Below, piece after piece: positions 1 to 58,353 of a stretch of DNA of 58,353 nucleotides. Under the pieces are notes generated by a model. That model was not told the origin of the DNA, made no database searches, and saw only the letters and a list, made by a program, of their open reading frames with translations. Origin of the DNA: Phycisphaerales bacterium (GTDB lineage: Bacteria; Planctomycetota; Phycisphaerae; Phycisphaerales; SM1A02); contig JAKVBV010000014.1 of the NCBI GenBank assembly GCA_022446965.1, forward strand, positions 1 to 58,353. Reading direction: 5' to 3'. Within the stretch, counting starts at the first letter, position 1; each line of letters begins with the position of its first letter. The position numbers and the translations under genes were made by a program.

Positions 1-85
1 GGCCAGCCTGACGCAGGCGGGCAGCATGACGTGAGCCTGTCCGCTCACGTGATGCGACGTCGATGGTGGGGGTGTCTTTGGTCAT
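1..85 (-). CDS. rplY: ribosomal protein L25 (CTC type), 5' part only
   Basis: The first 28 codons of a gene run off the left edge. The start reads MTKDTPTIDVASRERTGS and continues with RHAARLRQAG. This matches the opening of L25/CTC proteins, where a short strand with an (E/S)RE(R/K)xG motif precedes a basic A-R-x-LR segment. L25 binds 5S rRNA in the large subunit. The ATG (85..83) has a GGAG eight bases upstream. It lies 79 bp after the prs stop on the same strand, and prs followed by the L25/ctc gene is a common bacterial order. The coding sequence contains an imperfect inverted repeat at 25-54. The identification rests on few residues plus the neighbour. Confidence 0.72.
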   Translation of the reverse strand, partial: MTKDTPTIDVASRERTGSRHAARLRQAG

Positions 86-164
86 TGTTCACACTCCGTG
101 GCTCGCTGTCTCGAGCCTGTGGTTCAGGAAAGATCGATCGGGCTTCAAGGCTGCACACCTATGC

Positions 165-1145
165 TCAACGCTTGACACCTGTGCCGCGATGGAAGAGCGC
201 CGAGATCGACATGTCGTGATGAATTCGGTAGATGGCATCGCCCAACAGTGAGCCGGTGCCAAGTTCAACAAGTTTGTCTCGGAGGGGATCCAGTCGGCCC
301 CGGTCCGGAATCGAGTCGGTCACGATGACCGTGTCGATGGGTGATTCTGCGAGGCGGTCCATGGCCAGTCCGCACAGCACGGGATGTGTGGCGGCCGCCA
401 GGACGCGAGTGGCACCGCGGTCGACGACCAATTCCGCCGCCTGACAAATGGTGCCGGCGGTGGAGATCATGTCGTCCACCATGAGCACGGTGCGGCCTTC
501 GACTTCGCCGATGAGGTTGTGCACGCTCACTTCGCTGCCAGATTCGCGTCGCTTGTCGATGATCGCCAGATCGGCATCGAGCATGTTGGCGTAGCCGTTG
601 GCCACCTTCACATTGCCCACATCCGGAGAGACGATCACCAGGTCGCCCAGTTCACTACGAATGCCCTGGAGGTACTCGCAGAACACCGTGGCGGCGGTGA
701 GGTGGTCCACCGGGATGTCGAAGAAGCCCTGAATCTGAGCGGCGTGCAGGTCCATGGTGAGCACGCGATCGGCACCGGCGGCGGTCATGAGGTTGGCCAC
801 GAGCTTGGCGGTGATGGGCGTGCGGCCGGAATCCTTGCGGTCTTGTCGGGCGTAGCCGAAGTAGGGGATCACGGCCGTGATTCGCTTGGCCGAAGCGCGA
901 CGGAGGCAGTCGATGAAGATCAACAACTCCATGAGGTTGGCGTTCACCGGGTCGCTGGTGCTTTGCACCACGAAGCAGTCGCGGCCGCGGACGTCTTCTT
1001 CCACTCGAACGATCAATTCGCCGTCAGGGAAGAGCTCGGTCTTGGCGTTGCCCATCGGGATCTCGAGATGGTCGCACAAGCTCCGGGTGATCTCGATGCT
1101 CGCTCGTCCGGCGAAGATCTTCAGATGGTCCTGATCAAGGTTCAT
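165..1145 (-). CDS. prs: ribose-phosphate pyrophosphokinase (PRPP synthetase)
   Basis: This cytosolic enzyme makes PRPP from ribose 5-phosphate and ATP, feeding purine, pyrimidine, histidine and NAD synthesis. The 326-residue protein is of normal length. It opens with KIFAGRASIEI and has the ATP/metal segment TMDLHAAQIQGFFDIPVDHL and the PRPP loop VDDMISTAGT. The start is set by an AGGAGG (1158..1153) seven bases before the ATG at 1145. A TTG two codons further upstream would be a much weaker start. The ATG overlaps the TGA of the preceding GlmU-like gene (ATGA), so the two are translationally coupled, and rplY follows. GlmU-Prs coupling is a common bacterial arrangement. Confidence 0.97.
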   Translation of the reverse strand: MNLDQDHLKIFAGRASIEITRSLCDHLEIPMGNAKTELFPDGELIVRVEEDVRGRDCFVVQSTSDPVNANLMELLIFIDCLRRASAKRITAVIPYFGYARQDRKDSGRTPITAKLVANLMTAAGADRVLTMDLHAAQIQGFFDIPVDHLTAATVFCEYLQGIRSELGDLVIVSPDVGNVKVANGYANMLDADLAIIDKRRESGSEVSVHNLIGEVEGRTVLMVDDMISTAGTICQAAELVVDRGATRVLAAATHPVLCGLAMDRLAESPIDTVIVTDSIPDRGRLDPLRDKLVELGTGSLLGDAIYRIHHDMSISALFHRGTGVKR

Positions 1146-1918
1146 GAACAAGCCTCCTGCAAACGTACCCGCAGCACTTCGTCCACGCGGGCGAGTTGCT
1201 CGGGGGTGTTGATTGACAACATGTCCTGTGCACTGACGCCGGTGACGGTGGACACCGTGCGGCCTTGTGCCCGCAATCGCTCGGGCACGGTGGTCAGGTA
1301 GTACTCGCCGCTGACAGCATCACGGGGCAGCACCGCGAGATCGTCCAGCATGGTGCGCACATCAAAGATGGCGTAGCTCGGATAGACCTCGGTGATGGCC
1401 TGCTGTGCTTCGGTGGCGTTCTTCTGTTCCACGATGCACTCGAACTCGCCGTCGGCCGACCGCACGATGCGGCCGTAGCCGGTGGGGTCCTCCACAGTGG
1501 CCGTGGCCAAGGTGGCAGCTGCTTCGGTACTCGCATGCGTCTGCTTGAGTTCGACCAGCGTGGACGTGCGGATGAGCGGCCCATCGCCGGCCAGCACGAA
1601 GGCGTCGCCTTCAAAGCCTTCGAGTGCCTCGCTGCAGACGGCCACGGCATGGCCGGTCCCGAGTTGTTCGTGTTGCGTGACAAAGGTCACGTTCATGTCG
1701 GCGCACGCGTCGCGGACGAGGTCTTCACGCCAGCCCACCACGAGGATCACTGGGTCGGCGTCCGCGGTACGGACCGCGTCGATCACCCAGTGCACCATGG
1801 GCCGTCCGGCCACTTCGTGCAGCACCTTGGGCAGATTACTGCCCATGCGCGTGCCCTTACCCGCCGCGAGGATGATCGCGGCGCAGGGCGCTTGAGATGT
1901 GTGTGCTGCGTCATTCAT
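1142..1918 (-). CDS. GlmU-like sugar-1-phosphate uridylyltransferase, N-terminal domain only
   Basis: This is a Rossmann-type nucleotidyltransferase of 258 residues. The signature LAAGKGTRM lies at about residues 17-25, followed by LPKVLHEVAGRPM. Further in are the base-binding QHEQLGTGHAV segment and the metal-site loop, here LAGDGPLI. This matches the pyrophosphorylase half of GlmU, which makes UDP-GlcNAc from GlcNAc-1-P and UTP. The protein ends after this domain. The left-handed beta-helix acetyltransferase half of bifunctional GlmU (about 450 residues) is absent, and no separate acetyltransferase is in the window. The acetylation step must be encoded elsewhere, or the enzyme uses another sugar phosphate. 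It sits 32 bp downstream of tRNA-Gln and overlaps prs. Confidence 0.85.
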   Translation of the reverse strand: MNDAAHTSQAPCAAIILAAGKGTRMGSNLPKVLHEVAGRPMVHWVIDAVRTADADPVILVVGWREDLVRDACADMNVTFVTQHEQLGTGHAVAVCSEALEGFEGDAFVLAGDGPLIRTSTLVELKQTHASTEAAATLATATVEDPTGYGRIVRSADGEFECIVEQKNATEAQQAITEVYPSYAIFDVRTMLDDLAVLPRDAVSGEYYLTTVPERLRAQGRTVSTVTGVSAQDMLSINTPEQLARVDEVLRVRLQEACS

Positions 1919-1950
1919 GACTACACGCTGTGTGCTTCACGCCACTGCAA

Positions 1951-2022
1951 CTGGCCCGCCAAGACTCGAACTTGGAATGCCTGTACCAAAAACAGGTGTG
2001 TTACCGATTACACCACGGGCCA
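1951..2022 (-). tRNA. tRNA-Gln (anticodon TTG)
   Basis: On the minus strand the sequence folds as a full cloverleaf. The 7-bp acceptor is TGGCCCG/CGGGCCA with discriminator G. The anticodon stem CCTGT/ACAGG encloses the loop TTTTGGT, giving anticodon TTG. The T arm is CCAAG-TTCGAGT-CTTGG. CCA is not encoded. The 3' end lies 32 bp before the GlmU-like gene on the same strand with no visible terminator between them, so co-transcription with glmU and prs is plausible. Confidence 0.95.
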
Positions 2023-2337
2023 AAGGCAGTTGCGTTGTGTGCTTGGTGCGGTGCCTGGTGCGTCGTTCTCAATTGGTGTCGAAGGTCCCAATTGGGGTGA
2101 CTGCTGTGGCACCGTGCCGCGCTCCATCTGAATTGTGGCTCATGCGAGCCGTTGCGTAGGGCGCGGGGTACGCCTGGTGGCGTACGGTCCGCGGCTGGGC
2201 CTCCCGGAGCCGGGACACCTGTCAGCCGCGACAGAGGTGCCCCGCGCGGCGCCGATTCCAAGTGGAACCCTCACCGACGGCTCCTCACGAGGGAGGAACG
2301 AGACATTCTAGTGTGACACGGCCCGGTGAGGCAAGGC
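2023..2337. other. gene-free region between divergent tRNA-Gln and aat
   Basis: About 315 bp without a credible protein gene. It must contain the promoters for the leftward tRNA-Gln operon and the rightward aat gene. I see a repeated CAATTGG at 2070-2076 and 2089-2095, and the strong multi-branch inverted repeat described separately at 2161-2247. I could not pick out a convincing -35/-10 pair on either strand. Confidence 0.5.
2161..2247. other. multi-branch inverted repeat, candidate structured RNA
   Basis: A closing helix of 8 bp (GCGCGGGG 2161-2168 with CCCCGCGC 2240-2247) encloses two hairpins. The first is TACGCC/GGCGTA (2169-2184, TGGT loop). The second is CGCGGCTG/CAGCCGCG (2190-2197 with 2223-2230), which itself contains CCCG/CGGG (2203-2214). 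That gives 26 perfect pairs in 87 nt arranged as a three-way junction. It could act as RNA from either strand or as a DNA structure. It matches no RNA family I recognise. Confidence 0.45.
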
Positions 2338-2964
2338 ATGATGCGTGTGATGACCATCGATTTGAACACCCCTGCGGGCCTCGCCGAGGCGATGCTCCGC
2401 GGCTACGCCGCGGGGGCCTTCGCCATGGGGCACCCGGACGGGACCATCGAGTGGTTCGATCCTGATCCGAGGGCGATTCTGGGGCCTCAGGGCGTGCACG
2501 TGAGCCGGTCGCTGCAGCGGGTGGTGGATGGCCGATTCGACATTCGCCTCGACACAGACCCAACTGCGGTCATGGTGGCTTGCTCTGAGCGGGCACAGGG
2601 CCGCGAGGACACCTGGCTTACGCCGGTGTTCATGGCCGCCGTGGAGCGGTTGATCGCCGATGGCTGGGTGCATTCGGTGGAGGCGTGGCGTGATGGTGCC
2701 CTGGTTGGGGGCGTGTATGGCATTCACATGAATGGCGTGTTCTTCGCCGAGTCGATGTTCAGCCAACCGCCTGCGGGAACGGATGCCTCGAAGGTGTGCC
2801 TGGTGCATCTGGAGCGACACCTGCGGGCGCGGGGGATCGGCCTGCTGGACTGTCAGTTCCTCACACCGCACTTGGAACGCATGGGCTTCATCGAGGTGCC
2901 GCGCAGCGTGTGGCGAGGGCGGCTGCACGATGCACTGCTCACGCCGGTGGCGTGGGAGGACTGA
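2338..2964 (+). CDS. aat: leucyl/phenylalanyl-tRNA-protein transferase
   Basis: This enzyme transfers Leu or Phe from aminoacyl-tRNA to N-terminal basic residues, marking proteins for ClpS/ClpAP degradation. Family features are clear: the N-terminal LRGYAAGAFAMGHPDG, the WFDPDPRAIL segment, then VHSVEAWRDGALVGGVYGIH, FFAESMFSQ, DCQFLTPHLERMG and the C-terminal proline-hydrophobic end. The length (about 208 residues) is typical. The start is ambiguous among ATGs at 2338, 2341 and 2350; GGTGAGG at 2325-2331 best serves the first two. The gene leads a plus-strand block and is separated from mrdA by 52 bp containing a 14-bp palindrome. Confidence 0.93.
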   Translation: MMRVMTIDLNTPAGLAEAMLRGYAAGAFAMGHPDGTIEWFDPDPRAILGPQGVHVSRSLQRVVDGRFDIRLDTDPTAVMVACSERAQGREDTWLTPVFMAAVERLIADGWVHSVEAWRDGALVGGVYGIHMNGVFFAESMFSQPPAGTDASKVCLVHLERHLRARGIGLLDCQFLTPHLERMGFIEVPRSVWRGRLHDALLTPVAWED

Positions 2965-2974
2965 GCGGCCGGGT

Positions 2975-2988
2975 GCAATTCGAATTGC
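2975..2988. promoter_or_regulatory. 14-bp perfect palindrome upstream of mrdA
   Basis: GCAATTCGAATTGC is a perfect palindrome in the 52-bp gap between the aat stop and the probable mrdA start. It is AT-rich compared with its surroundings. The position suits a dimeric regulator site controlling the mrdA-rodA block, but no regulator is identified. Confidence 0.35.
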
Positions 2989-3016
2989 CATGCGGAAGCC
3001 CGGGTACCCTGACCAC

Positions 3017-5287
3017 ATGCCGCCCACCGGCCGCAAGGCTCCGACCTTCTTTCACCATCGACTGCGTCTGCTCAGCGTGCTGGCGTGCGCGTGCGTTGGC
3101 GTGCTCATGCTGCAGGCAGTTCGGCTGAGCGTGCTCGGGGCCGATGCATCACTTGAGCGTGCGCAATCACGATTGCGCACCCACCGATGGCTGCCCACCT
3201 GGCGTGGCTCAATTGTTGATCGCAACGGCACGGTGCTCGCCCGCGATGAACCTCGCTGGGCCGCGGCCGTGTCCTGGGACGCACTCACCGGTCGATGGGC
3301 GGACGATCGCGCCGCGCAGGATGCTCGTGCGGCAGCCGGGGCGCAGGCATGGGCGCAGTACACGCCCGATGAGCGCCACCGCGCCATCGACACCGCTCGT
3401 GCGCCCTACGCCGACACCCTTGAAGCGTTGTGGGATGCGCTGGCCAAGGCCGGCGGTGTGGACCGCGGCGCACTCGACGAACGACTGCACGCCACGCGAG
3501 GTCGCGTGCAACGACTGGCCGCCGTGGTGTGGGACCGCCAACGCCGTGCCTGGGAAGCACGAGTGGGTATCGATGGTGCTCGCTTCACGGCCAGACCGAT
3601 CGCCGAACAGGTGCAACCCCACGTGCTGCTGGGCGACATCGACGACGCCACCGCCATCGATCTGGTGCGATTCGCCGACACACACGAGGATCTGGTGGAT
3701 CTGCAATACGTGCGGCGGCGTGTGACCGACGCGCCGCCGGGCACCGTGCTCATTGACACCGAGGCCATGCCACGCGATGCGCGGCAGGGCACCATCGAGA
3801 TTCAGACCGGCCAACCCGCCGCCATGCTCGTGGGCACCGTGCGTGATGAGGTGTGGAAGGAAGATGTGCAGCGACGGCCGTTTCGCAACCCGGCCACCGG
3901 CGACGTGGACCGCGGCGGATATCGGCTCGATGACATCGTGGGTGCCTCGGGTATGGAACGGGCCGCCGAAGACGTGCTCCGTGGCGACGTGGGGCGAGTG
4001 ACCGTCCGCCGGGACACCGGCGAAGAACATCGCGAAGACCCACGTGGTGGTGATGACGTTCGCCTCACGCTCGACGCCCATCTCCAGCGACACGTGGAAG
4101 CCGTGCTCGACCCTGCGGCCGGCCTCACCGTGGTGCAGCCGTGGCACACCAACGAACAGCTCACGCTGGGCACACGCCTGCCCGCCTCGGTGGTGGTGCT
4201 CGATGTCCCCACAGGCGAGATTCTCGCCATGGCCGCCACGCCAGGGCGCGGCGAACTGGACAGCCTCACACAGAGCGACCAGCACGCGCTCACGCCATGG
4301 CTCATGCGGCCCGTGCAGATTCGCGTGGCACCCGGGTCGATCGTCAAGCCGCTCATCTTTGCCGCCGCGGCCGCGGACGGACTCGTGTCGGTGGACGATC
4401 CCATCACGTGCAACGGCCACCACATCAAGGGCCATCCGGGCGTGGCCCGCTGCTGGACCTACCGCCCGCAGTACGGCATGGCCACACATGGCCCCCTGGC
4501 CGCGCAAGAAGCACTGGCACGATCGTGCAACTGCTACTTCTACGAACTGGGTGAACGCATGGGGCTCGACAGCCTCGCCGCGTGGTTCAACACCTGGGGC
4601 ATGGGGTCATCGCCCGACATCGGCCTCACGCCGCCGGAGGGCATGGCACAAGGCCGACACGTGGAAGCGGCTGGCCTGGTGCCCGATGCCGACCAGCGTG
4701 CGGCCATCGTGGCGTCGGGCGAAGGGCTGTACGAAGCCATCGCGCAGGCCATCGGTCAGGGCAGATTGGCATGGACACCGCTGCACGCCGCCGACGCCTT
4801 CGCAACGCTGGCTCGAGGCGGACGCATCATCGAGCCCACGTTGGTGGTGGGGCATCAGCCTGCACGCACACGTCAGGAACGATTGCTGCCACAGGCTGCT
4901 GTGGACGCCGCACTGGCCGGGCTCAACGATGCCGCCACCCAGTGGTACGGCACCGGCGCCCGCATCAAGTACGACGACAACGATCGCGAGCCCATCATCA
5001 CGGCGTCGCACGTGAAGGTGCATGTCAAGACAGGCACGGCCCAAGCGCCGCCGTGGGTGCGTGATGTTGACGGCGACGCTGTCATCGCTCCCGGTGAACG
5101 CGTGGGCGATTTGGAACACGCCTGGTACGTGGCGCTGGTCGATGACGACACCAGCCCCATGCCTCGCTATGCGATCGCCGTACTGGTGGAGTATGGCGGG
5201 AGTGGCGGCCGAGTGGCCGGGCCCATCGCCGATCAGGTCATTCATGCGTTGCAATCCACCGGGTGGATCTCAGGGGAGCTGCCCTGA
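3017..5287 (+). CDS. mrdA: penicillin-binding protein 2 (peptidoglycan transpeptidase)
   Basis: This class B PBP cross-links peptidoglycan during elongation, working with RodA. A single N-terminal membrane segment (about residues 18-37) is followed by the PBP dimer region (IVDRNGTVLARDEP). The transpeptidase domain carries all three active-site motifs: S441-I-V-K444, S503-C-N505 and K671-T-G673. At about 756 residues it is longer than E. coli PBP2 (633), the excess lying mainly before the transpeptidase domain. The start at ATG 3017 is chosen because it directly precedes the basic/hydrophobic anchor; an in-frame ATG at 2990 is possible. No good Shine-Dalgarno is seen, but TACCCT lies six bases upstream. 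Its TGA overlaps the rodA ATG. Confidence 0.93.
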   Translation: MPPTGRKAPTFFHHRLRLLSVLACACVGVLMLQAVRLSVLGADASLERAQSRLRTHRWLPTWRGSIVDRNGTVLARDEPRWAAAVSWDALTGRWADDRAAQDARAAAGAQAWAQYTPDERHRAIDTARAPYADTLEALWDALAKAGGVDRGALDERLHATRGRVQRLAAVVWDRQRRAWEARVGIDGARFTARPIAEQVQPHVLLGDIDDATAIDLVRFADTHEDLVDLQYVRRRVTDAPPGTVLIDTEAMPRDARQGTIEIQTGQPAAMLVGTVRDEVWKEDVQRRPFRNPATGDVDRGGYRLDDIVGASGMERAAEDVLRGDVGRVTVRRDTGEEHREDPRGGDDVRLTLDAHLQRHVEAVLDPAAGLTVVQPWHTNEQLTLGTRLPASVVVLDVPTGEILAMAATPGRGELDSLTQSDQHALTPWLMRPVQIRVAPGSIVKPLIFAAAAADGLVSVDDPITCNGHHIKGHPGVARCWTYRPQYGMATHGPLAAQEALARSCNCYFYELGERMGLDSLAAWFNTWGMGSSPDIGLTPPEGMAQGRHVEAAGLVPDADQRAAIVASGEGLYEAIAQAIGQGRLAWTPLHAADAFATLARGGRIIEPTLVVGHQPARTRQERLLPQAAVDAALAGLNDAATQWYGTGARIKYDDNDREPIITASHVKVHVKTGTAQAPPWVRDVDGDAVIAPGERVGDLEHAWYVALVDDDTSPMPRYAIAVLVEYGGSGGRVAGPIADQVIHALQSTGWISGELP

Positions 5288-6453
5288 TGAGATCACGCGC
5301 CCTGCGACGACTCGCCCGCTGGCACTGGGCCACACCCGCCTGGTTGTGCGTGCTTGCGGCGATCATTCTCATGTGCCTTGGGCTTGCCGCCATCGACACG
5401 GTGCGCAGTGATCTGGTGCTGCGGCAAGTGATCGCCGGCATCGTGGGCATCGGCGCCGCCCTTGCGGCGGTCGTCCCCTCGCAACGACAGCTCACCATGA
5501 TGGCGTGGCCCTTGATGGGCCTGTGCCTGTTGATGCTCGTCGTGCTGCTGCTGCCGGGCGTGCCCGACGCACTGGTGCGATCGCGCAATGGTGCGTCGCG
5601 GTGGATCAACTTCGGTGTGACGGAGTTTCAGCCCAGCGAACTGGCCAAGGTGGCCGTGGTGTTGTGCATCGCCTCATGGCTGCGCTTTCGTCGCAATCAA
5701 CGTTCATTCATGGGGCTCATTCCACCTTTGGCGCTCGCGCTGATTCCCATGGGGTTGATTCTGGTGGAACCCGATCTGGGGACGGCGCTGCTCTTTCTGC
5801 CCACGTGCTTCACCTTGTTGCTGGCAGCCGGGGCGCGGTGGCGAGATCTGGGCAAGGTGTGCGCGATCGGCGTGGTGGGGGCGGCGATGATGGTGCCATT
5901 GCTGCGACCGCATCAGGTGGACCGACTCGAAGCAATGTGGGCCCAAGTGCGTGGTGACACGTCGTTGTCCGAGGGGATCGGCTATCAGGGCCAACTTGCC
6001 ATGACCATGGTCGGCGCCGGTGGCCTTGCCGGACAAGGCGAAACGCAATCCAGGCAACTGCTCAAATGGAACCATCTGCCCGAAGATCACAACGACATGG
6101 TGTTCGCCGTGATCGCCGTCCGGTGGGGCTTGTTGGGGCAGTTGGCCACGTGGGGGGCCTATCTGTTGCTGGTGGCCGGCGGGCTCATGACGGCGGCGCA
6201 GTGCCGCGAGGCATTTTCGCGCCTTGTGGCCGTTGGCGCCACAGCGATGCTCTTTGCCCAGATGATGGTGAATACCGGCATGACGATCGGCGTGATGCCC
6301 ATCACCGGGATGACGTTGCCCTTCGTGAGTGCAGGTGGGTCAAGCCTCGTGGCGGCCTGGTTGCTGGTGGGATTGGTGCTCAGTGTGGGCCTGCGTCCGC
6401 CCAGCCGCTTGTGGCGAGAGCAGTTCGCCTTTGACGATGGAGCCGCATCGTGA
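5287..6453 (+). CDS. rodA: RodA, SEDS-family peptidoglycan glycosyltransferase
   Basis: RodA is a multi-pass inner-membrane protein that polymerises lipid II and pairs with PBP2. The 388 residues include about ten hydrophobic segments. SEDS signatures visible are GASRWINFG, FQPSELAK, LVEPDLGTALLF and LPEDHNDMVFAVIA, with the C-terminal GMTLPFVSAGGSS. The ATG overlaps the mrdA TGA (ATGA), so translation is coupled. Its own TGA overlaps the rsmG GTG. Direct mrdA-rodA coupling supports RodA rather than FtsW. Confidence 0.94.
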   Translation: MRSRALRRLARWHWATPAWLCVLAAIILMCLGLAAIDTVRSDLVLRQVIAGIVGIGAALAAVVPSQRQLTMMAWPLMGLCLLMLVVLLLPGVPDALVRSRNGASRWINFGVTEFQPSELAKVAVVLCIASWLRFRRNQRSFMGLIPPLALALIPMGLILVEPDLGTALLFLPTCFTLLLAAGARWRDLGKVCAIGVVGAAMMVPLLRPHQVDRLEAMWAQVRGDTSLSEGIGYQGQLAMTMVGAGGLAGQGETQSRQLLKWNHLPEDHNDMVFAVIAVRWGLLGQLATWGAYLLLVAGGLMTAAQCREAFSRLVAVGATAMLFAQMMVNTGMTIGVMPITGMTLPFVSAGGSSLVAAWLLVGLVLSVGLRPPSRLWREQFAFDDGAAS

Positions 6454-7190
6454 CACACGACGCCCTTGAACCGATCGCCCCGCCTGAAGATCTGCACGCC
6501 CAGCTCGAGGCCATGCACATCGCGCTGGAGCCGGCGGAAGTGGAGGCCATCGGGTTCTACCTGGCGCTCTTGATCGACGCCAACACCCGCATGAACCTCA
6601 CGCGGATCACTGATCCGCAGGATGCGTGGCATCGCCACGTGCTCGATGCGCTCACGCTGCTGCCGTTCATCGAAGCTACCGGCGCCGCCAATCTGCTTGA
6701 TCTGGGCTCGGGCGGCGGGATTCCCGGGTTGGTGCTGGCCATCGTGCGGCGTGACCTGCCCGTCACGCTGCTCGAAGCCACGCTCAAAAAGGCGCACTTC
6801 CTGCAGCACGCGGCCGAGCAGTTGGGACTGGACAACGTCACCGTGCTCAGCGAGCGAGCTGAAACACTGGGTAGCCCCGATGGGGGGGGGCGTGACGGCT
6901 GGGATGTGGTCACCGCCCGCGCCGTAGCGCCCATGCCGGTGTTGTTGGAACTGGCGCTGCCACTGGCCACGCCAACGGGTTGGCTGTTGGCCATCAAGGG
7001 ACAGAAGGCACACGACGAACTCGACGACGCCCGCACGGCACTACGCACACTCAAGGCAGAGGTGGAAACCACGCAACGCACCGCCACGGGCACCATCGTG
7101 GTGGTGCGACGCGACGGCGCGATCCCGAAGCGCTTTCCCCGTCGTCCAGGTGAACCCAAGGCTGATCCGCTGGGTGCGCCGCGCCACTGA
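6450..7190 (+). CDS. rsmG: 16S rRNA (guanine-N7) methyltransferase RsmG
   Basis: This SAM-dependent enzyme methylates G527 of 16S rRNA; its loss gives low-level streptomycin resistance in other bacteria. The 246-residue protein has the family segment NLTRITDPQDAWHRHVLDAL before the SAM-binding loop DLGSGGGIPG (residues 84-93), and then the VTARAVAPMPVLLELALPL region. The start is a GTG overlapping the rodA stop (GTGA), and the stop shares bases with the next gene's ATG (TGATG). The C-terminal tail after about residue 215 is basic and proline-rich and looks like a lineage-specific extension. Confidence 0.93.
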   Translation: MTHDALEPIAPPEDLHAQLEAMHIALEPAEVEAIGFYLALLIDANTRMNLTRITDPQDAWHRHVLDALTLLPFIEATGAANLLDLGSGGGIPGLVLAIVRRDLPVTLLEATLKKAHFLQHAAEQLGLDNVTVLSERAETLGSPDGGGRDGWDVVTARAVAPMPVLLELALPLATPTGWLLAIKGQKAHDELDDARTALRTLKAEVETTQRTATGTIVVVRRDGAIPKRFPRRPGEPKADPLGAPRH

Positions 7191-9196
7191 TGACGTCGTT
7201 CATCGACCAACTTACTGCCGTCGACGGACAGCTGGCGACTGCGCTGCCTGGGTTCGAGGTGCGGCCACAGCAGCAGGTGATGGCCAGCGCCGTGCAGGAC
7301 ACACTTGCGCATGGCGGCTGCACGCTGGTGGAGGCGGGCACCGGCGTGGGCAAGTCGTTCGCCTATCTCTTGCCGGCGATGGAACGCATCGTGGAACACG
7401 GCGAGACCGTGGTGGTGTCCACCCACACGATCGCGTTGCAGGAGCAGTTGCTTGAACGTGACGTGCCACGTCTGCAGGCCATCGCTGGCGACGCGATCCG
7501 TCCCGTGCTGGTGAAGGGCCGCAACAACTATCTGTCCAGACGCCGCATGCAGTTGGCGCTGCGTCGGTCCGACCGGCTGTGCAACGACATGCACGAACAG
7601 CAGGCGCTGCAGGAGATCGAGCAATGGGCTCGCGTGGCCGAAGACGGATCACGCAGCAGTTTGCCCGTGCTCGATGGCTGGCGTGTGTGGAAGCATGTGC
7701 AGTCCGATGCAGGCAACTGCCTTGCCCGCAAGTGCCCGACATGGAGTTCATGCTTCTATCAGCAGGCTCGTCTGGCCATGGAAGAGGGCAATCTGCTCAT
7801 CACCAATCACGCCCTGTACTTCAGCGATCTCTCGCTGCGGTTGCACGGGGGGCAGTTGCTTCCGCCACATCATCACGTGATCTTTGACGAAGCCCACGCG
7901 ATCGAAGACGTCGCCGCCGAGCATTTCGGGTTGAGCGTGTCGGAGACAGCCGTGCAGGTGCTATTCGGTCAGCTGGAATCACCCGATGGGCAGCGGGGCT
8001 TTTTGCCCACGATCGAGGACCAATCGCACGTGCAGTCGGTGCGGACGGCGCTGGTGGAAGCGCGGCACGAAGCTGACACGTTCTTCGCAGCCTTGCAGCA
8101 GTGGCACGACGTTAACGGGCGCGAGCGCATCGCCGAACCGGACATCGTGGAGCAGAATCTCACGCCCGCACTCAATCTGCTGGGCGAAGCGCTTGATGTG
8201 CTCAAGAGTGAACTCGACGACATCGAGGCACAGGCGGAAGTCAATGCCTGGGCGGTGCGGGCGCGTGGGTTGGCCTTGGGTACGCACCGGCTGTTGAAGC
8301 AGGAGATTCCCGGCAGTGTGTACATGATCGAAGGGGCCGCCAACACCACCGATCGGGCGGGCCGACGACGACGCACACGCACGGCGCTCAAGTGTCTGGT
8401 GATCGACGTGGCCGATCTGCTCGCGCAGCAGCTGTTTGATCAACGGCGGGCCTGCATTCTCACCAGTGCCACGCTGGCCTCGGGCGACGGCGATTTCGGC
8501 CACGTGAAGCAGCGATTGGGCTGCACGGACGCCCGCACCGTGCAGGTGGACAGCCCGTTTCAGTACCCCGAGCAGATGCGCATCGTGGTTGACTCGGCCA
8601 TGCCCGATCCCAAGAAGGACGGCTTCGACGCCGCCATGCACGACCGGTTGATTGAACTGGCCCAGCGGTGCGGCGGTGGGATGCTGGTGTTGTGCACGAG
8701 CAATGCGGCGGTGCAGCGCATTGCCCAGCAGTGTGCGGGACAGATGGAAGCCGCCACCGGCGCACCGGTGCTCGCCCAGGGCATGGATGGCCCGCCCATG
8801 CGGTTGGTGGAGGCGCTGCGTGAAGGCCGCGCTGGGGTGGTCATCGGAACGTCGAGTCTGTGGACGGGCATCGATGTGCCGGGCAAGGCCTTGCGATGTG
8901 TGGCGATCACCCGCATCCCGTTCGATCCCCCTGATCGACCATTGGTGGAGGCCCGGTGTGAGTCTGTCGAGTTCGCTGGCGGTAGCGCGTTTGCCGACGA
9001 GATGTTGCCCCGCGCCGTGCTGCGGTTGCGGCAGGGCATTGGCCGGCTCATTCGCCACAGCGAAGACGAAGGCATCGTGGCCCTGCTCGATCCGCGCATC
9101 ATGACGCGGCCCTACGGGCGCATGTTCCTGCGGGCTTTGCCCGGTGGCGTGCCGATTGAAGACCTCGGTGGTCGCTGGACAGACCTGTCCACGTGA
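7190..9196 (+). CDS. DinG/YoaA-type ATP-dependent DNA helicase with Fe-S cluster
   Basis: This 668-residue superfamily 2 helicase is of the XPD/DinG group, which unwinds DNA 5' to 3' and handles R-loops and damaged forks. Walker A is AGTGVGKS (residues 49-56) and the DEAH box is D233-E-A-H236. Four cysteines (131, 177, 182, 188) sit between them, as in the 4Fe-4S domain of XPD-like helicases. The C-terminal half carries the ILTSATL motif, GTSSLWTGIDVPG and RLRQGIGRLIRHSED (motif VI). The ATG shares its A with the rsmG TGA. It lacks the N-terminal exonuclease domain of Gram-positive DinG. The exact subfamily is uncertain. Confidence 0.9.
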   Translation: MTSFIDQLTAVDGQLATALPGFEVRPQQQVMASAVQDTLAHGGCTLVEAGTGVGKSFAYLLPAMERIVEHGETVVVSTHTIALQEQLLERDVPRLQAIAGDAIRPVLVKGRNNYLSRRRMQLALRRSDRLCNDMHEQQALQEIEQWARVAEDGSRSSLPVLDGWRVWKHVQSDAGNCLARKCPTWSSCFYQQARLAMEEGNLLITNHALYFSDLSLRLHGGQLLPPHHHVIFDEAHAIEDVAAEHFGLSVSETAVQVLFGQLESPDGQRGFLPTIEDQSHVQSVRTALVEARHEADTFFAALQQWHDVNGRERIAEPDIVEQNLTPALNLLGEALDVLKSELDDIEAQAEVNAWAVRARGLALGTHRLLKQEIPGSVYMIEGAANTTDRAGRRRRTRTALKCLVIDVADLLAQQLFDQRRACILTSATLASGDGDFGHVKQRLGCTDARTVQVDSPFQYPEQMRIVVDSAMPDPKKDGFDAAMHDRLIELAQRCGGGMLVLCTSNAAVQRIAQQCAGQMEAATGAPVLAQGMDGPPMRLVEALREGRAGVVIGTSSLWTGIDVPGKALRCVAITRIPFDPPDRPLVEARCESVEFAGGSAFADEMLPRAVLRLRQGIGRLIRHSEDEGIVALLDPRIMTRPYGRMFLRALPGGVPIEDLGGRWTDLST

Positions 9197-9206
9197 GCGG
9201 CCGCAC

Positions 9207-9212
9207 TATGAT
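9207..9212 (+). promoter_or_regulatory. -10-like box for the phosphohexomutase gene
   Basis: TATGAT lies eight bases before the ATG at 9221, and no Shine-Dalgarno is present. This fits a leaderless transcript starting at or next to the ATG. No good -35 is visible. Confidence 0.4.
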
Positions 9213-9220
9213 GCGGCCCC

Positions 9221-10636
9221 ATGTCCGACGCTCTACACGCACAGATTGACGCCGTCTTCAAGGCCTACGACATTCGCGCCATCACGCCCGACCCGCTGTC
9301 CGCCGATGTGGTGCGGGCGATCGGCCATGGCGCGGGAACCTTTCTCAAGGATGAATCTGCCGAGGATCTGCCCAACATCGTTGTGGGTCGAGACATGCGG
9401 CTGACTTCTCCCGATCTCGCTGAGGCGTTGATCGATGGTCTGCTGGCAGCGGGCGTTCGCGTGGCCGACGTGGGCCTGTGCGACACGCCCATGGTGCCTT
9501 GGGCCACCAAACATTTGCGGGCGGCCGGTGGCATTCAGGTGACGGCCTCGCACAATCCACCGCAGTACAACGGTCTCAAGATTTGCCGCGCTGTGGGGCG
9601 GCCGGTAGGCGAAGGAACGGGGCTGGAGACCATCCGTCTGCACGCCAAGCGTGGCGATGCCCAGCCGGGCACCGCAGATGGCGCCACTCGAGTGGCGCTG
9701 GATCTGTGGGACGACTACCGCCGTCACGTACACGCGTTCTTGCCCCCGGGGCTGCTCGACGGGTCGAAGCAGATCGAGCTGGCCATTGACGGATCGAACG
9801 GCATGGCCGGCACGTGCGTGCCCAAGCTGTTCGGCGATGTTCCTGGACTGACGTTGCACGCGATCAACATGGACAATGCCACCGGGCATTTTGCACATCC
9901 GCCCAACCCGCTGTTGCCCGAGGTGATCGCGGTGGTCGGCGAACTGGTGCGCGAGACTGGTGCTGCTGCGGGCATGTGCTTTGACGGTGACGCCGATCGC
10001 TGCATGATCGTGGACGAACACGGCGAGGCCGTGGGCTGTGATCTGGTCACGGCGTGGCTGGCGCCTCGGTTCCTTGCGGACAACCCCGGCGCGGCGATCG
10101 CCTATGACCTGCGTTCAAGCAAGGCCGTGCACGAAGCAGTCACGGCGGCCGGTGGCGTACCGGTGCGCAGCCGTGTGGGTCATGTGTTCATGAAGAAAGC
10201 CATGGCCGACAACGGTGGCGTTTTCGGCGGTGAACTCAGCGGGCACTTCTATTTCCGCGACAACGGCAATTGCGACAGTGGGGCGATGGCTTTCGCGTGC
10301 CTGGCATCCGCGTTGGTTGATCTTGCCGATGCGGGCAGCACATTCAGTGCGGCAGTCGCGCCGCTCAAGGCGGGCCGGTCGCAGTCAGGCGAGATCAATT
10401 TCGAGGTGGACGACAAACAGGCTGCGATGGATCGCCTCGTGGCGGCCTATCCCGACGCTGATACGGACACCCTCGACGGCGTCACCGTGGACTGCGGGGA
10501 CTGGTGGTGCAATGTTAGAGCAAGCAACACTGAGCCGCTGCTGCGGTTGAATCTCGAAGCGTGCGATGCCGATCGTGTGGCCAAACTCGTGGCTGAGGTG
10601 TCGCCATTATTGGGTAATCGTGTAGAAGGGCACTGA
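9221..10636 (+). CDS. phosphomannomutase/phosphoglucomutase
   Basis: This alpha-D-phosphohexomutase interconverts hexose 1- and 6-phosphates for cell-envelope sugar nucleotides. The 471-residue protein has the four expected domains. The phosphoserine loop is TASHNPP (Ser110), the metal loop is D255-G-D-A-D259-R, the sugar-specificity loop is GELSGHFYF, and the phosphate-binding loop is RASNTEPLLRL. The GELSGH loop matches PMM/PGM (AlgC-type) rather than GlmM, which usually has GEQSGH. It begins 24 bp after the helicase gene but appears to have its own promoter. It ends 13 bp from the convergent kinase gene. Confidence 0.92.
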   Translation: MSDALHAQIDAVFKAYDIRAITPDPLSADVVRAIGHGAGTFLKDESAEDLPNIVVGRDMRLTSPDLAEALIDGLLAAGVRVADVGLCDTPMVPWATKHLRAAGGIQVTASHNPPQYNGLKICRAVGRPVGEGTGLETIRLHAKRGDAQPGTADGATRVALDLWDDYRRHVHAFLPPGLLDGSKQIELAIDGSNGMAGTCVPKLFGDVPGLTLHAINMDNATGHFAHPPNPLLPEVIAVVGELVRETGAAAGMCFDGDADRCMIVDEHGEAVGCDLVTAWLAPRFLADNPGAAIAYDLRSSKAVHEAVTAAGGVPVRSRVGHVFMKKAMADNGGVFGGELSGHFYFRDNGNCDSGAMAFACLASALVDLADAGSTFSAAVAPLKAGRSQSGEINFEVDDKQAAMDRLVAAYPDADTDTLDGVTVDCGDWWCNVRASNTEPLLRLNLEACDADRVAKLVAEVSPLLGNRVEGH

Positions 10637-10649
10637 CGCTTTTGCTGGC

Positions 10650-13055
10650 TTAATTTGGAGTCGGATTGTTAACTGGATTTCTGAGGCGTTCCCGAACTAG
10701 ATCCAAAGAGGCAGATGCCTCGCGGGCGTAGAGATGGTCCGAACCGTAGGTTTCTTCAAGCCCAGCAAGTGCATTCACAAGTAGCTCTTCTGCTTCAGTA
10801 AGACGCCCTTGTGCGATTCGAAGATCGGCCAAGAATCGCCGCCGATTTTGAGTCGCAGGATTGTCCGTTCCCTTTGTACGCAGAGTGATACGAAGTGCTC
10901 CTTCCAGAAGTACTTCGGAGGCGTCAACCTTGTCTTGGGCTAGCAGCATTAAGCCGAGATTTGCCATTGTCATCAAAGTGTTTGGGTGCTCTGCACCTAA
11001 GGAGTCTAGTTGGCCTTCATAGACGGCTCGCACATGGACTTCTGCAGCCTCGATGTCGCCAAGTTGGGCAAGTACAGCACCTAATGTCCCTCGTGTTTCC
11101 AGTGTGTCCGGGTGGCTATCCCCGCTGTACTTGAGTCGGTTATCTAGTGCTACCTCTAAGAAAGAGCGAGATTCTTCAAACTTCCCCTGCATAGCTAAGA
11201 CAATGCCCATTAGGTATTGGTGGTCGCTGATAGTTTCTGGGCTAGGATTCTCTAACTGAGCATTTAGTTCATCTGCCTTCTTTGCGTTATTGAATGCTTC
11301 GTCTAGATTGCCGCATGCCATTTCTAGTTGAGCAATGGCAAAGCGACATTCGACATGAGCACTACTGACGGGATGGAGTTTGTAGTAGTCCATAGCGAGA
11401 TTTAATTGCTCGCGAGACTCATCCCATTCCGTAGCATCAATCAGCATTAACCCCAACTTCTGCCTTGCGAACGCAGTTTTGAAGTGACCAAGGCCGTTCG
11501 TCGCCTCCTCCATAGACAAGTGCTGACGGGCCATTGTAATGGCATCGTCCAGGCGGCCGGCTTCCCGTAGAACTCGAGCTTGTCTTCCAATGATCAGGAT
11601 AAGCAACTCCTGTTGGTCTGACGTTTGAGTCTCAAGAAGCAGTTGAGCATTCTGTAAATGCTCGATCGCCTCTGTGAATAGTCCTAATTGATGAAAGGAC
11701 GCGCCGATTGCCATTCTTAGCTCTGCTTCGAGCACAGGTTGGCCGTTGAATTGAGTTCCCAGTCGATCGGCAGCCTGTTGCAGTGTGTGCACCATTAGGG
11801 CTTTGTCCATTGATCCGGCGGTAGATGAATCTATAGATCCGATCATCGACATGAGGAAGCTCTTTGCAGCTTCGGCCCGTTCCTTTGCAATCTCAGCCCG
11901 CTCAAGTTGTAGCTGTCCAACTTGCTCTGCAACTTCCGCGACATTGCGAGCAGTTTCAGCACGAAAGGCGAGCCATGACATGCCTGCAGCTGCGCCAAGG
12001 AGGATGGTAAAGACTGCAGTAATTGCAATGGCTGCGGTGGTGTGCTTGCGAGCAAACCTTGTAAGAAGATCCATCGCCCCAGGGGCACGTGCATGGATGG
12101 GTTCGTCGTCGAGCCAGTGGCCGATGTCTTCGGCCAGCGCAGATGCACTTTGGTAGCGGCGGCGGCGTTCTTTCTCGAGCGCCTTGCCCGTGATGGTCTC
12201 CAAGTCGCCCTTGAGCCGACGGTCGATGGATGACAGTCGCGTCGGGCGCTCTTCCTGCACAATGCGCACGGCTTCGTGCAGTGCGGCGGTGCGGACGTCG
12301 TAGGGCACGTCACCGGTGAGCAACTCGTGCAGCACCACACCCAGGGCATACACATCGCTGCGCGTATCAATGTCGTTGGGGTCGGCGGCGCATTGCTCCG
12401 GACTCATGTACTGCAGTGTGCCGAGGATCTGACCGATGTCCGTCTGCAACGTGGTCAGGGCCATGTCGCTGTCGGTGCTGCGGGCCACGCCGAAATCAAT
12501 GATCTTGGGCTTGCCGTGGCTGCTGATGAGGATGTTGCCGGGCTTGAGGTCACGGTGCACGATGCCCTTGAGATGTCCGTGCTGCACGGCTTCGCACACC
12601 TGTAGAAAGAGCTTCATCCGGTCGCGAATGCTCAAATCGTGCCGTTGCGCGTAGGTGGTGAGGGGCAGGGCACCAGGGATGTACTCCATCACGAAGTACG
12701 GGGTGGCTTCGCCATCTTCATCATGCGTGCCGGCTTCGTAGACCTGCGCGATGGCCGGGTGCCGCAACCGGGCGAGGATCTGGCTTTCGAACTCAAAGCG
12801 GCGTAGGGCACTCTTGGATGTGATGCCTTTGCGCATCAGTTTCACAGCCACGGTGCGGCGAGGGCTTTCCTGAATCGCCTCGTACACCGCGCCCATGCCG
12901 CCGGAGCCGATCAATCGTCGCAGTGAGTATGCACCGATCTTGCGGCCCGACAGGGACGGGTCGGCGGGGGCATCGAACGTGTGGTCCATCCCCTCAAACT
13001 CGGCAGGCGTGGTTGGCGCCGTCTTGGCGGTGTCGCGATCCTTCGCGTCTGACAT
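10650..13055 (-). CDS. membrane Ser/Thr protein kinase with C-terminal TPR region
   Basis: The N-terminal Hanks-type kinase domain (about residues 44-315) is complete: glycine loop GSGGMGAVYE, Lys72 in AVK, HRDLKPGN with Asp169, DFG at 187-189 and SPE at 218-220. A transmembrane segment spans about 341-363. An Ala/Glu-rich helical stretch and multiple TPR-like repeats of the kinesin-light-chain type (for example HPNTLMTMANLG) follow to residue 801. The architecture is typical of the expanded planctomycete kinase set. The base composition changes abruptly near 12060, at the kinase/membrane boundary. A hand count gives about 43% G+C at 11161-11220 in the TPR part and about 63% at 12181-12240 in the kinase part. 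The substrate is unknown. Confidence 0.93.
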   Translation of the reverse strand: MSDAKDRDTAKTAPTTPAEFEGMDHTFDAPADPSLSGRKIGAYSLRRLIGSGGMGAVYEAIQESPRRTVAVKLMRKGITSKSALRRFEFESQILARLRHPAIAQVYEAGTHDEDGEATPYFVMEYIPGALPLTTYAQRHDLSIRDRMKLFLQVCEAVQHGHLKGIVHRDLKPGNILISSHGKPKIIDFGVARSTDSDMALTTLQTDIGQILGTLQYMSPEQCAADPNDIDTRSDVYALGVVLHELLTGDVPYDVRTAALHEAVRIVQEERPTRLSSIDRRLKGDLETITGKALEKERRRRYQSASALAEDIGHWLDDEPIHARAPGAMDLLTRFARKHTTAAIAITAVFTILLGAAAGMSWLAFRAETARNVAEVAEQVGQLQLERAEIAKERAEAAKSFLMSMIGSIDSSTAGSMDKALMVHTLQQAADRLGTQFNGQPVLEAELRMAIGASFHQLGLFTEAIEHLQNAQLLLETQTSDQQELLILIIGRQARVLREAGRLDDAITMARQHLSMEEATNGLGHFKTAFARQKLGLMLIDATEWDESREQLNLAMDYYKLHPVSSAHVECRFAIAQLEMACGNLDEAFNNAKKADELNAQLENPSPETISDHQYLMGIVLAMQGKFEESRSFLEVALDNRLKYSGDSHPDTLETRGTLGAVLAQLGDIEAAEVHVRAVYEGQLDSLGAEHPNTLMTMANLGLMLLAQDKVDASEVLLEGALRITLRTKGTDNPATQNRRRFLADLRIAQGRLTEAEELLVNALAGLEETYGSDHLYAREASASLDLVRERLRNPVNNPTPN

Positions 13056-13061
13056 GGCCTC

Positions 13062-13067
13062 ATGCTA
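13062..13067 (-). promoter_or_regulatory. -10-like box for the kinase gene
   Basis: On the minus strand TAGCAT ends six bases before the kinase ATG, within the 43-bp gap after thiG. It suggests separate, leaderless expression of the kinase. The intervening GAGG is too close to the ATG to be a standard ribosome site. Confidence 0.35.
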
Positions 13068-13098
13068 CCGGGTGAACTCAAGCGGCGACGTCAGGCAC

Positions 13099-13953
13099 CT
13101 ACTCCCCTGGGATCACGTTGATCGTGCCTGTCCACGGGCTTGACGCACTGGCGTAGAGCTTGGTGCTGATCCGACCAGCTCGATACCCATGCCATCCGCT
13201 GTCGCAGGCCAGCCGCATGGCGTGCGCCATCTGTACCGGGTGCTTGGCATGGGCGATGCCCGTGTTCAGCAGCACCCCATCGGCGCCAAGTTCCATGGCC
13301 AAGGTGACATCACTGGGCGTGCCCACGCCTGCATCCACAATCAGCGGATACTCCGGATCGCCGCCCATGGCTGGATCCTTGAGCAGGTCGTGGATGATGC
13401 GAATGCTCGCGGGATTGGCGATGCCGCGGCCTGATCCGATGGGTGAACCTGCGGGCATCACGCTTGTGGCACCTGCATCGCGCAACCGCACGGCCATGAT
13501 CGGATCATCACTGGTGTAGCACAGCACCGAGAACCCGTCAGCCACGAGTTCCTTGCAGGCTTCAAGTGTGCCCACAGGATCAGGGAGCAATGTGGCCTTG
13601 TCGCCGAGTACTTCGAGCTTCACCCATTGGGCACCCGGGTTGTCCACCTGGGAGAGCAGTTCACGGCCCAGACGAGCCACACGAATCGCATCGGCGGCGT
13701 CAAAGCAGCCGGCCGTGTTGGGCAGCACGATGTAGCGACTCAAGTCGATGGCATCCAACAGGCTTCGACCTTCGTCGTCGAGCAGTCGCTCGCGTCGCAC
13801 CGCCACGGTGATGGCGCTGGCGCCGCTGGCATCCAACGCGTCGGCCATCACGTCCCATGTCTCGTACTTGCCCGTGCCCACGATGAGGCGGGAGTCCAAG
13901 GTGAACGGGCCGACGGTGAGGGGGGTAACGTCAGAAGCAGTCATGGTGGGCAT
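13099..13953 (-). CDS. thiG: thiazole synthase ThiG
   Basis: ThiG forms the thiazole phosphate ring of thiamine from DXP, dehydroglycine and ThiS thiocarboxylate. The TIM-barrel signatures are present: [10 protein letters not shown] near the N-terminus, the Schiff-base lysine in WVKLEVLGD (Lys112), [11 protein letters not shown], and [10 protein letters not shown] with the following [12 protein letters not shown]. Length is 284 residues from the ATG at 13953; an alternative ATG is at 13944. It begins 16 bases after the thiS stop. The thiS-thiG order supports the function. No thiamine riboswitch was recognised upstream. Confidence 0.95.
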
Positions 13954-13969
13954 GGCGCGGGTGGTCCGA

Positions 13970-14170
13970 TCAGCCGCCACCGACAAGGGTGACGAGTTCA
14001 ATGGTGTCGCCGCCGTGCAACGTGCACGAGGCGTGGTCGGCTTTGGGGATGACGGCCGTGTTCACTTCCACGGCGCAGGGCTTGCCGCCCAGGCCCAACG
14101 TCGCCAGCAGATCACTGACTGAAGTGCCGTCGGGAACATCGTGCGCTGCGCCGTTCACATGAACCTGCAT
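13970..14170 (-). CDS. thiS: sulfur carrier protein ThiS
   Basis: A 66-residue ubiquitin-fold protein beginning [15 protein letters not shown] and ending in the diagnostic Gly-Gly (LVTLVGGG), here with a third Gly. The C-terminus is adenylated and thiocarboxylated to donate sulfur to ThiG. The internal [11 protein letters not shown] segment is typical of the family. It lies between the transporter gene (34-bp gap) and thiG on the same strand. Confidence 0.93.
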
Positions 14171-14204
14171 GGTGTGGATCGTATCGCCGCAAGGGCCTGA
14201 TGGA

Positions 14205-15683
14205 TCAATCAAGCATGAATAAGGCGACGATCACGAACACCGGGATCAACACCGGGATCGAATACCGGATCACGTAGCCGAAGAACGAGGGCATCTTGAC
14301 CCCGTCCTGTTCGGCGATGGCCTTCACCATGAAGTTGGGGCCGTTGCCGATGTACGTCATCGCACCAAGGAACACGGCGCCCAAACTGATGGCGGTCAGG
14401 TGCAAGGCGTCGATCTCACCGCCGCCTTCCAGTGCCACAGCCGGTACGCCCTCGGCCACGCCGCCGGCCTGCGACAGATTGAAGAACACCAGATAGGTGG
14501 GGGCGTTGTCCAGCACGCTGCTCAGCCCGCCGGTGATCCAGAAGTACATCCAGCTTTCGGTCAGCTGCACGGCGATGGCGCTGCCTTCGGCCTTGAGCAC
14601 GGTCAGCGGCACCTGCATGGCGATGAAGATGCCAATGAAGATCGCTGCTACTTCGAGGATGGCATGCCAGTCGAATCGATTCGCCTTGCGGATGCTGCTT
14701 GGCGTACTCCACAGGCCCACGACCACCAGCAACAGCATCAGGCCTTCGCGGAGGAAGTCCACGGTGACCAGATCCGTGCCGGGGAAGGGCTTGCCCGGCT
14801 GCACGAAGGCCACACAGGCCACCACGCCACCGAGCCACAGCAGATTCCACCAACCATCAAGGCGAAGCGGCTCGACATCCGTGCGATCGAACATGCGCAC
14901 GGCGGGTGCTTCGCGTCGGTATTGGAAGGTGTCCCAGATGAAGTACACGATCAGCAGAACGATGTTCACGAACAGCCATTCGAACCACAGGCTGAATGTC
15001 CAGAAGAACGGTACGCCTGCGAGATAGCCAAGGAACAGCGGTGGGTCGCCGATGGGCAGCAGGGCGCCGCCGATGTTGCTCACCAGGAAGATGAACATCA
15101 CCACGGTGTGCACCTTGTGGGTGCGGGCCCTGTTGGTCTTGAGCAAGGGGCGAATGAGCAGCATGCTCGCACCGGTGGTGCCGATGAACGAGGCGATGCC
15201 GGCACCCACCGCAAGCACGGTGGTGTTCGTGAGCGGTGTGGCGGGCAGATCGCCGCCGAGGTGAATGCCGCCACTGATGGCGTACAGGGCGAACAGCAGC
15301 ACGATGAAGGGCACGTACTCATCAAGCACGGCGTGATGCAATGACAGGCCGACTTCGTGCCAGCCCGTGGCCACGCCGATGTAGACGAGCGTGGCGATCG
15401 CGGCGAGCACCGACACCAACAGTCGGCTCAGATTGCTGTGCCACCAGTGGGCCAGCGCGGGGATCAGTGGGAAGACGGCGATGGCCCCCAGCAGTGCGGC
15501 GAACGGCACGGTGCCCAGGACCCACATCGACGGGGCGTAGCCCTCGTGGTGCGCGTCGTGGTGACCAAGCAACGAGGCCGCCAGCACGCCGGCCATGGAG
15601 AGCAGTGCAATGATGCAGAAGGCCTTGGCGGCGGTGCGAGGGGGGGGTGCGTGTTCTGTGGATCCGTCCATGGGGCCGGGCAT
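14205..15683 (-). CDS. ion-transporter-superfamily antiporter (NhaD/CitMHS-like)
   Basis: A 492-residue membrane protein with about 12 hydrophobic segments. The conserved re-entrant-loop motifs of the IT superfamily (NhaD, ArsB, CitMHS) are visible: SNIGGALLPIGDPPLFLG in the first half and SVLDNAPTYLVFF with TYIGNGPNFM in the second. Several relatives are annotated as Na+/H+ antiporters, but substrate cannot be decided from sequence. A short His-rich periplasmic-type loop (GHHDAHHEG) follows the first membrane segment. It starts 10 bp after coaB and is followed by thiS, so it is probably in the same transcript. An alternative start lies four codons in. Confidence 0.8.
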   Translation of the reverse strand: MPGPMDGSTEHAPPPRTAAKAFCIIALLSMAGVLAASLLGHHDAHHEGYAPSMWVLGTVPFAALLGAIAVFPLIPALAHWWHSNLSRLLVSVLAAIATLVYIGVATGWHEVGLSLHHAVLDEYVPFIVLLFALYAISGGIHLGGDLPATPLTNTTVLAVGAGIASFIGTTGASMLLIRPLLKTNRARTHKVHTVVMFIFLVSNIGGALLPIGDPPLFLGYLAGVPFFWTFSLWFEWLFVNIVLLIVYFIWDTFQYRREAPAVRMFDRTDVEPLRLDGWWNLLWLGGVVACVAFVQPGKPFPGTDLVTVDFLREGLMLLLVVVGLWSTPSSIRKANRFDWHAILEVAAIFIGIFIAMQVPLTVLKAEGSAIAVQLTESWMYFWITGGLSSVLDNAPTYLVFFNLSQAGGVAEGVPAVALEGGGEIDALHLTAISLGAVFLGAMTYIGNGPNFMVKAIAEQDGVKMPSFFGYVIRYSIPVLIPVFVIVALFMLD

Positions 15684-15693
15684 GGTAGTGGAA

Positions 15694-16338
15694 TCACACG
15701 CCCAGTTCGGTGCGCAACGTGTTCAGCAACCACGTGGCGAAGTCGGCCTTTGCCATGTCGGTGGGGGCAGTGCACGTTCTTCCGTCAGCCAGCAATAGGG
15801 TGCCGGAAATCGTCTGGGCATCCATGGTGCACAGTGCGTTCGCCACGATGCCATCAATGCCCTTGCGCTGCAGTTTGGCCCCGGCCCGCTCGAGCAGTTC
15901 GTCGGCGGGTTCCAGGGCAAAGCCGATGCAGGTCTGCTCATCGCTCGCCGAAGCGGCGCAGGTCTGCAGCAGGTCAGGTGCCGGATGCAAAGTGAGCCCC
16001 ACAGGGCCCTCATGCCGCGAGCACTTGGCGTCACCATCGGCCAATGGCTCAGGGATGAAATCAGCCACCGCGGCAGCCATCAGCAGCAGGCGGGCGCCTG
16101 GTAGATGCTGGTGCAGCAGGGCCTGCAGCTGGGCAGTGGTCTCGAATCGCACCACCTCAAGCAGCGGGTGTGCTGCAGGTGCATGGGGGACCGGGCCCAA
16201 CAGCAGGGTGGTGTGTCGGCCCATCGCCACCGCAGCCTCGGCTAGGGCCACCCCCATGCGGCCGGAGGATCGATTGCCCAGATATCGCACCGCATCGAGG
16301 GGCTCCCGGGTGGGGCCGGCGGTGATCAGCGTGTGCAT
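15694..16338 (-). CDS. coaB: phosphopantothenoylcysteine synthetase domain (stand-alone CoaB)
   Basis: CoaB joins cysteine to 4'-phosphopantothenate in CoA synthesis. The protein opens with HTLITAGPTREPLDAVRYL followed by GNRSSGRMG, the CoaB nucleotide-binding signature, and later has AAAVADF and GFALEP. At 214 residues it contains only the CoaB half. The N-terminal flavin decarboxylase (CoaC) of usual bacterial Dfp/CoaBC is absent here, so CoaC must be encoded elsewhere. The start at 16338 fits the family start; an ATG at 16362 would add eight residues. It is divergent from the gspE operon. Confidence 0.9.
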   Translation of the reverse strand: MHTLITAGPTREPLDAVRYLGNRSSGRMGVALAEAAVAMGRHTTLLLGPVPHAPAAHPLLEVVRFETTAQLQALLHQHLPGARLLLMAAAVADFIPEPLADGDAKCSRHEGPVGLTLHPAPDLLQTCAASASDEQTCIGFALEPADELLERAGAKLQRKGIDGIVANALCTMDAQTISGTLLLADGRTCTAPTDMAKADFATWLLNTLRTELGV

Positions 16339-16406
16339 TGGTGTGTCAATTCCTGCAGCCATGGGGCGTGTTCGGGCGATCGATCCAAAAGAAGCGTTGT
16401 CACCCC

Positions 16407-16435
16407 TTGCAGGGGGGGCTTCGGGGCAGAATACT
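16407..16435 (+). promoter_or_regulatory. possible sigma-70 promoter for the secretion/pilus operon
   Basis: TTGCAG (16407-16412), a 17-bp spacer and AATACT (16430-16435) lie about 85 bp before the GspE-like ATG in the divergent gap with coaB. The hexamers are moderate matches. A run of seven G residues sits in the spacer region. Confidence 0.35.
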
Positions 16436-16518
16436 GTCCCGCTCGGCGTGGCCGTTGTATGTGGCGATGGTTCGCTGGGGATCGTGGCTCGCCACGCAGA
16501 CAAGGACGTTTTTCCCTC

Positions 16519-18264
16519 ATGGCTCGTCGAACTCGCGGCAGACAGAAACTCGGTGAGATGCTCGTGCGCGACGGTGTCGTGACCGACGAGCAGGTCGAGT
16601 CCGCCGTCACCACGGCCAAGGCCAGCGGCAAACGGCTGGGCGAGTGTCTCGTGGAGGCAGGCCACTGCACCGATGTCGACGTGGCCAAGGTGCTCGCCGA
16701 GCAGTTTGGCATGGAGTTCAACCCGCTCGAAAGTGGCGAGGATCAACTCGAGGTCGACAAGGACGCCATTCCAGCCGACATCATTCGCAAGTACACCGTG
16801 CTGCCTGGGGGCAAGGGTGGTGGTCGACTCAAACTGCTCGTGCACGATCCGATGGATCTCGATGCGCTTGAAACCATTCGCTTCCGGCTCAACGTCGAAA
16901 TCGCCACGGTGATTTCGCCACGAAGTCGTATCCAGGCCTTGATCGATGAACTCTTCGGTGGTGGCCAAGCGGTCGCCTCCGATTCGCTCGTTACCGAATC
17001 GATCGACGTGTCGGTGGACCGCAGTGTGGACCGTTCGGTCGACGCATCAGTCGACATCGCCGCGGGCGAAGACCAGGCGCCGATCGTGAAGTTGTCCAAC
17101 AAGCTCATCATGGAAGCGGTGCGTGGGCGTGCAAGTGATATCCACATCGAGCCCATGTCCGACCGTGTCGTGTTGCGATACCGCATCGACGGTGTGTGCC
17201 ATGTGCGAGACAATCTGCCCAAGCGTATGCAGGCGGCCTTGCTTGCTCGTGTGAAGTTGATGTCCGGTGTGAACATCGCCGAGCGACGTATTCCGCAAGA
17301 CGGCCGCATCAAGATGGACATCGACGATCAGCAGGTCGACTTCCGTGTGTCGTGCTGTCCTGCCTATCACGGTGAGTCGGTGGTGTTGCGTATTCTGCGG
17401 CCCGACTCGGTGAAGATCGGTCTGCCCAATCTCGGGTTCGAGCAGGACCACCTCGACACCTTCAACAAGATCATCCGTCGGCCCAACGGCATCTTCCTGG
17501 TGACCGGCCCGACCGGTTCGGGCAAGACGACCACGCTGTATTCGGCGCTGGACGTGCTCAACCGGCCCGACCGCAAGATCATCACCGCCGAGGATCCGGT
17601 GGAATACTCCTTCGCCGGCATCAACCAGTGCCAGGTGCATGAGTCCATCGGCCTCACGTTCAGTTCGATTCTGCGGGCCATGTTGCGTCAGGCCCCCAAC
17701 ATCGTGCTGATCGGTGAAATCCGCGATCGAGAAGTGGCCGACATCGCCATTCAGGCCGCCCTCACCGGCCACCTGGTGTTCAGCACGCTGCATACCAACG
17801 ATGCCCCGAGCGCCATCACCCGTCTGATTGACATGGGTGTGAAGCCCTATCTGGCGGCATCGTCGATCCAGGCCATCATGGCCCAACGCCTGATTCGCAC
17901 GCTGTGCAGCTGCAAGGTGCTCGATGACGCCCCCGATGCCAAGCAGCTCCGCGTGGTCGATATCGACCCCGCTGAGGCCGTCGGCAAGGTGCACAAGGCC
18001 GCAGGGTGTGGAAAATGCAACGGCGTGGGCTTCAAAGGCCGAAAAGCGATCTTCGAGATGATGATGATGAGCGCTGAAATCCGCGATTTGGCCTTCTCGC
18101 GAGCCCCGGTCTCGGAACTGCGTGCCGCAGCCCTGCGAACAGGCATGCGGAGCCTTCTGGGAGATGGCAAAGTGAAGATTCTCAATGGTGTCACAACACC
18201 TTCTGAGATCGCAAAGTTCGCCCAAGCGGATACGCTGGTGGAGGCCAATATTGACTCCGAGTGA
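16519..18264 (+). CDS. gspE: GspE/PilB-type secretion ATPase, first copy
   Basis: This cytoplasmic hexameric ATPase powers pseudopilus or pilus assembly. The 581 residues begin with a GspE N1 domain (KLGEMLVRDGVVTDEQ). The catalytic core has Walker A GPTGSGKT (330-337), the Asp box ITAEDPVEY, Walker B NIVLIGEIRD and the His box TGHLVFSTLHTND. A C-terminal cysteine site is present, but its first pair is CSC rather than the usual CxxC; the second is CGKC. A four-fold S-V-D-x repeat (residues 165-179) lies in the linker. AAGGA precedes the ATG by 12 bases. It is the first gene of the operon and is followed after 19 bp by pilT. Confidence 0.92.
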   Translation: MARRTRGRQKLGEMLVRDGVVTDEQVESAVTTAKASGKRLGECLVEAGHCTDVDVAKVLAEQFGMEFNPLESGEDQLEVDKDAIPADIIRKYTVLPGGKGGGRLKLLVHDPMDLDALETIRFRLNVEIATVISPRSRIQALIDELFGGGQAVASDSLVTESIDVSVDRSVDRSVDASVDIAAGEDQAPIVKLSNKLIMEAVRGRASDIHIEPMSDRVVLRYRIDGVCHVRDNLPKRMQAALLARVKLMSGVNIAERRIPQDGRIKMDIDDQQVDFRVSCCPAYHGESVVLRILRPDSVKIGLPNLGFEQDHLDTFNKIIRRPNGIFLVTGPTGSGKTTTLYSALDVLNRPDRKIITAEDPVEYSFAGINQCQVHESIGLTFSSILRAMLRQAPNIVLIGEIRDREVADIAIQAALTGHLVFSTLHTNDAPSAITRLIDMGVKPYLAASSIQAIMAQRLIRTLCSCKVLDDAPDAKQLRVVDIDPAEAVGKVHKAAGCGKCNGVGFKGRKAIFEMMMMSAEIRDLAFSRAPVSELRAAALRTGMRSLLGDGKVKILNGVTTPSEIAKFAQADTLVEANIDSE

Positions 18265-18283
18265 GTCTTGGTGCTGAAGACCG

Positions 18284-19390
18284 ATGTCGACGATTCAGAT
18301 TGACAGACTGCTGGACACGGTGATCCGCGAGGACGCCTCCGACCTTCACATCTCCGTGGGCCGCAAGCCCACGCTGCGTCTGTCCGGTCGCCTCCGCGCC
18401 CTGGACACCAAGGTGCTCGAACCCGATGACACCGTGGCGCTGATGAAGCAGATCACGCCTGAGCGTGGTCAGCAAGAGCTGCAGGAAGTTGGGTCGTGCG
18501 ACTTTGGTTTCGCCTATGGCGACAAGGCCCGCTTCCGTGTGGCCATCTTCCGTCAACGTGGTGCGTTGTCGATGGCGCTGCGGTTGATCCCCAACAAGCT
18601 GCTCACCTTCGAGGAGATCGGTCTGCCCCCCATCTGCAAGGAGTTGATCCGACGGCCGCGTGGCCTGTTCATCGTCACCGGGCCAACGGGTTCGGGCAAG
18701 ACGACGTCGCTGGCCACGATGATCGATTACATCAACACCAATCTCGAGCGGCACATCGTGACCGCCGAAGACCCGATCGAGTACTACCACTATCACAAGA
18801 AATCGGTGGTCAACCAACGTGAGGTGGGGGTGGATGTCCCCAGCTTCTCCGAGGCCCTGCGCCGTGTGCTGCGTGCCGACCCCGACGTGATCCTGGTGGG
18901 CGAAATGCGTGACCTCGAGACGATCGAGGCGGCCATCGCAGCGGCCGAGACGGGCCACTTGGTCTTCGCCACGCTGCACACCACCGGTGCATCGGGCACG
19001 ATCAACAGAATCATCGACGCCTTCCCCACGAATCAGCAGGAGCAGATTCGCGTGCAGTTGTCGGTGTCACTCGTGGCCATCCTTTCGCAGGTCCTCTGCC
19101 GTCGGTCCGACAAGCCAGGCCGCGTGGCGGGCTACGAGTTCCTTGTGGTGACGCCCGCCATCGCGAACCTGATTCGCGAAAACAAGACCTTCCGCATCGA
19201 TTCGGCCATCCAGACGGGCAAGAAGTTCGGCATGCAGTTGCTGGATGACAACCTCTGGGAGAAGTACGAGCGCAACATGATCGACTCCGAGGAGATGATC
19301 GACAAAGCGCGCGACCCTGCCGATCTGACCAACCGAATCCATCGCAGCGGCCGAAAAGTGGGCCGGGCGGAACTGGATCAGCCCGGTTGA
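18284..19390 (+). CDS. pilT: PilT-type pilus retraction ATPase
   Basis: This is a 368-residue ATPase of PilT length. It has the N-terminal PAS-like region (EDASDLHISVGRKP), Walker A GPTGSGKT (133-140), Asp box VTAEDPIEY, Walker B VILVGEMRD and His box TGHLVFATLHTT. The PilT-specific AIRNLIRE motif is present as AIANLIRENKT. In type IV pili this enzyme depolymerises the fibre; type II secretion systems normally lack it. Its position between two assembly ATPases suggests a dynamic, retractable fibre. It is followed by a 174-bp gap with two inverted repeats. Confidence 0.93.
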   Translation: MSTIQIDRLLDTVIREDASDLHISVGRKPTLRLSGRLRALDTKVLEPDDTVALMKQITPERGQQELQEVGSCDFGFAYGDKARFRVAIFRQRGALSMALRLIPNKLLTFEEIGLPPICKELIRRPRGLFIVTGPTGSGKTTSLATMIDYINTNLERHIVTAEDPIEYYHYHKKSVVNQREVGVDVPSFSEALRRVLRADPDVILVGEMRDLETIEAAIAAAETGHLVFATLHTTGASGTINRIIDAFPTNQQEQIRVQLSVSLVAILSQVLCRRSDKPGRVAGYEFLVVTPAIANLIRENKTFRIDSAIQTGKKFGMQLLDDNLWEKYERNMIDSEEMIDKARDPADLTNRIHRSGRKVGRAELDQPG

Positions 19391-19424
19391 CGAATATTTC
19401 AGCGGCCCCAGCTGCAGCCTGAGA

Positions 19425-19456
19425 CCATTGCCAATGGCTGCATGCGTAACGCATGC
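19425..19456. promoter_or_regulatory. two adjacent perfect inverted repeats upstream of pilB
   Basis: CCATTG-C-CAATGG (19425-19437) is followed after two bases by GCATGCGT-A-ACGCATGC (19440-19456). They lie in the 174-bp pilT-pilB gap. There is no U-tract, so an intrinsic terminator is unlikely. Tandem operators or an RNA-processing hairpin fit better. Confidence 0.45.
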
Positions 19457-19564
19457 CAGCCTGCGATCGGGGTTGATGCCGCGCACGATTGGCGGCACAC
19501 TGTACGTAGGGAGACCTCGTGTGCACGCGGGCCTCTTGTATCGCTGAAGGAGCCAGGGTCGGTC

Positions 19565-21373
19565 ATGGCAACCAAGGATCTACGACGCGGCGGCGGACGC
19601 AGCGGGCTCAGCGTGGGTGACCGCGGCTATGCCAATGCTGAACTCAAGGGTCGCCGTTTTGGCCGAGTGCTCACCAAGCTTGGGATGGTCACTCGAGACC
19701 AGGTGCAAGAGGCACTGGGCATTCAGCGCAGCCGCAAGGCCAAGGGGGAGCAGGCCAAGCTCGGCGCCATTCTCATCGAGCAAGGCCGCATCACCGAAGG
19801 CGATGCCATCCGCGCCGCGGCGGGCCAGCAAGGCCTGGATTTTGTCGCCCTCGACCCGGATGCCATCGACGACGCCCTGACCGAGCACCTTCCGGCGGAG
19901 ACAGCGCGGACGTATCAGATCGTGCCGCTTGAGTTTGACAGTGGATCACGCGAACTGACCATCGCGATGAAGTCGGCGGACAACTTCCGCGCCGTCGATG
20001 ATCTGCGTCTTTTGATGGGTTTCAAGGTGGCTGCCGTGGTGGCGCCATCTGACGCCATCGACACCACGCTCGACCGGTTGTACGCCACCGGTGGTAGCAC
20101 TTCGATGCTTGATGTGATGACCGAGCTCGAAGACTCCGATGCCATCGCTGCACTGGCTGGTCGCGGCGACAGCGTGGATCTTGAAGAACTCGCTGCCGCA
20201 TCAGAAGACAACAAGGTGGTGCGACTGCTCAACCTGGTGTTGCTGCAGGCGATCAAGGATAAGGCGTCGGACATCCACTTCGAGCCCTTCGAGCAAGAGT
20301 TCAAGATGCGCTACCGCATCGACGGTGTGCTCTATGAAATGGTGCCCCCGCCCAAGCACCTGGCCTTGCCCATCGTCTCCCGCGTGAAGGTGATGGCCAA
20401 CCTCGATATCGCGGAGCGGCGTCTGCCGCAGGACGGCCGCATCGAGCTCACCGTGCAGGGCAACCCGATCGACCTTCGTGTCGCCGTGCTGCCCACGATG
20501 TACGGCGAGTCGGTGGTGATGCGTGTGCTTGACCGCAGCAACGTGGAACTGTCGCTCGACCGCATTGGCCTGCGCGAGGACGAGTTCGAGACGATGTCTG
20601 ATCTCATTCGTAAGCCCAACGGCGTGGTGTTGATCACCGGGCCCACCGGTTCGGGCAAGACGACCACCCTCTACGCCGCATTGAGCACTCTCAATGAGCC
20701 CGAGCACAAGATCCTCACGGCCGAAGATCCAGTCGAATACGACATTGACGGCCTGATCCAGTGCCAGGTGAACACCGATCAAGAGCTGACGTTCGCCAAG
20801 CTGCTGCGGTCGTTTCTGCGTCAAGACCCCGACACCATTCTGGTGGGTGAGATTCGTGACCTTGAAACGGCACAGATCGCCATTCAGGCATCGCTCACAG
20901 GTCACCTCGTGTTCAGCACCCTGCACACCAATGATGCGCCGTCCACAGTGCTGCGAATGGTCGACCTCGGTGTGGAGTCGTTCCTTATCACCGCCACGGT
21001 GGAAGCGATCGTGGCCCAGCGGCTCGTGCGACGCATCTGCGCCAAGTGCAAGGAAGCCTACACGCCCAGTGAGACGGAGCTCATGGAGCTCAATCTGCGA
21101 CCGGAAGATGTCAAGGGACGCACCTTCCACCGCGGCAAGGGTTGCGGCGAGTGCAATGGCAGCGGCTACAAGGGCCGACTGGCTCTGTTTGAAATCCTCG
21201 AGCTCGACGACACCATGCGAGAGCTCATCATGAATCAGGCCTCCACGGCGGTGCTGCGTGCCGAAGCACGCAAGCGCGGCATGCGCACGCTGCGTGAGTC
21301 GGGCCTTTTGTCCATCTACGACGGCCGTACGACCCTCGACGAGGTCCTGCGCGAAACGATCGTCGAGGAGTAG
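19565..21373 (+). CDS. pilB: PilB/GspE-type assembly ATPase, second copy
   Basis: A second assembly ATPase of 602 residues. It has an N1 domain (RFGRVLTKLGMVTRDQVQEAL), an N2 domain, and a catalytic core with Walker A GPTGSGKT (359-366), Asp box LTAEDPVEY, Walker B TILVGEIRD and His box TGHLVFSTLHTND. The zinc site is canonical (CAKC and CGEC). It is clearly paralogous to the first ATPase but diverged in the N-terminal half. Start at ATG 19565, with AAGGAG twelve bases upstream. It lies 7 bp before pilC, so it is probably the partner of that platform protein, while the first ATPase may drive another machine or another state. Confidence 0.92.
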   Translation: MATKDLRRGGGRSGLSVGDRGYANAELKGRRFGRVLTKLGMVTRDQVQEALGIQRSRKAKGEQAKLGAILIEQGRITEGDAIRAAAGQQGLDFVALDPDAIDDALTEHLPAETARTYQIVPLEFDSGSRELTIAMKSADNFRAVDDLRLLMGFKVAAVVAPSDAIDTTLDRLYATGGSTSMLDVMTELEDSDAIAALAGRGDSVDLEELAAASEDNKVVRLLNLVLLQAIKDKASDIHFEPFEQEFKMRYRIDGVLYEMVPPPKHLALPIVSRVKVMANLDIAERRLPQDGRIELTVQGNPIDLRVAVLPTMYGESVVMRVLDRSNVELSLDRIGLREDEFETMSDLIRKPNGVVLITGPTGSGKTTTLYAALSTLNEPEHKILTAEDPVEYDIDGLIQCQVNTDQELTFAKLLRSFLRQDPDTILVGEIRDLETAQIAIQASLTGHLVFSTLHTNDAPSTVLRMVDLGVESFLITATVEAIVAQRLVRRICAKCKEAYTPSETELMELNLRPEDVKGRTFHRGKGCGECNGSGYKGRLALFEILELDDTMRELIMNQASTAVLRAEARKRGMRTLRESGLLSIYDGRTTLDEVLRETIVEE

Positions 21374-21380
21374 CGTCGCA

Positions 21381-22712
21381 ATGGTCAACTGGCAGTACGA
21401 AGCACTGGATGCAGGGGGCAAGAACGTCTCGGGGACAATTGAGGCGACCAGCAGCGATGAAGCGATTCAGCAGCTGCGGGGCCAGGGTCTGTTCCCCACG
21501 ACCGTCACCGAAGAAGGCGCCGATGAGAAGTCGGGCTTGTTCGGACGTGGTGGTCGCAAGAACAAGAAGAAGTCGCCCAAGAAGGGGGCCAAGGGCGAGA
21601 AGAAGAAGGGCGAGATCAACATCAACTTCCGCCTGCCGAGCATTGGTCGCGTCAAGACCAAGGTGCTTACGCAGTTCACGCGGCAGTTGTCCACTCTGCA
21701 GGATGCAGGTTTGCCGCTGCTGCGGTCGCTTCAGATTCTCGAGCAACAGCAGAAGCCCGGCCTGATGAAGAGCACCATGGGCAACGTGGTGAACGAAGTG
21801 GAATCGGGCGCGTCGCTGTCCGATGCCTTCGGCAAGAGCCCGCGTGCATTTGACCGCCTCTATGTGAAGATGGTGGCCGCCGGTGAGCTCGGTGGTGTGC
21901 TGGACGTGATTCTGCAGCGTCTGGCCAACTTCATGGAGAAGTCGCAACGGCTCAAGAGCCGCATCAAGGGCGCCATGATCTACCCGGTGGTGGTGATCTT
22001 CATCGCCGTGTTCATTGTGACGGGCATCATGTACTTCGTGATCCCCAAGTTCCAGCAGATCTTCCTGGACTTCAAGATCGCCTTGCCCAAGATCACGTTG
22101 GTCCTCATGGACGCCAGCACTTGGGTGGCCGGAACCAATTCAGGACAAGTGGTGCCCGGATGGGCGGTGATCGTGGCTTCGCCCGTTGTCATCGTTGTGG
22201 GCATCAAGTTCCTGCGCAAAACGAAATTCGGTCGTGCCGCATTCGACTGGATTCTCATCAAACTTCCCATCGTGGGCATGTTGGTTCGCAAGACCACCGT
22301 GGCCCGATTCACACGCACGCTCGGCACGCTTGTGAGCGCCGGTGTGCCGATTCTGGAAGCCATCAACATCACCCGTGACACGTGTGGAAACTGGGTTTAT
22401 GAACGAGCCCTGCAGCGCGTCCACGATTCGATCAGAGAAGGTGAGACATTCTCCGAGCCCCTCCGGGAAGCCAAGGTGTGTGACAGCATTGTGGTGAACA
22501 TGATCGATGTGGGGGAGGAAACGGGTGACCTTGACGTGATGCTCAGCAAGATTGCTGACAACTACGACGAGGAAGTGGACGTCGCCGTGGGCTCCATGCT
22601 CAGTCTGCTCGAGCCATTGCTGATTTGTGTCTTGGGCACGATCGTGGGCACCATTGTGTTGGCGTTGTTCATGCCGCTGGTGACCATGATTCAGGACATC
22701 TCCGGAGGATGA
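21381..22712 (+). CDS. pilC: PilC/GspF inner-membrane platform protein
   Basis: This inner-membrane protein couples the ATPase to pilin extraction. Its 443 residues contain two GspF domains (LTQFTRQLSTLQDAGLPLL and FTRTLGTLVSAGVPILEAI), a membrane segment after the first and two around the second. An unusual polybasic linker, RKNKKKSPKKGAKGEKKK (residues 59-76), sits between the N-terminal cytoplasmic part and the first domain. GAGGAG lies ten bases before the ATG. The TGA overlaps the first possible ATG of the next gene. Confidence 0.93.
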   Translation: MVNWQYEALDAGGKNVSGTIEATSSDEAIQQLRGQGLFPTTVTEEGADEKSGLFGRGGRKNKKKSPKKGAKGEKKKGEININFRLPSIGRVKTKVLTQFTRQLSTLQDAGLPLLRSLQILEQQQKPGLMKSTMGNVVNEVESGASLSDAFGKSPRAFDRLYVKMVAAGELGGVLDVILQRLANFMEKSQRLKSRIKGAMIYPVVVIFIAVFIVTGIMYFVIPKFQQIFLDFKIALPKITLVLMDASTWVAGTNSGQVVPGWAVIVASPVVIVVGIKFLRKTKFGRAAFDWILIKLPIVGMLVRKTTVARFTRTLGTLVSAGVPILEAINITRDTCGNWVYERALQRVHDSIREGETFSEPLREAKVCDSIVVNMIDVGEETGDLDVMLSKIADNYDEEVDVAVGSMLSLLEPLLICVLGTIVGTIVLALFMPLVTMIQDISGG

Positions 22713-22714
22713 GC

Positions 22715-23923
22715 ATGCGTCGTCCCGGTTTCACCATCATCGAACTGCTCGTCGTCCTGGCGATCATCTCGGTGCTCGTGGGCATCCTCGTGGTGGCCAT
22801 CGGCGGCGGACGCGAAGCCGCCCGTGAGTCCACGACGCGGTCGCGCATGGGTGCAATGGTGCAGGCCGTCGAGCGGTTCGAAGGTGACACCGGCTATTTG
22901 CCACCGTTGCTCGACAATGACCGCAGTGGCATCAATGGGCTTGAACCAACCTGGCGTACTGGCGGTAGTGGTCCGGATTACCTCCGCTTCATGCAGGGGT
23001 TCTATTCCTACACCTCGCCGGCGGAATACCTGCTTGGCTACGGCCCCGCGGAGCAGGACGGCCATGATGGCCTTGGCCTGCGTCGCCCTGGTGATGATGG
23101 GTTCTGGGGTGCGTTGAACACCGACATGCTGGGCAATGCTGATGGCACGCCCGCCTTGGACGAACGTCGGCCGCCGCAAGGCACGAGCACATCCAACTTC
23201 AGCACCCATCGTGGTGCGGTGCTTGGCCCGTATCTCGACATCGATGATCTGTCGATGGTGGGGGCACTCGGTGGCGACATCAATGGTTGGGACGGCTCCA
23301 TCGATCCGGTCAGTGGGCAGCCCCGCATCTACATGGCCGGGGATGAGGGCTACGACCCCGATGCGCCCAAGGTGATCCTTGATGCGTGGGGCGGTCCTAT
23401 CCGGTACTACCGCGTGAACCACCAACCAGGCAATCCCGCTGGACGATTCGGCGCGGGCTACGTGCCCCCTGGGCACGATGGCGTGCCGCCGGACTACGTG
23501 GCCGACTGGACGCACACGCCGAGCTTGTCCGAGTTCTTCGTGCTGCGGCCGTATGACATCAGTCCCGACGACGCCATCACGTGGATCTTCCGTGATGCGG
23601 ATGGCCAGCACTGGGGCGACTTCCAGGGCGTCGGTTCAGGGTCGACTGGTGATCCCTTCGGTGATCCCACGACGACAGCGGGCTTGAATGCAGGTCGCTT
23701 CGCGTTCTTCTCTGCTGGCCCGGACCGAGTGCTATTCCCATGGGCACGTGTGGACAACCCGAGCGATGCCGATGGGCGATTGCAATGGTTGGGGAATCAC
23801 TCAGATCGCACGGCGCGGGTGTGGTCCGACGACAACCATGAGTCCATCATGGCTGACGGCGTGTATCCCACGGTCGACACCGAAGAAGCCAATGCCGACA
23901 ACATCGTGGAGATCGGTCGATGA
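22715..23923 (+). CDS. GspG-like pseudopilin, enlarged
   Basis: The type IV prepilin signal is MRRPG/FTIIELLVV with Glu5 and a long hydrophobic helix. The rest is a large globular domain. The GspG family marker LDAWGGPIRYYR (from about residue 222) and the late FFSAGPDR (about 331-338) identify it as a major-pseudopilin relative. At 402 residues it is almost three times the usual GspG (about 140). The ATG at 22715 is preferred over 22709 because GGAGG at 22704-22708 is then six bases away instead of adjacent. Its stop overlaps the next start (ATGA). Confidence 0.8.
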   Translation: MRRPGFTIIELLVVLAIISVLVGILVVAIGGGREAARESTTRSRMGAMVQAVERFEGDTGYLPPLLDNDRSGINGLEPTWRTGGSGPDYLRFMQGFYSYTSPAEYLLGYGPAEQDGHDGLGLRRPGDDGFWGALNTDMLGNADGTPALDERRPPQGTSTSNFSTHRGAVLGPYLDIDDLSMVGALGGDINGWDGSIDPVSGQPRIYMAGDEGYDPDAPKVILDAWGGPIRYYRVNHQPGNPAGRFGAGYVPPGHDGVPPDYVADWTHTPSLSEFFVLRPYDISPDDAITWIFRDADGQHWGDFQGVGSGSTGDPFGDPTTTAGLNAGRFAFFSAGPDRVLFPWARVDNPSDADGRLQWLGNHSDRTARVWSDDNHESIMADGVYPTVDTEEANADNIVEIGR

Positions 23924-24777
23924 GCCCGCGTTACACCATGAACGCGTCGCACCGTCGCGCCTTCACGCTGGTGGAGGTAATGGCCGCCATCGTCATCATC
24001 GCGATCCTGGCGGTTATCACGCTGTCGGTGGGTTCGGCGCTGATCGAACGCACCGAGCGTCGTCGCACCGAAGACATGCTGAACATTCTTGATGCAGCGA
24101 TCCTCGAATACGAGAGCGCTGTAGGCCGGCAACTGTCCTACGGTCAGGATGGCTATCCCTTGGGCAGTGGCGTGAATGACGGCGTGTTCGATGCGTATCA
24201 GGGCTCTGCCTATGACATCAAGTATCAGCCGGGCGCCGTGGGCTTCCCTGATCCACTTGACGGTGGATTCCCAACGGGCGATGTGCCTGAATCGGGCGCC
24301 AACGGCTACCGTCGCCGCCTCGGTGGGGAGAACCCGTATGTCATGTGGGAGGTGCTTACCCGCAAGTTGCTCGCGGTTGAGTCCTGCCGCAACATCCTGC
24401 TGAATGCGGATCCCGATCTGATCGAACCACTGGTCGACGCCGACGTGGTTGAGAGCTACTTCAAAGATGCTTGGGGTTCGCCGATTCTCGTGGTCTTCCC
24501 CGGCCGCGATATCTACCGCGATCTTGACGGCATGCCTGGTGATGGGGCCGACATCACACTTCGAGATGAAGACGGCACGATCCGCACTCGTGCCGAGCGC
24601 ATCCTTGGCCCGGCCCGCAACAAGCGGGTGTACTTCGTCAGTGCCGGCCCAGATCGCCGCTTTGGTGACCTCGAGTATCAGGTGCAGGCGGGGGAGACAT
24701 GGGATCCCGATCGTACGGCGGTTGAAATGCGTCGCACTGATGACAACATCTACTCGTACGAGGTGCGGACATGGTGA
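23920..24777 (+). CDS. second GspG-like pseudopilin
   Basis: A 285-residue protein with prepilin motif RRA/FTLVEVMAAIVI, so the -1 residue is Ala instead of Gly. Glu5 is present. The GspG-type features KDAWGSPILVVF (from residue 182) and VSAGPDRRFGDLE (from about 240) resemble the D-x-WG-x-P and C-terminal calcium-loop segments of GspG. ATGA overlap with the gene before, and GGAGA seven bases upstream. It is the smallest pseudopilin of the set, so it may be the major fibre subunit; the adjacent 402-residue paralogue may be a variant. Confidence 0.8.
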   Translation: MSPRYTMNASHRRAFTLVEVMAAIVIIAILAVITLSVGSALIERTERRRTEDMLNILDAAILEYESAVGRQLSYGQDGYPLGSGVNDGVFDAYQGSAYDIKYQPGAVGFPDPLDGGFPTGDVPESGANGYRRRLGGENPYVMWEVLTRKLLAVESCRNILLNADPDLIEPLVDADVVESYFKDAWGSPILVVFPGRDIYRDLDGMPGDGADITLRDEDGTIRTRAERILGPARNKRVYFVSAGPDRRFGDLEYQVQAGETWDPDRTAVEMRRTDDNIYSYEVRTW

Positions 24778-25775
24778 ACCGGTCTGCATCCCGTCTCGGC
24801 TTCACGCTGATCGAGCTGCTCGCGGTGGTGGCGATCCTCGCCATCGTGGGTGTGATCACCGTGGTGTCGTATACCTCGATCATTGCCGACGTGCGTCGCA
24901 CTTCGGCGGTGGAACAGGTGAAGGGACTGCTCGGACAGGCTCGCACGCTTGCGCTCAAGAGCGGCACCACCACGATGCTGGCCTTCCGGGCGCGACGCAT
25001 CAATAACACGCCCCGCATGGAAGCGATCATCGCCCAGCCTGCCGGTGGTGCCAAAGACTGGCAACTGCCCGACACCGCCACACCAGAGATTGAGCCCCCG
25101 GGCCATATGCGACAGGTGCGGGTCACGCGCTTTCTGCCAGTGGAGGGTGTTGATCCCGTGTTGCTGCCCCCAGGCGCTGAGATTGCCGTGCCCGGTCACG
25201 CCATCAGCAACCCGGACACCGGTGGTGGCCAGACCTTCTCGTTGGAGTACTCCGGCGACATCCAGTACCTGCCGCCTTCACATCTGGGCGATCTGGCTGA
25301 GGCCAACGGCATCATGCCCGGCATCCTGTTCGGCCGGGATGGTGCCCCTGTGACCGGTGTGCCCGAGCATCAATCCCGCTTCGGATGGATCGATTTCGAC
25401 GGCGACGGCTATCAGGGCCTCCATGGCGGTGAGTACAGCCTGCTCGATGGCGACTTCCCCGATGCAGCGGGCTGCTTCGTCCTGCCGCGGCTCACGCCCG
25501 GGTCTGGCGCCTTCGCGCCGATCGTGGAGTATGCCGAGTGGTGGCCAATGTGTCAGGACGACGAACTCGACGAACCGTGGGTGATGACCGGGCCGTTTCT
25601 TGTCGTGTACGACTCGAGTGAACTTCGCTCGATAGAGGCCGTACAAGACTGGCCGCCCACCCATGAAGGGTCGGCCAATCGATCGTGGGCCCATACTCGC
25701 TTCATCGATGACTACGGTCGCCGGCTGTTCTTCAATCGCTACACGGGCGTGAGCCTGGAGGAGTCTGATCGATGA
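24771..25775 (+). CDS. GspH-like minor pseudopilin
   Basis: A 334-residue protein with a canonical prepilin signal, RLG/FTLIELLAVVAI, followed by VEQVKGLLGQARTLALKSG, which resembles the GspH/FimT helix region. The C-terminal 220 residues form a Gly/Pro/Asp-rich domain I do not recognise; it includes DFDGDGYQG (calcium-loop-like). Typical GspH is about 170 residues. It overlaps the preceding gene by seven bases and the next by four, so the order is held by translational coupling. Confidence 0.75.
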   Translation: MVNRSASRLGFTLIELLAVVAILAIVGVITVVSYTSIIADVRRTSAVEQVKGLLGQARTLALKSGTTTMLAFRARRINNTPRMEAIIAQPAGGAKDWQLPDTATPEIEPPGHMRQVRVTRFLPVEGVDPVLLPPGAEIAVPGHAISNPDTGGGQTFSLEYSGDIQYLPPSHLGDLAEANGIMPGILFGRDGAPVTGVPEHQSRFGWIDFDGDGYQGLHGGEYSLLDGDFPDAAGCFVLPRLTPGSGAFAPIVEYAEWWPMCQDDELDEPWVMTGPFLVVYDSSELRSIEAVQDWPPTHEGSANRSWAHTRFIDDYGRRLFFNRYTGVSLEESDR

Positions 25776-27103
25776 TCACGAATCGTGTCCATCGCGGCGG
25801 CTTCTCGCTGATCGAACTGCTGCTTGCCATCTTCATTCTGGGCCTCGGCCTTATCTCGATCGCCGCGCTGTTTCCGGCGGGCATCGTGATGCAGCAACAG
25901 GCCGAAGACGAGTTCTACGGGCCGGTGGTGGCTGAGCACGCCATGGGTGTACTTCGCAGCCGTCTGCGTCCTGAAGACTTCGGGTCCTGGTGGGACTTCG
26001 CGCAGTTGCAGGCCGATGAACTGAGCGCTGATGGCGGTGATGGGCAGGCCTTGCTCACGGAGATGCGGGCCACCTTGGCCAACGAAAGCTTCGTGCAACT
26101 CGGTGCGTGGTTGCGACTCACAGATTGGCCGTGGTTGCGTCCGAGCCTGGTGGTGAACGCGCCTCAGGGCGAAGGCGAACTGGACGGTGCGATCGATGTG
26201 TTCAATCACTATGGCTGGTCCAGTGCCAACGCCACGGTGGGGGAACAGACCGCTGATGCCGATCATCCTTGGCGGCGTTTCCTTGGGTTTGCACCAGATG
26301 ACTTCGACCAGACCGCCTTGGGCGTGCCGTTCAATCCCTATGACAATGTGATCGAAGGCGAGTATGTGCCGCCGCGTGTGATGGTGTCGTCAGCCGAGCG
26401 GTCGTGGCCACCGCCAGATGGCTCGGGCAACCGTCCTCGCTATTTCTGGGATTGCGCCTTCCGCAAGATCGGTGACCGCGTGCAGGCTGCTGTGTTCGTG
26501 TACCGAGCCACGGCCTCCACACTGACAGCGCCGTCATTCAAGCCCGGTGCCACGGCACTGGATCCTTCAGGTGCAGAAGTCCCCGCGGTGCCGTATCGCC
26601 TGCCGCTGGAGCGTGTTGGCACGGTGCAGCAGTGGATGCCCGGTCACGGGGCCGCTGATGATCCATTGCCGATCTACGACATGACGCAGAACGTGAACGA
26701 TCTTGGTCATGCGTGGATGCAGTCCGGGCAGTGGGTGATGGACCAGATGGGCACCGTGCATCGTGTGGCGTCCGGCCGTGATCGCAATGGCAGTGAGAAT
26801 GACGTCCTCTTGACATCGCCGGTGCCGGGTCCGGTGGTCGGTGCCATGCTCGATACCAATGATTACGCCATCGGTGACATCGCGTACTTCACTGCTTCCA
26901 CGGCCCTGCCGCCCTACACGTTCTCTTTCCTTAGGCAGCCCGACTTCCGCCACGGCGTGCTGCGGCACCCGGATGCTGCGGGTGTCATCCACCCCGATCC
27001 GAGGTCGGTGGATCACCTGTTCTACATGCCGTCCGAATTGCCCGGACCTGGCGGTGTGACGTACTTCATCGAACCAGTCTTCATCGGGGTGGAAGATCTG
27101 TGA
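25772..27103 (+). CDS. GspI/PilV-like minor pseudopilin, enlarged
   Basis: The prepilin signal is RGG/FSLIELLLAIFILGLGLISIAAL, and the ILGLGL run is characteristic of GspI/PilV. The remaining 400 residues are a Trp/Pro/Asp-rich domain without a recognised family. Typical GspI is about 120 residues; this one has 443. ATGA overlap with the previous gene. In type II secretion, GspI starts the I-J-K tip complex, and the position before the J- and K-like genes fits that role. Confidence 0.75.
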   Translation: MITNRVHRGGFSLIELLLAIFILGLGLISIAALFPAGIVMQQQAEDEFYGPVVAEHAMGVLRSRLRPEDFGSWWDFAQLQADELSADGGDGQALLTEMRATLANESFVQLGAWLRLTDWPWLRPSLVVNAPQGEGELDGAIDVFNHYGWSSANATVGEQTADADHPWRRFLGFAPDDFDQTALGVPFNPYDNVIEGEYVPPRVMVSSAERSWPPPDGSGNRPRYFWDCAFRKIGDRVQAAVFVYRATASTLTAPSFKPGATALDPSGAEVPAVPYRLPLERVGTVQQWMPGHGAADDPLPIYDMTQNVNDLGHAWMQSGQWVMDQMGTVHRVASGRDRNGSENDVLLTSPVPGPVVGAMLDTNDYAIGDIAYFTASTALPPYTFSFLRQPDFRHGVLRHPDAAGVIHPDPRSVDHLFYMPSELPGPGGVTYFIEPVFIGVEDL

Positions 27104-28992
27104 TGCGACGTGCCTTCACCATGATCGAACTGCTCGTGGCCATCGCCGTCCTCGTGGCGTTGATCCTGGTCACTGCGCAGGTGTTCCAGAATGCGTCAGC
27201 CCTCACCCGTGCCGGGCAAGCGGCCGGTGACGTGGTGCAGGAAGCAGTGGCGATTGAACGTCAAGTGCGTGACGACCTCGCCCGCTTGTCTCCTGATGGT
27301 GTGCTGGGCATTCACAGCGTTGAAGTGCCCAACAACTACAACCGCGAACGATGGGACGGCACCGGCGTGCGTCCGGGGTTGATCAATCCCGCCCTGGCCC
27401 CCGAAGCACCCGTGCGTTGCGATCAGTTGGTGTTCTTTGTCGAGGGCTTTGAACGCAGCCTTGGCTTTGGATCGAATCTCGGGTATTCGGCCCTGCCGGG
27501 CATGGCGCCCAAGACCATCGGGCAGGCGGGCATGATTCGCTACGGCCATGCCCTGCAGTTTCCCGAACTGGGCCGCTACGAGGCACGCCCGGGCATGGTG
27601 GCGCAAGGGCAGCCCACGCTCACAGCGCAGGACGTGGATCTCAACGCCCTGCGTGATGGCGAGGGGCTGTTGCGAACCTTGATGCCCTTCCATCAGCCCA
27701 ATGTCGACAGCCCATACGGCGGCGTATTGCCCACTGCGTGGACCACCTACACGTTGGGCAACACAGGTGGTGCGGCCAATCTGTACAACCAAACGTCCGC
27801 GCCGTCCATCAGCGGCGGTCAGCCTGAAGCACGGCGGTGGTTGTTCACACGAACTGCGGTTGCGCTGGGCGATGACGACACCGGAGCGCCCAACGCGGCA
27901 TCCAAGCGTGTCTATCAGAACGAAACACTTTCGCAGGAGACACTGTTGCCCTTCGACCCCCGCGAGGCTTCAGGTTCTCAGGCGGGCTTCAGTCCCAAGG
28001 CGCCGGTGATCGACTACGGCCGAGCTGATGTGAGTGCCATGTCGCTGGCCGATCTTCGTGGGGCGATGCTGATGTCGCGCAATGCCGGTGGGGGCGTGGC
28101 CCGCCGGCCCTGGATTGCCGGGGTCGACGATCCCGACGGCACACACTACGTCTATGACGACGGCGTCCCCGGCGACGGCGACCAACGGGCCTTGCTCAAG
28201 ACCCTCTTCGCGCATGCCCGGGCTGAGCGTGAGCCCCCGGGCAATGCCCGATTCGACCAGATGTTGACGAACCCGGTGCTCGGTTCAGCCGTTTCCAACT
28301 TCATCGTGGAATGGACCTGGGATGAAGAAGTTGGCGGTGCATCGGGCGTGCGCTGGCCTCGCCTCGTGGATGCCGATGTGCGTTGGCATGGCCATCGCCT
28401 CGACGCCACGCAGGTGCCGCAGGCCCTCGATGGCCTGATCGATCCGCCTGCGGGCGTGGCGGATTCGCCGTCTGACGGCATCGAGCCGAGCCTCGATGCC
28501 TTGTGGTTCGGCCTGCCATCGCGCACCGACGGCAACGGCACCGCCGAGCAATGGGACCGTCGCGTGGTGACCTTCGGGCAGTTCGGCGTGAGTGCGCCGG
28601 GCCTCGCTGTGGGCGAGCCCATCTATGAGGGCGACGAATACGAACTGACGGCACCGGCCACAGCTGCCGCCTCGTTGATCTGGGTCGATCCCAATGACGA
28701 GGATCCGACGGACATCGACAACCTCAACGCCATTGATGAAATCGATACCGAGGGGGCCTTCGGTAGCGTGCCCCGTGTGCGTGAGTACTGGGCGCTCTTT
28801 GGCCCCAACGCTGCATCGCCGCTATTGAACATCGACATCGACAACAACGGCGTGCTCGATCGCGATCCTTCATTCACGCCGTGGCCCACGGCACTTCGTT
28901 TCACCATGACGGTGCACGACCCTGCGACCACCCTCGAAGGCGGCCGTGTCGTGCAGTTTGTCGTGCCATTGCCCCGGCGAATGGGTGACTGA
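27103..28992 (+). CDS. GspJ/PilW-like minor pseudopilin, enlarged
   Basis: The prepilin signal MRRA/FTMIELLVAIAVLV has Ala at -1 and a leader of only four residues. The helix is followed by EAVAIERQVRDDLARL, as in GspJ/PilW. The protein has 629 residues, about three times a normal GspJ. The C-terminal third is acidic and contains NIDIDNNGVLDRDPS, another calcium-loop-like segment, and ends in a beta-rich stretch. ATG 27103 is preferred over the overlapping GTG at 27100; its A is shared with the preceding TGA. It lies three bases before the giant gene. Confidence 0.75.
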   Translation: MRRAFTMIELLVAIAVLVALILVTAQVFQNASALTRAGQAAGDVVQEAVAIERQVRDDLARLSPDGVLGIHSVEVPNNYNRERWDGTGVRPGLINPALAPEAPVRCDQLVFFVEGFERSLGFGSNLGYSALPGMAPKTIGQAGMIRYGHALQFPELGRYEARPGMVAQGQPTLTAQDVDLNALRDGEGLLRTLMPFHQPNVDSPYGGVLPTAWTTYTLGNTGGAANLYNQTSAPSISGGQPEARRWLFTRTAVALGDDDTGAPNAASKRVYQNETLSQETLLPFDPREASGSQAGFSPKAPVIDYGRADVSAMSLADLRGAMLMSRNAGGGVARRPWIAGVDDPDGTHYVYDDGVPGDGDQRALLKTLFAHARAEREPPGNARFDQMLTNPVLGSAVSNFIVEWTWDEEVGGASGVRWPRLVDADVRWHGHRLDATQVPQALDGLIDPPAGVADSPSDGIEPSLDALWFGLPSRTDGNGTAEQWDRRVVTFGQFGVSAPGLAVGEPIYEGDEYELTAPATAAASLIWVDPNDEDPTDIDNLNAIDEIDTEGAFGSVPRVREYWALFGPNAASPLLNIDIDNNGVLDRDPSFTPWPTALRFTMTVHDPATTLEGGRVVQFVVPLPRRMGD

Positions 28993-28995
28993 TCC

Positions 28996-31900
28996 ATGAT
29001 GCATCACACCACATCCAACACCATCACTCGCTCGACGCCGTGGATGCGTCCGGGCAACGCCGTCATTCTGGTGTCGGCCTTGCTCGTGTTGCTGGTGCTC
29101 ATCGCGACGGTCTTCTTGAGCCGCATGCGATCCATGCGACAGGCTGGACTGGCCACGCGCGTGGCCATGGAACGCGACGACGCCGTGGAAGGTGTGGCCG
29201 AAGCCGTGGCCAGCGAGATCGCTGGCAACCTGTTCCCCCGCGCCATCGACTATGACCTGACGATTGAATTCGCTGGCGGGCAACCGCCGGATCAAGGCCG
29301 TCGCAAGGCTGCCGCCGCAGACGCGGTGCGCTATGGCCGTGACAGCTTCTTTGCGTGGAACCACGCTCCGCACGCCACCGTGCCGTGGACCAATCCACCC
29401 GACTGGGCCACGTGGCCCATCAAGCCCGGTCCACTGCGTGAGATGACGATCGATGGTGTGTCGTGGTCCATGGCCGACTGGATGTGGCCAGAGGAGCCGC
29501 ACAACGACACCGGTACCAACCCACTGCGGTTGTTCCCGGGCTACTCCGATCCATCCGACATCACCGCGGGCGTCGTGCCTGAGCGGGCCATCTATGACCC
29601 GGCCCAGAATCCTCTGGGTGATCCAGGGATCGCCGATTCGCGATTCCTGCGTGACATTGAACCACAGCGTGTAGGTGCTCGAACACGTGACTACAGCGGC
29701 AGCTTTGATGCCGACTACGACGCCACTCGCGATCTTGACTTTGCCGGTGGACGCATGGCCAACATGTTCTCGCACTGGCGGCACATGTCGTACATGCCCG
29801 CGGCCTGGAATGGCTGGCGCGTGGTGCGCGACATCGCTGACGTCACCGGCGTGCGTACGGCCTTGGGCCCTGACGGCTATCCCGATGGCGAAACGGCGTG
29901 GGCCGACGGTCGTGTGTACTACGGCGGTCTGCTGAACCGACTCGACGTGCCGATCGAGCAGTTTCCCGCCGTGGTTCCGTCTCGACTGGGCGACCGGATC
30001 ACCGGCGGCTTTGATGTCGACGGCGACGGTGTGCTTAACGGGCTGGCCGACCACGACAACGGTGCCGCTGTCTTTCTGGCTCCCGATGGCGTGCGGGCCC
30101 GCATCGATTGGGACGATCCGCTGCACGAATACGTATCGGAGTTCAATTGGGACCACTGGGACCGCATGCGCAGTTGGATGACGCCGCTGGGGTGGCGTCG
30201 TGCCATGGAGTTGTCCAAGTTCGGGGCCGGCGAACTGTTGCCCGTGAACTTCTATCGCCTCGAAGATCTCGATGGCGACGGTGTGACGAACGAAATCGGC
30301 GAGCGGTCCAGTGATGAATTCGTCAAGGACACGTCCCGCTGGCATGTGGGCCGCACATTGGCCGACGCCGACGGCGACGGCTTCACGGATTCGTTCTGGA
30401 ATCTGGTGCCCCATGACGGCAACGACGGCACACGGCAGATCGTGGCGGTGTCGGTGACCGACAACACCGGGCGTCTCAATGTGAACACCGCGACGCGGTT
30501 CTTTCCATACGACCGCAACAACACATCGTCGCGCTACAACAGCGAATCGACCCGTGGACACACCCCGGCAGATCTCGCTCTGGTGGGGCAGAACCGCGCG
30601 CCCTATGGCGACAACGACGACACGTTCGATCCCCGCGACACGGCCACGTGGAATGTGGGCTTCTTCGATTACGAAGGACATCAGCCGATCTTCCAGACGG
30701 CGTCGCAGGAGAACGACGGCTTCTCTCTCCTGCAGCCCAATTGGAATCGTGGCTGGAGTCCGTTCTTGTGGGACCCATGGGACAGCAACTCGACCATCGA
30801 TGCGCTTGTGGGGTGGAAGGCCGAACGCTGGCAGGAGCCTGATGATTGGACCCGCAGCCTGCTGGGCAATCTGGGCTATCGCGGCAATCTTGGCTATCCC
30901 GATGGCAGTGCGCCGTTGGCCGACGTCAATGATCGCGACAACCGAACTTACATCAGCCAATCGTCCTCCGGCCAATGGCGCAGTCCACAAGCCGTGAACA
31001 CGCCGTTCACCCTGTCGGATGAACTCGAGCTGCGTGCCTACGAAGGTAACTCGATGCCGTGGTTGATCTCTCGGCTCGAGCGGGCCACGGGCGATTTGAG
31101 TGAAGGCTGGGGCGACGGCGTGCATCCACTGCACGGGCAGTTTGAACGCGCCGAGAGCGTCGAAGGTATGGATCGTCTGGACAACCGCCAGCTCACGGCG
31201 GATCTGCGTCACCGATTGACCACCATCAACGGTGCTCGTAACGACGTGATGCCTTCGCATCTGTGGTGGGAAAACCGTGCCCCGATGCCCGATCCACGCA
31301 CGCTCACGCTGCCGGGCACCGCTGGTGGCATCACGCCCACCACGCCCGAAGCGATGGCGCAACTCTACGACGATGCTGCGGCGCAGTTCCGCGAGAAGAT
31401 CGATCTGCGTGAGTGGGGGCAGCAGGTGCTGCGGCAAGACTGGCTCGACTTTGTCGGCGTTGACATGCTTGATCAGCTGGGGTGGTTCCGTCGTCGCAGC
31501 ATGGAGCAGCGTCTGCCCCACAGTCTGATGCTGGCCTTGACCGGTGGCTATGTCACCGAGCGTGAGCCTGTTGATCCGGTGACCTGGTTGCCCACGGACA
31601 TCAACGGCGACGGGCGGGCGGACCCCGCCCAGCGTCATGCCTATCACGGCTACGACAACGAAGCGTGGGAACGCACACGACGCAGTGCGGCGGCACTGGC
31701 GCAGAGCATCGCCGCGCGTCGCATGCCCCGGATCATCCGTCCCGGAACACAAGACGGCGTGGGCACCACTTTCGACATGGGTCCGTATCCGCTGTACGTG
31801 CAGGATCCGGCCAACCTCGACGCCGTCAACCGTGCACATCAAGTGTCGGGCGCCCAGCCGTTGCCTGTGTTCCTGCCTGGCAGCGAACCCAGTTTCCCAT

Positions 31901-34900
31901 TCGACCCGCTGACCACGGTCTTAGCCTCCGGGCAGCAGTTGCTTGGCGGTCTTGACCAGTGGAACTCATGGCCTCAGAAGGTGGGCGATGCGCCGCTCAT
32001 CAACATCTCTCCGGCGGCGCCCAATCTCATCGATGACGCGATCGACCTGTCAGATGCAGGCGGCTCCAATGCATTTGTAGGCACGCGACGACTGGAAGCA
32101 ATGTCCACCAGTGGCCTGGGGAGTTTGAACAATGCCCTGTGGGGCCCGTGGGAAGAGCTCGACGTGCCCGTGGACGTCACCGGCGATCAGATCGCCGATC
32201 TCACGGTGAACCGCGCCGCTGGCGATCTCTACCAGTCGGTCTGGGATCCGCACATCTTCGTGCAGCGTGCTGAGCCTCAGCCCGTCATCGGTGAGATTTT
32301 CGTGGCCCATGTTGGTCGCCCGTGGATGATTCCCGGCGACCGCGGCACGAGCCCGGAGACCTTTGGCTTCCCCAATTCCAACGAGTGGCTCATGCTCGCC
32401 GCCTACGGCGATGACGATCGTGAGAAACTCGGTAATGGCACCGACGGCAACGGCACCGATTCGCCCTTCATGCCGCCCACGGATTGCGATGACCTCGATG
32501 ACTTCATCGAGCCCGTTGCACCGCACACGGTGTTGGCCGTGCAGATTCTCAATCCCTTCGACGTGCCGATTCGGCTGTTCGATTACAACCCGCTCTCACA
32601 GCAGTGGGACCTGCCGCGCTTCAGTGTGAAGTTCCTGCGTGAGAATCGCTACGACCCCGAGTCCGAGGCGTCGTACGAGATCGTGTTGGCGCCCAACTCG
32701 ATCAACCGCGGCGCAGCCTATGACGCCACTGCACCGCGCATCGAGCCGCTGTCCAACGGCATGCACGCCACGGCCACCGTGGGGGATCGCTTCACGCCTG
32801 GCGATCTGAATACGCCCTGGTATCTGCCCCCGGCCTCGGAAGATCGGCCCTACGCGCTCACCATTCTGCTCAATGGCGTGGAAGCCATGGAAGGTGGGCT
32901 CGAGGAATTCGATTCCACACAAGCGGGCTGGGATGCCGTCAACATGATCATCGATCAGGACGGTCAATCGCAGTTGGCCTCTGGTCAATTGAACAATCTG
33001 GACGCGGCCATCTACGCTGGTGCCGCTCCCGGTGGCTCGGGCGACGGCATCTCTGATGAGGCCGAAGCCTGGATCGACTTCCTCGATTTGCTGCCGTCCG
33101 AACAGCCCTTTGGTGATGTCATCAGCGACCCAAGCGGCGTGTACGCCCGTGCCATCGGCGCCGGCGACATGGTCTGGCGGGTGGTCGCGGATGAAACGCT
33201 TGTCGATAGCAATGGCGACAACATCCTGCCCATGTTCGCCAGCGACTGGTACGACGAAGACGTCGAGCCTGCGGGTGGCATGTTCAACGGGCCCTCAATC
33301 GATCCGTCCATTGGTGTGGGTGTTGAACTTGTTCGCAAGGTGTATCAGTTCGCCGATCCCGACTTCGACGGGATCCGTCAGGTTGCAGATCTGCTGCCTG
33401 TGGACGGCAACGCCGATGGGGGGTTCTCGCATCAAGATGCCGTGGATGTGGTGATCGATCGCACGGTTGGAGCTGACGGCAAGGATGAGTTCGGTGTGTT
33501 GCTGACCGACCAGATGGCGCGATTCCGTCTGCCGTCATTCGGGGATCTTGATTCGCTGTCGGCCAACTTTATGCCCCAGCCCGGTGATCAGCAGACCGGC
33601 AACGGTTTCCCGATGCGGGGCAAGGAAGGCACCGGCAATGGTGTGGGTGGCACGCCCGACCTCCGTTATCCGCGTGTGCTTTCAGACTGGCCCAGTACGC
33701 TCAATCAGGGCGAATCCGGGCTGCAGGATCCCGACAGCAACGGCTTCACGTCGCTCCCGAGCGTTTTCCGGGTGGATCCCTACTTTGCACGCTGGACCCA
33801 ATGGGCCCGCTATGCCCGACCATGGTCGGTGGACGACTTCGACGAAGACGTCACCGATCAGGCCGACGTCTTCTGGCCGTCGCCCGAGCAGCTCGGTCGA
33901 CTTGGTCGTCATCTTGCACGTCCGGACCGTCGCGGGCCACGCTTCGCCATCGGCGAAGGTCGTGTGACGGCCTCATGGACGCGCGATGCCGCCATCGGTC
34001 TGAACACCATGCCCGCTGGTGGCACCACCGGTGGCATCAACGAATCGGCACAGCTCAGCCTACGTCCGGCCGCATATCAGGTGGGTTCACTTGGCAATGC
34101 GGCTGTGTTGGCCGAGGACCCAATCCTTATCGACGCCAACCTCCCCCCTGTGGATCCCATCGAACTCGCCAGGCTGTTGCAGGCCGCGGGCATGACTGGT
34201 GGCTCGATCGACATCCTGACACAGGGTGACCCCGACGAACGCGATGAACTCGTGCGTGTCTTGCGTAGTCGTCGCTATGCCGAGCAGTCTTTGCGCACCG
34301 CACCCAACAGCGACATGCCCTCGGGCTCGGTCGCCTCGCTGGGCCGCTGGTATATCAACGACGGCGATACATCGGCCACGAACATCGAGGCCCGCGAGAT
34401 CGGCATCGGCATTCTCGATGATCCTCGCTACGACGCAGGTATGCCGTCGAATTCTGAACTGCTCAATGGTGTGGTGTGGAATGACAACGAGTACCTCGTG
34501 GAAGACTTCACTGACGGTTCGGTGGCCGATGAAGGTTGGCCGCTGGTCTACGGCCGATTCAACAACACCGTGCCGCCCAACCCTTTCGCCGAGATCGACG
34601 AAGGCAATCCAGTGCGGGTGGGCTCCACCTACCACGACGCCTTGGGCTGGACGCACGGTCGTTTCTTCGATTGGCGATGGGACCCCGAGGGTCTGGGCCG
34701 CTACGACTTCGACGGTGACGGCCAGGTGAATGATCCGGCCACCATGGCCGATGCGCACGGCTGGGATCAGACCGGCATCAACGGCAACATTTACGGCAAC
34801 CCGTACGGCTACCCCTGGATGACGCGAACGGCCCGTCTGCCTTGGCGGCTGCGTACCAACAGTACCCAGCCAGATGTGGACGCCACCGAGTACCACGGCT

Positions 34901-37041
34901 TCCGCTGCGACAAGCCACATGCGTTCGGCTTTGGTGCCACATTCACATCGCGAGGTCGCGATGCCGAAGGCAACTGGCGCAACGGCACGCGTGAAGGCGG
35001 GTGGGGCGGTGCGATGACCGATACCTACGGCCTGCCCTGGTCGTATGCGGACAAGGGCCTGTACGGCTTCCGCGAGATCGACGGCGATGTGCTCGAGCCC
35101 AACGGAATTCAGCTGCCGTCGATGCACGTGCACAACTTCGAACAGGTCGGTGAAGCGCTGAACGAAATGGCCGTGGGTACTGAATTGTGGATGCCCATCG
35201 CGGCCTCTGGTGCGAACACGAGTCAGTTCATCTGGCCTGCGGTCACCTACAACCCGCAGTACACCGATGGCGCCACGCCAGGCCTGCTCGAAACGGCCTA
35301 CTGGCCGCCGCGTCCTGCCATGCCGATGCCAGGGTTTGATGCCGCAGGCAACACCGTTCCGCTGGCACGCCGCACCTGGCCCGTCACCTTGCGCACCTTG
35401 CCCGAGTGGCTGGCCAAGGACGGCCACGCCGGGCGTCTGTCGCTGCACGGTGAAGACGATCCCTTCAACGTGGTCGTGGGCGCTGTGCCGGTGGAAACCG
35501 AGCTGCTCAACGGCACCGATCCCGCGGCTTGGCTCGTGCCTGATTACGTGCTCGACAGCGACGACCCTCGCTATCTTGATCCTGGGCAACCTGCAGCAGG
35601 CCGCGTCGCAGACTTGTTCGTGTGCGACGGTCCAGGTCTGTATGACTTGGCTGACAACGCGGCGTGGATCGCGAACGGCAACGCCTCTGGTGTCGGTGAC
35701 GGCTTCCCCGATGACGAGCGATTCGGTGTGACCAGCTACGAAGCGATCACCGGTCGCGATCCGAGCCTGGGCAATGCCGGTACGTTCGGTGGTCAGGCCG
35801 TACCTGGTCTGGTGAACATCAATACCGCCCCGATGGAAGTGCTTCGCGCTATGCCCCACATGACGCGATTGGTACACGGCTCACCCGATCGTATTGCCAG
35901 CAGTCTTGCCGGCGTGCTCGATTCACCTCCGGCCGGGAACACTGCGAGGCCCATGAGTCGCCATCCCCGCAGCGCACTGTCCGAGGCCATCGTGCAGTAC
36001 CGCGATGGTGCTGGTGTGATGGCGTTCAAGCGATGGGACGATGAAGCATCGGCAGTGGGGCGGAACACCGTGTTGAGCCCGCCCTTCCCGTGGATGAACC
36101 GCGATCTGGTGCCCGGCCACGCCGCTGGGCCGTCGTATCGCGACCGTGGTGCCCGCTTCTATCCGGATCCGTGGCCGCCTTACGAGCCCTACAGCTTTGA
36201 CAGGCACTACGGTGATCTGGGCAAGGACGTGATCGCCGATCACGCCGTGCGGGCCACCGATGGTCGTCGTGGATTCGCATCCATCGGTCAGTTGTTTGCG
36301 TTACGACGTCCGGCCCTGATGGACTTCGGGCTGACTGATTTTAATGACGACGGCGTGGAAGATGTCGATCGCCGCGAAGGCATCGGCTCCTCGGTGAATG
36401 CCGACGCCTGGCGCATGGATTTTGCCGCCCGCAACCCCTTCGGTTGGCAGGGTGAGCAAGTCGACGGTCCGTTCAATGCGGATGCTCCCAACACGAGTTC
36501 GCCCTATTGGGACGAACATCGTCAGGTGTTCATTGAGAACCCAGGTGCGTTCCTCTCCACCGATACGGGTCGCTTGTGGGATGCCCAGGGCTTCTACAAC
36601 GGCAATGCCGAGGATGCACTGCGACGTGCGGACTGGACCTATAGCGCCAGTGCCAACACGGCCCGCCAACCGTATCTTGATCCGCTGGATCCAGCCGGTA
36701 CTGCAGGCATGCCTTGGGGAGCCGATCCCAATACGGCCATCCCTGCCGAGCCGCGTCTCACCGAAGTGCTGCTCAGTGGCGACCGTGTCGCCGGTGACAA
36801 GGAAGAGGGCGCCTTGCTCTTTTCCGGCATCAGCAATCTCATCACCACGCGCAGTGACGTGTTCACCGTGCACTTGCAGATTCGCACATTCCGTGAAGAT
36901 CCAGAAACGGGCGTGTGGGATGCGACTGATCCGGACAACATCATCGATGACAGCCGCTACGTGATGGTGGTGGATCGATCCGGTGTTGATCGCCCTGGCC
37001 AGCAGCCGCGCATCTTGATGATGGAAAAGATCGAAGACTGA
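28996..37041 (+). CDS. giant GspK-like pseudopilin (2681 residues)
   Basis: The N-terminus MRPG/NAVILVSALLVLLVL (residues 17-31) is a GspK-type signal: Gly at -1 and no Glu5, which is the known feature of GspK. GspK-like internal landmarks remain: DNTGRLNVNTA (about 489-499) and GLVNINTAPMEVLRAMP (about 2271-2287). About 1780 residues separate them, where normal GspK has far fewer. Calcium-loop-like DxDGDGxxD segments start near residues 340, 424, 457, 868 and 1904, with a shorter one at about 2450. The protein is rich in Trp, Asp, Gly and Pro and poor in Cys. GGGTGA lies seven bases before the ATG. It probably caps the fibre on the outside; function is unknown. Confidence 0.85.
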   Translation: MMHHTTSNTITRSTPWMRPGNAVILVSALLVLLVLIATVFLSRMRSMRQAGLATRVAMERDDAVEGVAEAVASEIAGNLFPRAIDYDLTIEFAGGQPPDQGRRKAAAADAVRYGRDSFFAWNHAPHATVPWTNPPDWATWPIKPGPLREMTIDGVSWSMADWMWPEEPHNDTGTNPLRLFPGYSDPSDITAGVVPERAIYDPAQNPLGDPGIADSRFLRDIEPQRVGARTRDYSGSFDADYDATRDLDFAGGRMANMFSHWRHMSYMPAAWNGWRVVRDIADVTGVRTALGPDGYPDGETAWADGRVYYGGLLNRLDVPIEQFPAVVPSRLGDRITGGFDVDGDGVLNGLADHDNGAAVFLAPDGVRARIDWDDPLHEYVSEFNWDHWDRMRSWMTPLGWRRAMELSKFGAGELLPVNFYRLEDLDGDGVTNEIGERSSDEFVKDTSRWHVGRTLADADGDGFTDSFWNLVPHDGNDGTRQIVAVSVTDNTGRLNVNTATRFFPYDRNNTSSRYNSESTRGHTPADLALVGQNRAPYGDNDDTFDPRDTATWNVGFFDYEGHQPIFQTASQENDGFSLLQPNWNRGWSPFLWDPWDSNSTIDALVGWKAERWQEPDDWTRSLLGNLGYRGNLGYPDGSAPLADVNDRDNRTYISQSSSGQWRSPQAVNTPFTLSDELELRAYEGNSMPWLISRLERATGDLSEGWGDGVHPLHGQFERAESVEGMDRLDNRQLTADLRHRLTTINGARNDVMPSHLWWENRAPMPDPRTLTLPGTAGGITPTTPEAMAQLYDDAAAQFREKIDLREWGQQVLRQDWLDFVGVDMLDQLGWFRRRSMEQRLPHSLMLALTGGYVTEREPVDPVTWLPTDINGDGRADPAQRHAYHGYDNEAWERTRRSAAALAQSIAARRMPRIIRPGTQDGVGTTFDMGPYPLYVQDPANLDAVNRAHQVSGAQPLPVFLPGSEPSFPFDPLTTVLASGQQLLGGLDQWNSWPQKVGDAPLINISPAAPNLIDDAIDLSDAGGSNAFVGTRRLEAMSTSGLGSLNNALWGPWEELDVPVDVTGDQIADLTVNRAAGDLYQSVWDPHIFVQRAEPQPVIGEIFVAHVGRPWMIPGDRGTSPETFGFPNSNEWLMLAAYGDDDREKLGNGTDGNGTDSPFMPPTDCDDLDDFIEPVAPHTVLAVQILNPFDVPIRLFDYNPLSQQWDLPRFSVKFLRENRYDPESEASYEIVLAPNSINRGAAYDATAPRIEPLSNGMHATATVGDRFTPGDLNTPWYLPPASEDRPYALTILLNGVEAMEGGLEEFDSTQAGWDAVNMIIDQDGQSQLASGQLNNLDAAIYAGAAPGGSGDGISDEAEAWIDFLDLLPSEQPFGDVISDPSGVYARAIGAGDMVWRVVADETLVDSNGDNILPMFASDWYDEDVEPAGGMFNGPSIDPSIGVGVELVRKVYQFADPDFDGIRQVADLLPVDGNADGGFSHQDAVDVVIDRTVGADGKDEFGVLLTDQMARFRLPSFGDLDSLSANFMPQPGDQQTGNGFPMRGKEGTGNGVGGTPDLRYPRVLSDWPSTLNQGESGLQDPDSNGFTSLPSVFRVDPYFARWTQWARYARPWSVDDFDEDVTDQADVFWPSPEQLGRLGRHLARPDRRGPRFAIGEGRVTASWTRDAAIGLNTMPAGGTTGGINESAQLSLRPAAYQVGSLGNAAVLAEDPILIDANLPPVDPIELARLLQAAGMTGGSIDILTQGDPDERDELVRVLRSRRYAEQSLRTAPNSDMPSGSVASLGRWYINDGDTSATNIEAREIGIGILDDPRYDAGMPSNSELLNGVVWNDNEYLVEDFTDGSVADEGWPLVYGRFNNTVPPNPFAEIDEGNPVRVGSTYHDALGWTHGRFFDWRWDPEGLGRYDFDGDGQVNDPATMADAHGWDQTGINGNIYGNPYGYPWMTRTARLPWRLRTNSTQPDVDATEYHGFRCDKPHAFGFGATFTSRGRDAEGNWRNGTREGGWGGAMTDTYGLPWSYADKGLYGFREIDGDVLEPNGIQLPSMHVHNFEQVGEALNEMAVGTELWMPIAASGANTSQFIWPAVTYNPQYTDGATPGLLETAYWPPRPAMPMPGFDAAGNTVPLARRTWPVTLRTLPEWLAKDGHAGRLSLHGEDDPFNVVVGAVPVETELLNGTDPAAWLVPDYVLDSDDPRYLDPGQPAAGRVADLFVCDGPGLYDLADNAAWIANGNASGVGDGFPDDERFGVTSYEAITGRDPSLGNAGTFGGQAVPGLVNINTAPMEVLRAMPHMTRLVHGSPDRIASSLAGVLDSPPAGNTARPMSRHPRSALSEAIVQYRDGAGVMAFKRWDDEASAVGRNTVLSPPFPWMNRDLVPGHAAGPSYRDRGARFYPDPWPPYEPYSFDRHYGDLGKDVIADHAVRATDGRRGFASIGQLFALRRPALMDFGLTDFNDDGVEDVDRREGIGSSVNADAWRMDFAARNPFGWQGEQVDGPFNADAPNTSSPYWDEHRQVFIENPGAFLSTDTGRLWDAQGFYNGNAEDALRRADWTYSASANTARQPYLDPLDPAGTAGMPWGADPNTAIPAEPRLTEVLLSGDRVAGDKEEGALLFSGISNLITTRSDVFTVHLQIRTFREDPETGVWDATDPDNIIDDSRYVMVVDRSGVDRPGQQPRILMMEKIED

Positions 37042-37059
37042 TCGCCGCAGCGTGATCAG
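37038..37059. terminator. hairpin between convergent giant pseudopilin and uppS genes
   Basis: CTGATC (37038-37043) pairs with GATCAG (37054-37059) around a 10-nt loop, overlapping both stop codons. There is no U-tract on either strand. It may be a bidirectional transcript-end structure, but it is short. Confidence 0.3.
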
Positions 37060-37790
37060 GTCGTCAGTCCACCGCGTGTGCGGCGGCGGTTGGCGTAGGC
37101 TTCGATGGCACCGTGCAGTGCAGCCGCATCAAAGTCGGGCCAGCAGCACTCGTCCACGTACAGCTCGGCGTAGGAAATCTGCCACAGCAGATAGTTGCTC
37201 ACACGTAGTTCGCCTGCGGTGCGAATGAGCAGATCTGGATCGGGCAGGCCCGCTGTCCACAAGGCGTTGGCCATCGCGGCTTCGTCAATGTCGTCCGGGC
37301 TAAGCGTGCCATCAGCGACCTGGGTGGCCAGCGTGCGGGCGGCGTGCACGAGTTCCTGCCGGGAGCCGTAGTTCATCGCCACCACCAACGTCATGCCGGT
37401 GGCCGACGTTGTGGCGGCTTCGGCCTGCTCGATCTGTTCGAGCACGTTCTTGGGCAGGCCCGTGCGATCACCAATCACACGAAAGCGGATGTTGTTCTGC
37501 TGCATCTGCACCACTTCACCGGGCAGCAATTCGGTGACGAGGCCCATGAGCGCCGCGACTTCATCAGCGGGCCGCTTCCAATTCTCGGTGGAGAAGGAGT
37601 ACAGCGTGAGCGCATTGATCTGGGCTCGTGCGGCGGCTTCGACAATGGCCCGTGCGGCCTTGGCGCCGGCGCGGTGCCCGGCGGTCCGTGGCAGATCGCG
37701 AGCCTGCGCCCAGCGACCGTTGCCGTCCATGATGATGGCGATGTGGGTGGGGCGTTGCTCCACCGGCACGGTGCAGTCGGCCGCCGTCAT
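37056..37790 (-). CDS. uppS: undecaprenyl diphosphate synthase
   Basis: This cis-prenyltransferase makes the C55 carrier for peptidoglycan and other surface polymers. The 244 residues carry IIMDGNGRWA with the catalytic Asp22, GHRAGAKAA for pyrophosphate binding, TLYSFSTENWKRP, and the C-terminal RTAGELRVSNYLLWQ with the YAELY segment. The start is the ATG at 37790, which overlaps the purA TGA (ATGA). Upstream in-frame codons belong to purA. It is convergent with the giant pseudopilin gene. Confidence 0.96.
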   Translation of the reverse strand: MTAADCTVPVEQRPTHIAIIMDGNGRWAQARDLPRTAGHRAGAKAARAIVEAAARAQINALTLYSFSTENWKRPADEVAALMGLVTELLPGEVVQMQQNNIRFRVIGDRTGLPKNVLEQIEQAEAATTSATGMTLVVAMNYGSRQELVHAARTLATQVADGTLSPDDIDEAAMANALWTAGLPDPDLLIRTAGELRVSNYLLWQISYAELYVDECCWPDFDAAALHGAIEAYANRRRTRGGLTT

Positions 37791-39127
37791 CCCTGTACGG
37801 CAGCGCCGGTGCGGCGAATGGTCTGGGCGCGATCGGGACCGACACTGACGAACCGCACCGGCACCCCTGTGAATGACTCGATGCGATCGAGGTACGCCTG
37901 TGCGTTGGTGGGCAGTTCGTGATCCTCGGTCATGGCCGTCAGATCCTCGTGCCACCCTGGCAGCGACTCATAGATGGGTTCGACTTGGGCCAGTTGGCGA
38001 GCGTCGGGCAGGAAGCGGTCCGTCACGGTGCCATCGGACAGGCGGTAGCCGGTGCACAACTGCAGGGTGTCAAAGCCGCTGAGGACGTCCATCAACATTA
38101 TTGACAGCGACGTGGCGCCGCACACCATCGCCGAATACTTGACGGCCACCAAATCCAGCCAGCCGCAGCGACGTGGGCGTCCGGTGGTGGTGCCGTATTC
38201 GTGGCCACGTTCGCGGATGAGATCGCCGTCTTCGCCGAGGTCTTCGGTGGGGAACGGGCCTTCGCCCACGCGAGTGCCGTAGGCCTTCACGATGCCCACC
38301 ACGTGATCGATGTTGGATCCCGGCAGACCCGTGCCCGGCGCGATGCCCAGTGTGGAGCACGACGAGCTCGTCACGTACGGGAACGTGCCGTGATCAATGT
38401 CCAGCAGACATGCGTTGGCGCCTTCAAACAGCAGACGACGGCCGTCGTTGATGGCGCCGTGCAACCAGTACACGGTGTCGGTGATGTAGGGCGCAAGCTG
38501 CTGGCCAATGGCGGCGTAGGCTTCGGTGAGGGCGGCCGGATCGAGTTCGGGCACATCCACACCGAGGGCTTCAAGCTCTCGACTGCGGATGGCACAGACG
38601 ACATCGAGTCGGGCGCGGAGCACCGATGCGTCGAGCAGATCACCCATGCGAATGGCCATGGAGCGATGCACCTTGTCGGCATAGGTCGGGCCAATGCCGC
38701 GCTTGGTGGTGCCGATCGAGAGATTCTCGTCGCCCTTGCCCGCGGCGCCGGCGAGCACCTGCTCCATCGCCGCATCATGTTCCTTGTGATAGGGCATCAC
38801 GACATGCGAGCGATCTGAGATCAACAGCCGTTGCGGCGTGACATCAATACCCCGCGCCTGAAGGCCTTCCATTTCCGAGAGCAGCTGGGCCGGGTCCACG
38901 ACAACACCGTTGCCGATGACGCACACGCGACCGTCCTGCAAGATGCCCGAGGGCATCAGGTGCAAGGCGTAGCGTTCGCCTTCGACGACCACGGTGTGGC
39001 CGGCGTTCGCGCCGCCGTTGTAGCGCACGATCACATCGTGGTCGGCGGTCAGCAGGTCAACGATCTTGCCCTTGCCTTCATCGCCCCATTGCAGGCCGAC
39101 GACGGCGGTCCCATGTGATGCATCCAT
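37787..39127 (-). CDS. purA: adenylosuccinate synthetase
   Basis: PurA converts IMP, aspartate and GTP to adenylosuccinate on the way to AMP. The 446-residue protein has the GTP loop GLQWGDEGKGK, NGGANAGHTV, the IMP-site IGTTKRGIGPTYADK, GTGLPGS and RVGEGPFPTE, ending in the normal C-terminal domain with SVGPDR. Only a short gap precedes it, with TAGAAT nine bases before the ATG and no Shine-Dalgarno, so the transcript is probably leaderless. It is translationally coupled to uppS. Confidence 0.97.
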   Translation of the reverse strand: MDASHGTAVVGLQWGDEGKGKIVDLLTADHDVIVRYNGGANAGHTVVVEGERYALHLMPSGILQDGRVCVIGNGVVVDPAQLLSEMEGLQARGIDVTPQRLLISDRSHVVMPYHKEHDAAMEQVLAGAAGKGDENLSIGTTKRGIGPTYADKVHRSMAIRMGDLLDASVLRARLDVVCAIRSRELEALGVDVPELDPAALTEAYAAIGQQLAPYITDTVYWLHGAINDGRRLLFEGANACLLDIDHGTFPYVTSSSCSTLGIAPGTGLPGSNIDHVVGIVKAYGTRVGEGPFPTEDLGEDGDLIRERGHEYGTTTGRPRRCGWLDLVAVKYSAMVCGATSLSIMLMDVLSGFDTLQLCTGYRLSDGTVTDRFLPDARQLAQVEPIYESLPGWHEDLTAMTEDHELPTNAQAYLDRIESFTGVPVRFVSVGPDRAQTIRRTGAAVQG

Positions 39128-39136
39128 AGGTGACCC

Positions 39137-39142
39137 ATTCTA
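39137..39142 (-). promoter_or_regulatory. -10-like box for purA-uppS
   Basis: TAGAAT on the minus strand, followed by GGG, lies nine bases before the purA ATG. The same TAGAATGGG string precedes tdh at the same distance. No canonical -35 is evident. Confidence 0.42.
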
Positions 39143-39165
39143 GCCGGTCGGGAGGGGCCTGCGGT

Positions 39166-39516
39166 CTATGAGCGGGGTGATCCTTGGCCGGGCCGAAGCA
39201 CCACACGAAAGGTCACCGGGCCGATCGTGACCTCGTCTTCATCAGACAGCGGGGCGGTCCGCACCACCTTGCCGTTGAGCAACGTGCCAATGGCCTCGTC
39301 TTTGCTCAGGAGGGTGGCCCGTTGGTTCTCTAGCACGATTTCGCAGTGCTTGGGCGACACGGTGGGTAGGGCAATGTGGACATCACACCGGCCGTCACGG
39401 CCGATGGAGGTGCTGCCCTCACGCAGGGTGAAGACGCGGTCCGACACACCCCCGGCGGTCATCACCAGATCAGCCTGCATGGCTTGGCAGTCGCCTACCA
39501 TGGCGTCATTCGGCAT
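39166..39516 (-). CDS. small FHA-domain protein
   Basis: A 116-residue protein consisting almost entirely of one forkhead-associated domain, which binds phosphothreonine peptides. The fingerprint residues are present: STSIGRDGRCDVHI, SPKHCEI and TLLNGKVV, with the last strand TFRVVLRP. There is no membrane segment or second domain. The ATG at 39516 is preferred; a GTG six codons upstream is possible. It is divergent from hemW with only 19 bp between starts. A link with the kinase at 10650-13055 is conceivable, but only because FHA domains read kinase products. Confidence 0.8.
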   Translation of the reverse strand: MPNDAMVGDCQAMQADLVMTAGGVSDRVFTLREGSTSIGRDGRCDVHIALPTVSPKHCEIVLENQRATLLSKDEAIGTLLNGKVVRTAPLSDEDEVTIGPVTFRVVLRPGQGSPRS

Positions 39517-39535
39517 GTCCGTATCTCTTCTCACA

Positions 39536-40756
39536 ATGCGTCATGATAGGCCTTCAGGTAGCACCGCAGCCGAGGTGCTCGCGCGCGTCCAGTCCACAGA
39601 CGCTGATGGCACGACGGCAAGTGCCTGTGTGGACGCACTCTACGTGCATGTTCCATTCTGCATGCACCGCTGTCACTACTGCGACTTTTTCACGCTCGCG
39701 GGCAAGGATGACGCTCGCAGCGCCTATGTCGACGCCCTCCTCGCCGAGGCCTCGGCCACGATCAAGGCCATGCACTTTGCCGCGTCGCCGACGGTCTTCA
39801 TCGGCGGGGGAACGCCCACCTATCTCGAGCCGGCCGATTTGGATCGGCTCCTTGGTGGCCTAGCCGAGGCATTGCCGGTGGCCCCGGGGGAGTGGACTGT
39901 GGAAGCCAATCCGGAAACGGTGACGGCCCAGGTGGCGGCCGTGCTGGCCGGGCATCCGGTGAGCCGGGTGTCGCTGGGCATGCAGAGCGCCCAGCCGCAC
40001 TTGCTCAAGGCATTGGAGCGTCAGCACGACCCAGCTGCGGTGCCACGGGCGGTGGATCACATCCGCTCGGCGGGAATCGACGACGTGTCGTTGGACCTGA
40101 TCTTCGGCATTCCAGGGCAGCAGGTCCCCGATGTGCATGCTGATCTGGCCGCGGCCCTCGCCATGGATCCGGTGCACCTGAGTGTGTACGGACTGATCTA
40201 TGAGCCCGGCACGCCGTTGCGTCGTCGCCGCGACAGGGGCAAGGTGACGCCGGTGGATGAAGACGCCGAAGTGGACATGTTCACCAGCGTGCAGCAACTG
40301 CTCGCCGGGGCTGGATTCGAGCACTACGAGATCAGCAACTGGGCCAAGCCCGGGCATCGCTGCCGGCACAACGAGATCTATTGGACCAATGGCAATTGGT
40401 GGCCACTCGGGCCCTCGGCGGCGGGGCATGTGTCGGGCACCCGATGGCGCACCATCCCACGGCTCAAAGCCTGGATGGACCAACGGACAGACGGCCTGCC
40501 ACCGGTGGTTGATCTGGAGTCGCTCGATGCCGACGCAGTCATGGGCGAGGTGCTCATGCTCGGTCTGCGCAGGCTCGGGGGCGTGCCCAATGACACCATC
40601 GCCGCGGCCTGCAGCACGCCCAAGCGTGGGAAGCACCGAGCCACCGCGATCTCCACCCACACGGCGGCGGGGCTGCTGCATGATGTGGACGGTCATCTGG
40701 CCTTGACGCGCAGCGGGCTGCTACTGGCCGACCACGTGATCTCGGATCTGCTCTGA
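39536..40756 (+). CDS. hemW: HemW-like radical SAM heme chaperone
   Basis: HemW binds a 4Fe-4S cluster and SAM and is thought to insert heme into respiratory proteins; it was long annotated as coproporphyrinogen III oxidase. The CxxxCxxC motif is C42-M-H-R-C46-H-Y-C49, followed by FIGGGTPTYL, RVSLGMQS and the HemW signature HNEIYW. It lacks the extra N-terminal part of true HemN. Length is 406 residues. The ATG at 39536 is chosen because it just precedes the conserved region; about 30 extra residues come before ALYVHVPFC. Confidence 0.9.
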   Translation: MRHDRPSGSTAAEVLARVQSTDADGTTASACVDALYVHVPFCMHRCHYCDFFTLAGKDDARSAYVDALLAEASATIKAMHFAASPTVFIGGGTPTYLEPADLDRLLGGLAEALPVAPGEWTVEANPETVTAQVAAVLAGHPVSRVSLGMQSAQPHLLKALERQHDPAAVPRAVDHIRSAGIDDVSLDLIFGIPGQQVPDVHADLAAALAMDPVHLSVYGLIYEPGTPLRRRRDRGKVTPVDEDAEVDMFTSVQQLLAGAGFEHYEISNWAKPGHRCRHNEIYWTNGNWWPLGPSAAGHVSGTRWRTIPRLKAWMDQRTDGLPPVVDLESLDADAVMGEVLMLGLRRLGGVPNDTIAAACSTPKRGKHRATAISTHTAAGLLHDVDGHLALTRSGLLLADHVISDLL

Positions 40757-40820
40757 GCCCTCAAGAGAGCGAAAAAACCCACAAGCGGGGCCGTTGTCGT
40801 GTCGACGAAAGGGGGTCACT

Positions 40821-41729
40821 GTGTCGATACCTTCGTTGAGCGTCCCAGAATCCTCTGACATGGCCCCTACCCCTCGATTCCGAAGCCTGCGGCAGGCCCT
40901 CGCCCCCATGCTGCGTCCCGTGCTTGAGCACGTGGGCCCGTTGCGTGCATTGGGCGCTGCGGTGCTGCGGCGACGGCAGGCCGCCAAGGTGGAGATCGAC
41001 GGGCTGCACTACAGCCTGCATCCCGGGGATTTCGGTGTGACGCTCGAGCTGCACGGTGCCGGTGCCTACGAACCGGGCTCACTGGCTGCAATGCTCGCAG
41101 CGTTGCCTGAGGGCGGCTGCTTCGTGGATGTCGGGGCGCACGTGGGGTTGTTCACCTTGCCCGCAGCTCGTCATGTGGGGCCCGGGGGCACTGTCATTGC
41201 CTTCGAGCCTGATCCAGACAATCGACGTCTGCTGCTGGCCAATCTGGAACGCAACGATCTGGCTGATCGCGTGCACGTGATCCCAGCCGCCGTGGGAGAA
41301 CACGATGGCACGGCCGTGCTGCAACGCAGTGCCTGGAACACCGGGGATCATCGCCTTGCTGGCGCACCGCGCGGCCGGCGAGGCGTGGAGGTGCCGTTGA
41401 AGTCCCTGCATGACACGCTTGCCCAGCGGCAGGTGCAGGCCGATGTCATCAAGATCGACGTGCAGGGTTACGAGCCCCCTGTGATGCGTGGTTTGGGGAC
41501 ACCCGATCCGCTGCCCACGGTGCTGCTGGAGTATTCGCCTTCCATGGTGCGCGATGCCGGCGAAGATCCCGAAGCGATGCTGGCCATGCTGGCGCAAGCG
41601 GGGTGGACGATGGCCACCATCGATGAAGACTCCGGTGATGTTGATGTGGTCGATGTCGAAGCGATCATCAAGACGTGCCCGGAACAGGGCTACGTGAACC
41701 TGTTGTGCCGACCAGGGGGTGGGGCGTGA
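40821..41729 (+). CDS. FkbM-family SAM-dependent methyltransferase
   Basis: A 302-residue protein with the Rossmann motif FVDVGAHVGLFTL, then VIAFEPDPDNRRLL, NDLADRVHVIPAAVG, the conserved KIDVQGYE and TVLLEYSPSM. This is the FkbM pattern, mostly O-methyltransferases acting on sugars or secondary metabolites. The start is a GTG at 40821 with GGGGGT five bases upstream; an ATG at 40860 is an alternative. The TGA overlaps the next gene's GTG, so it is coupled to a membrane glycosyltransferase-like protein. Modification of a surface glycan is a reasonable inference. Confidence 0.85.
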   Translation: MSIPSLSVPESSDMAPTPRFRSLRQALAPMLRPVLEHVGPLRALGAAVLRRRQAAKVEIDGLHYSLHPGDFGVTLELHGAGAYEPGSLAAMLAALPEGGCFVDVGAHVGLFTLPAARHVGPGGTVIAFEPDPDNRRLLLANLERNDLADRVHVIPAAVGEHDGTAVLQRSAWNTGDHRLAGAPRGRRGVEVPLKSLHDTLAQRQVQADVIKIDVQGYEPPVMRGLGTPDPLPTVLLEYSPSMVRDAGEDPEAMLAMLAQAGWTMATIDEDSGDVDVVDVEAIIKTCPEQGYVNLLCRPGGGA

Positions 41730-43138
41730 AGCGACGGCAGGACGACGGCCTCTGGGTGATGATCGCGGCACTTATCGTGGTCGCCACGGCGATCGGCCTT
41801 CGCGTGGGCACCAACATCAGCGACCGCGGCCCGGTCTTCGACGAGCGATGGATCTCACGGCCGATGGCCGACATCGTTCGCAAGGGCTGGACGGTGCAGA
41901 CCGCGATCGACTTCCAAGAGACCAAGGGGCCTGCGCTGATCTGGCCCTACGCGGTGTGGGCGCAGGCACTGGGCGCTGACCAAAATGAAGTCGTGACTGA
42001 TGCGGCGCCCGGCGGCGGGCGTGGTGCTGATCGCCCCGAAGCGTGGCAGTCACACGTGCCCGGCGGTGCGGTGCCGGCGCCGCCGAACATGTTGTCGACA
42101 CTGCGTCTGGCGTCGGTGGCGTGGTTCATCGTCGGCGGACTGTTGCTGCTGGTGCTGGCGCATCTGTGTGGCGTGCGTGGTCCGCCGCTGGTGCTGGTGT
42201 CGCTCGCCTACGTGCTCATTCCGTACCAGTCGGTGTTCGGGCAGTTGGTGATGGGCGAAGCCTCGTTCATCACGGTGGCCGTGGCCATGTTGCTGGTGGT
42301 GTGTTGGGGCATGGGGGACGGGCGTCGGTCACGGCATCGCGTGCTTGGACCGGTGCTGTACGGACTGCTGCTGGTGATTCTGCTGCACAGCCGCATTCAC
42401 GCCGTGGCCTTTGCGCCTGCCGTGTGCGTGGTGGCGTGGTTGCGGGAGAACGAACGCTCCTGGCCCTGGTGGGCGGCATCAATCGCTGCTGGTCTGCTGC
42501 GGATTCCCTTGTGGGTGCGGTGGGACGGATTGGTGTCCAGTGACTTTCAGAACTTGCACGGGTTGGGCTTCCGGCTCGACAGTCTGACGTACCTGGGCGC
42601 CGCCCTGGCCGTTCCGCTGGGCATCTTTCTGCTCATGTGGCTGGTGAAGTGGCGCCGAGATCTGCTGTACTGGCTTCCACCGCTGGGCGTGATGCTCGGT
42701 GTGGTGCTCTCCATCGTGGCGATGCCCGATCTCAGCGTGCCCGAACAGCTCGTGCTCGAACTCGAACAAGATCGGTTCCAAGGCATCGCAGCCAAGATCG
42801 TAGCGGTGGTGGGGGGCGACGGCATTGCCGCGCGAGCAGTGATGGCGGTGTTATGCGGACTTGGGCTGGGGGGGCTTGGGGCGCTGATCTGTCTGGCCCA
42901 TCGCACGCGGCTCACACTGCCCGCGGGGGTGCTGCTGCGCATTCAATCACTGGCGATCGGGGCCGGATGGCTGCTCTACGCCTTTACCCGCGGCTTCGTG
43001 TTTGACCGCTACCTGATGGTGTGGTGTGCGGCGTTGCCGTTGGCGTACCTGCTGCTGCTCTCACGACGCATGCTGATCGCGCAGTTGATCGCGCTGACCG
43101 TAGTGACGGTCGAGCTGGTGATGATCTGGTTGGTGTGA
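41726..43138 (+). CDS. multi-pass membrane protein, GT-C glycosyltransferase-like
   Basis: A 470-residue protein with about 11-12 hydrophobic segments. After the first comes an external loop with VFDERW and ETKGPALIWPY. These resemble the acidic catalytic motif and the K-x-P segment of GT-C enzymes such as ArnT and GT39 proteins, which transfer sugars from polyprenyl phosphate. No database check is possible, and other polytopic families remain open. A GTG start overlaps the FkbM stop with GGGGGTGGGG just upstream. It is convergent with the DUF1844 gene. Confidence 0.6.
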   Translation: MKRRQDDGLWVMIAALIVVATAIGLRVGTNISDRGPVFDERWISRPMADIVRKGWTVQTAIDFQETKGPALIWPYAVWAQALGADQNEVVTDAAPGGGRGADRPEAWQSHVPGGAVPAPPNMLSTLRLASVAWFIVGGLLLLVLAHLCGVRGPPLVLVSLAYVLIPYQSVFGQLVMGEASFITVAVAMLLVVCWGMGDGRRSRHRVLGPVLYGLLLVILLHSRIHAVAFAPAVCVVAWLRENERSWPWWAASIAAGLLRIPLWVRWDGLVSSDFQNLHGLGFRLDSLTYLGAALAVPLGIFLLMWLVKWRRDLLYWLPPLGVMLGVVLSIVAMPDLSVPEQLVLELEQDRFQGIAAKIVAVVGGDGIAARAVMAVLCGLGLGGLGALICLAHRTRLTLPAGVLLRIQSLAIGAGWLLYAFTRGFVFDRYLMVWCAALPLAYLLLLSRRMLIAQLIALTVVTVELVMIWLV

Positions 43139-43170
43139 GTGTGCCAGAGCGGGGGGCGCCGGCCACACTC
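43137..43170. terminator. hairpin between convergent genes
   Basis: GAGTGTG (43137-43143) pairs with CACACTC (43164-43170), extended by CC/GG with a bulge, and overlaps both stop codons. There is no U-tract. Candidate bidirectional end structure. Confidence 0.35.
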
Positions 43171-43642
43171 AGTCGGGCATGACGATCTTCGATGCGCCAC
43201 CTTCAGGGGCCGCGGCCTCAGGGGTGCCTCCGGCGGTCATCTGCTCGGCGAGCATCTTGGTGATCTGCACGAAGCGGGCACGAAGCTCCACGAGCACAGC
43301 GGCCAGTTCCTGATCTTCATCCTCGGTGAGGTTGCCCTTGGTCTTCTCCTCTACCACGGCCAGCAGATCGATGGCGAACTTGGCGCCCTCGAGATCGATC
43401 ATCACGCCACGACCTTGCGGGTCGGGCATGGCACCGAGGCCCATGACGGCCTGCGAAGCCAGTGTGCCCACCAGTCCCTTGAAGTCAGCCGCGGGTAGGG
43501 CGCCACGACCGCCGGGCGCGTCGCCGTCCCCCTTGGCGGCAGCTTCCTGCTCCTGCTGGGCGAGGCGTTCCTTTTCGGCTTGGGCCTGGGCCTTCCAGTC
43601 GGCGTCGATCTGCAGTTCGGGCGTGTCGTTGGACTCGGTCAT
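43169..43642 (-). CDS. DUF1844-domain protein
   Basis: A 157-residue acidic cytosolic protein. An Ala/Gln/Glu-rich, probably helical N-terminal part (WKAQAQAEKERLAQQEQEAA) is followed by the DUF1844 core FKGLVGTLASQAVMGLG and IDLEGAKFAIDLLAVVEEKT, with KGNLTEDE. The family has no established function. GGAGG lies five bases before the ATG at 43642. It is divergent from the SurA-like lipoprotein gene. Confidence 0.82.
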   Translation of the reverse strand: MTESNDTPELQIDADWKAQAQAEKERLAQQEQEAAAKGDGDAPGGRGALPAADFKGLVGTLASQAVMGLGAMPDPQGRGVMIDLEGAKFAIDLLAVVEEKTKGNLTEDEDQELAAVLVELRARFVQITKMLAEQMTAGGTPEAAAPEGGASKIVMPD

Positions 43643-43727
43643 GATGACCTCCAGAGGAGCGGTGTGCGGGCAGGTTTGGAACAGCGGCCCTTGGGCCGGA
43701 TCGAGCAGTATAGAGCCACGCAACTGG

Positions 43728-43733
43728 TAGCAT
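43728..43733 (+). promoter_or_regulatory. -10-like box for the SurA-like lipoprotein gene
   Basis: TAGCAT lies nine bases before the ATG at 43743 with no Shine-Dalgarno, in the divergent gap with the DUF1844 gene. It is consistent with a leaderless start. Confidence 0.35.
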
Positions 43734-43742
43734 TGCCATCGC

Positions 43743-44993
43743 ATGTACAGGACACGGATGCCATTGCAGTGCCATGCCCTCGCACTCGCCGCCGCGGGCG
43801 TGGCGCTCGCCCTTGCCGGGTGCGCTGGTCACGAGCATCAGCGTGGGCCAGTGACCACGTTGCGGCTGGCTGACTTCAGTGATCCGCTGATGCGATCACA
43901 TCAAGTGCCTTCAGCAGAAGATGTGCGTGTGGCGCTGCTCGAGGCGGGACTCACGCCACCGGTCCCGGTGGATCCTGTCACGGCACAACGACGTGATCTG
44001 GATGCGTTCTTCGACGTCGAAACACGTGTCGGTGAACCGGTCGTGGTGGACTCGCTCATCGGGCAGGTCAATGGACGTCCGATCTACGCCGCCGAAGTGC
44101 TCGGCCCAGTGAACGACCAGCTGCAGGCTGAGTACGACCGTATGGCTTGGCAAGAGTTTCGAGCCTTGATGGACCGGCTCATTCTGCAGCGATTGCAGGA
44201 AGTGGTGCTCAACGAGTTGTTCCTCGCTGAAGCACGAGCGTCCCTTACCCCACAGCAACAAAGCGGCCTGGGCGCCTTCCTCAAGCAGATCGAAGAAGAC
44301 TTGGTCGGCCGCAGTGGTGGTGTGCAACGTCAGGCGGAGCAGGATGTGCTGGCGCAGGAAGGTCGTACGCTGGAGGAATACCTCAAGCTCGAAGAAGAGC
44401 GGGTATTGATCCAGCAACTGATGAACGATCGCATCCGGCACAAGACCGTCGTGTCGTGGCACGACATCGAACGCGCCTATGCAGCCCGCATCGACGAATT
44501 TCAGCCGCCGGCGCACATCGTGCTGGGTCGGATCCGCATTCGCACGGATGATGCCGCGGCGATCGAGGCGGTGGAGCACGCCTTCGCCGCGGGAGATGTA
44601 TTTGCCGAGGTGGCCAAACAACAGGGCATCGCGGATGACGGCCGATGGGAGTCGTTCACCATGCCCGCCGAGGGCATTGCGGGGTTGGAGATCGCCGACA
44701 GCTACAAGCCGGTGCTCGAGGGGCTTGAGCCAGGTGAGGTGTCGGCCCCGATGCAGCGTGGTTCGTTCACCATGTGGCTCACGGTGCTCGAGTACGAACA
44801 GCCGGAGCACCGCAGTCTGTACGACGACTACGACGTGCAGCGGCAATTGCAGTTGGAGTTGTTCAACAAAGCCGCGGCTGATGCCCAAGCGGAGTTCATC
44901 GACGATGTGCTGCAGCGGGGCATCTACGACGAACTCGAGCTGATGCACACGCGGGCGATCGTGATTGCGACGACACGCTTCCCGCCGCCCTGA
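43743..44993 (+). CDS. SurA/PpiC-like lipoprotein
   Basis: A 416-residue lipoprotein: signal peptide with lipobox LAGC (Cys27). The mature part has VNGRPIYAAEVLGPV, typical of SurA/PrsA N-terminal chaperone domains, and a long helical region. A divergent parvulin-like domain follows (HIVLGRIRIRTDD to FTMWLTVLEYE). Such proteins help outer-membrane or exported proteins fold and isomerise proline bonds; catalytic ability here is doubtful because the parvulin part is weakly conserved. Given the large exported pseudopilins in this genome, a periplasmic chaperone role is plausible but unproven. It is followed by a 248-bp gap. Confidence 0.75.
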   Translation: MYRTRMPLQCHALALAAAGVALALAGCAGHEHQRGPVTTLRLADFSDPLMRSHQVPSAEDVRVALLEAGLTPPVPVDPVTAQRRDLDAFFDVETRVGEPVVVDSLIGQVNGRPIYAAEVLGPVNDQLQAEYDRMAWQEFRALMDRLILQRLQEVVLNELFLAEARASLTPQQQSGLGAFLKQIEEDLVGRSGGVQRQAEQDVLAQEGRTLEEYLKLEEERVLIQQLMNDRIRHKTVVSWHDIERAYAARIDEFQPPAHIVLGRIRIRTDDAAAIEAVEHAFAAGDVFAEVAKQQGIADDGRWESFTMPAEGIAGLEIADSYKPVLEGLEPGEVSAPMQRGSFTMWLTVLEYEQPEHRSLYDDYDVQRQLQLELFNKAAADAQAEFIDDVLQRGIYDELELMHTRAIVIATTRFPPP

Positions 44994-45241
44994 TCGGCGA
45001 CATCGAACCGGACGGCGAGTAGAGCGAGCGGTTCGTTGGTGATTGCGTTTAACCGGGTGGCGTCTGCTGGCGTGGAATCACCGTATCGCGTGGGATGAAC
45101 TCAATGCCGTGGCGCTGTTACCTCGACGCCGCGTGGTGGCGGTGGGTGGATCAGCGGCGTGTGCGCATTGATGTCGCGCTGGTCAACGTGCGATGGTGGG
45201 GATGCACCCTACGGTGGCACCGGGACGTGCGCTGATGCGAT

Positions 45242-46282
45242 TCAACTCTCCGGGAGCAGCCGGGGCGTTCGCGTGGGCGGTGGGCTGGTGCCGGTGATGG
45301 CAGCGCAGATTCGATCTGCATGCACGTGGCTCGTTTCGATGTAGACGGTGAACCGCCCTTGTGTGCCAGCTGATGCTGTGCCTGCCACATACACATCGGG
45401 TCCGTCGGTGCGCATCGTGTGCTCGTCGAACGAGGGCTGCTGCGTGGCATCGTCCACCGTCACGCCAAACTGGCGCAGCAGGCTGCTGTCTTGTTCAAAG
45501 CCCAGTTGCAGCAGCACGTCATCCACTGGAATCGTGGTGATCGAGTCATGGTGCAGATGACGCAGCGTGACGGCATCGGGCTCGATGCGTTCGACGATGG
45601 TGTTCATCTGGCCATTGATCAATCCTTCATCGATCAGGGCGCACAGTTCGGGGCGGATCCAGTACTTGACGCGATCGTGCACTTCTGGCCCGCGGTAGGA
45701 CAGCGTCACGTGTCCGGACGCACGCCAGAGTCGCAGGGCTGATTCGGCGGCGGAGTTGCGTCCGCCGACCACCAGCACACGCCGCTGAAAGAACCGATGC
45801 GGATCGCCCAGCGTGCGATGCACGTGGGGAAGATCTTCGCCGGGCACGTTCAGCGTGCGGTGGCGTTGCGTGCCCCCGGTGGCCAGTACCACCGCGGCGG
45901 CGTGCCAGATGCGGTCCATGCCCGAGGGCGTTCGAGTGGTGACGTGCCATCCCTCCTCGTTGTGGGCGGAGTCGGTCACCCTGTGGAAGGTGTGGACATC
46001 GAGGCCGAGCGTACAGATGACGCTGCGAAGGTAGGCCAGGTACGCCTCTCCGGTGGGCTTCTCTTCGTGCAGTGGGGCGAGGTGTTGGCCGGCGATCTCC
46101 AGCCGCTCAGGTGAGGAAAAAAACCGCGTGTGCGATGGAAACTGCCGGGCGATGGTGTTGCCCACGCACCCGGCATCCACCACGGAGACCACCTGGCCTG
46201 CCTGCTGCAAGGTGGCGGCCACTTCCAGGCCGATCGGGCCGGCGCCGATCACGAGCGTGTCGATGTGTGGGTTGTCGGACAT
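45242..46282 (-). CDS. FAD/NAD(P)-dependent oxidoreductase, YpdA-like
   Basis: A 346-residue pyridine-nucleotide flavoprotein. The FAD-binding motif is VIGAGPIGLEVA near the N-terminus and the NADPH-binding motif is VLVVGGRNSAAESALRLW. A late segment, GPDVYVAGTASAGTQ, gives the second FAD contact. There is no CxxC redox pair as in thioredoxin reductase. This, with the overall order, resembles YpdA (Bdr), proposed bacillithiol disulfide reductase. Whether this organism makes bacillithiol is unknown. The ATG at 46282 is preferred over a GTG five codons upstream. Divergent from the secreted protein gene. Confidence 0.75.
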   Translation of the reverse strand: MSDNPHIDTLVIGAGPIGLEVAATLQQAGQVVSVVDAGCVGNTIARQFPSHTRFFSSPERLEIAGQHLAPLHEEKPTGEAYLAYLRSVICTLGLDVHTFHRVTDSAHNEEGWHVTTRTPSGMDRIWHAAAVVLATGGTQRHRTLNVPGEDLPHVHRTLGDPHRFFQRRVLVVGGRNSAAESALRLWRASGHVTLSYRGPEVHDRVKYWIRPELCALIDEGLINGQMNTIVERIEPDAVTLRHLHHDSITTIPVDDVLLQLGFEQDSSLLRQFGVTVDDATQQPSFDEHTMRTDGPDVYVAGTASAGTQGRFTVYIETSHVHADRICAAITGTSPPPTRTPRLLPES

Positions 46283-46355
46283 GACGGGGGCATACACTAG
46301 CCATCTGAACGATTTGGATGCATGCCTCGGCCGCGGTGTGCGTTGTCATTCCTGG

Positions 46356-47747
46356 ATGAAATGCCTGATTCCGATCACCGTCTGTCTCTCCGCCTTGGCC
46401 CTGTCGCCTTGGGCAGCGGCGGATGGTGCGCCTGCCGCCTTTGGATCGAGCCCGGTGGTTCGCCCCGTGCTGCTCGATACCGATCTGTCGCGACTGACCG
46501 CCTATTTGGGCCTCGATGGCATGCAAAAAGCCGCTGTGAGGGCATTGCTGAAGGATCAACGTGTCGAAGACGAAGCTGCCATTGCTGAACTGCGAGCGTC
46601 GTTGGGAGACATGTGGTTCAGCAGTGAAGACGAACTGGAAGATGCTCGTGCTCGTTGGGGCGAGCAGTGGGACCGGCGCGCGTTTCCAGTCACCACGAAT
46701 CATGGGCAACTGGAGATTCGCGACATCGCCCTGGAGTGGATGGACACCGCCCCGACCTTGGGCGTGGAGGCATCCGAACCGGCCGAGGCGCTAGCCCAGT
46801 TCGTGGCCGCACAGGATGCTGCACGTGCCGCATTGATGCGCGATGTCGCCGTGGTACTTGATGGTGATCAACTCGAACGATGGGGCACGGCCGATGCGGC
46901 TGCTGCACTGGCGAGGTCATCCTGGCCGGCGGTGTTGCCACAGGAGCGTCTTGATCTTGATGCCCTGCTCGTGGAGGTGCTTGGCGATGGTGCGTCGGCC
47001 CCGGTGTGGGTGCAGCGACGTGCGCAGTGGATTCGCCATGTTGGTGCATCGATCGCGAGGCGCGATGCTGTGTTGCGATCGGTCGAGCCAGCGCTCCTGG
47101 ATGCCCACGTGCGTCGTCAACCAGCCTTACATCTGGCGGGCCTGCGTACCGGATTGGAAGCGAGGCGGGCCCATGCCGCGGTGCTCAATGCAGTGCGGGC
47201 GGACATGTCCAATGCGCTGCCGTTTCCGGCGGTGAACATCTTCCAGCGTGAAGCGCAGCGACGCATGTATCCCGATCTGTACGACGACGACCGCATCGAC
47301 CGGCTCGCTCGGGCAGCCGTGCAGTTGGAACACCTTGATGACGACGCCCGCGATGCGGTGAACGCGGCGTGGGCTCGGCATCGCAGCAGGCGACTGGCGG
47401 TGCAGGCACACCTCACGGCGTGTGAGTCGAGTTTGTCTGAGCGCGTGGTATTGCGGCCGGTTGAATCTCGCTTGATGCGTGGCTTGTTCGGGCCGTCCAT
47501 CGGGCTGTTGCCGTTGTGGTCGGATGCCGATGGTGCGCTGGCCCACGCCAACCGACTGCACAACGCGCTTGAAGACGCCCGTGATCTGGCGGAATCGGAG
47601 TTGCGTGGCGCACTGCCTGAATCGGCATGGCCTGCGGTGGTGAACGCCGCCCGACGACGGGAGATCGGGCAGCGCAATGCGCATGCAGCGGGCATGGGGG
47701 ACCTCAGTCTGCCCGGCGCCACGGACGTGGTTGAGCCATCGCCCTGA
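46356..47747 (+). CDS. secreted protein of unknown function
   Basis: A 463-residue protein starting with a clear signal peptide (MKCLIPITVCLSALAL, then SPWAAADG). I do not recognise the mature part. It is strongly helical, rich in Ala, Arg, Asp and Glu, almost free of cysteine, and contains repeated helix-forming stretches resembling the helical 'DUF' proteins common in planctomycetes. The start is the ATG before the basic residue and hydrophobic core. No Shine-Dalgarno is visible. It is divergent from the YpdA-like gene and convergent with rlmN. Confidence 0.7.
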   Translation: MKCLIPITVCLSALALSPWAAADGAPAAFGSSPVVRPVLLDTDLSRLTAYLGLDGMQKAAVRALLKDQRVEDEAAIAELRASLGDMWFSSEDELEDARARWGEQWDRRAFPVTTNHGQLEIRDIALEWMDTAPTLGVEASEPAEALAQFVAAQDAARAALMRDVAVVLDGDQLERWGTADAAAALARSSWPAVLPQERLDLDALLVEVLGDGASAPVWVQRRAQWIRHVGASIARRDAVLRSVEPALLDAHVRRQPALHLAGLRTGLEARRAHAAVLNAVRADMSNALPFPAVNIFQREAQRRMYPDLYDDDRIDRLARAAVQLEHLDDDARDAVNAAWARHRSRRLAVQAHLTACESSLSERVVLRPVESRLMRGLFGPSIGLLPLWSDADGALAHANRLHNALEDARDLAESELRGALPESAWPAVVNAARRREIGQRNAHAAGMGDLSLPGATDVVEPSP

Positions 47748-47748
47748 T

Positions 47749-47776
47749 TGCATGTAGCGGGGTGGCACCGCATGCA
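47749..47776. terminator. hairpin downstream of the secreted-protein gene
   Basis: TGCATG (47749-47754) pairs with CATGCA (47771-47776), with GGTG-G-CACC (47761-47769) nested inside. It immediately follows the stop codon and lacks a U-tract. The remaining gap to rlmN contains no credible gene. Confidence 0.3.
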
Positions 47777-47915
47777 CTGGATGACGGCAGGCGACGCGGC
47801 GTGCACCGCGTGTGGTGCAGGTGTGGTGCTTTGAATTGGGTTGTGCCCCGGCGTGCAGGTCTGCCTGTCGCTTCGAAGCTGGTCAAGCCCGTGGATTGCC
47901 CAGCGTGTGCTGAAA

Positions 47916-48956
47916 TCACGTGGCCTGGCGAGTGCGTGTCTTTCGCACCGATGCCGTCACCAATTGACCACAGGCGCCTGCTGCTTTGCGGCCGAGCGTG
48001 GCGCGACGATGCACGTGCAGGCCTGCTTGGGCAACCGCCGCCATGAACGTGTCGATCGTGTGCTGGTCGGGGCTGGTCCACGGCTGGCTGTCGATGGGAT
48101 TGAACGGGATCACGTTCACGCGGCAGGGGATGTCGCCGAAGCGGTCCCCGAGTTCTTGTGCGTATGCAGGATCATCGGTGACACCGGGGATGAGCACCCA
48201 TTCCAGTAGCACCGGCCGCCCGCCGGCGTCGATCCACCGACGCAGCGCGTCGGCGACATCGTCGAGGCTCCATCGTTTGGTGATGGGCATGAGCTCGCTG
48301 CGAACATCGTCGTTGGGGCTGTTGATGCTCACCGCGAGGCGCAGCGACCGCAAGCCCCCGGCGGCCATGGCGTCGGTGAGGCGATCGATCCCCTCGACAT
48401 GGCCTACCGTGGACACACCGATGTGTCGTGCGCCGATGGCGGGTCCAGCCCCGTCCGTGAGCACGCGGATCGCGTGCAGCACGTTGTCGAAGTTGTCCAT
48501 GGGCTCGCCCATGCCCATGAACACGATGTTGGTGACCTGGGCATGTACCGAGTGGGTGGCGTGGTGCCATTGCGCGAGGATCTCGGCCGTGGTGAGATTG
48601 CGGGTGCGACCCATCGTGCCCGTGGCACAGAAGGTGCAGCCCATGGCGCAGCCCACCTGACTGGAGACACACAGGGTGAGGCGCGGTCGACCGGTCTTGC
48701 CGGTCATGGGTAGCAGCACGGATTCGGTTTCCGCACCGTCGTGATGGCGAAGCACGAACTTGCGTGTGTCGCCGTCGATCTTGATCTGGGCGACTTCTCG
48801 TTTATCTCCGTGCACCTGCTCATGCGTGCCGGTGGTCATGTAGCCTCGCCAAATGTCGGTGGCCCCCGGCGCCGCCACGCCGAGATCACGCAGGTGATCG
48901 CGGAACCCGTGCAGAGTGTGGGCAAGGCAGGTGTCGGCGTCGAACATCGGGCGCAT
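47916..48956 (-). CDS. rlmN: 23S rRNA/tRNA adenine-C2 methyltransferase RlmN
   Basis: This radical SAM enzyme methylates A2503 of 23S rRNA and A37 of some tRNAs. The cluster motif is C103-A-M-G-C107-T-F-C110, preceded by TLCVSSQVGC with Cys96. The late Cys329 in AAGACGQL corresponds to the mechanistic methyl-cysteine. FMGMGEPMDN and LRLAVSINSPND are also family features. Length is 346 residues, slightly short because the N-terminal HhH-like region is reduced. The ATG at 48956 has TATCAT six bases upstream and no Shine-Dalgarno. Confidence 0.93.
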   Translation of the reverse strand: MRPMFDADTCLAHTLHGFRDHLRDLGVAAPGATDIWRGYMTTGTHEQVHGDKREVAQIKIDGDTRKFVLRHHDGAETESVLLPMTGKTGRPRLTLCVSSQVGCAMGCTFCATGTMGRTRNLTTAEILAQWHHATHSVHAQVTNIVFMGMGEPMDNFDNVLHAIRVLTDGAGPAIGARHIGVSTVGHVEGIDRLTDAMAAGGLRSLRLAVSINSPNDDVRSELMPITKRWSLDDVADALRRWIDAGGRPVLLEWVLIPGVTDDPAYAQELGDRFGDIPCRVNVIPFNPIDSQPWTSPDQHTIDTFMAAVAQAGLHVHRRATLGRKAAGACGQLVTASVRKTRTRQAT

Positions 48957-48962
48957 CGTGCA

Positions 48963-48968
48963 ATGATA
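48963..48968 (-). promoter_or_regulatory. -10-like box for rlmN
   Basis: TATCAT on the minus strand ends six bases before the rlmN ATG. Position and lack of a ribosome site suggest a leaderless mRNA. Confidence 0.38.
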
Positions 48969-49139
48969 GTGGCGTTGGGCGTGTTGCCGGTGTGTACGTC
49001 GTGTGGTTGCAGGTGGTCGGGTGTGGCATCGGCAAGGGCACGGCACGGGAGCAGTGCATCGGATGCGATAGATGGCTGCCCGCCTGTTGGTGATTCGTGG
49101 CAGGGTGTGTACGCCATGCCATGTGGTGTTGCGTCCCGT

Positions 49140-49211
49140 CGAGCCATCGCCTGAGGTTGGCGAAGTGCATGCCATCGAGCCGTCGTCTGAGGTTGGCCAA
49201 GTGCATGCCAT
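49140..49211 (+). repeat. 36-bp tandem direct repeat upstream of tdh
   Basis: Two head-to-tail copies (49140-49175 and 49176-49211) differ at three positions. Each begins CGAGCC, contains CTGAGGTTGG and ends GTGCATGCCAT. They lie 37 bp before the tdh start in the 292-bp divergent gap with rlmN. The rest of that gap holds no credible gene. Confidence 0.85.
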
Positions 49212-49233
49212 GGGCGATCGCATTGAGGATCGC

Positions 49234-49239
49234 TAGAAT
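49234..49239 (+). promoter_or_regulatory. -10-like box for tdh-kbl
   Basis: TAGAAT followed by GGG lies nine bases before the tdh ATG, as in purA. No strong -35 hexamer is visible; the tandem repeat ends 22 bp upstream and could bind an activator. Confidence 0.42.
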
Positions 49240-49248
49240 GGGCGGACC

Positions 49249-50265
49249 ATGTCCACGCCCAACAGACGCATTCTGGTGACCGGTGCCGCCGGTGAGATTG
49301 GCCACGGATTGGTGTCGGCGCTGTCGAGCGATCCCGATGTCAAGTTGATCGCCATCGATCTGCGTGATCCAGGCGAAGCGGTGCGTGAGCATCTCGATGA
49401 TCTGCATCTGGGCGACATCTGTGATCGCGGCTTCGTGGAGAACGTAGTCACGATGCATGAGGTCACGGAGATCGTGCATCTGGCGGCGTTGTTGTCCACC
49501 CGGGCCGAGCACGTCCCGGAGAAGGCGCACGAGGTGAACGTGGATGGCACGTTCAATCTGTTGCGCATCGCGGCCGAGCAAGCACTGTCCTTTGATCGTG
49601 TGGTGAAGTTCACCGTGCCCAGCAGCATTGCCGTGTACGGGTTGTCGCCGCAGGAGAAGGCCCTTGGTGGCAAGGTAGGCCTGGATGAGTGCCTTCGTCC
49701 GGTCACCATGTACGGCGCGAACAAGTTGTACTGCGAGGCGTTGGGCCGCTACTACGGTCGCCATTATCGATCGCTCACGCATGACGGCCCGCCCCCGGTC
49801 GACTTCCGGTGTCTGCGACTGCCCGGTGTGCTAGCGGCTGAGACCAAACCCACGGGCGGCACGAGCGACTTCGTGCCGGAGATGATCCACGCCGCCGCAT
49901 CCGGAACGCCGTACGAGTGCTTTGTGTCGGAGGTCACCTGCATTCCGTGGATGACCATGCCCGAATGCGTGGAGTCCACCTTGCAGTTGCTGCAGGCCGA
50001 CGCTGTGCCGCAGTGCGTGTACAACGTGGCGAGCTTTTCGGCCTCTGCGGGCGAGGTGGAAGCGGCATTGCGAACGCACTTCCCTGATTTGCAGGTGACG
50101 TACGAGCCGCATCCGGGCCGCCAAGCCATGGTCAATACCTGGCCAGATGATGTCGATGTGACCGCGGCCATACACGATTGGGGCTACGAGCCGCGCTGGA
50201 ATCTCGAGTCCGCCTTGAGCGAGTACATCGTGCCCGCCGTGCGGCGGCATTACGCGGCGCACTGA
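49249..50265 (+). CDS. tdh: L-threonine 3-dehydrogenase, SDR (epimerase-like) type
   Basis: This enzyme oxidises threonine with NAD+ to 2-amino-3-ketobutyrate. The 338 residues have the Rossmann motif TGAAGEIG (11-18), the catalytic Y155-x3-K159 in MYGANKLYCE, and PSSIAVYG. The segment DFRCLRLPGVL, with GGTSDFVPEMIHAA, is characteristic of the extended-SDR threonine dehydrogenases rather than sugar epimerases. The next gene encodes the partner lyase kbl (20 bp away), which strongly supports the call. The zinc-type Tdh of E. coli is unrelated. Confidence 0.9.
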   Translation: MSTPNRRILVTGAAGEIGHGLVSALSSDPDVKLIAIDLRDPGEAVREHLDDLHLGDICDRGFVENVVTMHEVTEIVHLAALLSTRAEHVPEKAHEVNVDGTFNLLRIAAEQALSFDRVVKFTVPSSIAVYGLSPQEKALGGKVGLDECLRPVTMYGANKLYCEALGRYYGRHYRSLTHDGPPPVDFRCLRLPGVLAAETKPTGGTSDFVPEMIHAAASGTPYECFVSEVTCIPWMTMPECVESTLQLLQADAVPQCVYNVASFSASAGEVEAALRTHFPDLQVTYEPHPGRQAMVNTWPDDVDVTAAIHDWGYEPRWNLESALSEYIVPAVRRHYAAH

Positions 50266-50285
50266 TTGGATCGGAGAAGAACGCC

Positions 50286-51503
50286 ATGAACACGTCCATG
50301 CAACCGGGCTTTGAGCAACGCACGCAAGGCGTGCTCGATGATCTCAGTGCCACCGGTCAACTCAAGCAGCTGCAGATGATCGAAGGGCCGATGGGGCCGT
50401 CGATCACGTTGCGTGATCGCGGTGAAGTGGACTGCTTCTGCTCGAACAACTATCTCGGTTTGGCCAACCATCCCGACGTGGTGGAGGCGGGCATCGAAGG
50501 CCTGCGGCAACACGGTGCAGGGACCGCCAGTGTGCGATTCATCTGTGGCACGTTCACGGCCCACGAGGCGCTCGAGCGCACCATCGCCGACTTCCTCGGC
50601 GTGGAGGCCAGTTACACGTTCGTGTCGTGTTGGACGGCCAGTGAGGCTCTGTTCCCCACGCTGTGCGAGCCCGGCGACTGCATTGTGTCGGACGAACTCA
50701 ATCATGCGTGCATCATTGACGGCATGCGGCTGGCTGGGGTGATAAAGAAGGGTGTGCGCAAGGCTGTCTACAGGCATTCGGACATGGCGCATGTCCGCGA
50801 GGTGCTGCAGGGACTTCGTGATGATCCGGCGTTCACCGGCGAGATCTTCCTGGTCACCGATGGCGTGTTCTCGATGGAGGGCGACATCGCTGATCTGCCC
50901 GCGTTGCGGGCCTTGTGTGATGAATTCGGTGCGCTGTTGATCGTGGACGATTCCCATGGCACGGGAGTGCTGGGCGCCACTGGTCGAGGCACGCATGAGC
51001 ACTGGGGCATGCGTGGTGACGAGATCGATCTGTTCACTGGCACGCTGGGCAAGGCGCTCGGCGGCGGTGCTGGCGGCTACATCGCCGGGTCCAAGGCGGC
51101 GATCGAGATGATCGTGCAGCGGGGGCGGCCAACGTTGTTCAGCAATGCGTTGCCCACGACCGTGGCGTGTAGCGCTCGCAAGGCGATTGAAGTGCTTGAT
51201 GCCGATCCGTCACGGGTGGCGCGGCTGCATGAGAATGTCCGCATCGCTCGTGAGGGCATTCGAGAGGTGGGCTTTGAGGTGCTGGACAGCCCCACGGCCA
51301 TCTGCCCGATCATCGTGGGCGATACAGCCAAGGCCATCGCCATGAGCAATCAGCTGCTGGACATGGGTACGTTCGCGATCGGCTTCGGCTTCCCGGTGGT
51401 GCCTGAGGGCACGGCTCGGATTCGTGTGCAAATCTCCGCGGCACATGAGCAGGTGCATCTCGATCGTTTGATCGCCAATCTGAGATCATTGAAGCAGTCG
51501 TAG
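50286..51503 (+). CDS. kbl: glycine C-acetyltransferase (2-amino-3-ketobutyrate CoA ligase)
   Basis: This PLP enzyme cleaves 2-amino-3-ketobutyrate with CoA to glycine and acetyl-CoA, completing threonine catabolism begun by Tdh. The 405-residue protein belongs to the alpha-oxoamine synthase family: FCSNNYLGLANHPDV, GAGTASVRFICGT, VDDSHGTGVLG, and the PLP lysine in FTGTLGKALGGG (Lys256). Kbl-typical RFICGT is present where 8-amino-7-oxononanoate synthases have SRLVSG. GGAGAAG lies six bases before the ATG. It is convergent with the BtpA-family gene. Confidence 0.94.
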   Translation: MNTSMQPGFEQRTQGVLDDLSATGQLKQLQMIEGPMGPSITLRDRGEVDCFCSNNYLGLANHPDVVEAGIEGLRQHGAGTASVRFICGTFTAHEALERTIADFLGVEASYTFVSCWTASEALFPTLCEPGDCIVSDELNHACIIDGMRLAGVIKKGVRKAVYRHSDMAHVREVLQGLRDDPAFTGEIFLVTDGVFSMEGDIADLPALRALCDEFGALLIVDDSHGTGVLGATGRGTHEHWGMRGDEIDLFTGTLGKALGGGAGGYIAGSKAAIEMIVQRGRPTLFSNALPTTVACSARKAIEVLDADPSRVARLHENVRIAREGIREVGFEVLDSPTAICPIIVGDTAKAIAMSNQLLDMGTFAIGFGFPVVPEGTARIRVQISAAHEQVHLDRLIANLRSLKQS

Positions 51504-51532
51504 GCGTCTGACACCACGCATCTTCCCTGACC

Positions 51533-52315
51533 CTAGCTACGGGCGGCGTCCACGAGGCGATTGGCGGCCTCGGGATCGATCGCATTGGCCCAGTGGCTGT
51601 CCACCTTGAGGGCCGAGCCGACGATGGCCCCATGGGCCACGTCGAGCGTCTGCCGCACCGTGCTCGCATCCACGCCACTGCCCACGATCACCGGCACATC
51701 CACCGCATCGCGAACAGTTCGCACGTCGCTCAGCTGCGTCCGCTTGCCGGTGGCTGATCCGGTGAGCACGAGGGCATCGGCGCCCATGAATACGGCGCCT
51801 TGAGCCAGCTCAGTGATATCCAGATCGCCGGTCAGGGCGTGGGCGCTGTGCTTCTTCTTCACATCGGCCCATACCTGCACGTTCGCGCCGACCCGGGCAC
51901 GTTCGCGCAGCAGCGGGCCTGCGTCGGCCTCGGCCATGAGGCCTTCATCGGCCACGGCCGCGTAAGCGAATCCCTCGGTCCGAATGAACTGGCCGCCGGT
52001 GGCGTGGGCCACGGCCAAGGCGGCCGTGTTGGCACCTGCAAGGACTTGCACGCCCACCGGAATGTTGACTGCGGCTCGAATGGCCCCTGTGACGGCCGTC
52101 ATTGCGGCCACGATTTCCGGGCCGACGTCGCGCAGGAGATACGGCGTGTCGTGCATGTTCTCCACGAGCAATGCGTCGAAGCCGGCGGTGTCGAGCACCT
52201 GCGCCTCGGCCACCGCGCGATCGATGATGGCCGATACAGGCTCGCCGCCTCGCGCTGTCCCTGGCAATGCACCCACGTGCACCATGCCGATCAACATGTC
52301 GTGCTGTACGTTCAT
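51533..52315 (-). CDS. BtpA/SgcQ-family TIM-barrel protein
   Basis: A 260-residue protein with IGMVHVGALPGTARG, LVENMHDTPYL, the KKKHSAHALTGDLDI segment and DALVLTGSATGKRT, VPVIVGSGVD. These are hallmarks of the BtpA family. BtpA was named for its effect on photosystem I in cyanobacteria, but relatives occur widely in non-phototrophs, and their enzymatic role is unknown; a phosphate-binding barrel fold is likely. Its ATG overlaps the stop of the S9 peptidase gene, so the two are co-translated. Confidence 0.85.
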   Translation of the reverse strand: MNVQHDMLIGMVHVGALPGTARGGEPVSAIIDRAVAEAQVLDTAGFDALLVENMHDTPYLLRDVGPEIVAAMTAVTGAIRAAVNIPVGVQVLAGANTAALAVAHATGGQFIRTEGFAYAAVADEGLMAEADAGPLLRERARVGANVQVWADVKKKHSAHALTGDLDITELAQGAVFMGADALVLTGSATGKRTQLSDVRTVRDAVDVPVIVGSGVDASTVRQTLDVAHGAIVGSALKVDSHWANAIDPEAANRLVDAARS

Positions 52316-54324
52316 CGCGTGCGCTTCTTCAGATACCGGCCCAGCCAGCTGAGGATTTCGCCGAGGCGATGCTGCCGAAGGTCGGCTGGCCCGCCGCGGC
52401 TCATGCCGTGGCTGGTGCTGCGAGGATAGCGCACGAAGCGTGATGGAATCCGCCGGATCTGGAGGGCGGAATACACCTGCTCAGACTGCTCCACGTTGCA
52501 GCGGAGATCGCCTTCACTGTGAATGATCAACGTGGGGGTCTTCCACTTGCCAGCGAAGCGAATAGGGCTGCTCTTCCATCGGGCTTCGGGATCGCTCCAG
52601 AAGTTGCCGTCAAAGTAGTGCCAGGGCTTGTCCATGAAGTCGCTGTTGCCGGCCATCGAGACGAGGTTCGACACGCACCGGTCGGTGATCGCACAGGCGA
52701 AGTCGTTGGTCTGGCCGATGGCCCAATTGGTCATGTAGCCGCCGTACGAGCCGCCCATGATCGCCATGCGTTTGGCGTCGATCTCCGGGCGAGCCATCAT
52801 CCAGTCGGCGACGGCGCGGATGTCGGTCCAATCCGTGGTGCCCCAGGCGCCGCGAATGGAGGCGCAGTGATCGCGTCCATACCCTTTGGATCCACGTGGG
52901 TTGGAATACACCACGACATAGCCCTCCGCGGCCTGGCATTGGAACTCGTGGAAGAACGTGCACCCGTACTGGGCATGTGGGCCGCCGTGCACCTGCAACA
53001 CGGCCGGAGCGCGGCGCACCGACTTGCGTGTGGGCGGCGTGAGCATCCACACGTGCACCTTGTTGCCGTCGGGCGACGTGATCCAGTGTGCCTTAGGCTT
53101 GGCCACATGTCGCGCTCGCAGCAAGGTGTCGTTGCAGTGCGTGAGCCGCTTGGGTGTGCCACCGGCGAGTGGCATGATGTGCACTTCACTGGGTCGTGTA
53201 GGTGACTCCACCGTGAGCACCATGTGCTTGCCCACAACATTGCCTTGGTCGTGAATCTTGGTGCCGCTGGTGAGGGCTTCTGGAGTGCCGCGTCCACTGC
53301 GGGCGAAGCGCATCGATTGCACGGCGCCATGGTGGCCGATGCGTGCGAGCACATGGCGGCTGTCGGGGGTCCATCGAATGCTCGGGGCGAAGGCGACTTC
53401 ACTGGAATCACCCAGGGCTGCCGCCATCAGGCAGAAGTCCGTCTTGGCAGACAACGACTTCGCCTTGCCGGTGGTGGCACTGCACACGAACAGCTCCAGG
53501 TTCTCGACGGAATACGTGCCGTCATCACCGGCGCGGCCCGCCCATGCCAGCCACTTGCCACACGGGGAGAAGCGTACGTTGGTCTTGGGGCCATCGGGCA
53601 GGCCCGGGAGCCGCTTCGTGCGTCCGGTCTTCACGTTGAGCAGCAGCAGATCGCTGTTGCTGTCGAACATCGCCCGGCTGTTGGTGTTGGTAGTCAGGGC
53701 AAGGGTGCGGCTGTCAGGCGACCAGTCGAAGGTGAAGAAGCCCATGGCATCCTTGGCCCACACGGTGCGAGCCTTGCCTGAGGCGACGTCGACCACCTTC
53801 AACACGAAGCGACGCTGCTCGAAGTAGCCATCGCCATCGAGGCGGTACCACGGCGTGGTCGCGATGCGCGGAGGCTCGCTGCCGCCTTCTGCTTCGCGGG
53901 CCTTGGTTGCGGCGGTGGTGCGCTCAGGGTCGGCTGCTCGCCAGACGAACGCGATCGACGCGCCATCAGGTGCCCAGGCAAACATGCTCAGTGTGCCTTC
54001 GGGCAGATCGGTGATCGCGGTGGATTCGCCGCCGTCGCGATCAAGCACGCGGATCTGGGGGCGTTCCTTGTCGCGATAGGAAAGGAACGCGATCCTGCGA
54101 CCGCACGGGGAGAAGCGGGCCTGACTGTCGCGGTCGCCGCTGGAGATTTGTCGGCTCCGGCCGCCGTCGGGGGACACCGCCCAGATGTTGGACACCGTTG
54201 CGTTGCCCGCAGTGTGTTTGCGGGTGAACGTGACCAGATCGCCGGTGGGCGACAGTTGAGGGTCGTACGGAATCACCAGGCGGGTGAGATCGGATGGGGT
54301 GATGGCGGTCTTCTTGGTTGGCAT
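52312..54324 (-). CDS. S9 family (prolyl oligopeptidase-type) serine peptidase
   Basis: The 670-residue protein combines an N-terminal beta-propeller (repeated SPDG/SPCG blades such as RFSPCGRRIAFLS) with a C-terminal alpha/beta-hydrolase domain. The catalytic triad is Ser526 in GGSYGGY, Asp606 in SEGD and His639 in STSHG. This resembles acylaminoacyl peptidase/dipeptidyl peptidase members of family S9. No signal peptide is visible, so it is probably cytoplasmic and acts on short peptides. TAGTAT lies six bases before the ATG. The gene is divergent from the M20 hydrolase and coupled to the BtpA-family gene. Confidence 0.9.
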   Translation of the reverse strand: MPTKKTAITPSDLTRLVIPYDPQLSPTGDLVTFTRKHTAGNATVSNIWAVSPDGGRSRQISSGDRDSQARFSPCGRRIAFLSYRDKERPQIRVLDRDGGESTAITDLPEGTLSMFAWAPDGASIAFVWRAADPERTTAATKAREAEGGSEPPRIATTPWYRLDGDGYFEQRRFVLKVVDVASGKARTVWAKDAMGFFTFDWSPDSRTLALTTNTNSRAMFDSNSDLLLLNVKTGRTKRLPGLPDGPKTNVRFSPCGKWLAWAGRAGDDGTYSVENLELFVCSATTGKAKSLSAKTDFCLMAAALGDSSEVAFAPSIRWTPDSRHVLARIGHHGAVQSMRFARSGRGTPEALTSGTKIHDQGNVVGKHMVLTVESPTRPSEVHIMPLAGGTPKRLTHCNDTLLRARHVAKPKAHWITSPDGNKVHVWMLTPPTRKSVRRAPAVLQVHGGPHAQYGCTFFHEFQCQAAEGYVVVYSNPRGSKGYGRDHCASIRGAWGTTDWTDIRAVADWMMARPEIDAKRMAIMGGSYGGYMTNWAIGQTNDFACAITDRCVSNLVSMAGNSDFMDKPWHYFDGNFWSDPEARWKSSPIRFAGKWKTPTLIIHSEGDLRCNVEQSEQVYSALQIRRIPSRFVRYPRSTSHGMSRGGPADLRQHRLGEILSWLGRYLKKRTR

Positions 54325-54330
54325 CCAGCC

Positions 54331-54336
54331 ATACTA
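54331..54336 (-). promoter_or_regulatory. -10-like box for the S9 peptidase operon
   Basis: TAGTAT on the minus strand ends six bases before the ATG, within the 48-bp divergent gap with the M20 gene. Probable leaderless start. Confidence 0.38.
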
Positions 54337-54372
54337 GACACACTGCATGGACGTATCCTGCACGTATCGCCA

Positions 54373-55512
54373 ATGGTGGACATGCACCGAGTTCAGAGTT
54401 TGGCCGAGCAACTGCTGGCTGTCGATACGACCAGCGGTCGGTCGCTCGAGGCCGTGCATGCACTGATCGAATCTCATCTGGCCCACCGGCCCGAAATCGT
54501 CGTAGAGCGTCTGCCCGGTTCGGCGGATGACCGCCCCAGTCTGTTGTGTTCCATCGGCGGCGATGGCCCGGCGGGCCTGTTGTTGTGTGGGCATCTCGAC
54601 ACCGTCCCTGCAGGTGACGGGTGGACGAGTGAACCATACGCACTCACGGCACTTGACGACTGCTGGATCGGCCGTGGTGCCTGCGACATGACCGTGTTCT
54701 GCGCCCTGGCTGTGGAACTGCTGGCCAGTGCAAGCACCTGTGGGCCGCTTCACGTGTTGCTGTTGCCTGATGAAGAACTCGGATCACTTGGCGTTGCAGC
54801 TCTTGTTGAGCAGTGGCCTAAGGGCCGCCGCCTGCCCGAAGCGTGTGTGATCGGTGAGCCGACATCGCTCCAGGTGATTGGTGCCCACACAGGGCATCTG
54901 AAGGCCACGATCATCGTGCGCGGTGCCATGGGGCACAGCGGTACGCCGGGCAGCGGGCACAATGCGATCGCGGCGTTGGGCAAGGCGCAAATGGCGCTAG
55001 AGGATGTCCGCATTCGGTGGGAAGCGGTTCGCGGCGCGACTAGTGCGCTGCTGCCCGTGCCTCATCCCGTGCTGGCACAGGTGGGCATCGAGGGGGGCGT
55101 GGCGTGGAACGTGATCCCGCACGAAGCGCGGTTGCGGATTGGTATTCGAACCTTGCCCGGGCAATCGCCTGAGGTGTTGTTGGGCGAGGTTGTTGAAGCG
55201 CTCACGGCGGCGCTCGATGGCGAAGACTGGACGCTTGATTTGTTCAACTCCAATCCACCGCTGCACACATCGGCGGATGCGCCCGCCCATCGGTGGTTGT
55301 GCGATCACATCGGGCAGCATTCCCCGAAAGGCGCAGCATTTTGCAGCGACGGTGGTCATCTGGCGACGCTGGGTGTGCAGTCGGTGCTCTTTGGCCCTGG
55401 GTCGATCGACCATGCCCACAAGCCCGATGAATTTGTGCCCGTGGCCGAGGTTGAAGCGGCGGCCGGGCATTTGGAAGCGATGATCGAATGCCTGTGTGGA
55501 GGTGCTGCGTGA
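54373..55512 (+). CDS. M20 family metallohydrolase (ArgE/DapE-like)
   Basis: A 379-residue di-zinc amidohydrolase. Metal and catalytic residues are visible: GHLDTVP (His74, Asp76), GRGACDM (Asp105), PDEELGSLG (Glu134, Glu135), VIGEPT, and the last histidine in DHAHKPDEF. Family members deacylate N-acyl amino acids such as acetylornithine or succinyl-DAP. Its TGA overlaps the hutF start (GTGA). That coupling suggests it may deformylate N-formylglutamate, the HutF product, instead of ArgE work; this is inference. Start at 54373 or the ATG three codons later. Confidence 0.85.
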   Translation: MVDMHRVQSLAEQLLAVDTTSGRSLEAVHALIESHLAHRPEIVVERLPGSADDRPSLLCSIGGDGPAGLLLCGHLDTVPAGDGWTSEPYALTALDDCWIGRGACDMTVFCALAVELLASASTCGPLHVLLLPDEELGSLGVAALVEQWPKGRRLPEACVIGEPTSLQVIGAHTGHLKATIIVRGAMGHSGTPGSGHNAIAALGKAQMALEDVRIRWEAVRGATSALLPVPHPVLAQVGIEGGVAWNVIPHEARLRIGIRTLPGQSPEVLLGEVVEALTAALDGEDWTLDLFNSNPPLHTSADAPAHRWLCDHIGQHSPKGAAFCSDGGHLATLGVQSVLFGPGSIDHAHKPDEFVPVAEVEAAAGHLEAMIECLCGGAA

Positions 55513-56801
55513 CCATCATTCGACCCGAGCTCGCGTGGATTGGCGGTGACTTTCTCGATGGGGTGGAGGTGCACATCGAGCATGGGCACATTGCATCCGT
55601 CGTGCCAACGCAAGAGCCACCCACGCACGAGGGCATGGCGTTGATTCCGGGCTTTGTCAATGCGCACAGTCATGCGTTTCAGTTGGCTCTGCGGGGTCGC
55701 GGCGAGGTGTTCCCAACCGATGCCGAGAGTTTCTGGACGTGGCGCGAGGCGATGTACGACCTGGTCGAGTCGCTGTCGCCTGATGACGTGGGCGAGATTG
55801 CGTGGCGGTGCTTCATGGAGATGCGCGGAGTGGGCATCACCAGCGTTGGTGAATTTCACTACCTGCATCATGCCGATCCTGCCGCTCGCGACTTCGCCAT
55901 GGATGCCGCAGTGCTTGAGGCGGCGCACATGGCGGGCATTCGGATCACGTTGTTGCAAGCGGCCTATGTGCATGGCGGCTTTGGTGAGCCGCTGGCTGGT
56001 GGGCAGATGCGATTCGACACCAAGGACTACTTCACATGGGAAGACTCGGTCGACGCGGCGCGTCGGGCGGGCGTTGATGACAAGCAGTCCGTGGGCGCCG
56101 TGATTCACTCGCTGCGTGCGGTGGATATCGAGCATGCCAAGTCCATTCGGGCGTACGCCCGCGACAACGGGTTGGTGGTGCACGCCCATCTCGAGGAGCA
56201 GGTGGCGGAGATCGAGGCATGTGTTGCTGCCACGGGCAAGCGGCCCATGCAGTTGGTAAACGAGCATTTGGAGCCTGGGCCGGACATGACAATGGTGCAT
56301 TGCACGCATACGGCGGCCGAGGACATGTCGCTGTATGGCGCTGCCGGTGGGCGGGTGTGTCTGTGTCCCATGACCGAGGCGAATCTGGGCGATGGCCTCG
56401 CCGACGTGCAAGCGATGTTGGGCAGCGGTGCGGATGTGTGCTTGGGCACCGATTCCAATGCCCGCATCAGCATGCTGGAGGAGATGCGGATGGCTGAATT
56501 GGGGCAGCGGCTGCGTGTGCAGCGGCGGGGGGTGTGTCTGGATGCAGACGGCCGTGTAGATCGCCCCTTGATGGACATGGCCACGGTGCATGGTGCGGCC
56601 AGTCTTGGTCTGCATGCCGGAGCGATCATGCCGGGCACGGTGGCTGATCTGGCGTTGGTCGATCTGGACTGTGCGTGGTTGGCGAGTGTGGATCAATCTG
56701 ATCTTGGTGCGGCGTTGGTCCTCAGTGGAAGTGATGACTTGATCATGGACAGTTGTGTGGGTGGGGCGTGGTTGTCGGATCTGTGTGAGGAGGCGATCTG
56801 A
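55509..56801 (+). CDS. hutF: formimidoylglutamate deiminase
   Basis: HutF converts N-formimidoyl-glutamate to N-formyl-glutamate and ammonia in histidine degradation. The 430-residue amidohydrolase has NAHSHAFQ (His53, His55), the HutF-typical FWTWREAMYDLVESLSPDD, TSVGEFHYLHH, VHAHLEEQ, MVHCTHT and LGTDSNARIS for the remaining metal and catalytic residues. The GTG start overlaps the M20 gene stop, with GGAGG six bases upstream. No hutH, hutU or hutI is in the window, so the rest of the pathway must be elsewhere. Other amidohydrolases are possible but match less well. Confidence 0.88.
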   Translation: MTIIRPELAWIGGDFLDGVEVHIEHGHIASVVPTQEPPTHEGMALIPGFVNAHSHAFQLALRGRGEVFPTDAESFWTWREAMYDLVESLSPDDVGEIAWRCFMEMRGVGITSVGEFHYLHHADPAARDFAMDAAVLEAAHMAGIRITLLQAAYVHGGFGEPLAGGQMRFDTKDYFTWEDSVDAARRAGVDDKQSVGAVIHSLRAVDIEHAKSIRAYARDNGLVVHAHLEEQVAEIEACVAATGKRPMQLVNEHLEPGPDMTMVHCTHTAAEDMSLYGAAGGRVCLCPMTEANLGDGLADVQAMLGSGADVCLGTDSNARISMLEEMRMAELGQRLRVQRRGVCLDADGRVDRPLMDMATVHGAASLGLHAGAIMPGTVADLALVDLDCAWLASVDQSDLGAALVLSGSDDLIMDSCVGGAWLSDLCEEAI

Positions 56802-56810
56802 GGCGTCGAG

Positions 56811-56838
56811 TTGACTGGGCTGGTGGGTGCTGTACAAT
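56811..56838 (+). promoter_or_regulatory. sigma-70-type promoter for initiator tRNA
   Basis: TTGACT (56811-56816), a 16-bp spacer and TACAAT (56833-56838) match the housekeeping consensus at ten of twelve positions and lie 12 bp before the tRNA. It is the best promoter visible in the window. Confidence 0.75.
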
Positions 56839-56850
56839 GCCGCGTTCTAC

Positions 56851-56924
<74 letters not shown>

Positions 56925-56962
56925 TTACCCGGTCGGTTGCACACGCAGCCGGCCCCCGAGTG

Positions 56963-57008
56963 AACCAACAACGCCCCCGATTAATCTTGGGTGCGTTGTT
57001 GGTTTTAT
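56963..57008 (+). terminator. intrinsic terminator after initiator tRNA
   Basis: A perfect 12-bp stem, AACCAACAACGC (56963-56974) with GCGTTGTTGGTT (56993-57004), is extended by CCC/GGG with a bulge and followed by a short T-rich tail (TTTTATT). It lies 38 bp after the tRNA. About 95 bp with nothing recognisable follow before the next gene's end. Confidence 0.8.
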
Positions 57009-57102
57009 TGCTGGTCAATAGACACCTGTTGATCCACGGCGGCAGGGGAACTCGCGGGGCGACTGGCCCACTTGTTGGGCTGCACGTTGTGGCCCGTGTC
57101 AG

Positions 57103-58050
57103 TCAGCGGTTCACACGTACGAGGGCCTCGCCTAGGCCGGTTACGGCATGCAACTGACCTTGGGCGTCAAGCACCATTCCTGTGGGCAGGCCACAGGCGG
57201 ACGAGGCAGGCACATCGAGCACCGTGTGCCATTGGCCTGTGGCGAGATCGATCACACCGACCGTTCGATCGCCTGGGCATGTGACCCACAGGCCGCCGAC
57301 GCCATCGAGTTCGAGATTGTCCGGGTGCTTGGGCGTAATGGACGCCGTCCAGGTGTCAGCGGTGCCCGCTTCCAGATCAACATCGCCATGCCATACACGA
57401 TTGGGGATCATCTCTGCCACATGAATGCGGCCATTGGCCTCGTCGAGCGCAAGGCCGTTGGCCAAATGCAGACCGTCGAGCACCACCGTGGGTTGGGAGG
57501 CGCCAGGGGCAAGGTGCCAAAGCACACCGTCGGTCAAGGTGGCATCACTGAAGGGTGCAAGCAGTCGATCGTGGCCGCCTTCAAAGGTCACGGCCGTACT
57601 CTGCGTGAACCACACCCCGCCAAGGCTGTCCATACGGGCAGCGTTTACGCCGTATGGGTGTTGGTGCAACAAGGCACTCTTTCCCGTGTCCAGGGGTACG
57701 AGCCAGATGCTCCCTCCAATAACGTCAGTCAACACGACATGACGGCGATCCGGTGTGAGGCTTACACCATTGGAGATGGCTCCGCGGTCAGCGTCGTATC
57801 CGGCTGCGGTCAGTTCGCCCCACGGCCGGTGCGAGCCGTCCGCCTCAAGCATTCGTAGGCCATGGTGGCGATCCGCCACAATCAGGCTGCCGTCGTCAAG
57901 CAGCACGCCGTCTTCAGGACGGTCGAGCGTGCAGTCCGCAGGCAGCGGCTGCATGCGATCGGTGCTGACCGAAGGCGGTGGAACGAAGGGCCGGGATGCT
58001 GCAGTGCACCCGCTGGCCAGAAGCAGCAACGCGATGCCCGCTCGGGTCAC
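57103..58050 (-). CDS. SMP-30/gluconolactonase-like lipoprotein
   Basis: A 315-residue lipoprotein: GTG start, short hydrophobic signal and lipobox ASGC (Cys15). The mature part is a six-bladed beta-propeller of the SMP-30/strictosidine-synthase type. Visible segments are RPEDGVLLDDGSLIVADRHHG, ISNGVSLTPDRRHVVLTD, HLANGLALDEANGRIHVAE and LDGVGGLWVTCPGD, each typical of one blade. Members hydrolyse lactones using a bound metal; catalysis here is unproven. The GTG overlaps the stop of the upstream DUF1080 gene, suggesting a joint role in carbohydrate breakdown. Confidence 0.82.
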   Translation of the reverse strand: MTRAGIALLLLASGCTAASRPFVPPPSVSTDRMQPLPADCTLDRPEDGVLLDDGSLIVADRHHGLRMLEADGSHRPWGELTAAGYDADRGAISNGVSLTPDRRHVVLTDVIGGSIWLVPLDTGKSALLHQHPYGVNAARMDSLGGVWFTQSTAVTFEGGHDRLLAPFSDATLTDGVLWHLAPGASQPTVVLDGLHLANGLALDEANGRIHVAEMIPNRVWHGDVDLEAGTADTWTASITPKHPDNLELDGVGGLWVTCPGDRTVGVIDLATGQWHTVLDVPASSACGLPTGMVLDAQGQLHAVTGLGEALVRVNR

Positions 58051-58353
58051 GGCAATTCTCGAATGGCGATGTTGCGGAACTCCACCGGCGAGCCTTCCGA
58101 TTCGAGGCACAGATAGCCGGTGCGTGGGTTGCACTCGGTGCCCCCGGAGACCTCGTGCCCGTTGACCCACAGTCGCACTTCGCCATTGATTGCGCGGATG
58201 TAGTAATGGTTCCACTGACCGGTGTCGCGCGTGTGGTTGCCGCTGGGGAAGGAGCGGCGGCCGTTGGGGGCCGCAGGCGGGAAGGGCTTCATGGTGCTCT
58301 TGCCTACAGGGAACACGTCGCCATGGCAGGTGAACCAGTTGGGTTCGCCGTGG
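58047..58353 (-). CDS. DUF1080 (3-keto-disaccharide hydrolase) domain protein, 3' part only
   Basis: The gene enters from the right edge; 101 codons are visible with no start. The sequence HGEPNWFTCHGDVFPVG, then WNHYYIRAINGEVRLWVNG and GYLCLESEGSPVEFRNIAI, ending IRELP, is the characteristic C-terminal half of DUF1080 domains. These jelly-roll proteins are expanded in planctomycetes and related bacteria and some hydrolyse 3-keto-glycosides. An apparent in-frame GTG start at 58316 is an internal valine. The stop overlaps the next gene's start. Confidence 0.85.
   Translation of the reverse strand, partial: HGEPNWFTCHGDVFPVGKSTMKPFPPAAPNGRRSFPSGNHTRDTGQWNHYYIRAINGEVRLWVNGHEVSGGTECNPRTGYLCLESEGSPVEFRNIAIRELP

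Follow-up and report, generated by a model that had tools for sequence, protein, structure and literature searches.

The window, a 58,353-nucleotide stretch of contig JAKVBV010000014.1 from a Phycisphaerales bacterium, encodes two assembly ATPases, here called B1 and B2, that are placed around the retraction ATPase PilT and followed by PilC, five prepilins and a giant ORF, X. This arrangement is not an oddity of one genome, and the cassette recurs in many Planctomycetota. We consider it somewhat probable that the cassette, as one operon, encodes a type IV filament that is extended by two motors and can be retracted.

Layout and conservation of the cassette

The genes for B1, PilT, B2 and PilC/GspF are all intact within positions 16519-22712, and they are followed by the five prepilin genes and X (Table 1). 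This bears out the initial annotation, which had described two assembly ATPases around PilT ahead of PilC and GspG-K-like genes. From B2 through X, spacing is between -7 and +7 bases at each junction, while B1 and PilT are 19 bases apart and PilT and B2 are 174 bases apart. The ATG starts given for B2, whose frame is open from position 19442, and for PilC are our choice. The gap between PilT and B2 holds a hairpin in the window, and no hairpin there was common to the relatives compared. Beside the cassette, we recognised no secretin, GspC/L/M or PilM/N/O/P gene.

Table 1. Genes of the cassette, with positions in the window
Feature	Coordinates	Strand	Description
B1, assembly ATPase	16519..18264	+	581 aa; PilB/GspE family, N-terminal MshEN; A-P-N replaces D-P-D before Walker B
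PilT retraction ATPase	18284..19390	+	368 aa; TIGR01420; C-terminal AIANLIRE
B2, assembly ATPase	19565..21373	+	602 aa; PilB/GspE family, MshEN, canonical D-P-D
PilC/GspF inner-membrane platform	21381..22712	+	443 aa
Prepilin G	22709..23923	+	GspG-like N-terminus
Prepilin H	23920..24777	+	prepilin N-terminus
Prepilin I	24771..25775	+	GspH/ComGD-like N-terminus; weak Verru_Chthon D match
Prepilin J	25772..27103	+	PilV-like N-terminus
Prepilin K	27100..28992	+	GspJ/ComGF-like N-terminus; weak Verru_Chthon C match
X, GspK position	28996..37041	+	2681 aa; hydrophobic N-terminal segment (by eye); VNINTAP step near C-terminus

We quantified the conservation of gene order in loci that were picked by PilT alone. 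Among 30 such loci from the window's family, the window's included, every PilT has B1 immediately upstream, and 27 have B2 immediately downstream. The remaining three comprise two loci cut by a contig end and one uncut locus where B2 was not found. Across the phylum, 50 loci were chosen from 148 genomes, mostly one per family code and with preference for hits away from contig ends. Two low-identity controls without B1-PilT-B2 (L206 and L207) were left out, and of the remaining 48 loci, 44 have B1, 42 have B2 and 35 have the four genes in order. The exceptions include five loci with B1-PilT but no adjacent B2, three with PilT-B2 but no adjacent B1, and one with PilT alone. A further set of 59 loci was found mostly with a B1 query, so that B1 is present by construction. 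Here, PilT follows B1 in all 56 loci holding PilT and, where the sequence reaches, B2 comes next in 50/50 and PilC in 45/45. These counts contain near-copies (L042 and L133 are apparently the same record, and L049 and L050 are alike in score), and loci L012-L041 cover about 4 kb each. Because the order is conserved across loci, it is not due to chance. PilT itself was found at 50% identity or more in 113 of the 148 sampled Planctomycetota genomes, and at 72% or more in 56 of 61 family genomes; these genome counts, like those for PilM* below, were tallied from a reading of the match listings.

Two clades of assembly ATPases

Both motors belong to the PF00437 superfamily, as they pass the Pfam cut-off and have intact Walker A, catalytic Glu, Asp and His boxes. 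Their NCBIfam scores fall below the cut-offs for PilB (TIGR02538, 676 bits; B1 575, B2 623) and GspE (TIGR02533, 630 bits; B1 555, B2 608), and far below that for TfpB (NF053534, 850 bits; B1 417, B2 449). These scores leave it open whether B1 and B2 are of the PilB or the GspE type. The MshEN domain (PF05157, cut-off 23.1 bits) is detected above cut-off in both (B1 53.1, B2 59.8). For the MshE-related c-di-GMP motif (NF053729, cut-off 38 bits), B1 scores above at 54.4 bits and B2 just below at 33.9-34.1 bits, and at E ≤ 0.001 this model matches 24/24 B1 and 24/24 B2 sequences.

In the phylogeny, which the initial annotation had proposed as a check, B1 and B2 form two clades (support 97/91 and 98/95) that also take in the first and second PilBs of Omnitrophota, Sumerlaeota and Brocadiaceae. 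The two group with planctomycete type II (GspE) ATPases (97/95), and the tree does not establish them as sisters (62/13). A tandem PilB duplication inside Planctomycetota alone was rejected by the tree and by an AU test (p-AU 0.0001), although the group was named post hoc, which weakens the p-value. Sequences outside the tree were called B1 or B2 according to which profile scored best, the profiles having been built from members of each clade; these members include the Omnitrophota, Sumerlaeota and Brocadiaceae sequences themselves.

B1 retains Walker A, the catalytic Glu, the Asp and His boxes, the Arg fingers and, mostly, the zinc cysteines. We mapped 11 functional PilB residues (PMC5424180) onto B1; eight are identical in 108/108 B1 sequences and the other three in 107, 104 and 101. 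One sequence difference cleanly separates the two motors, namely the first Asp of the D-P-D before Walker B. It is absent from 105 of 106 unique B1 sequences and present in 90/90 B2 and in 19/19 other PilB/GspE sequences. Here, unique means that sequences identical in the last 350 residues were removed and nothing further; six of the B2 sequences fell outside the search expression, and the alignment gives Asp in all 90. The initial annotation had instead pointed to the zinc site. That contrast is true of the window, with C-S-C in B1 and CxxC in B2, but it does not mark two motor types. Among 108 B1 sequences, 92 have CxxC, nine have CxC and seven fall outside the search expression, so the C-S-C is local and was ruled out as a functional marker. 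The predicted structure of B1 (mean pLDDT 68, pTM 0.42) was excluded from our conclusions.

The filament genes and how the machine may work

PilT passes TIGR01420 with 445 bits against a cut-off of 319, and its C-terminal AIANLIRE is a PilT motif. Each of the five genes after PilC passes a model of prepilin N-termini, PF07963 (N_methyl) being passed by G, H, I and J, and TIGR02532 by G, H, I and K. In prepilin G, DAWGGPIRY resembles the GspG motif DPWGxPY. The structural model of prepilin G is of low confidence (mean pLDDT 56) and had no Foldseek match in the PDB at E ≤ 0.001; 12 of its 13 weak matches were to pilins or pseudopilins, two of these as fusions. X had no NCBIfam match and only a weak one to T2SSK (PF03934, E-value of 0.046), so that its likeness to GspK is taken as no more than a resemblance.

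The locus would supply motors, platform and filament to a type IV filament machine that is kept across much of Planctomycetota. For this machine, we infer a shared platform, two-motor extension, retraction, c-di-GMP control and a link to PilM*. B1 and B2, as separate assembly ATPases, would alternate on or act sequentially at one PilC to extend the filament, and PilT would retract it from the same platform. Extension is probably gated by c-di-GMP, because both motors carry an N-terminal MshEN domain. The filament and its tip would be built from X and the five prepilins. Since no dedicated secretin was found, the filament may borrow a secretin or leave through an exit of unrecognised kind. The anchor is probably an unlinked PilM*-N*-O* operon, and this is a weak link. 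In a search with a positive control, PilM*, N* and O* were each detected in 10/10 PilM* loci and in no other, and PilM* was in none of the other loci retrieved. Six genomes were without a strong PilM* match and five without PilT, two being common to both lists.

The mixed type IV pilus and type II secretion traits that led the initial annotation to propose a hybrid are a fair description, because the ATPases, PilT, PilC and prepilins form a conserved operon and B1 and B2 group with type II ATPases. The prepilin N-termini resemble GspG, GspH, PilV and GspJ. The motor switching and retraction that it also proposed would follow from the presence of PilT and from the precedent of Acinetobacter baylyi.

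It is possible, though we think it unlikely, that B1 is instead an accessory of B2, working in mixed rings or depending on B2 as PilU does with PilT, with the lost D-P-D marking a changed ring. The loss is indeed fixed in B1 alone, B1 and B2 mostly flank PilT, and PilU-PilT is a known dependent pair (PMC6762196). Yet in an accessory one would expect some relaxation of the catalytic motifs and zinc cysteines, which B1 retains (the cysteines mostly), and some loci have B1 without an adjacent B2, although B2 may lie elsewhere. That B1 and B2 power different machines, one of them being on loan to a system that lacks an ATPase of its own, appears improbable. A candidate recipient is a giant-secretin system of GspF-K-L-M-like genes and a secretin, which has no ATPase gene beside it in three genomes (G000, G009 and G022), and extension ATPases are generally machinery-specific according to a review (PMC11656802). 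This system is better served by a lone ATPase family, C2E, that is present in all three of these, the inspected genomes with a giant-secretin system. Moreover, G039 (98% complete) keeps both B1 and B2 with two secretin matches, neither of the giant kind, and it is a single PilC that follows both B genes wherever the sequence reaches it, and in the fully ordered phylum loci.

The least credible of these alternatives, and in our view a very improbable one, is that the cassette is the motor part of an ordinary type IVa pilus whose PilM-PilQ locus is unlinked. Contig C55 of the window's genome has a pilin-like gene along with PilM and PilQ, which enclose three genes in the N-O-P position, and has no PF00437 match, and PilT might be shared, as there is none at the PilM-PilQ locus of G009. 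Against this, the PilM-PilQ loci of four relatives (G036, G034, G019 and G009) have their own PilB and PilC, at a distance of 9-12 kb on the contig that carries PilM, which rules out the cassette as the only motor set for this locus. C55 ends at the PilM-PilQ locus and contig C25 starts with a PilB fragment and PilC, and the two contigs probably join. In addition, the cassette is present in G022 (91% complete) and G039, and neither has a PilQ-like secretin among its secretin loci. The initial annotation had named, as grounds for giving up its reading, a separate type IV pilin locus to which B1 and PilT clearly belong. A separate PilM-PilQ locus exists, but B1 and PilT belong to the cassette because they occur together in every PilT-picked family locus. 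A T2SS-like locus, with E, F, K and a secretin by profile, is also separate from the cassette, on contig C36. Returning to the two-motor filament as the preferred reading, a more far-reaching version of it, which we regard as doubtful, would make the cassette a distinct filament class, found in Planctomycetota as well as some neighbouring phyla. Its two extension ATPases, separate since ancient times, would be partnered on one platform without a dedicated secretin, and B1, lacking D-P-D, would have a changed mechanical cycle with which it initiates, slows or passes on extension.

Comparison with known systems

Like a type II secretion system, the cassette has prepilins in an order resembling GspG-H-I-J-K, and its assembly ATPases fall with planctomycete GspE in the tree. 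Such a system would have GspC, D, L and M, a single GspE and no PilT, whereas the cassette has PilT, two assembly ATPases and no recognised GspC/D/L/M. Like the type IVa pilus, it combines in a single locus PilC, prepilins, a PilT above the family cut-off and ATPases of the PilB family, PilB being assigned by family and not by equivalog cut-off. It differs in its two PilB-family genes, the giant X, a prepilin order closer to GspG-H-I-J, and the lack of a recognised dedicated PilMNOP and PilQ at the locus. Weak matches connect prepilin I, prepilin K and the X of a relative to Verru_Chthon D, C and A (TIGR02596/2599/2600). These score far below cut-off (20 vs 70, 18 vs 256 and 16 vs 332 bits, respectively), two of the three span the prepilin N-terminus only, and the window's X is unmatched. 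We found no Verru_Chthon paper in the open-licence PMC literature and, in the accessible parts of that literature on pilus motors and planctomycete or Omnitrophota type IV filaments, no description of the cassette.

The cassette may be relevant to planctomycete crateriform structures, whose pili-like fibres bind dextran (PMC5394234); the main text of that paper does not contain the words 'pilus', 'type IV', 'PilT' or 'secretin'. A 2024 review asks what purpose multiple PilB homologues serve and uses A. baylyi to illustrate two extension ATPases within a single system (PMC11656802). The motor pair described here recurs within one operon throughout a phylum for which genetic tools exist, where this question could be approached genetically, and its clades reach Omnitrophota and Sumerlaeota. 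For one planctomycete, Planctopirus limnophila, gene deletion is established and pilQ-like mutants are viable (PMC11958385). In A. baylyi, optimal T4P production needs both PilB and TfpB (PMC8213720, PMC11656802). Both systems have two phylogenetically distinct assembly ATPases, which are reported to act in one T4P system in A. baylyi and would do so in the cassette. Unlike the A. baylyi pair, B1 and B2 score far under the TfpB model, and both lie around PilT in one operon, phylum-wide.

Organisation and conservation of the cassette

The initial annotation had placed two assembly ATPases around a PilT retraction ATPase, ahead of a PilC gene, at 16519-22712; all four genes are present and intact on the + strand. 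In this cassette, the first and second assembly ATPases (B1 and B2, PilB/GspE family), PilT and PilC are followed by five prepilins (G, H, I, J and K) and a giant protein, X. Gene junctions range from -7 to +19 bases with the sole exception of the 174 bases between PilT and B2, a gap that may place B2 under separate control. In NCBIfam profile searches, B1 and B2 strongly matched both the PilB and the GspE models, below cut-off for both. Over their N-termini, four prepilins give sub-cut-off matches, G to GspG, I to GspH/ComGD, J to PilV and K to GspJ/ComGF, so the order is reminiscent of GspG-H-I-J with X at the GspK place. Apart from its position, X resembles GspK only by its VNINTAP step and by a T2SSK match that is weak (E 0.046).

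Table. Coordinates of the cassette and of other loci mentioned in the text
Feature	Source	Position	Strand	Remark
B1, assembly ATPase	window	16519-18264	+	
PilT	window	18284-19390	+	family-model score above its cut-off (NCBIfam profile search)
PilT-B2 gap	window	19391-19564		operon's single long gap; holds a hairpin not common to relatives, where the gap is often longer than other junctions
B2, assembly ATPase	window	19565-21373	+	
PilC/GspF platform	window	21381-22712	+	
Five prepilins, then X (2681 aa)	window	downstream of PilC, to 37041	+	
X	window	28996-37041		1560-2703 aa among relatives (L134, L122, L137); ends conserved, middle variable
Giant secretin frame	L005	9606-18917		also contig C2 (L011)
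PilT-like and divergent GspE-like ATPase pair	L008	9492-12298		likewise L130, L143
PilM* operon	L138	10013-14749		PilM* C-terminal part glycine-rich by eye, also in L152-L160
FHA-like T2SSE-family ATPase	L154	14564-16381		
FHA-like T2SSE-family ATPase	L158	15713-17596		
FHA-like T2SSE-family ATPase	L159	15780-17582		

PilT of at least 72% identity was found in 56 of the 61 genomes of the family; the five without it (G003, G024, G029, G046, G047) are 55-91% complete. Across Planctomycetota, 113 of 148 genomes carry a PilT at 50% identity or more, a few of these PilTs being partial. Among 30 family loci chosen by PilT (~4 kb each, the window's locus counted), B1 lies immediately 5' of PilT in all 30 and B2 immediately 3' in 27; two of the other three end at a contig edge, and one (L024) shows no B2. 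In 59 longer loci, recovered mainly with B1 as query, PilT follows B1 in 56 and is absent from three, where the locus ends. Where the sequence continues, B2 comes next (50/50) and then PilC (45/45).

At phylum level, 50 loci were chosen by PilT, and two low-identity controls, which are without B1-PilT-B2, were set aside. In the remaining 48, B1 directly precedes PilT in 44 and B2 directly follows it in 42, and the four-gene order is complete in 35. The exceptions comprise B1-PilT without an adjacent B2 (n = 5), PilT-B2 without an adjacent B1 (n = 3), B1-PilT-B2 without an adjacent PilC (n = 4) and PilT alone (n = 1). A Brocadiaceae locus, also planctomycete, reads B1-B2-PilC. Beyond Planctomycetota, B1-PilT-B2 occurs in one Sumerlaeota/BRC1 locus and B1-B2 at three Omnitrophota loci, in two of which one partner is represented by a short piece only. 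The cassette genes of three loci (L080, L079, L084) are Phycisphaerae-like, and the records bear the titles Bacteroidia and Singulisphaera; their source genomes are possibly mis-binned or mis-named.

Sequence and phylogeny of the two assembly ATPases

We aligned 108 B1, 90 B2 and 19 other PilB/GspE sequences. Two neighbouring positions just upstream of Walker B separate B1 from the rest: the motif there is D-P-D in B2 and all 19 other PilB/GspE sequences, and mostly A-P-N in B1 (106 unique sequences: APN 94, APD 3, SPD 3, APQ 2, APE 2, SPN 1 and DPN 1, the last from Brocadiaceae). Three more positions distinguish B1 from B2 less sharply. Anchored on E395, a catalytic residue of Geobacter metallireducens PilB according to PMC5424180, the alignment maps the discriminating A392 and N394 of B1 to positions 387 and 389 of that protein. 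In the same numbering, R271, R286, T327, E357, E395, T411, H413 and H420 are identical in 108/108 B1; R455 is kept in 107, and the counts for R257 and for E400, a pore residue, are 104 and 101. The retention of these functional residues predicts that B1 works as an ATPase, with a single local change. The zinc pairs are retained in most B1, and the C-S-C form is local (9/108). An MshEN domain (PF05157) is present in B1 and B2 alike, and the c-di-GMP motif model NF053729 matched 24/24 B1 and 24/24 B2 of a selected set at E ≤ 0.001. For the window's own proteins, this match exceeds the cut-off in B1 and is slightly under it in B2.

ATPase trees were built from 57 rows and, in a larger version, from 82. 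In the 57-row tree, one clade (97/91) holds every B1 together with the first PilBs from Omnitrophota, Sumerlaeota and Brocadiaceae; the second PilBs of these groups fall with every B2 in another (98/95). A larger clade (97/95) unites B1, B2, the planctomycete T2SS-like ATPases and C2E, a lone ATPase family; Geobacter and gammaproteobacterial PilBs fall outside it. Support for B1 and B2 as sisters is just 62/13, and E. coli GspE has a long branch and an uncertain placement. A duplication inside Planctomycetota was rejected (p-AU 0.0001, for a group defined after viewing the tree). The simplest reading of the sequences is that the B1/B2 split predates Planctomycetota, Omnitrophota and Sumerlaeota; transfer between phyla could also have produced this distribution.

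Other loci and a candidate anchor

No secretin and no PilM/N/O were recognised in the cassette. The window's genome, a 2.24-Mb draft in 112 contigs (97% complete) among which the window is C19, yielded ten PF00437 matches in a profile search, three secretin matches, one prepilin peptidase match, three PilM_2 matches and ten T2SSF domain matches spread over five proteins. Contig C36 holds a T2SS-like locus whose E, F, K and secretin genes were assigned by profile and the remaining genes by position. On contig C55, a pilin-like gene, PilM and PilQ were identified by profile, with three genes between PilM and PilQ in N-O-P position; neither PF00437 profile matches nor locus inspection gave an ATPase on this contig. 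C55 breaks off at this locus, and contig C25 starts with a PilB fragment and PilC. In four relatives (G036, G034, G019, G009), a secretin and one member each of the PilB ATPase and PilC families are encoded on the same contig as the C55-type PilM. Because the relatives' PilM-PilQ locus thus has its own PilB and PilC, the cassette looks like an additional machine rather than the absent motor set of that locus.

A secretin domain on contig C2 is part of an open frame of 3103 aa (ten relatives: 2400 to 5000 aa), which lies beside GspF by profile and K-, L- and M-like genes by position and similarity. No GspE lies beside this giant secretin in the three genomes inspected, where C2E is elsewhere. 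A further conserved pair, a PilT-like and a divergent GspE-like ATPase, has no member that fitted the Walker A search expression used.

The C55-type PilM was detected in 51/61 family genomes at 1e-10, many of the matches weak. A second PilM on contig C46 (PilM*, 728 aa, PF11104 E 5e-35) was matched at E ≤ 5.1e-114 in 55/61. PilM* comes first in a three-gene operon at 10/10 loci examined, with N* and O* named by position only; N* of the window's genome has no Pfam match. PilM*-N*-O* may be the cassette's anchor. This link is weak since PilM* is absent from the remaining fetched loci and only two genomes lack both a strong PilM* (missing from G014, G043, G046, G047, G048, G058) and PilT. About 8 kb 3' of the PilM* operon, three relatives encode T2SSE-family ATPases with, by eye, an N-terminal FHA-like domain. 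As for an exit, the secretin loci of G022 and G039, which keep the cassette, include no PilQ-like protein; L146 (G022) and L141 (G039) each show a weaker secretin-domain match, dissimilar to the PilQ, GspD and giant-secretin queries.

Motors and precedents

Read most simply, and by analogy, the cassette would have two motors for extension and one for retraction acting on a single PilC platform. The two extension motors could work in alternation, one after the other or together in mixed rings. In Rhodopirellula baltica, salt induced genes that carry the names pilT (RB12773), pilB (RB12774), pilC (RB12781) and pilM (RB2860) (PMC2754498). By the NCBIfam model, neither B1 nor B2 is a TfpB. Acinetobacter baylyi, with PilB and TfpB, offers a precedent for two extension motors, and the hypothesis put forward there is that TfpB primes extension and PilB maintains it (PMC11656802, PMC8213720).
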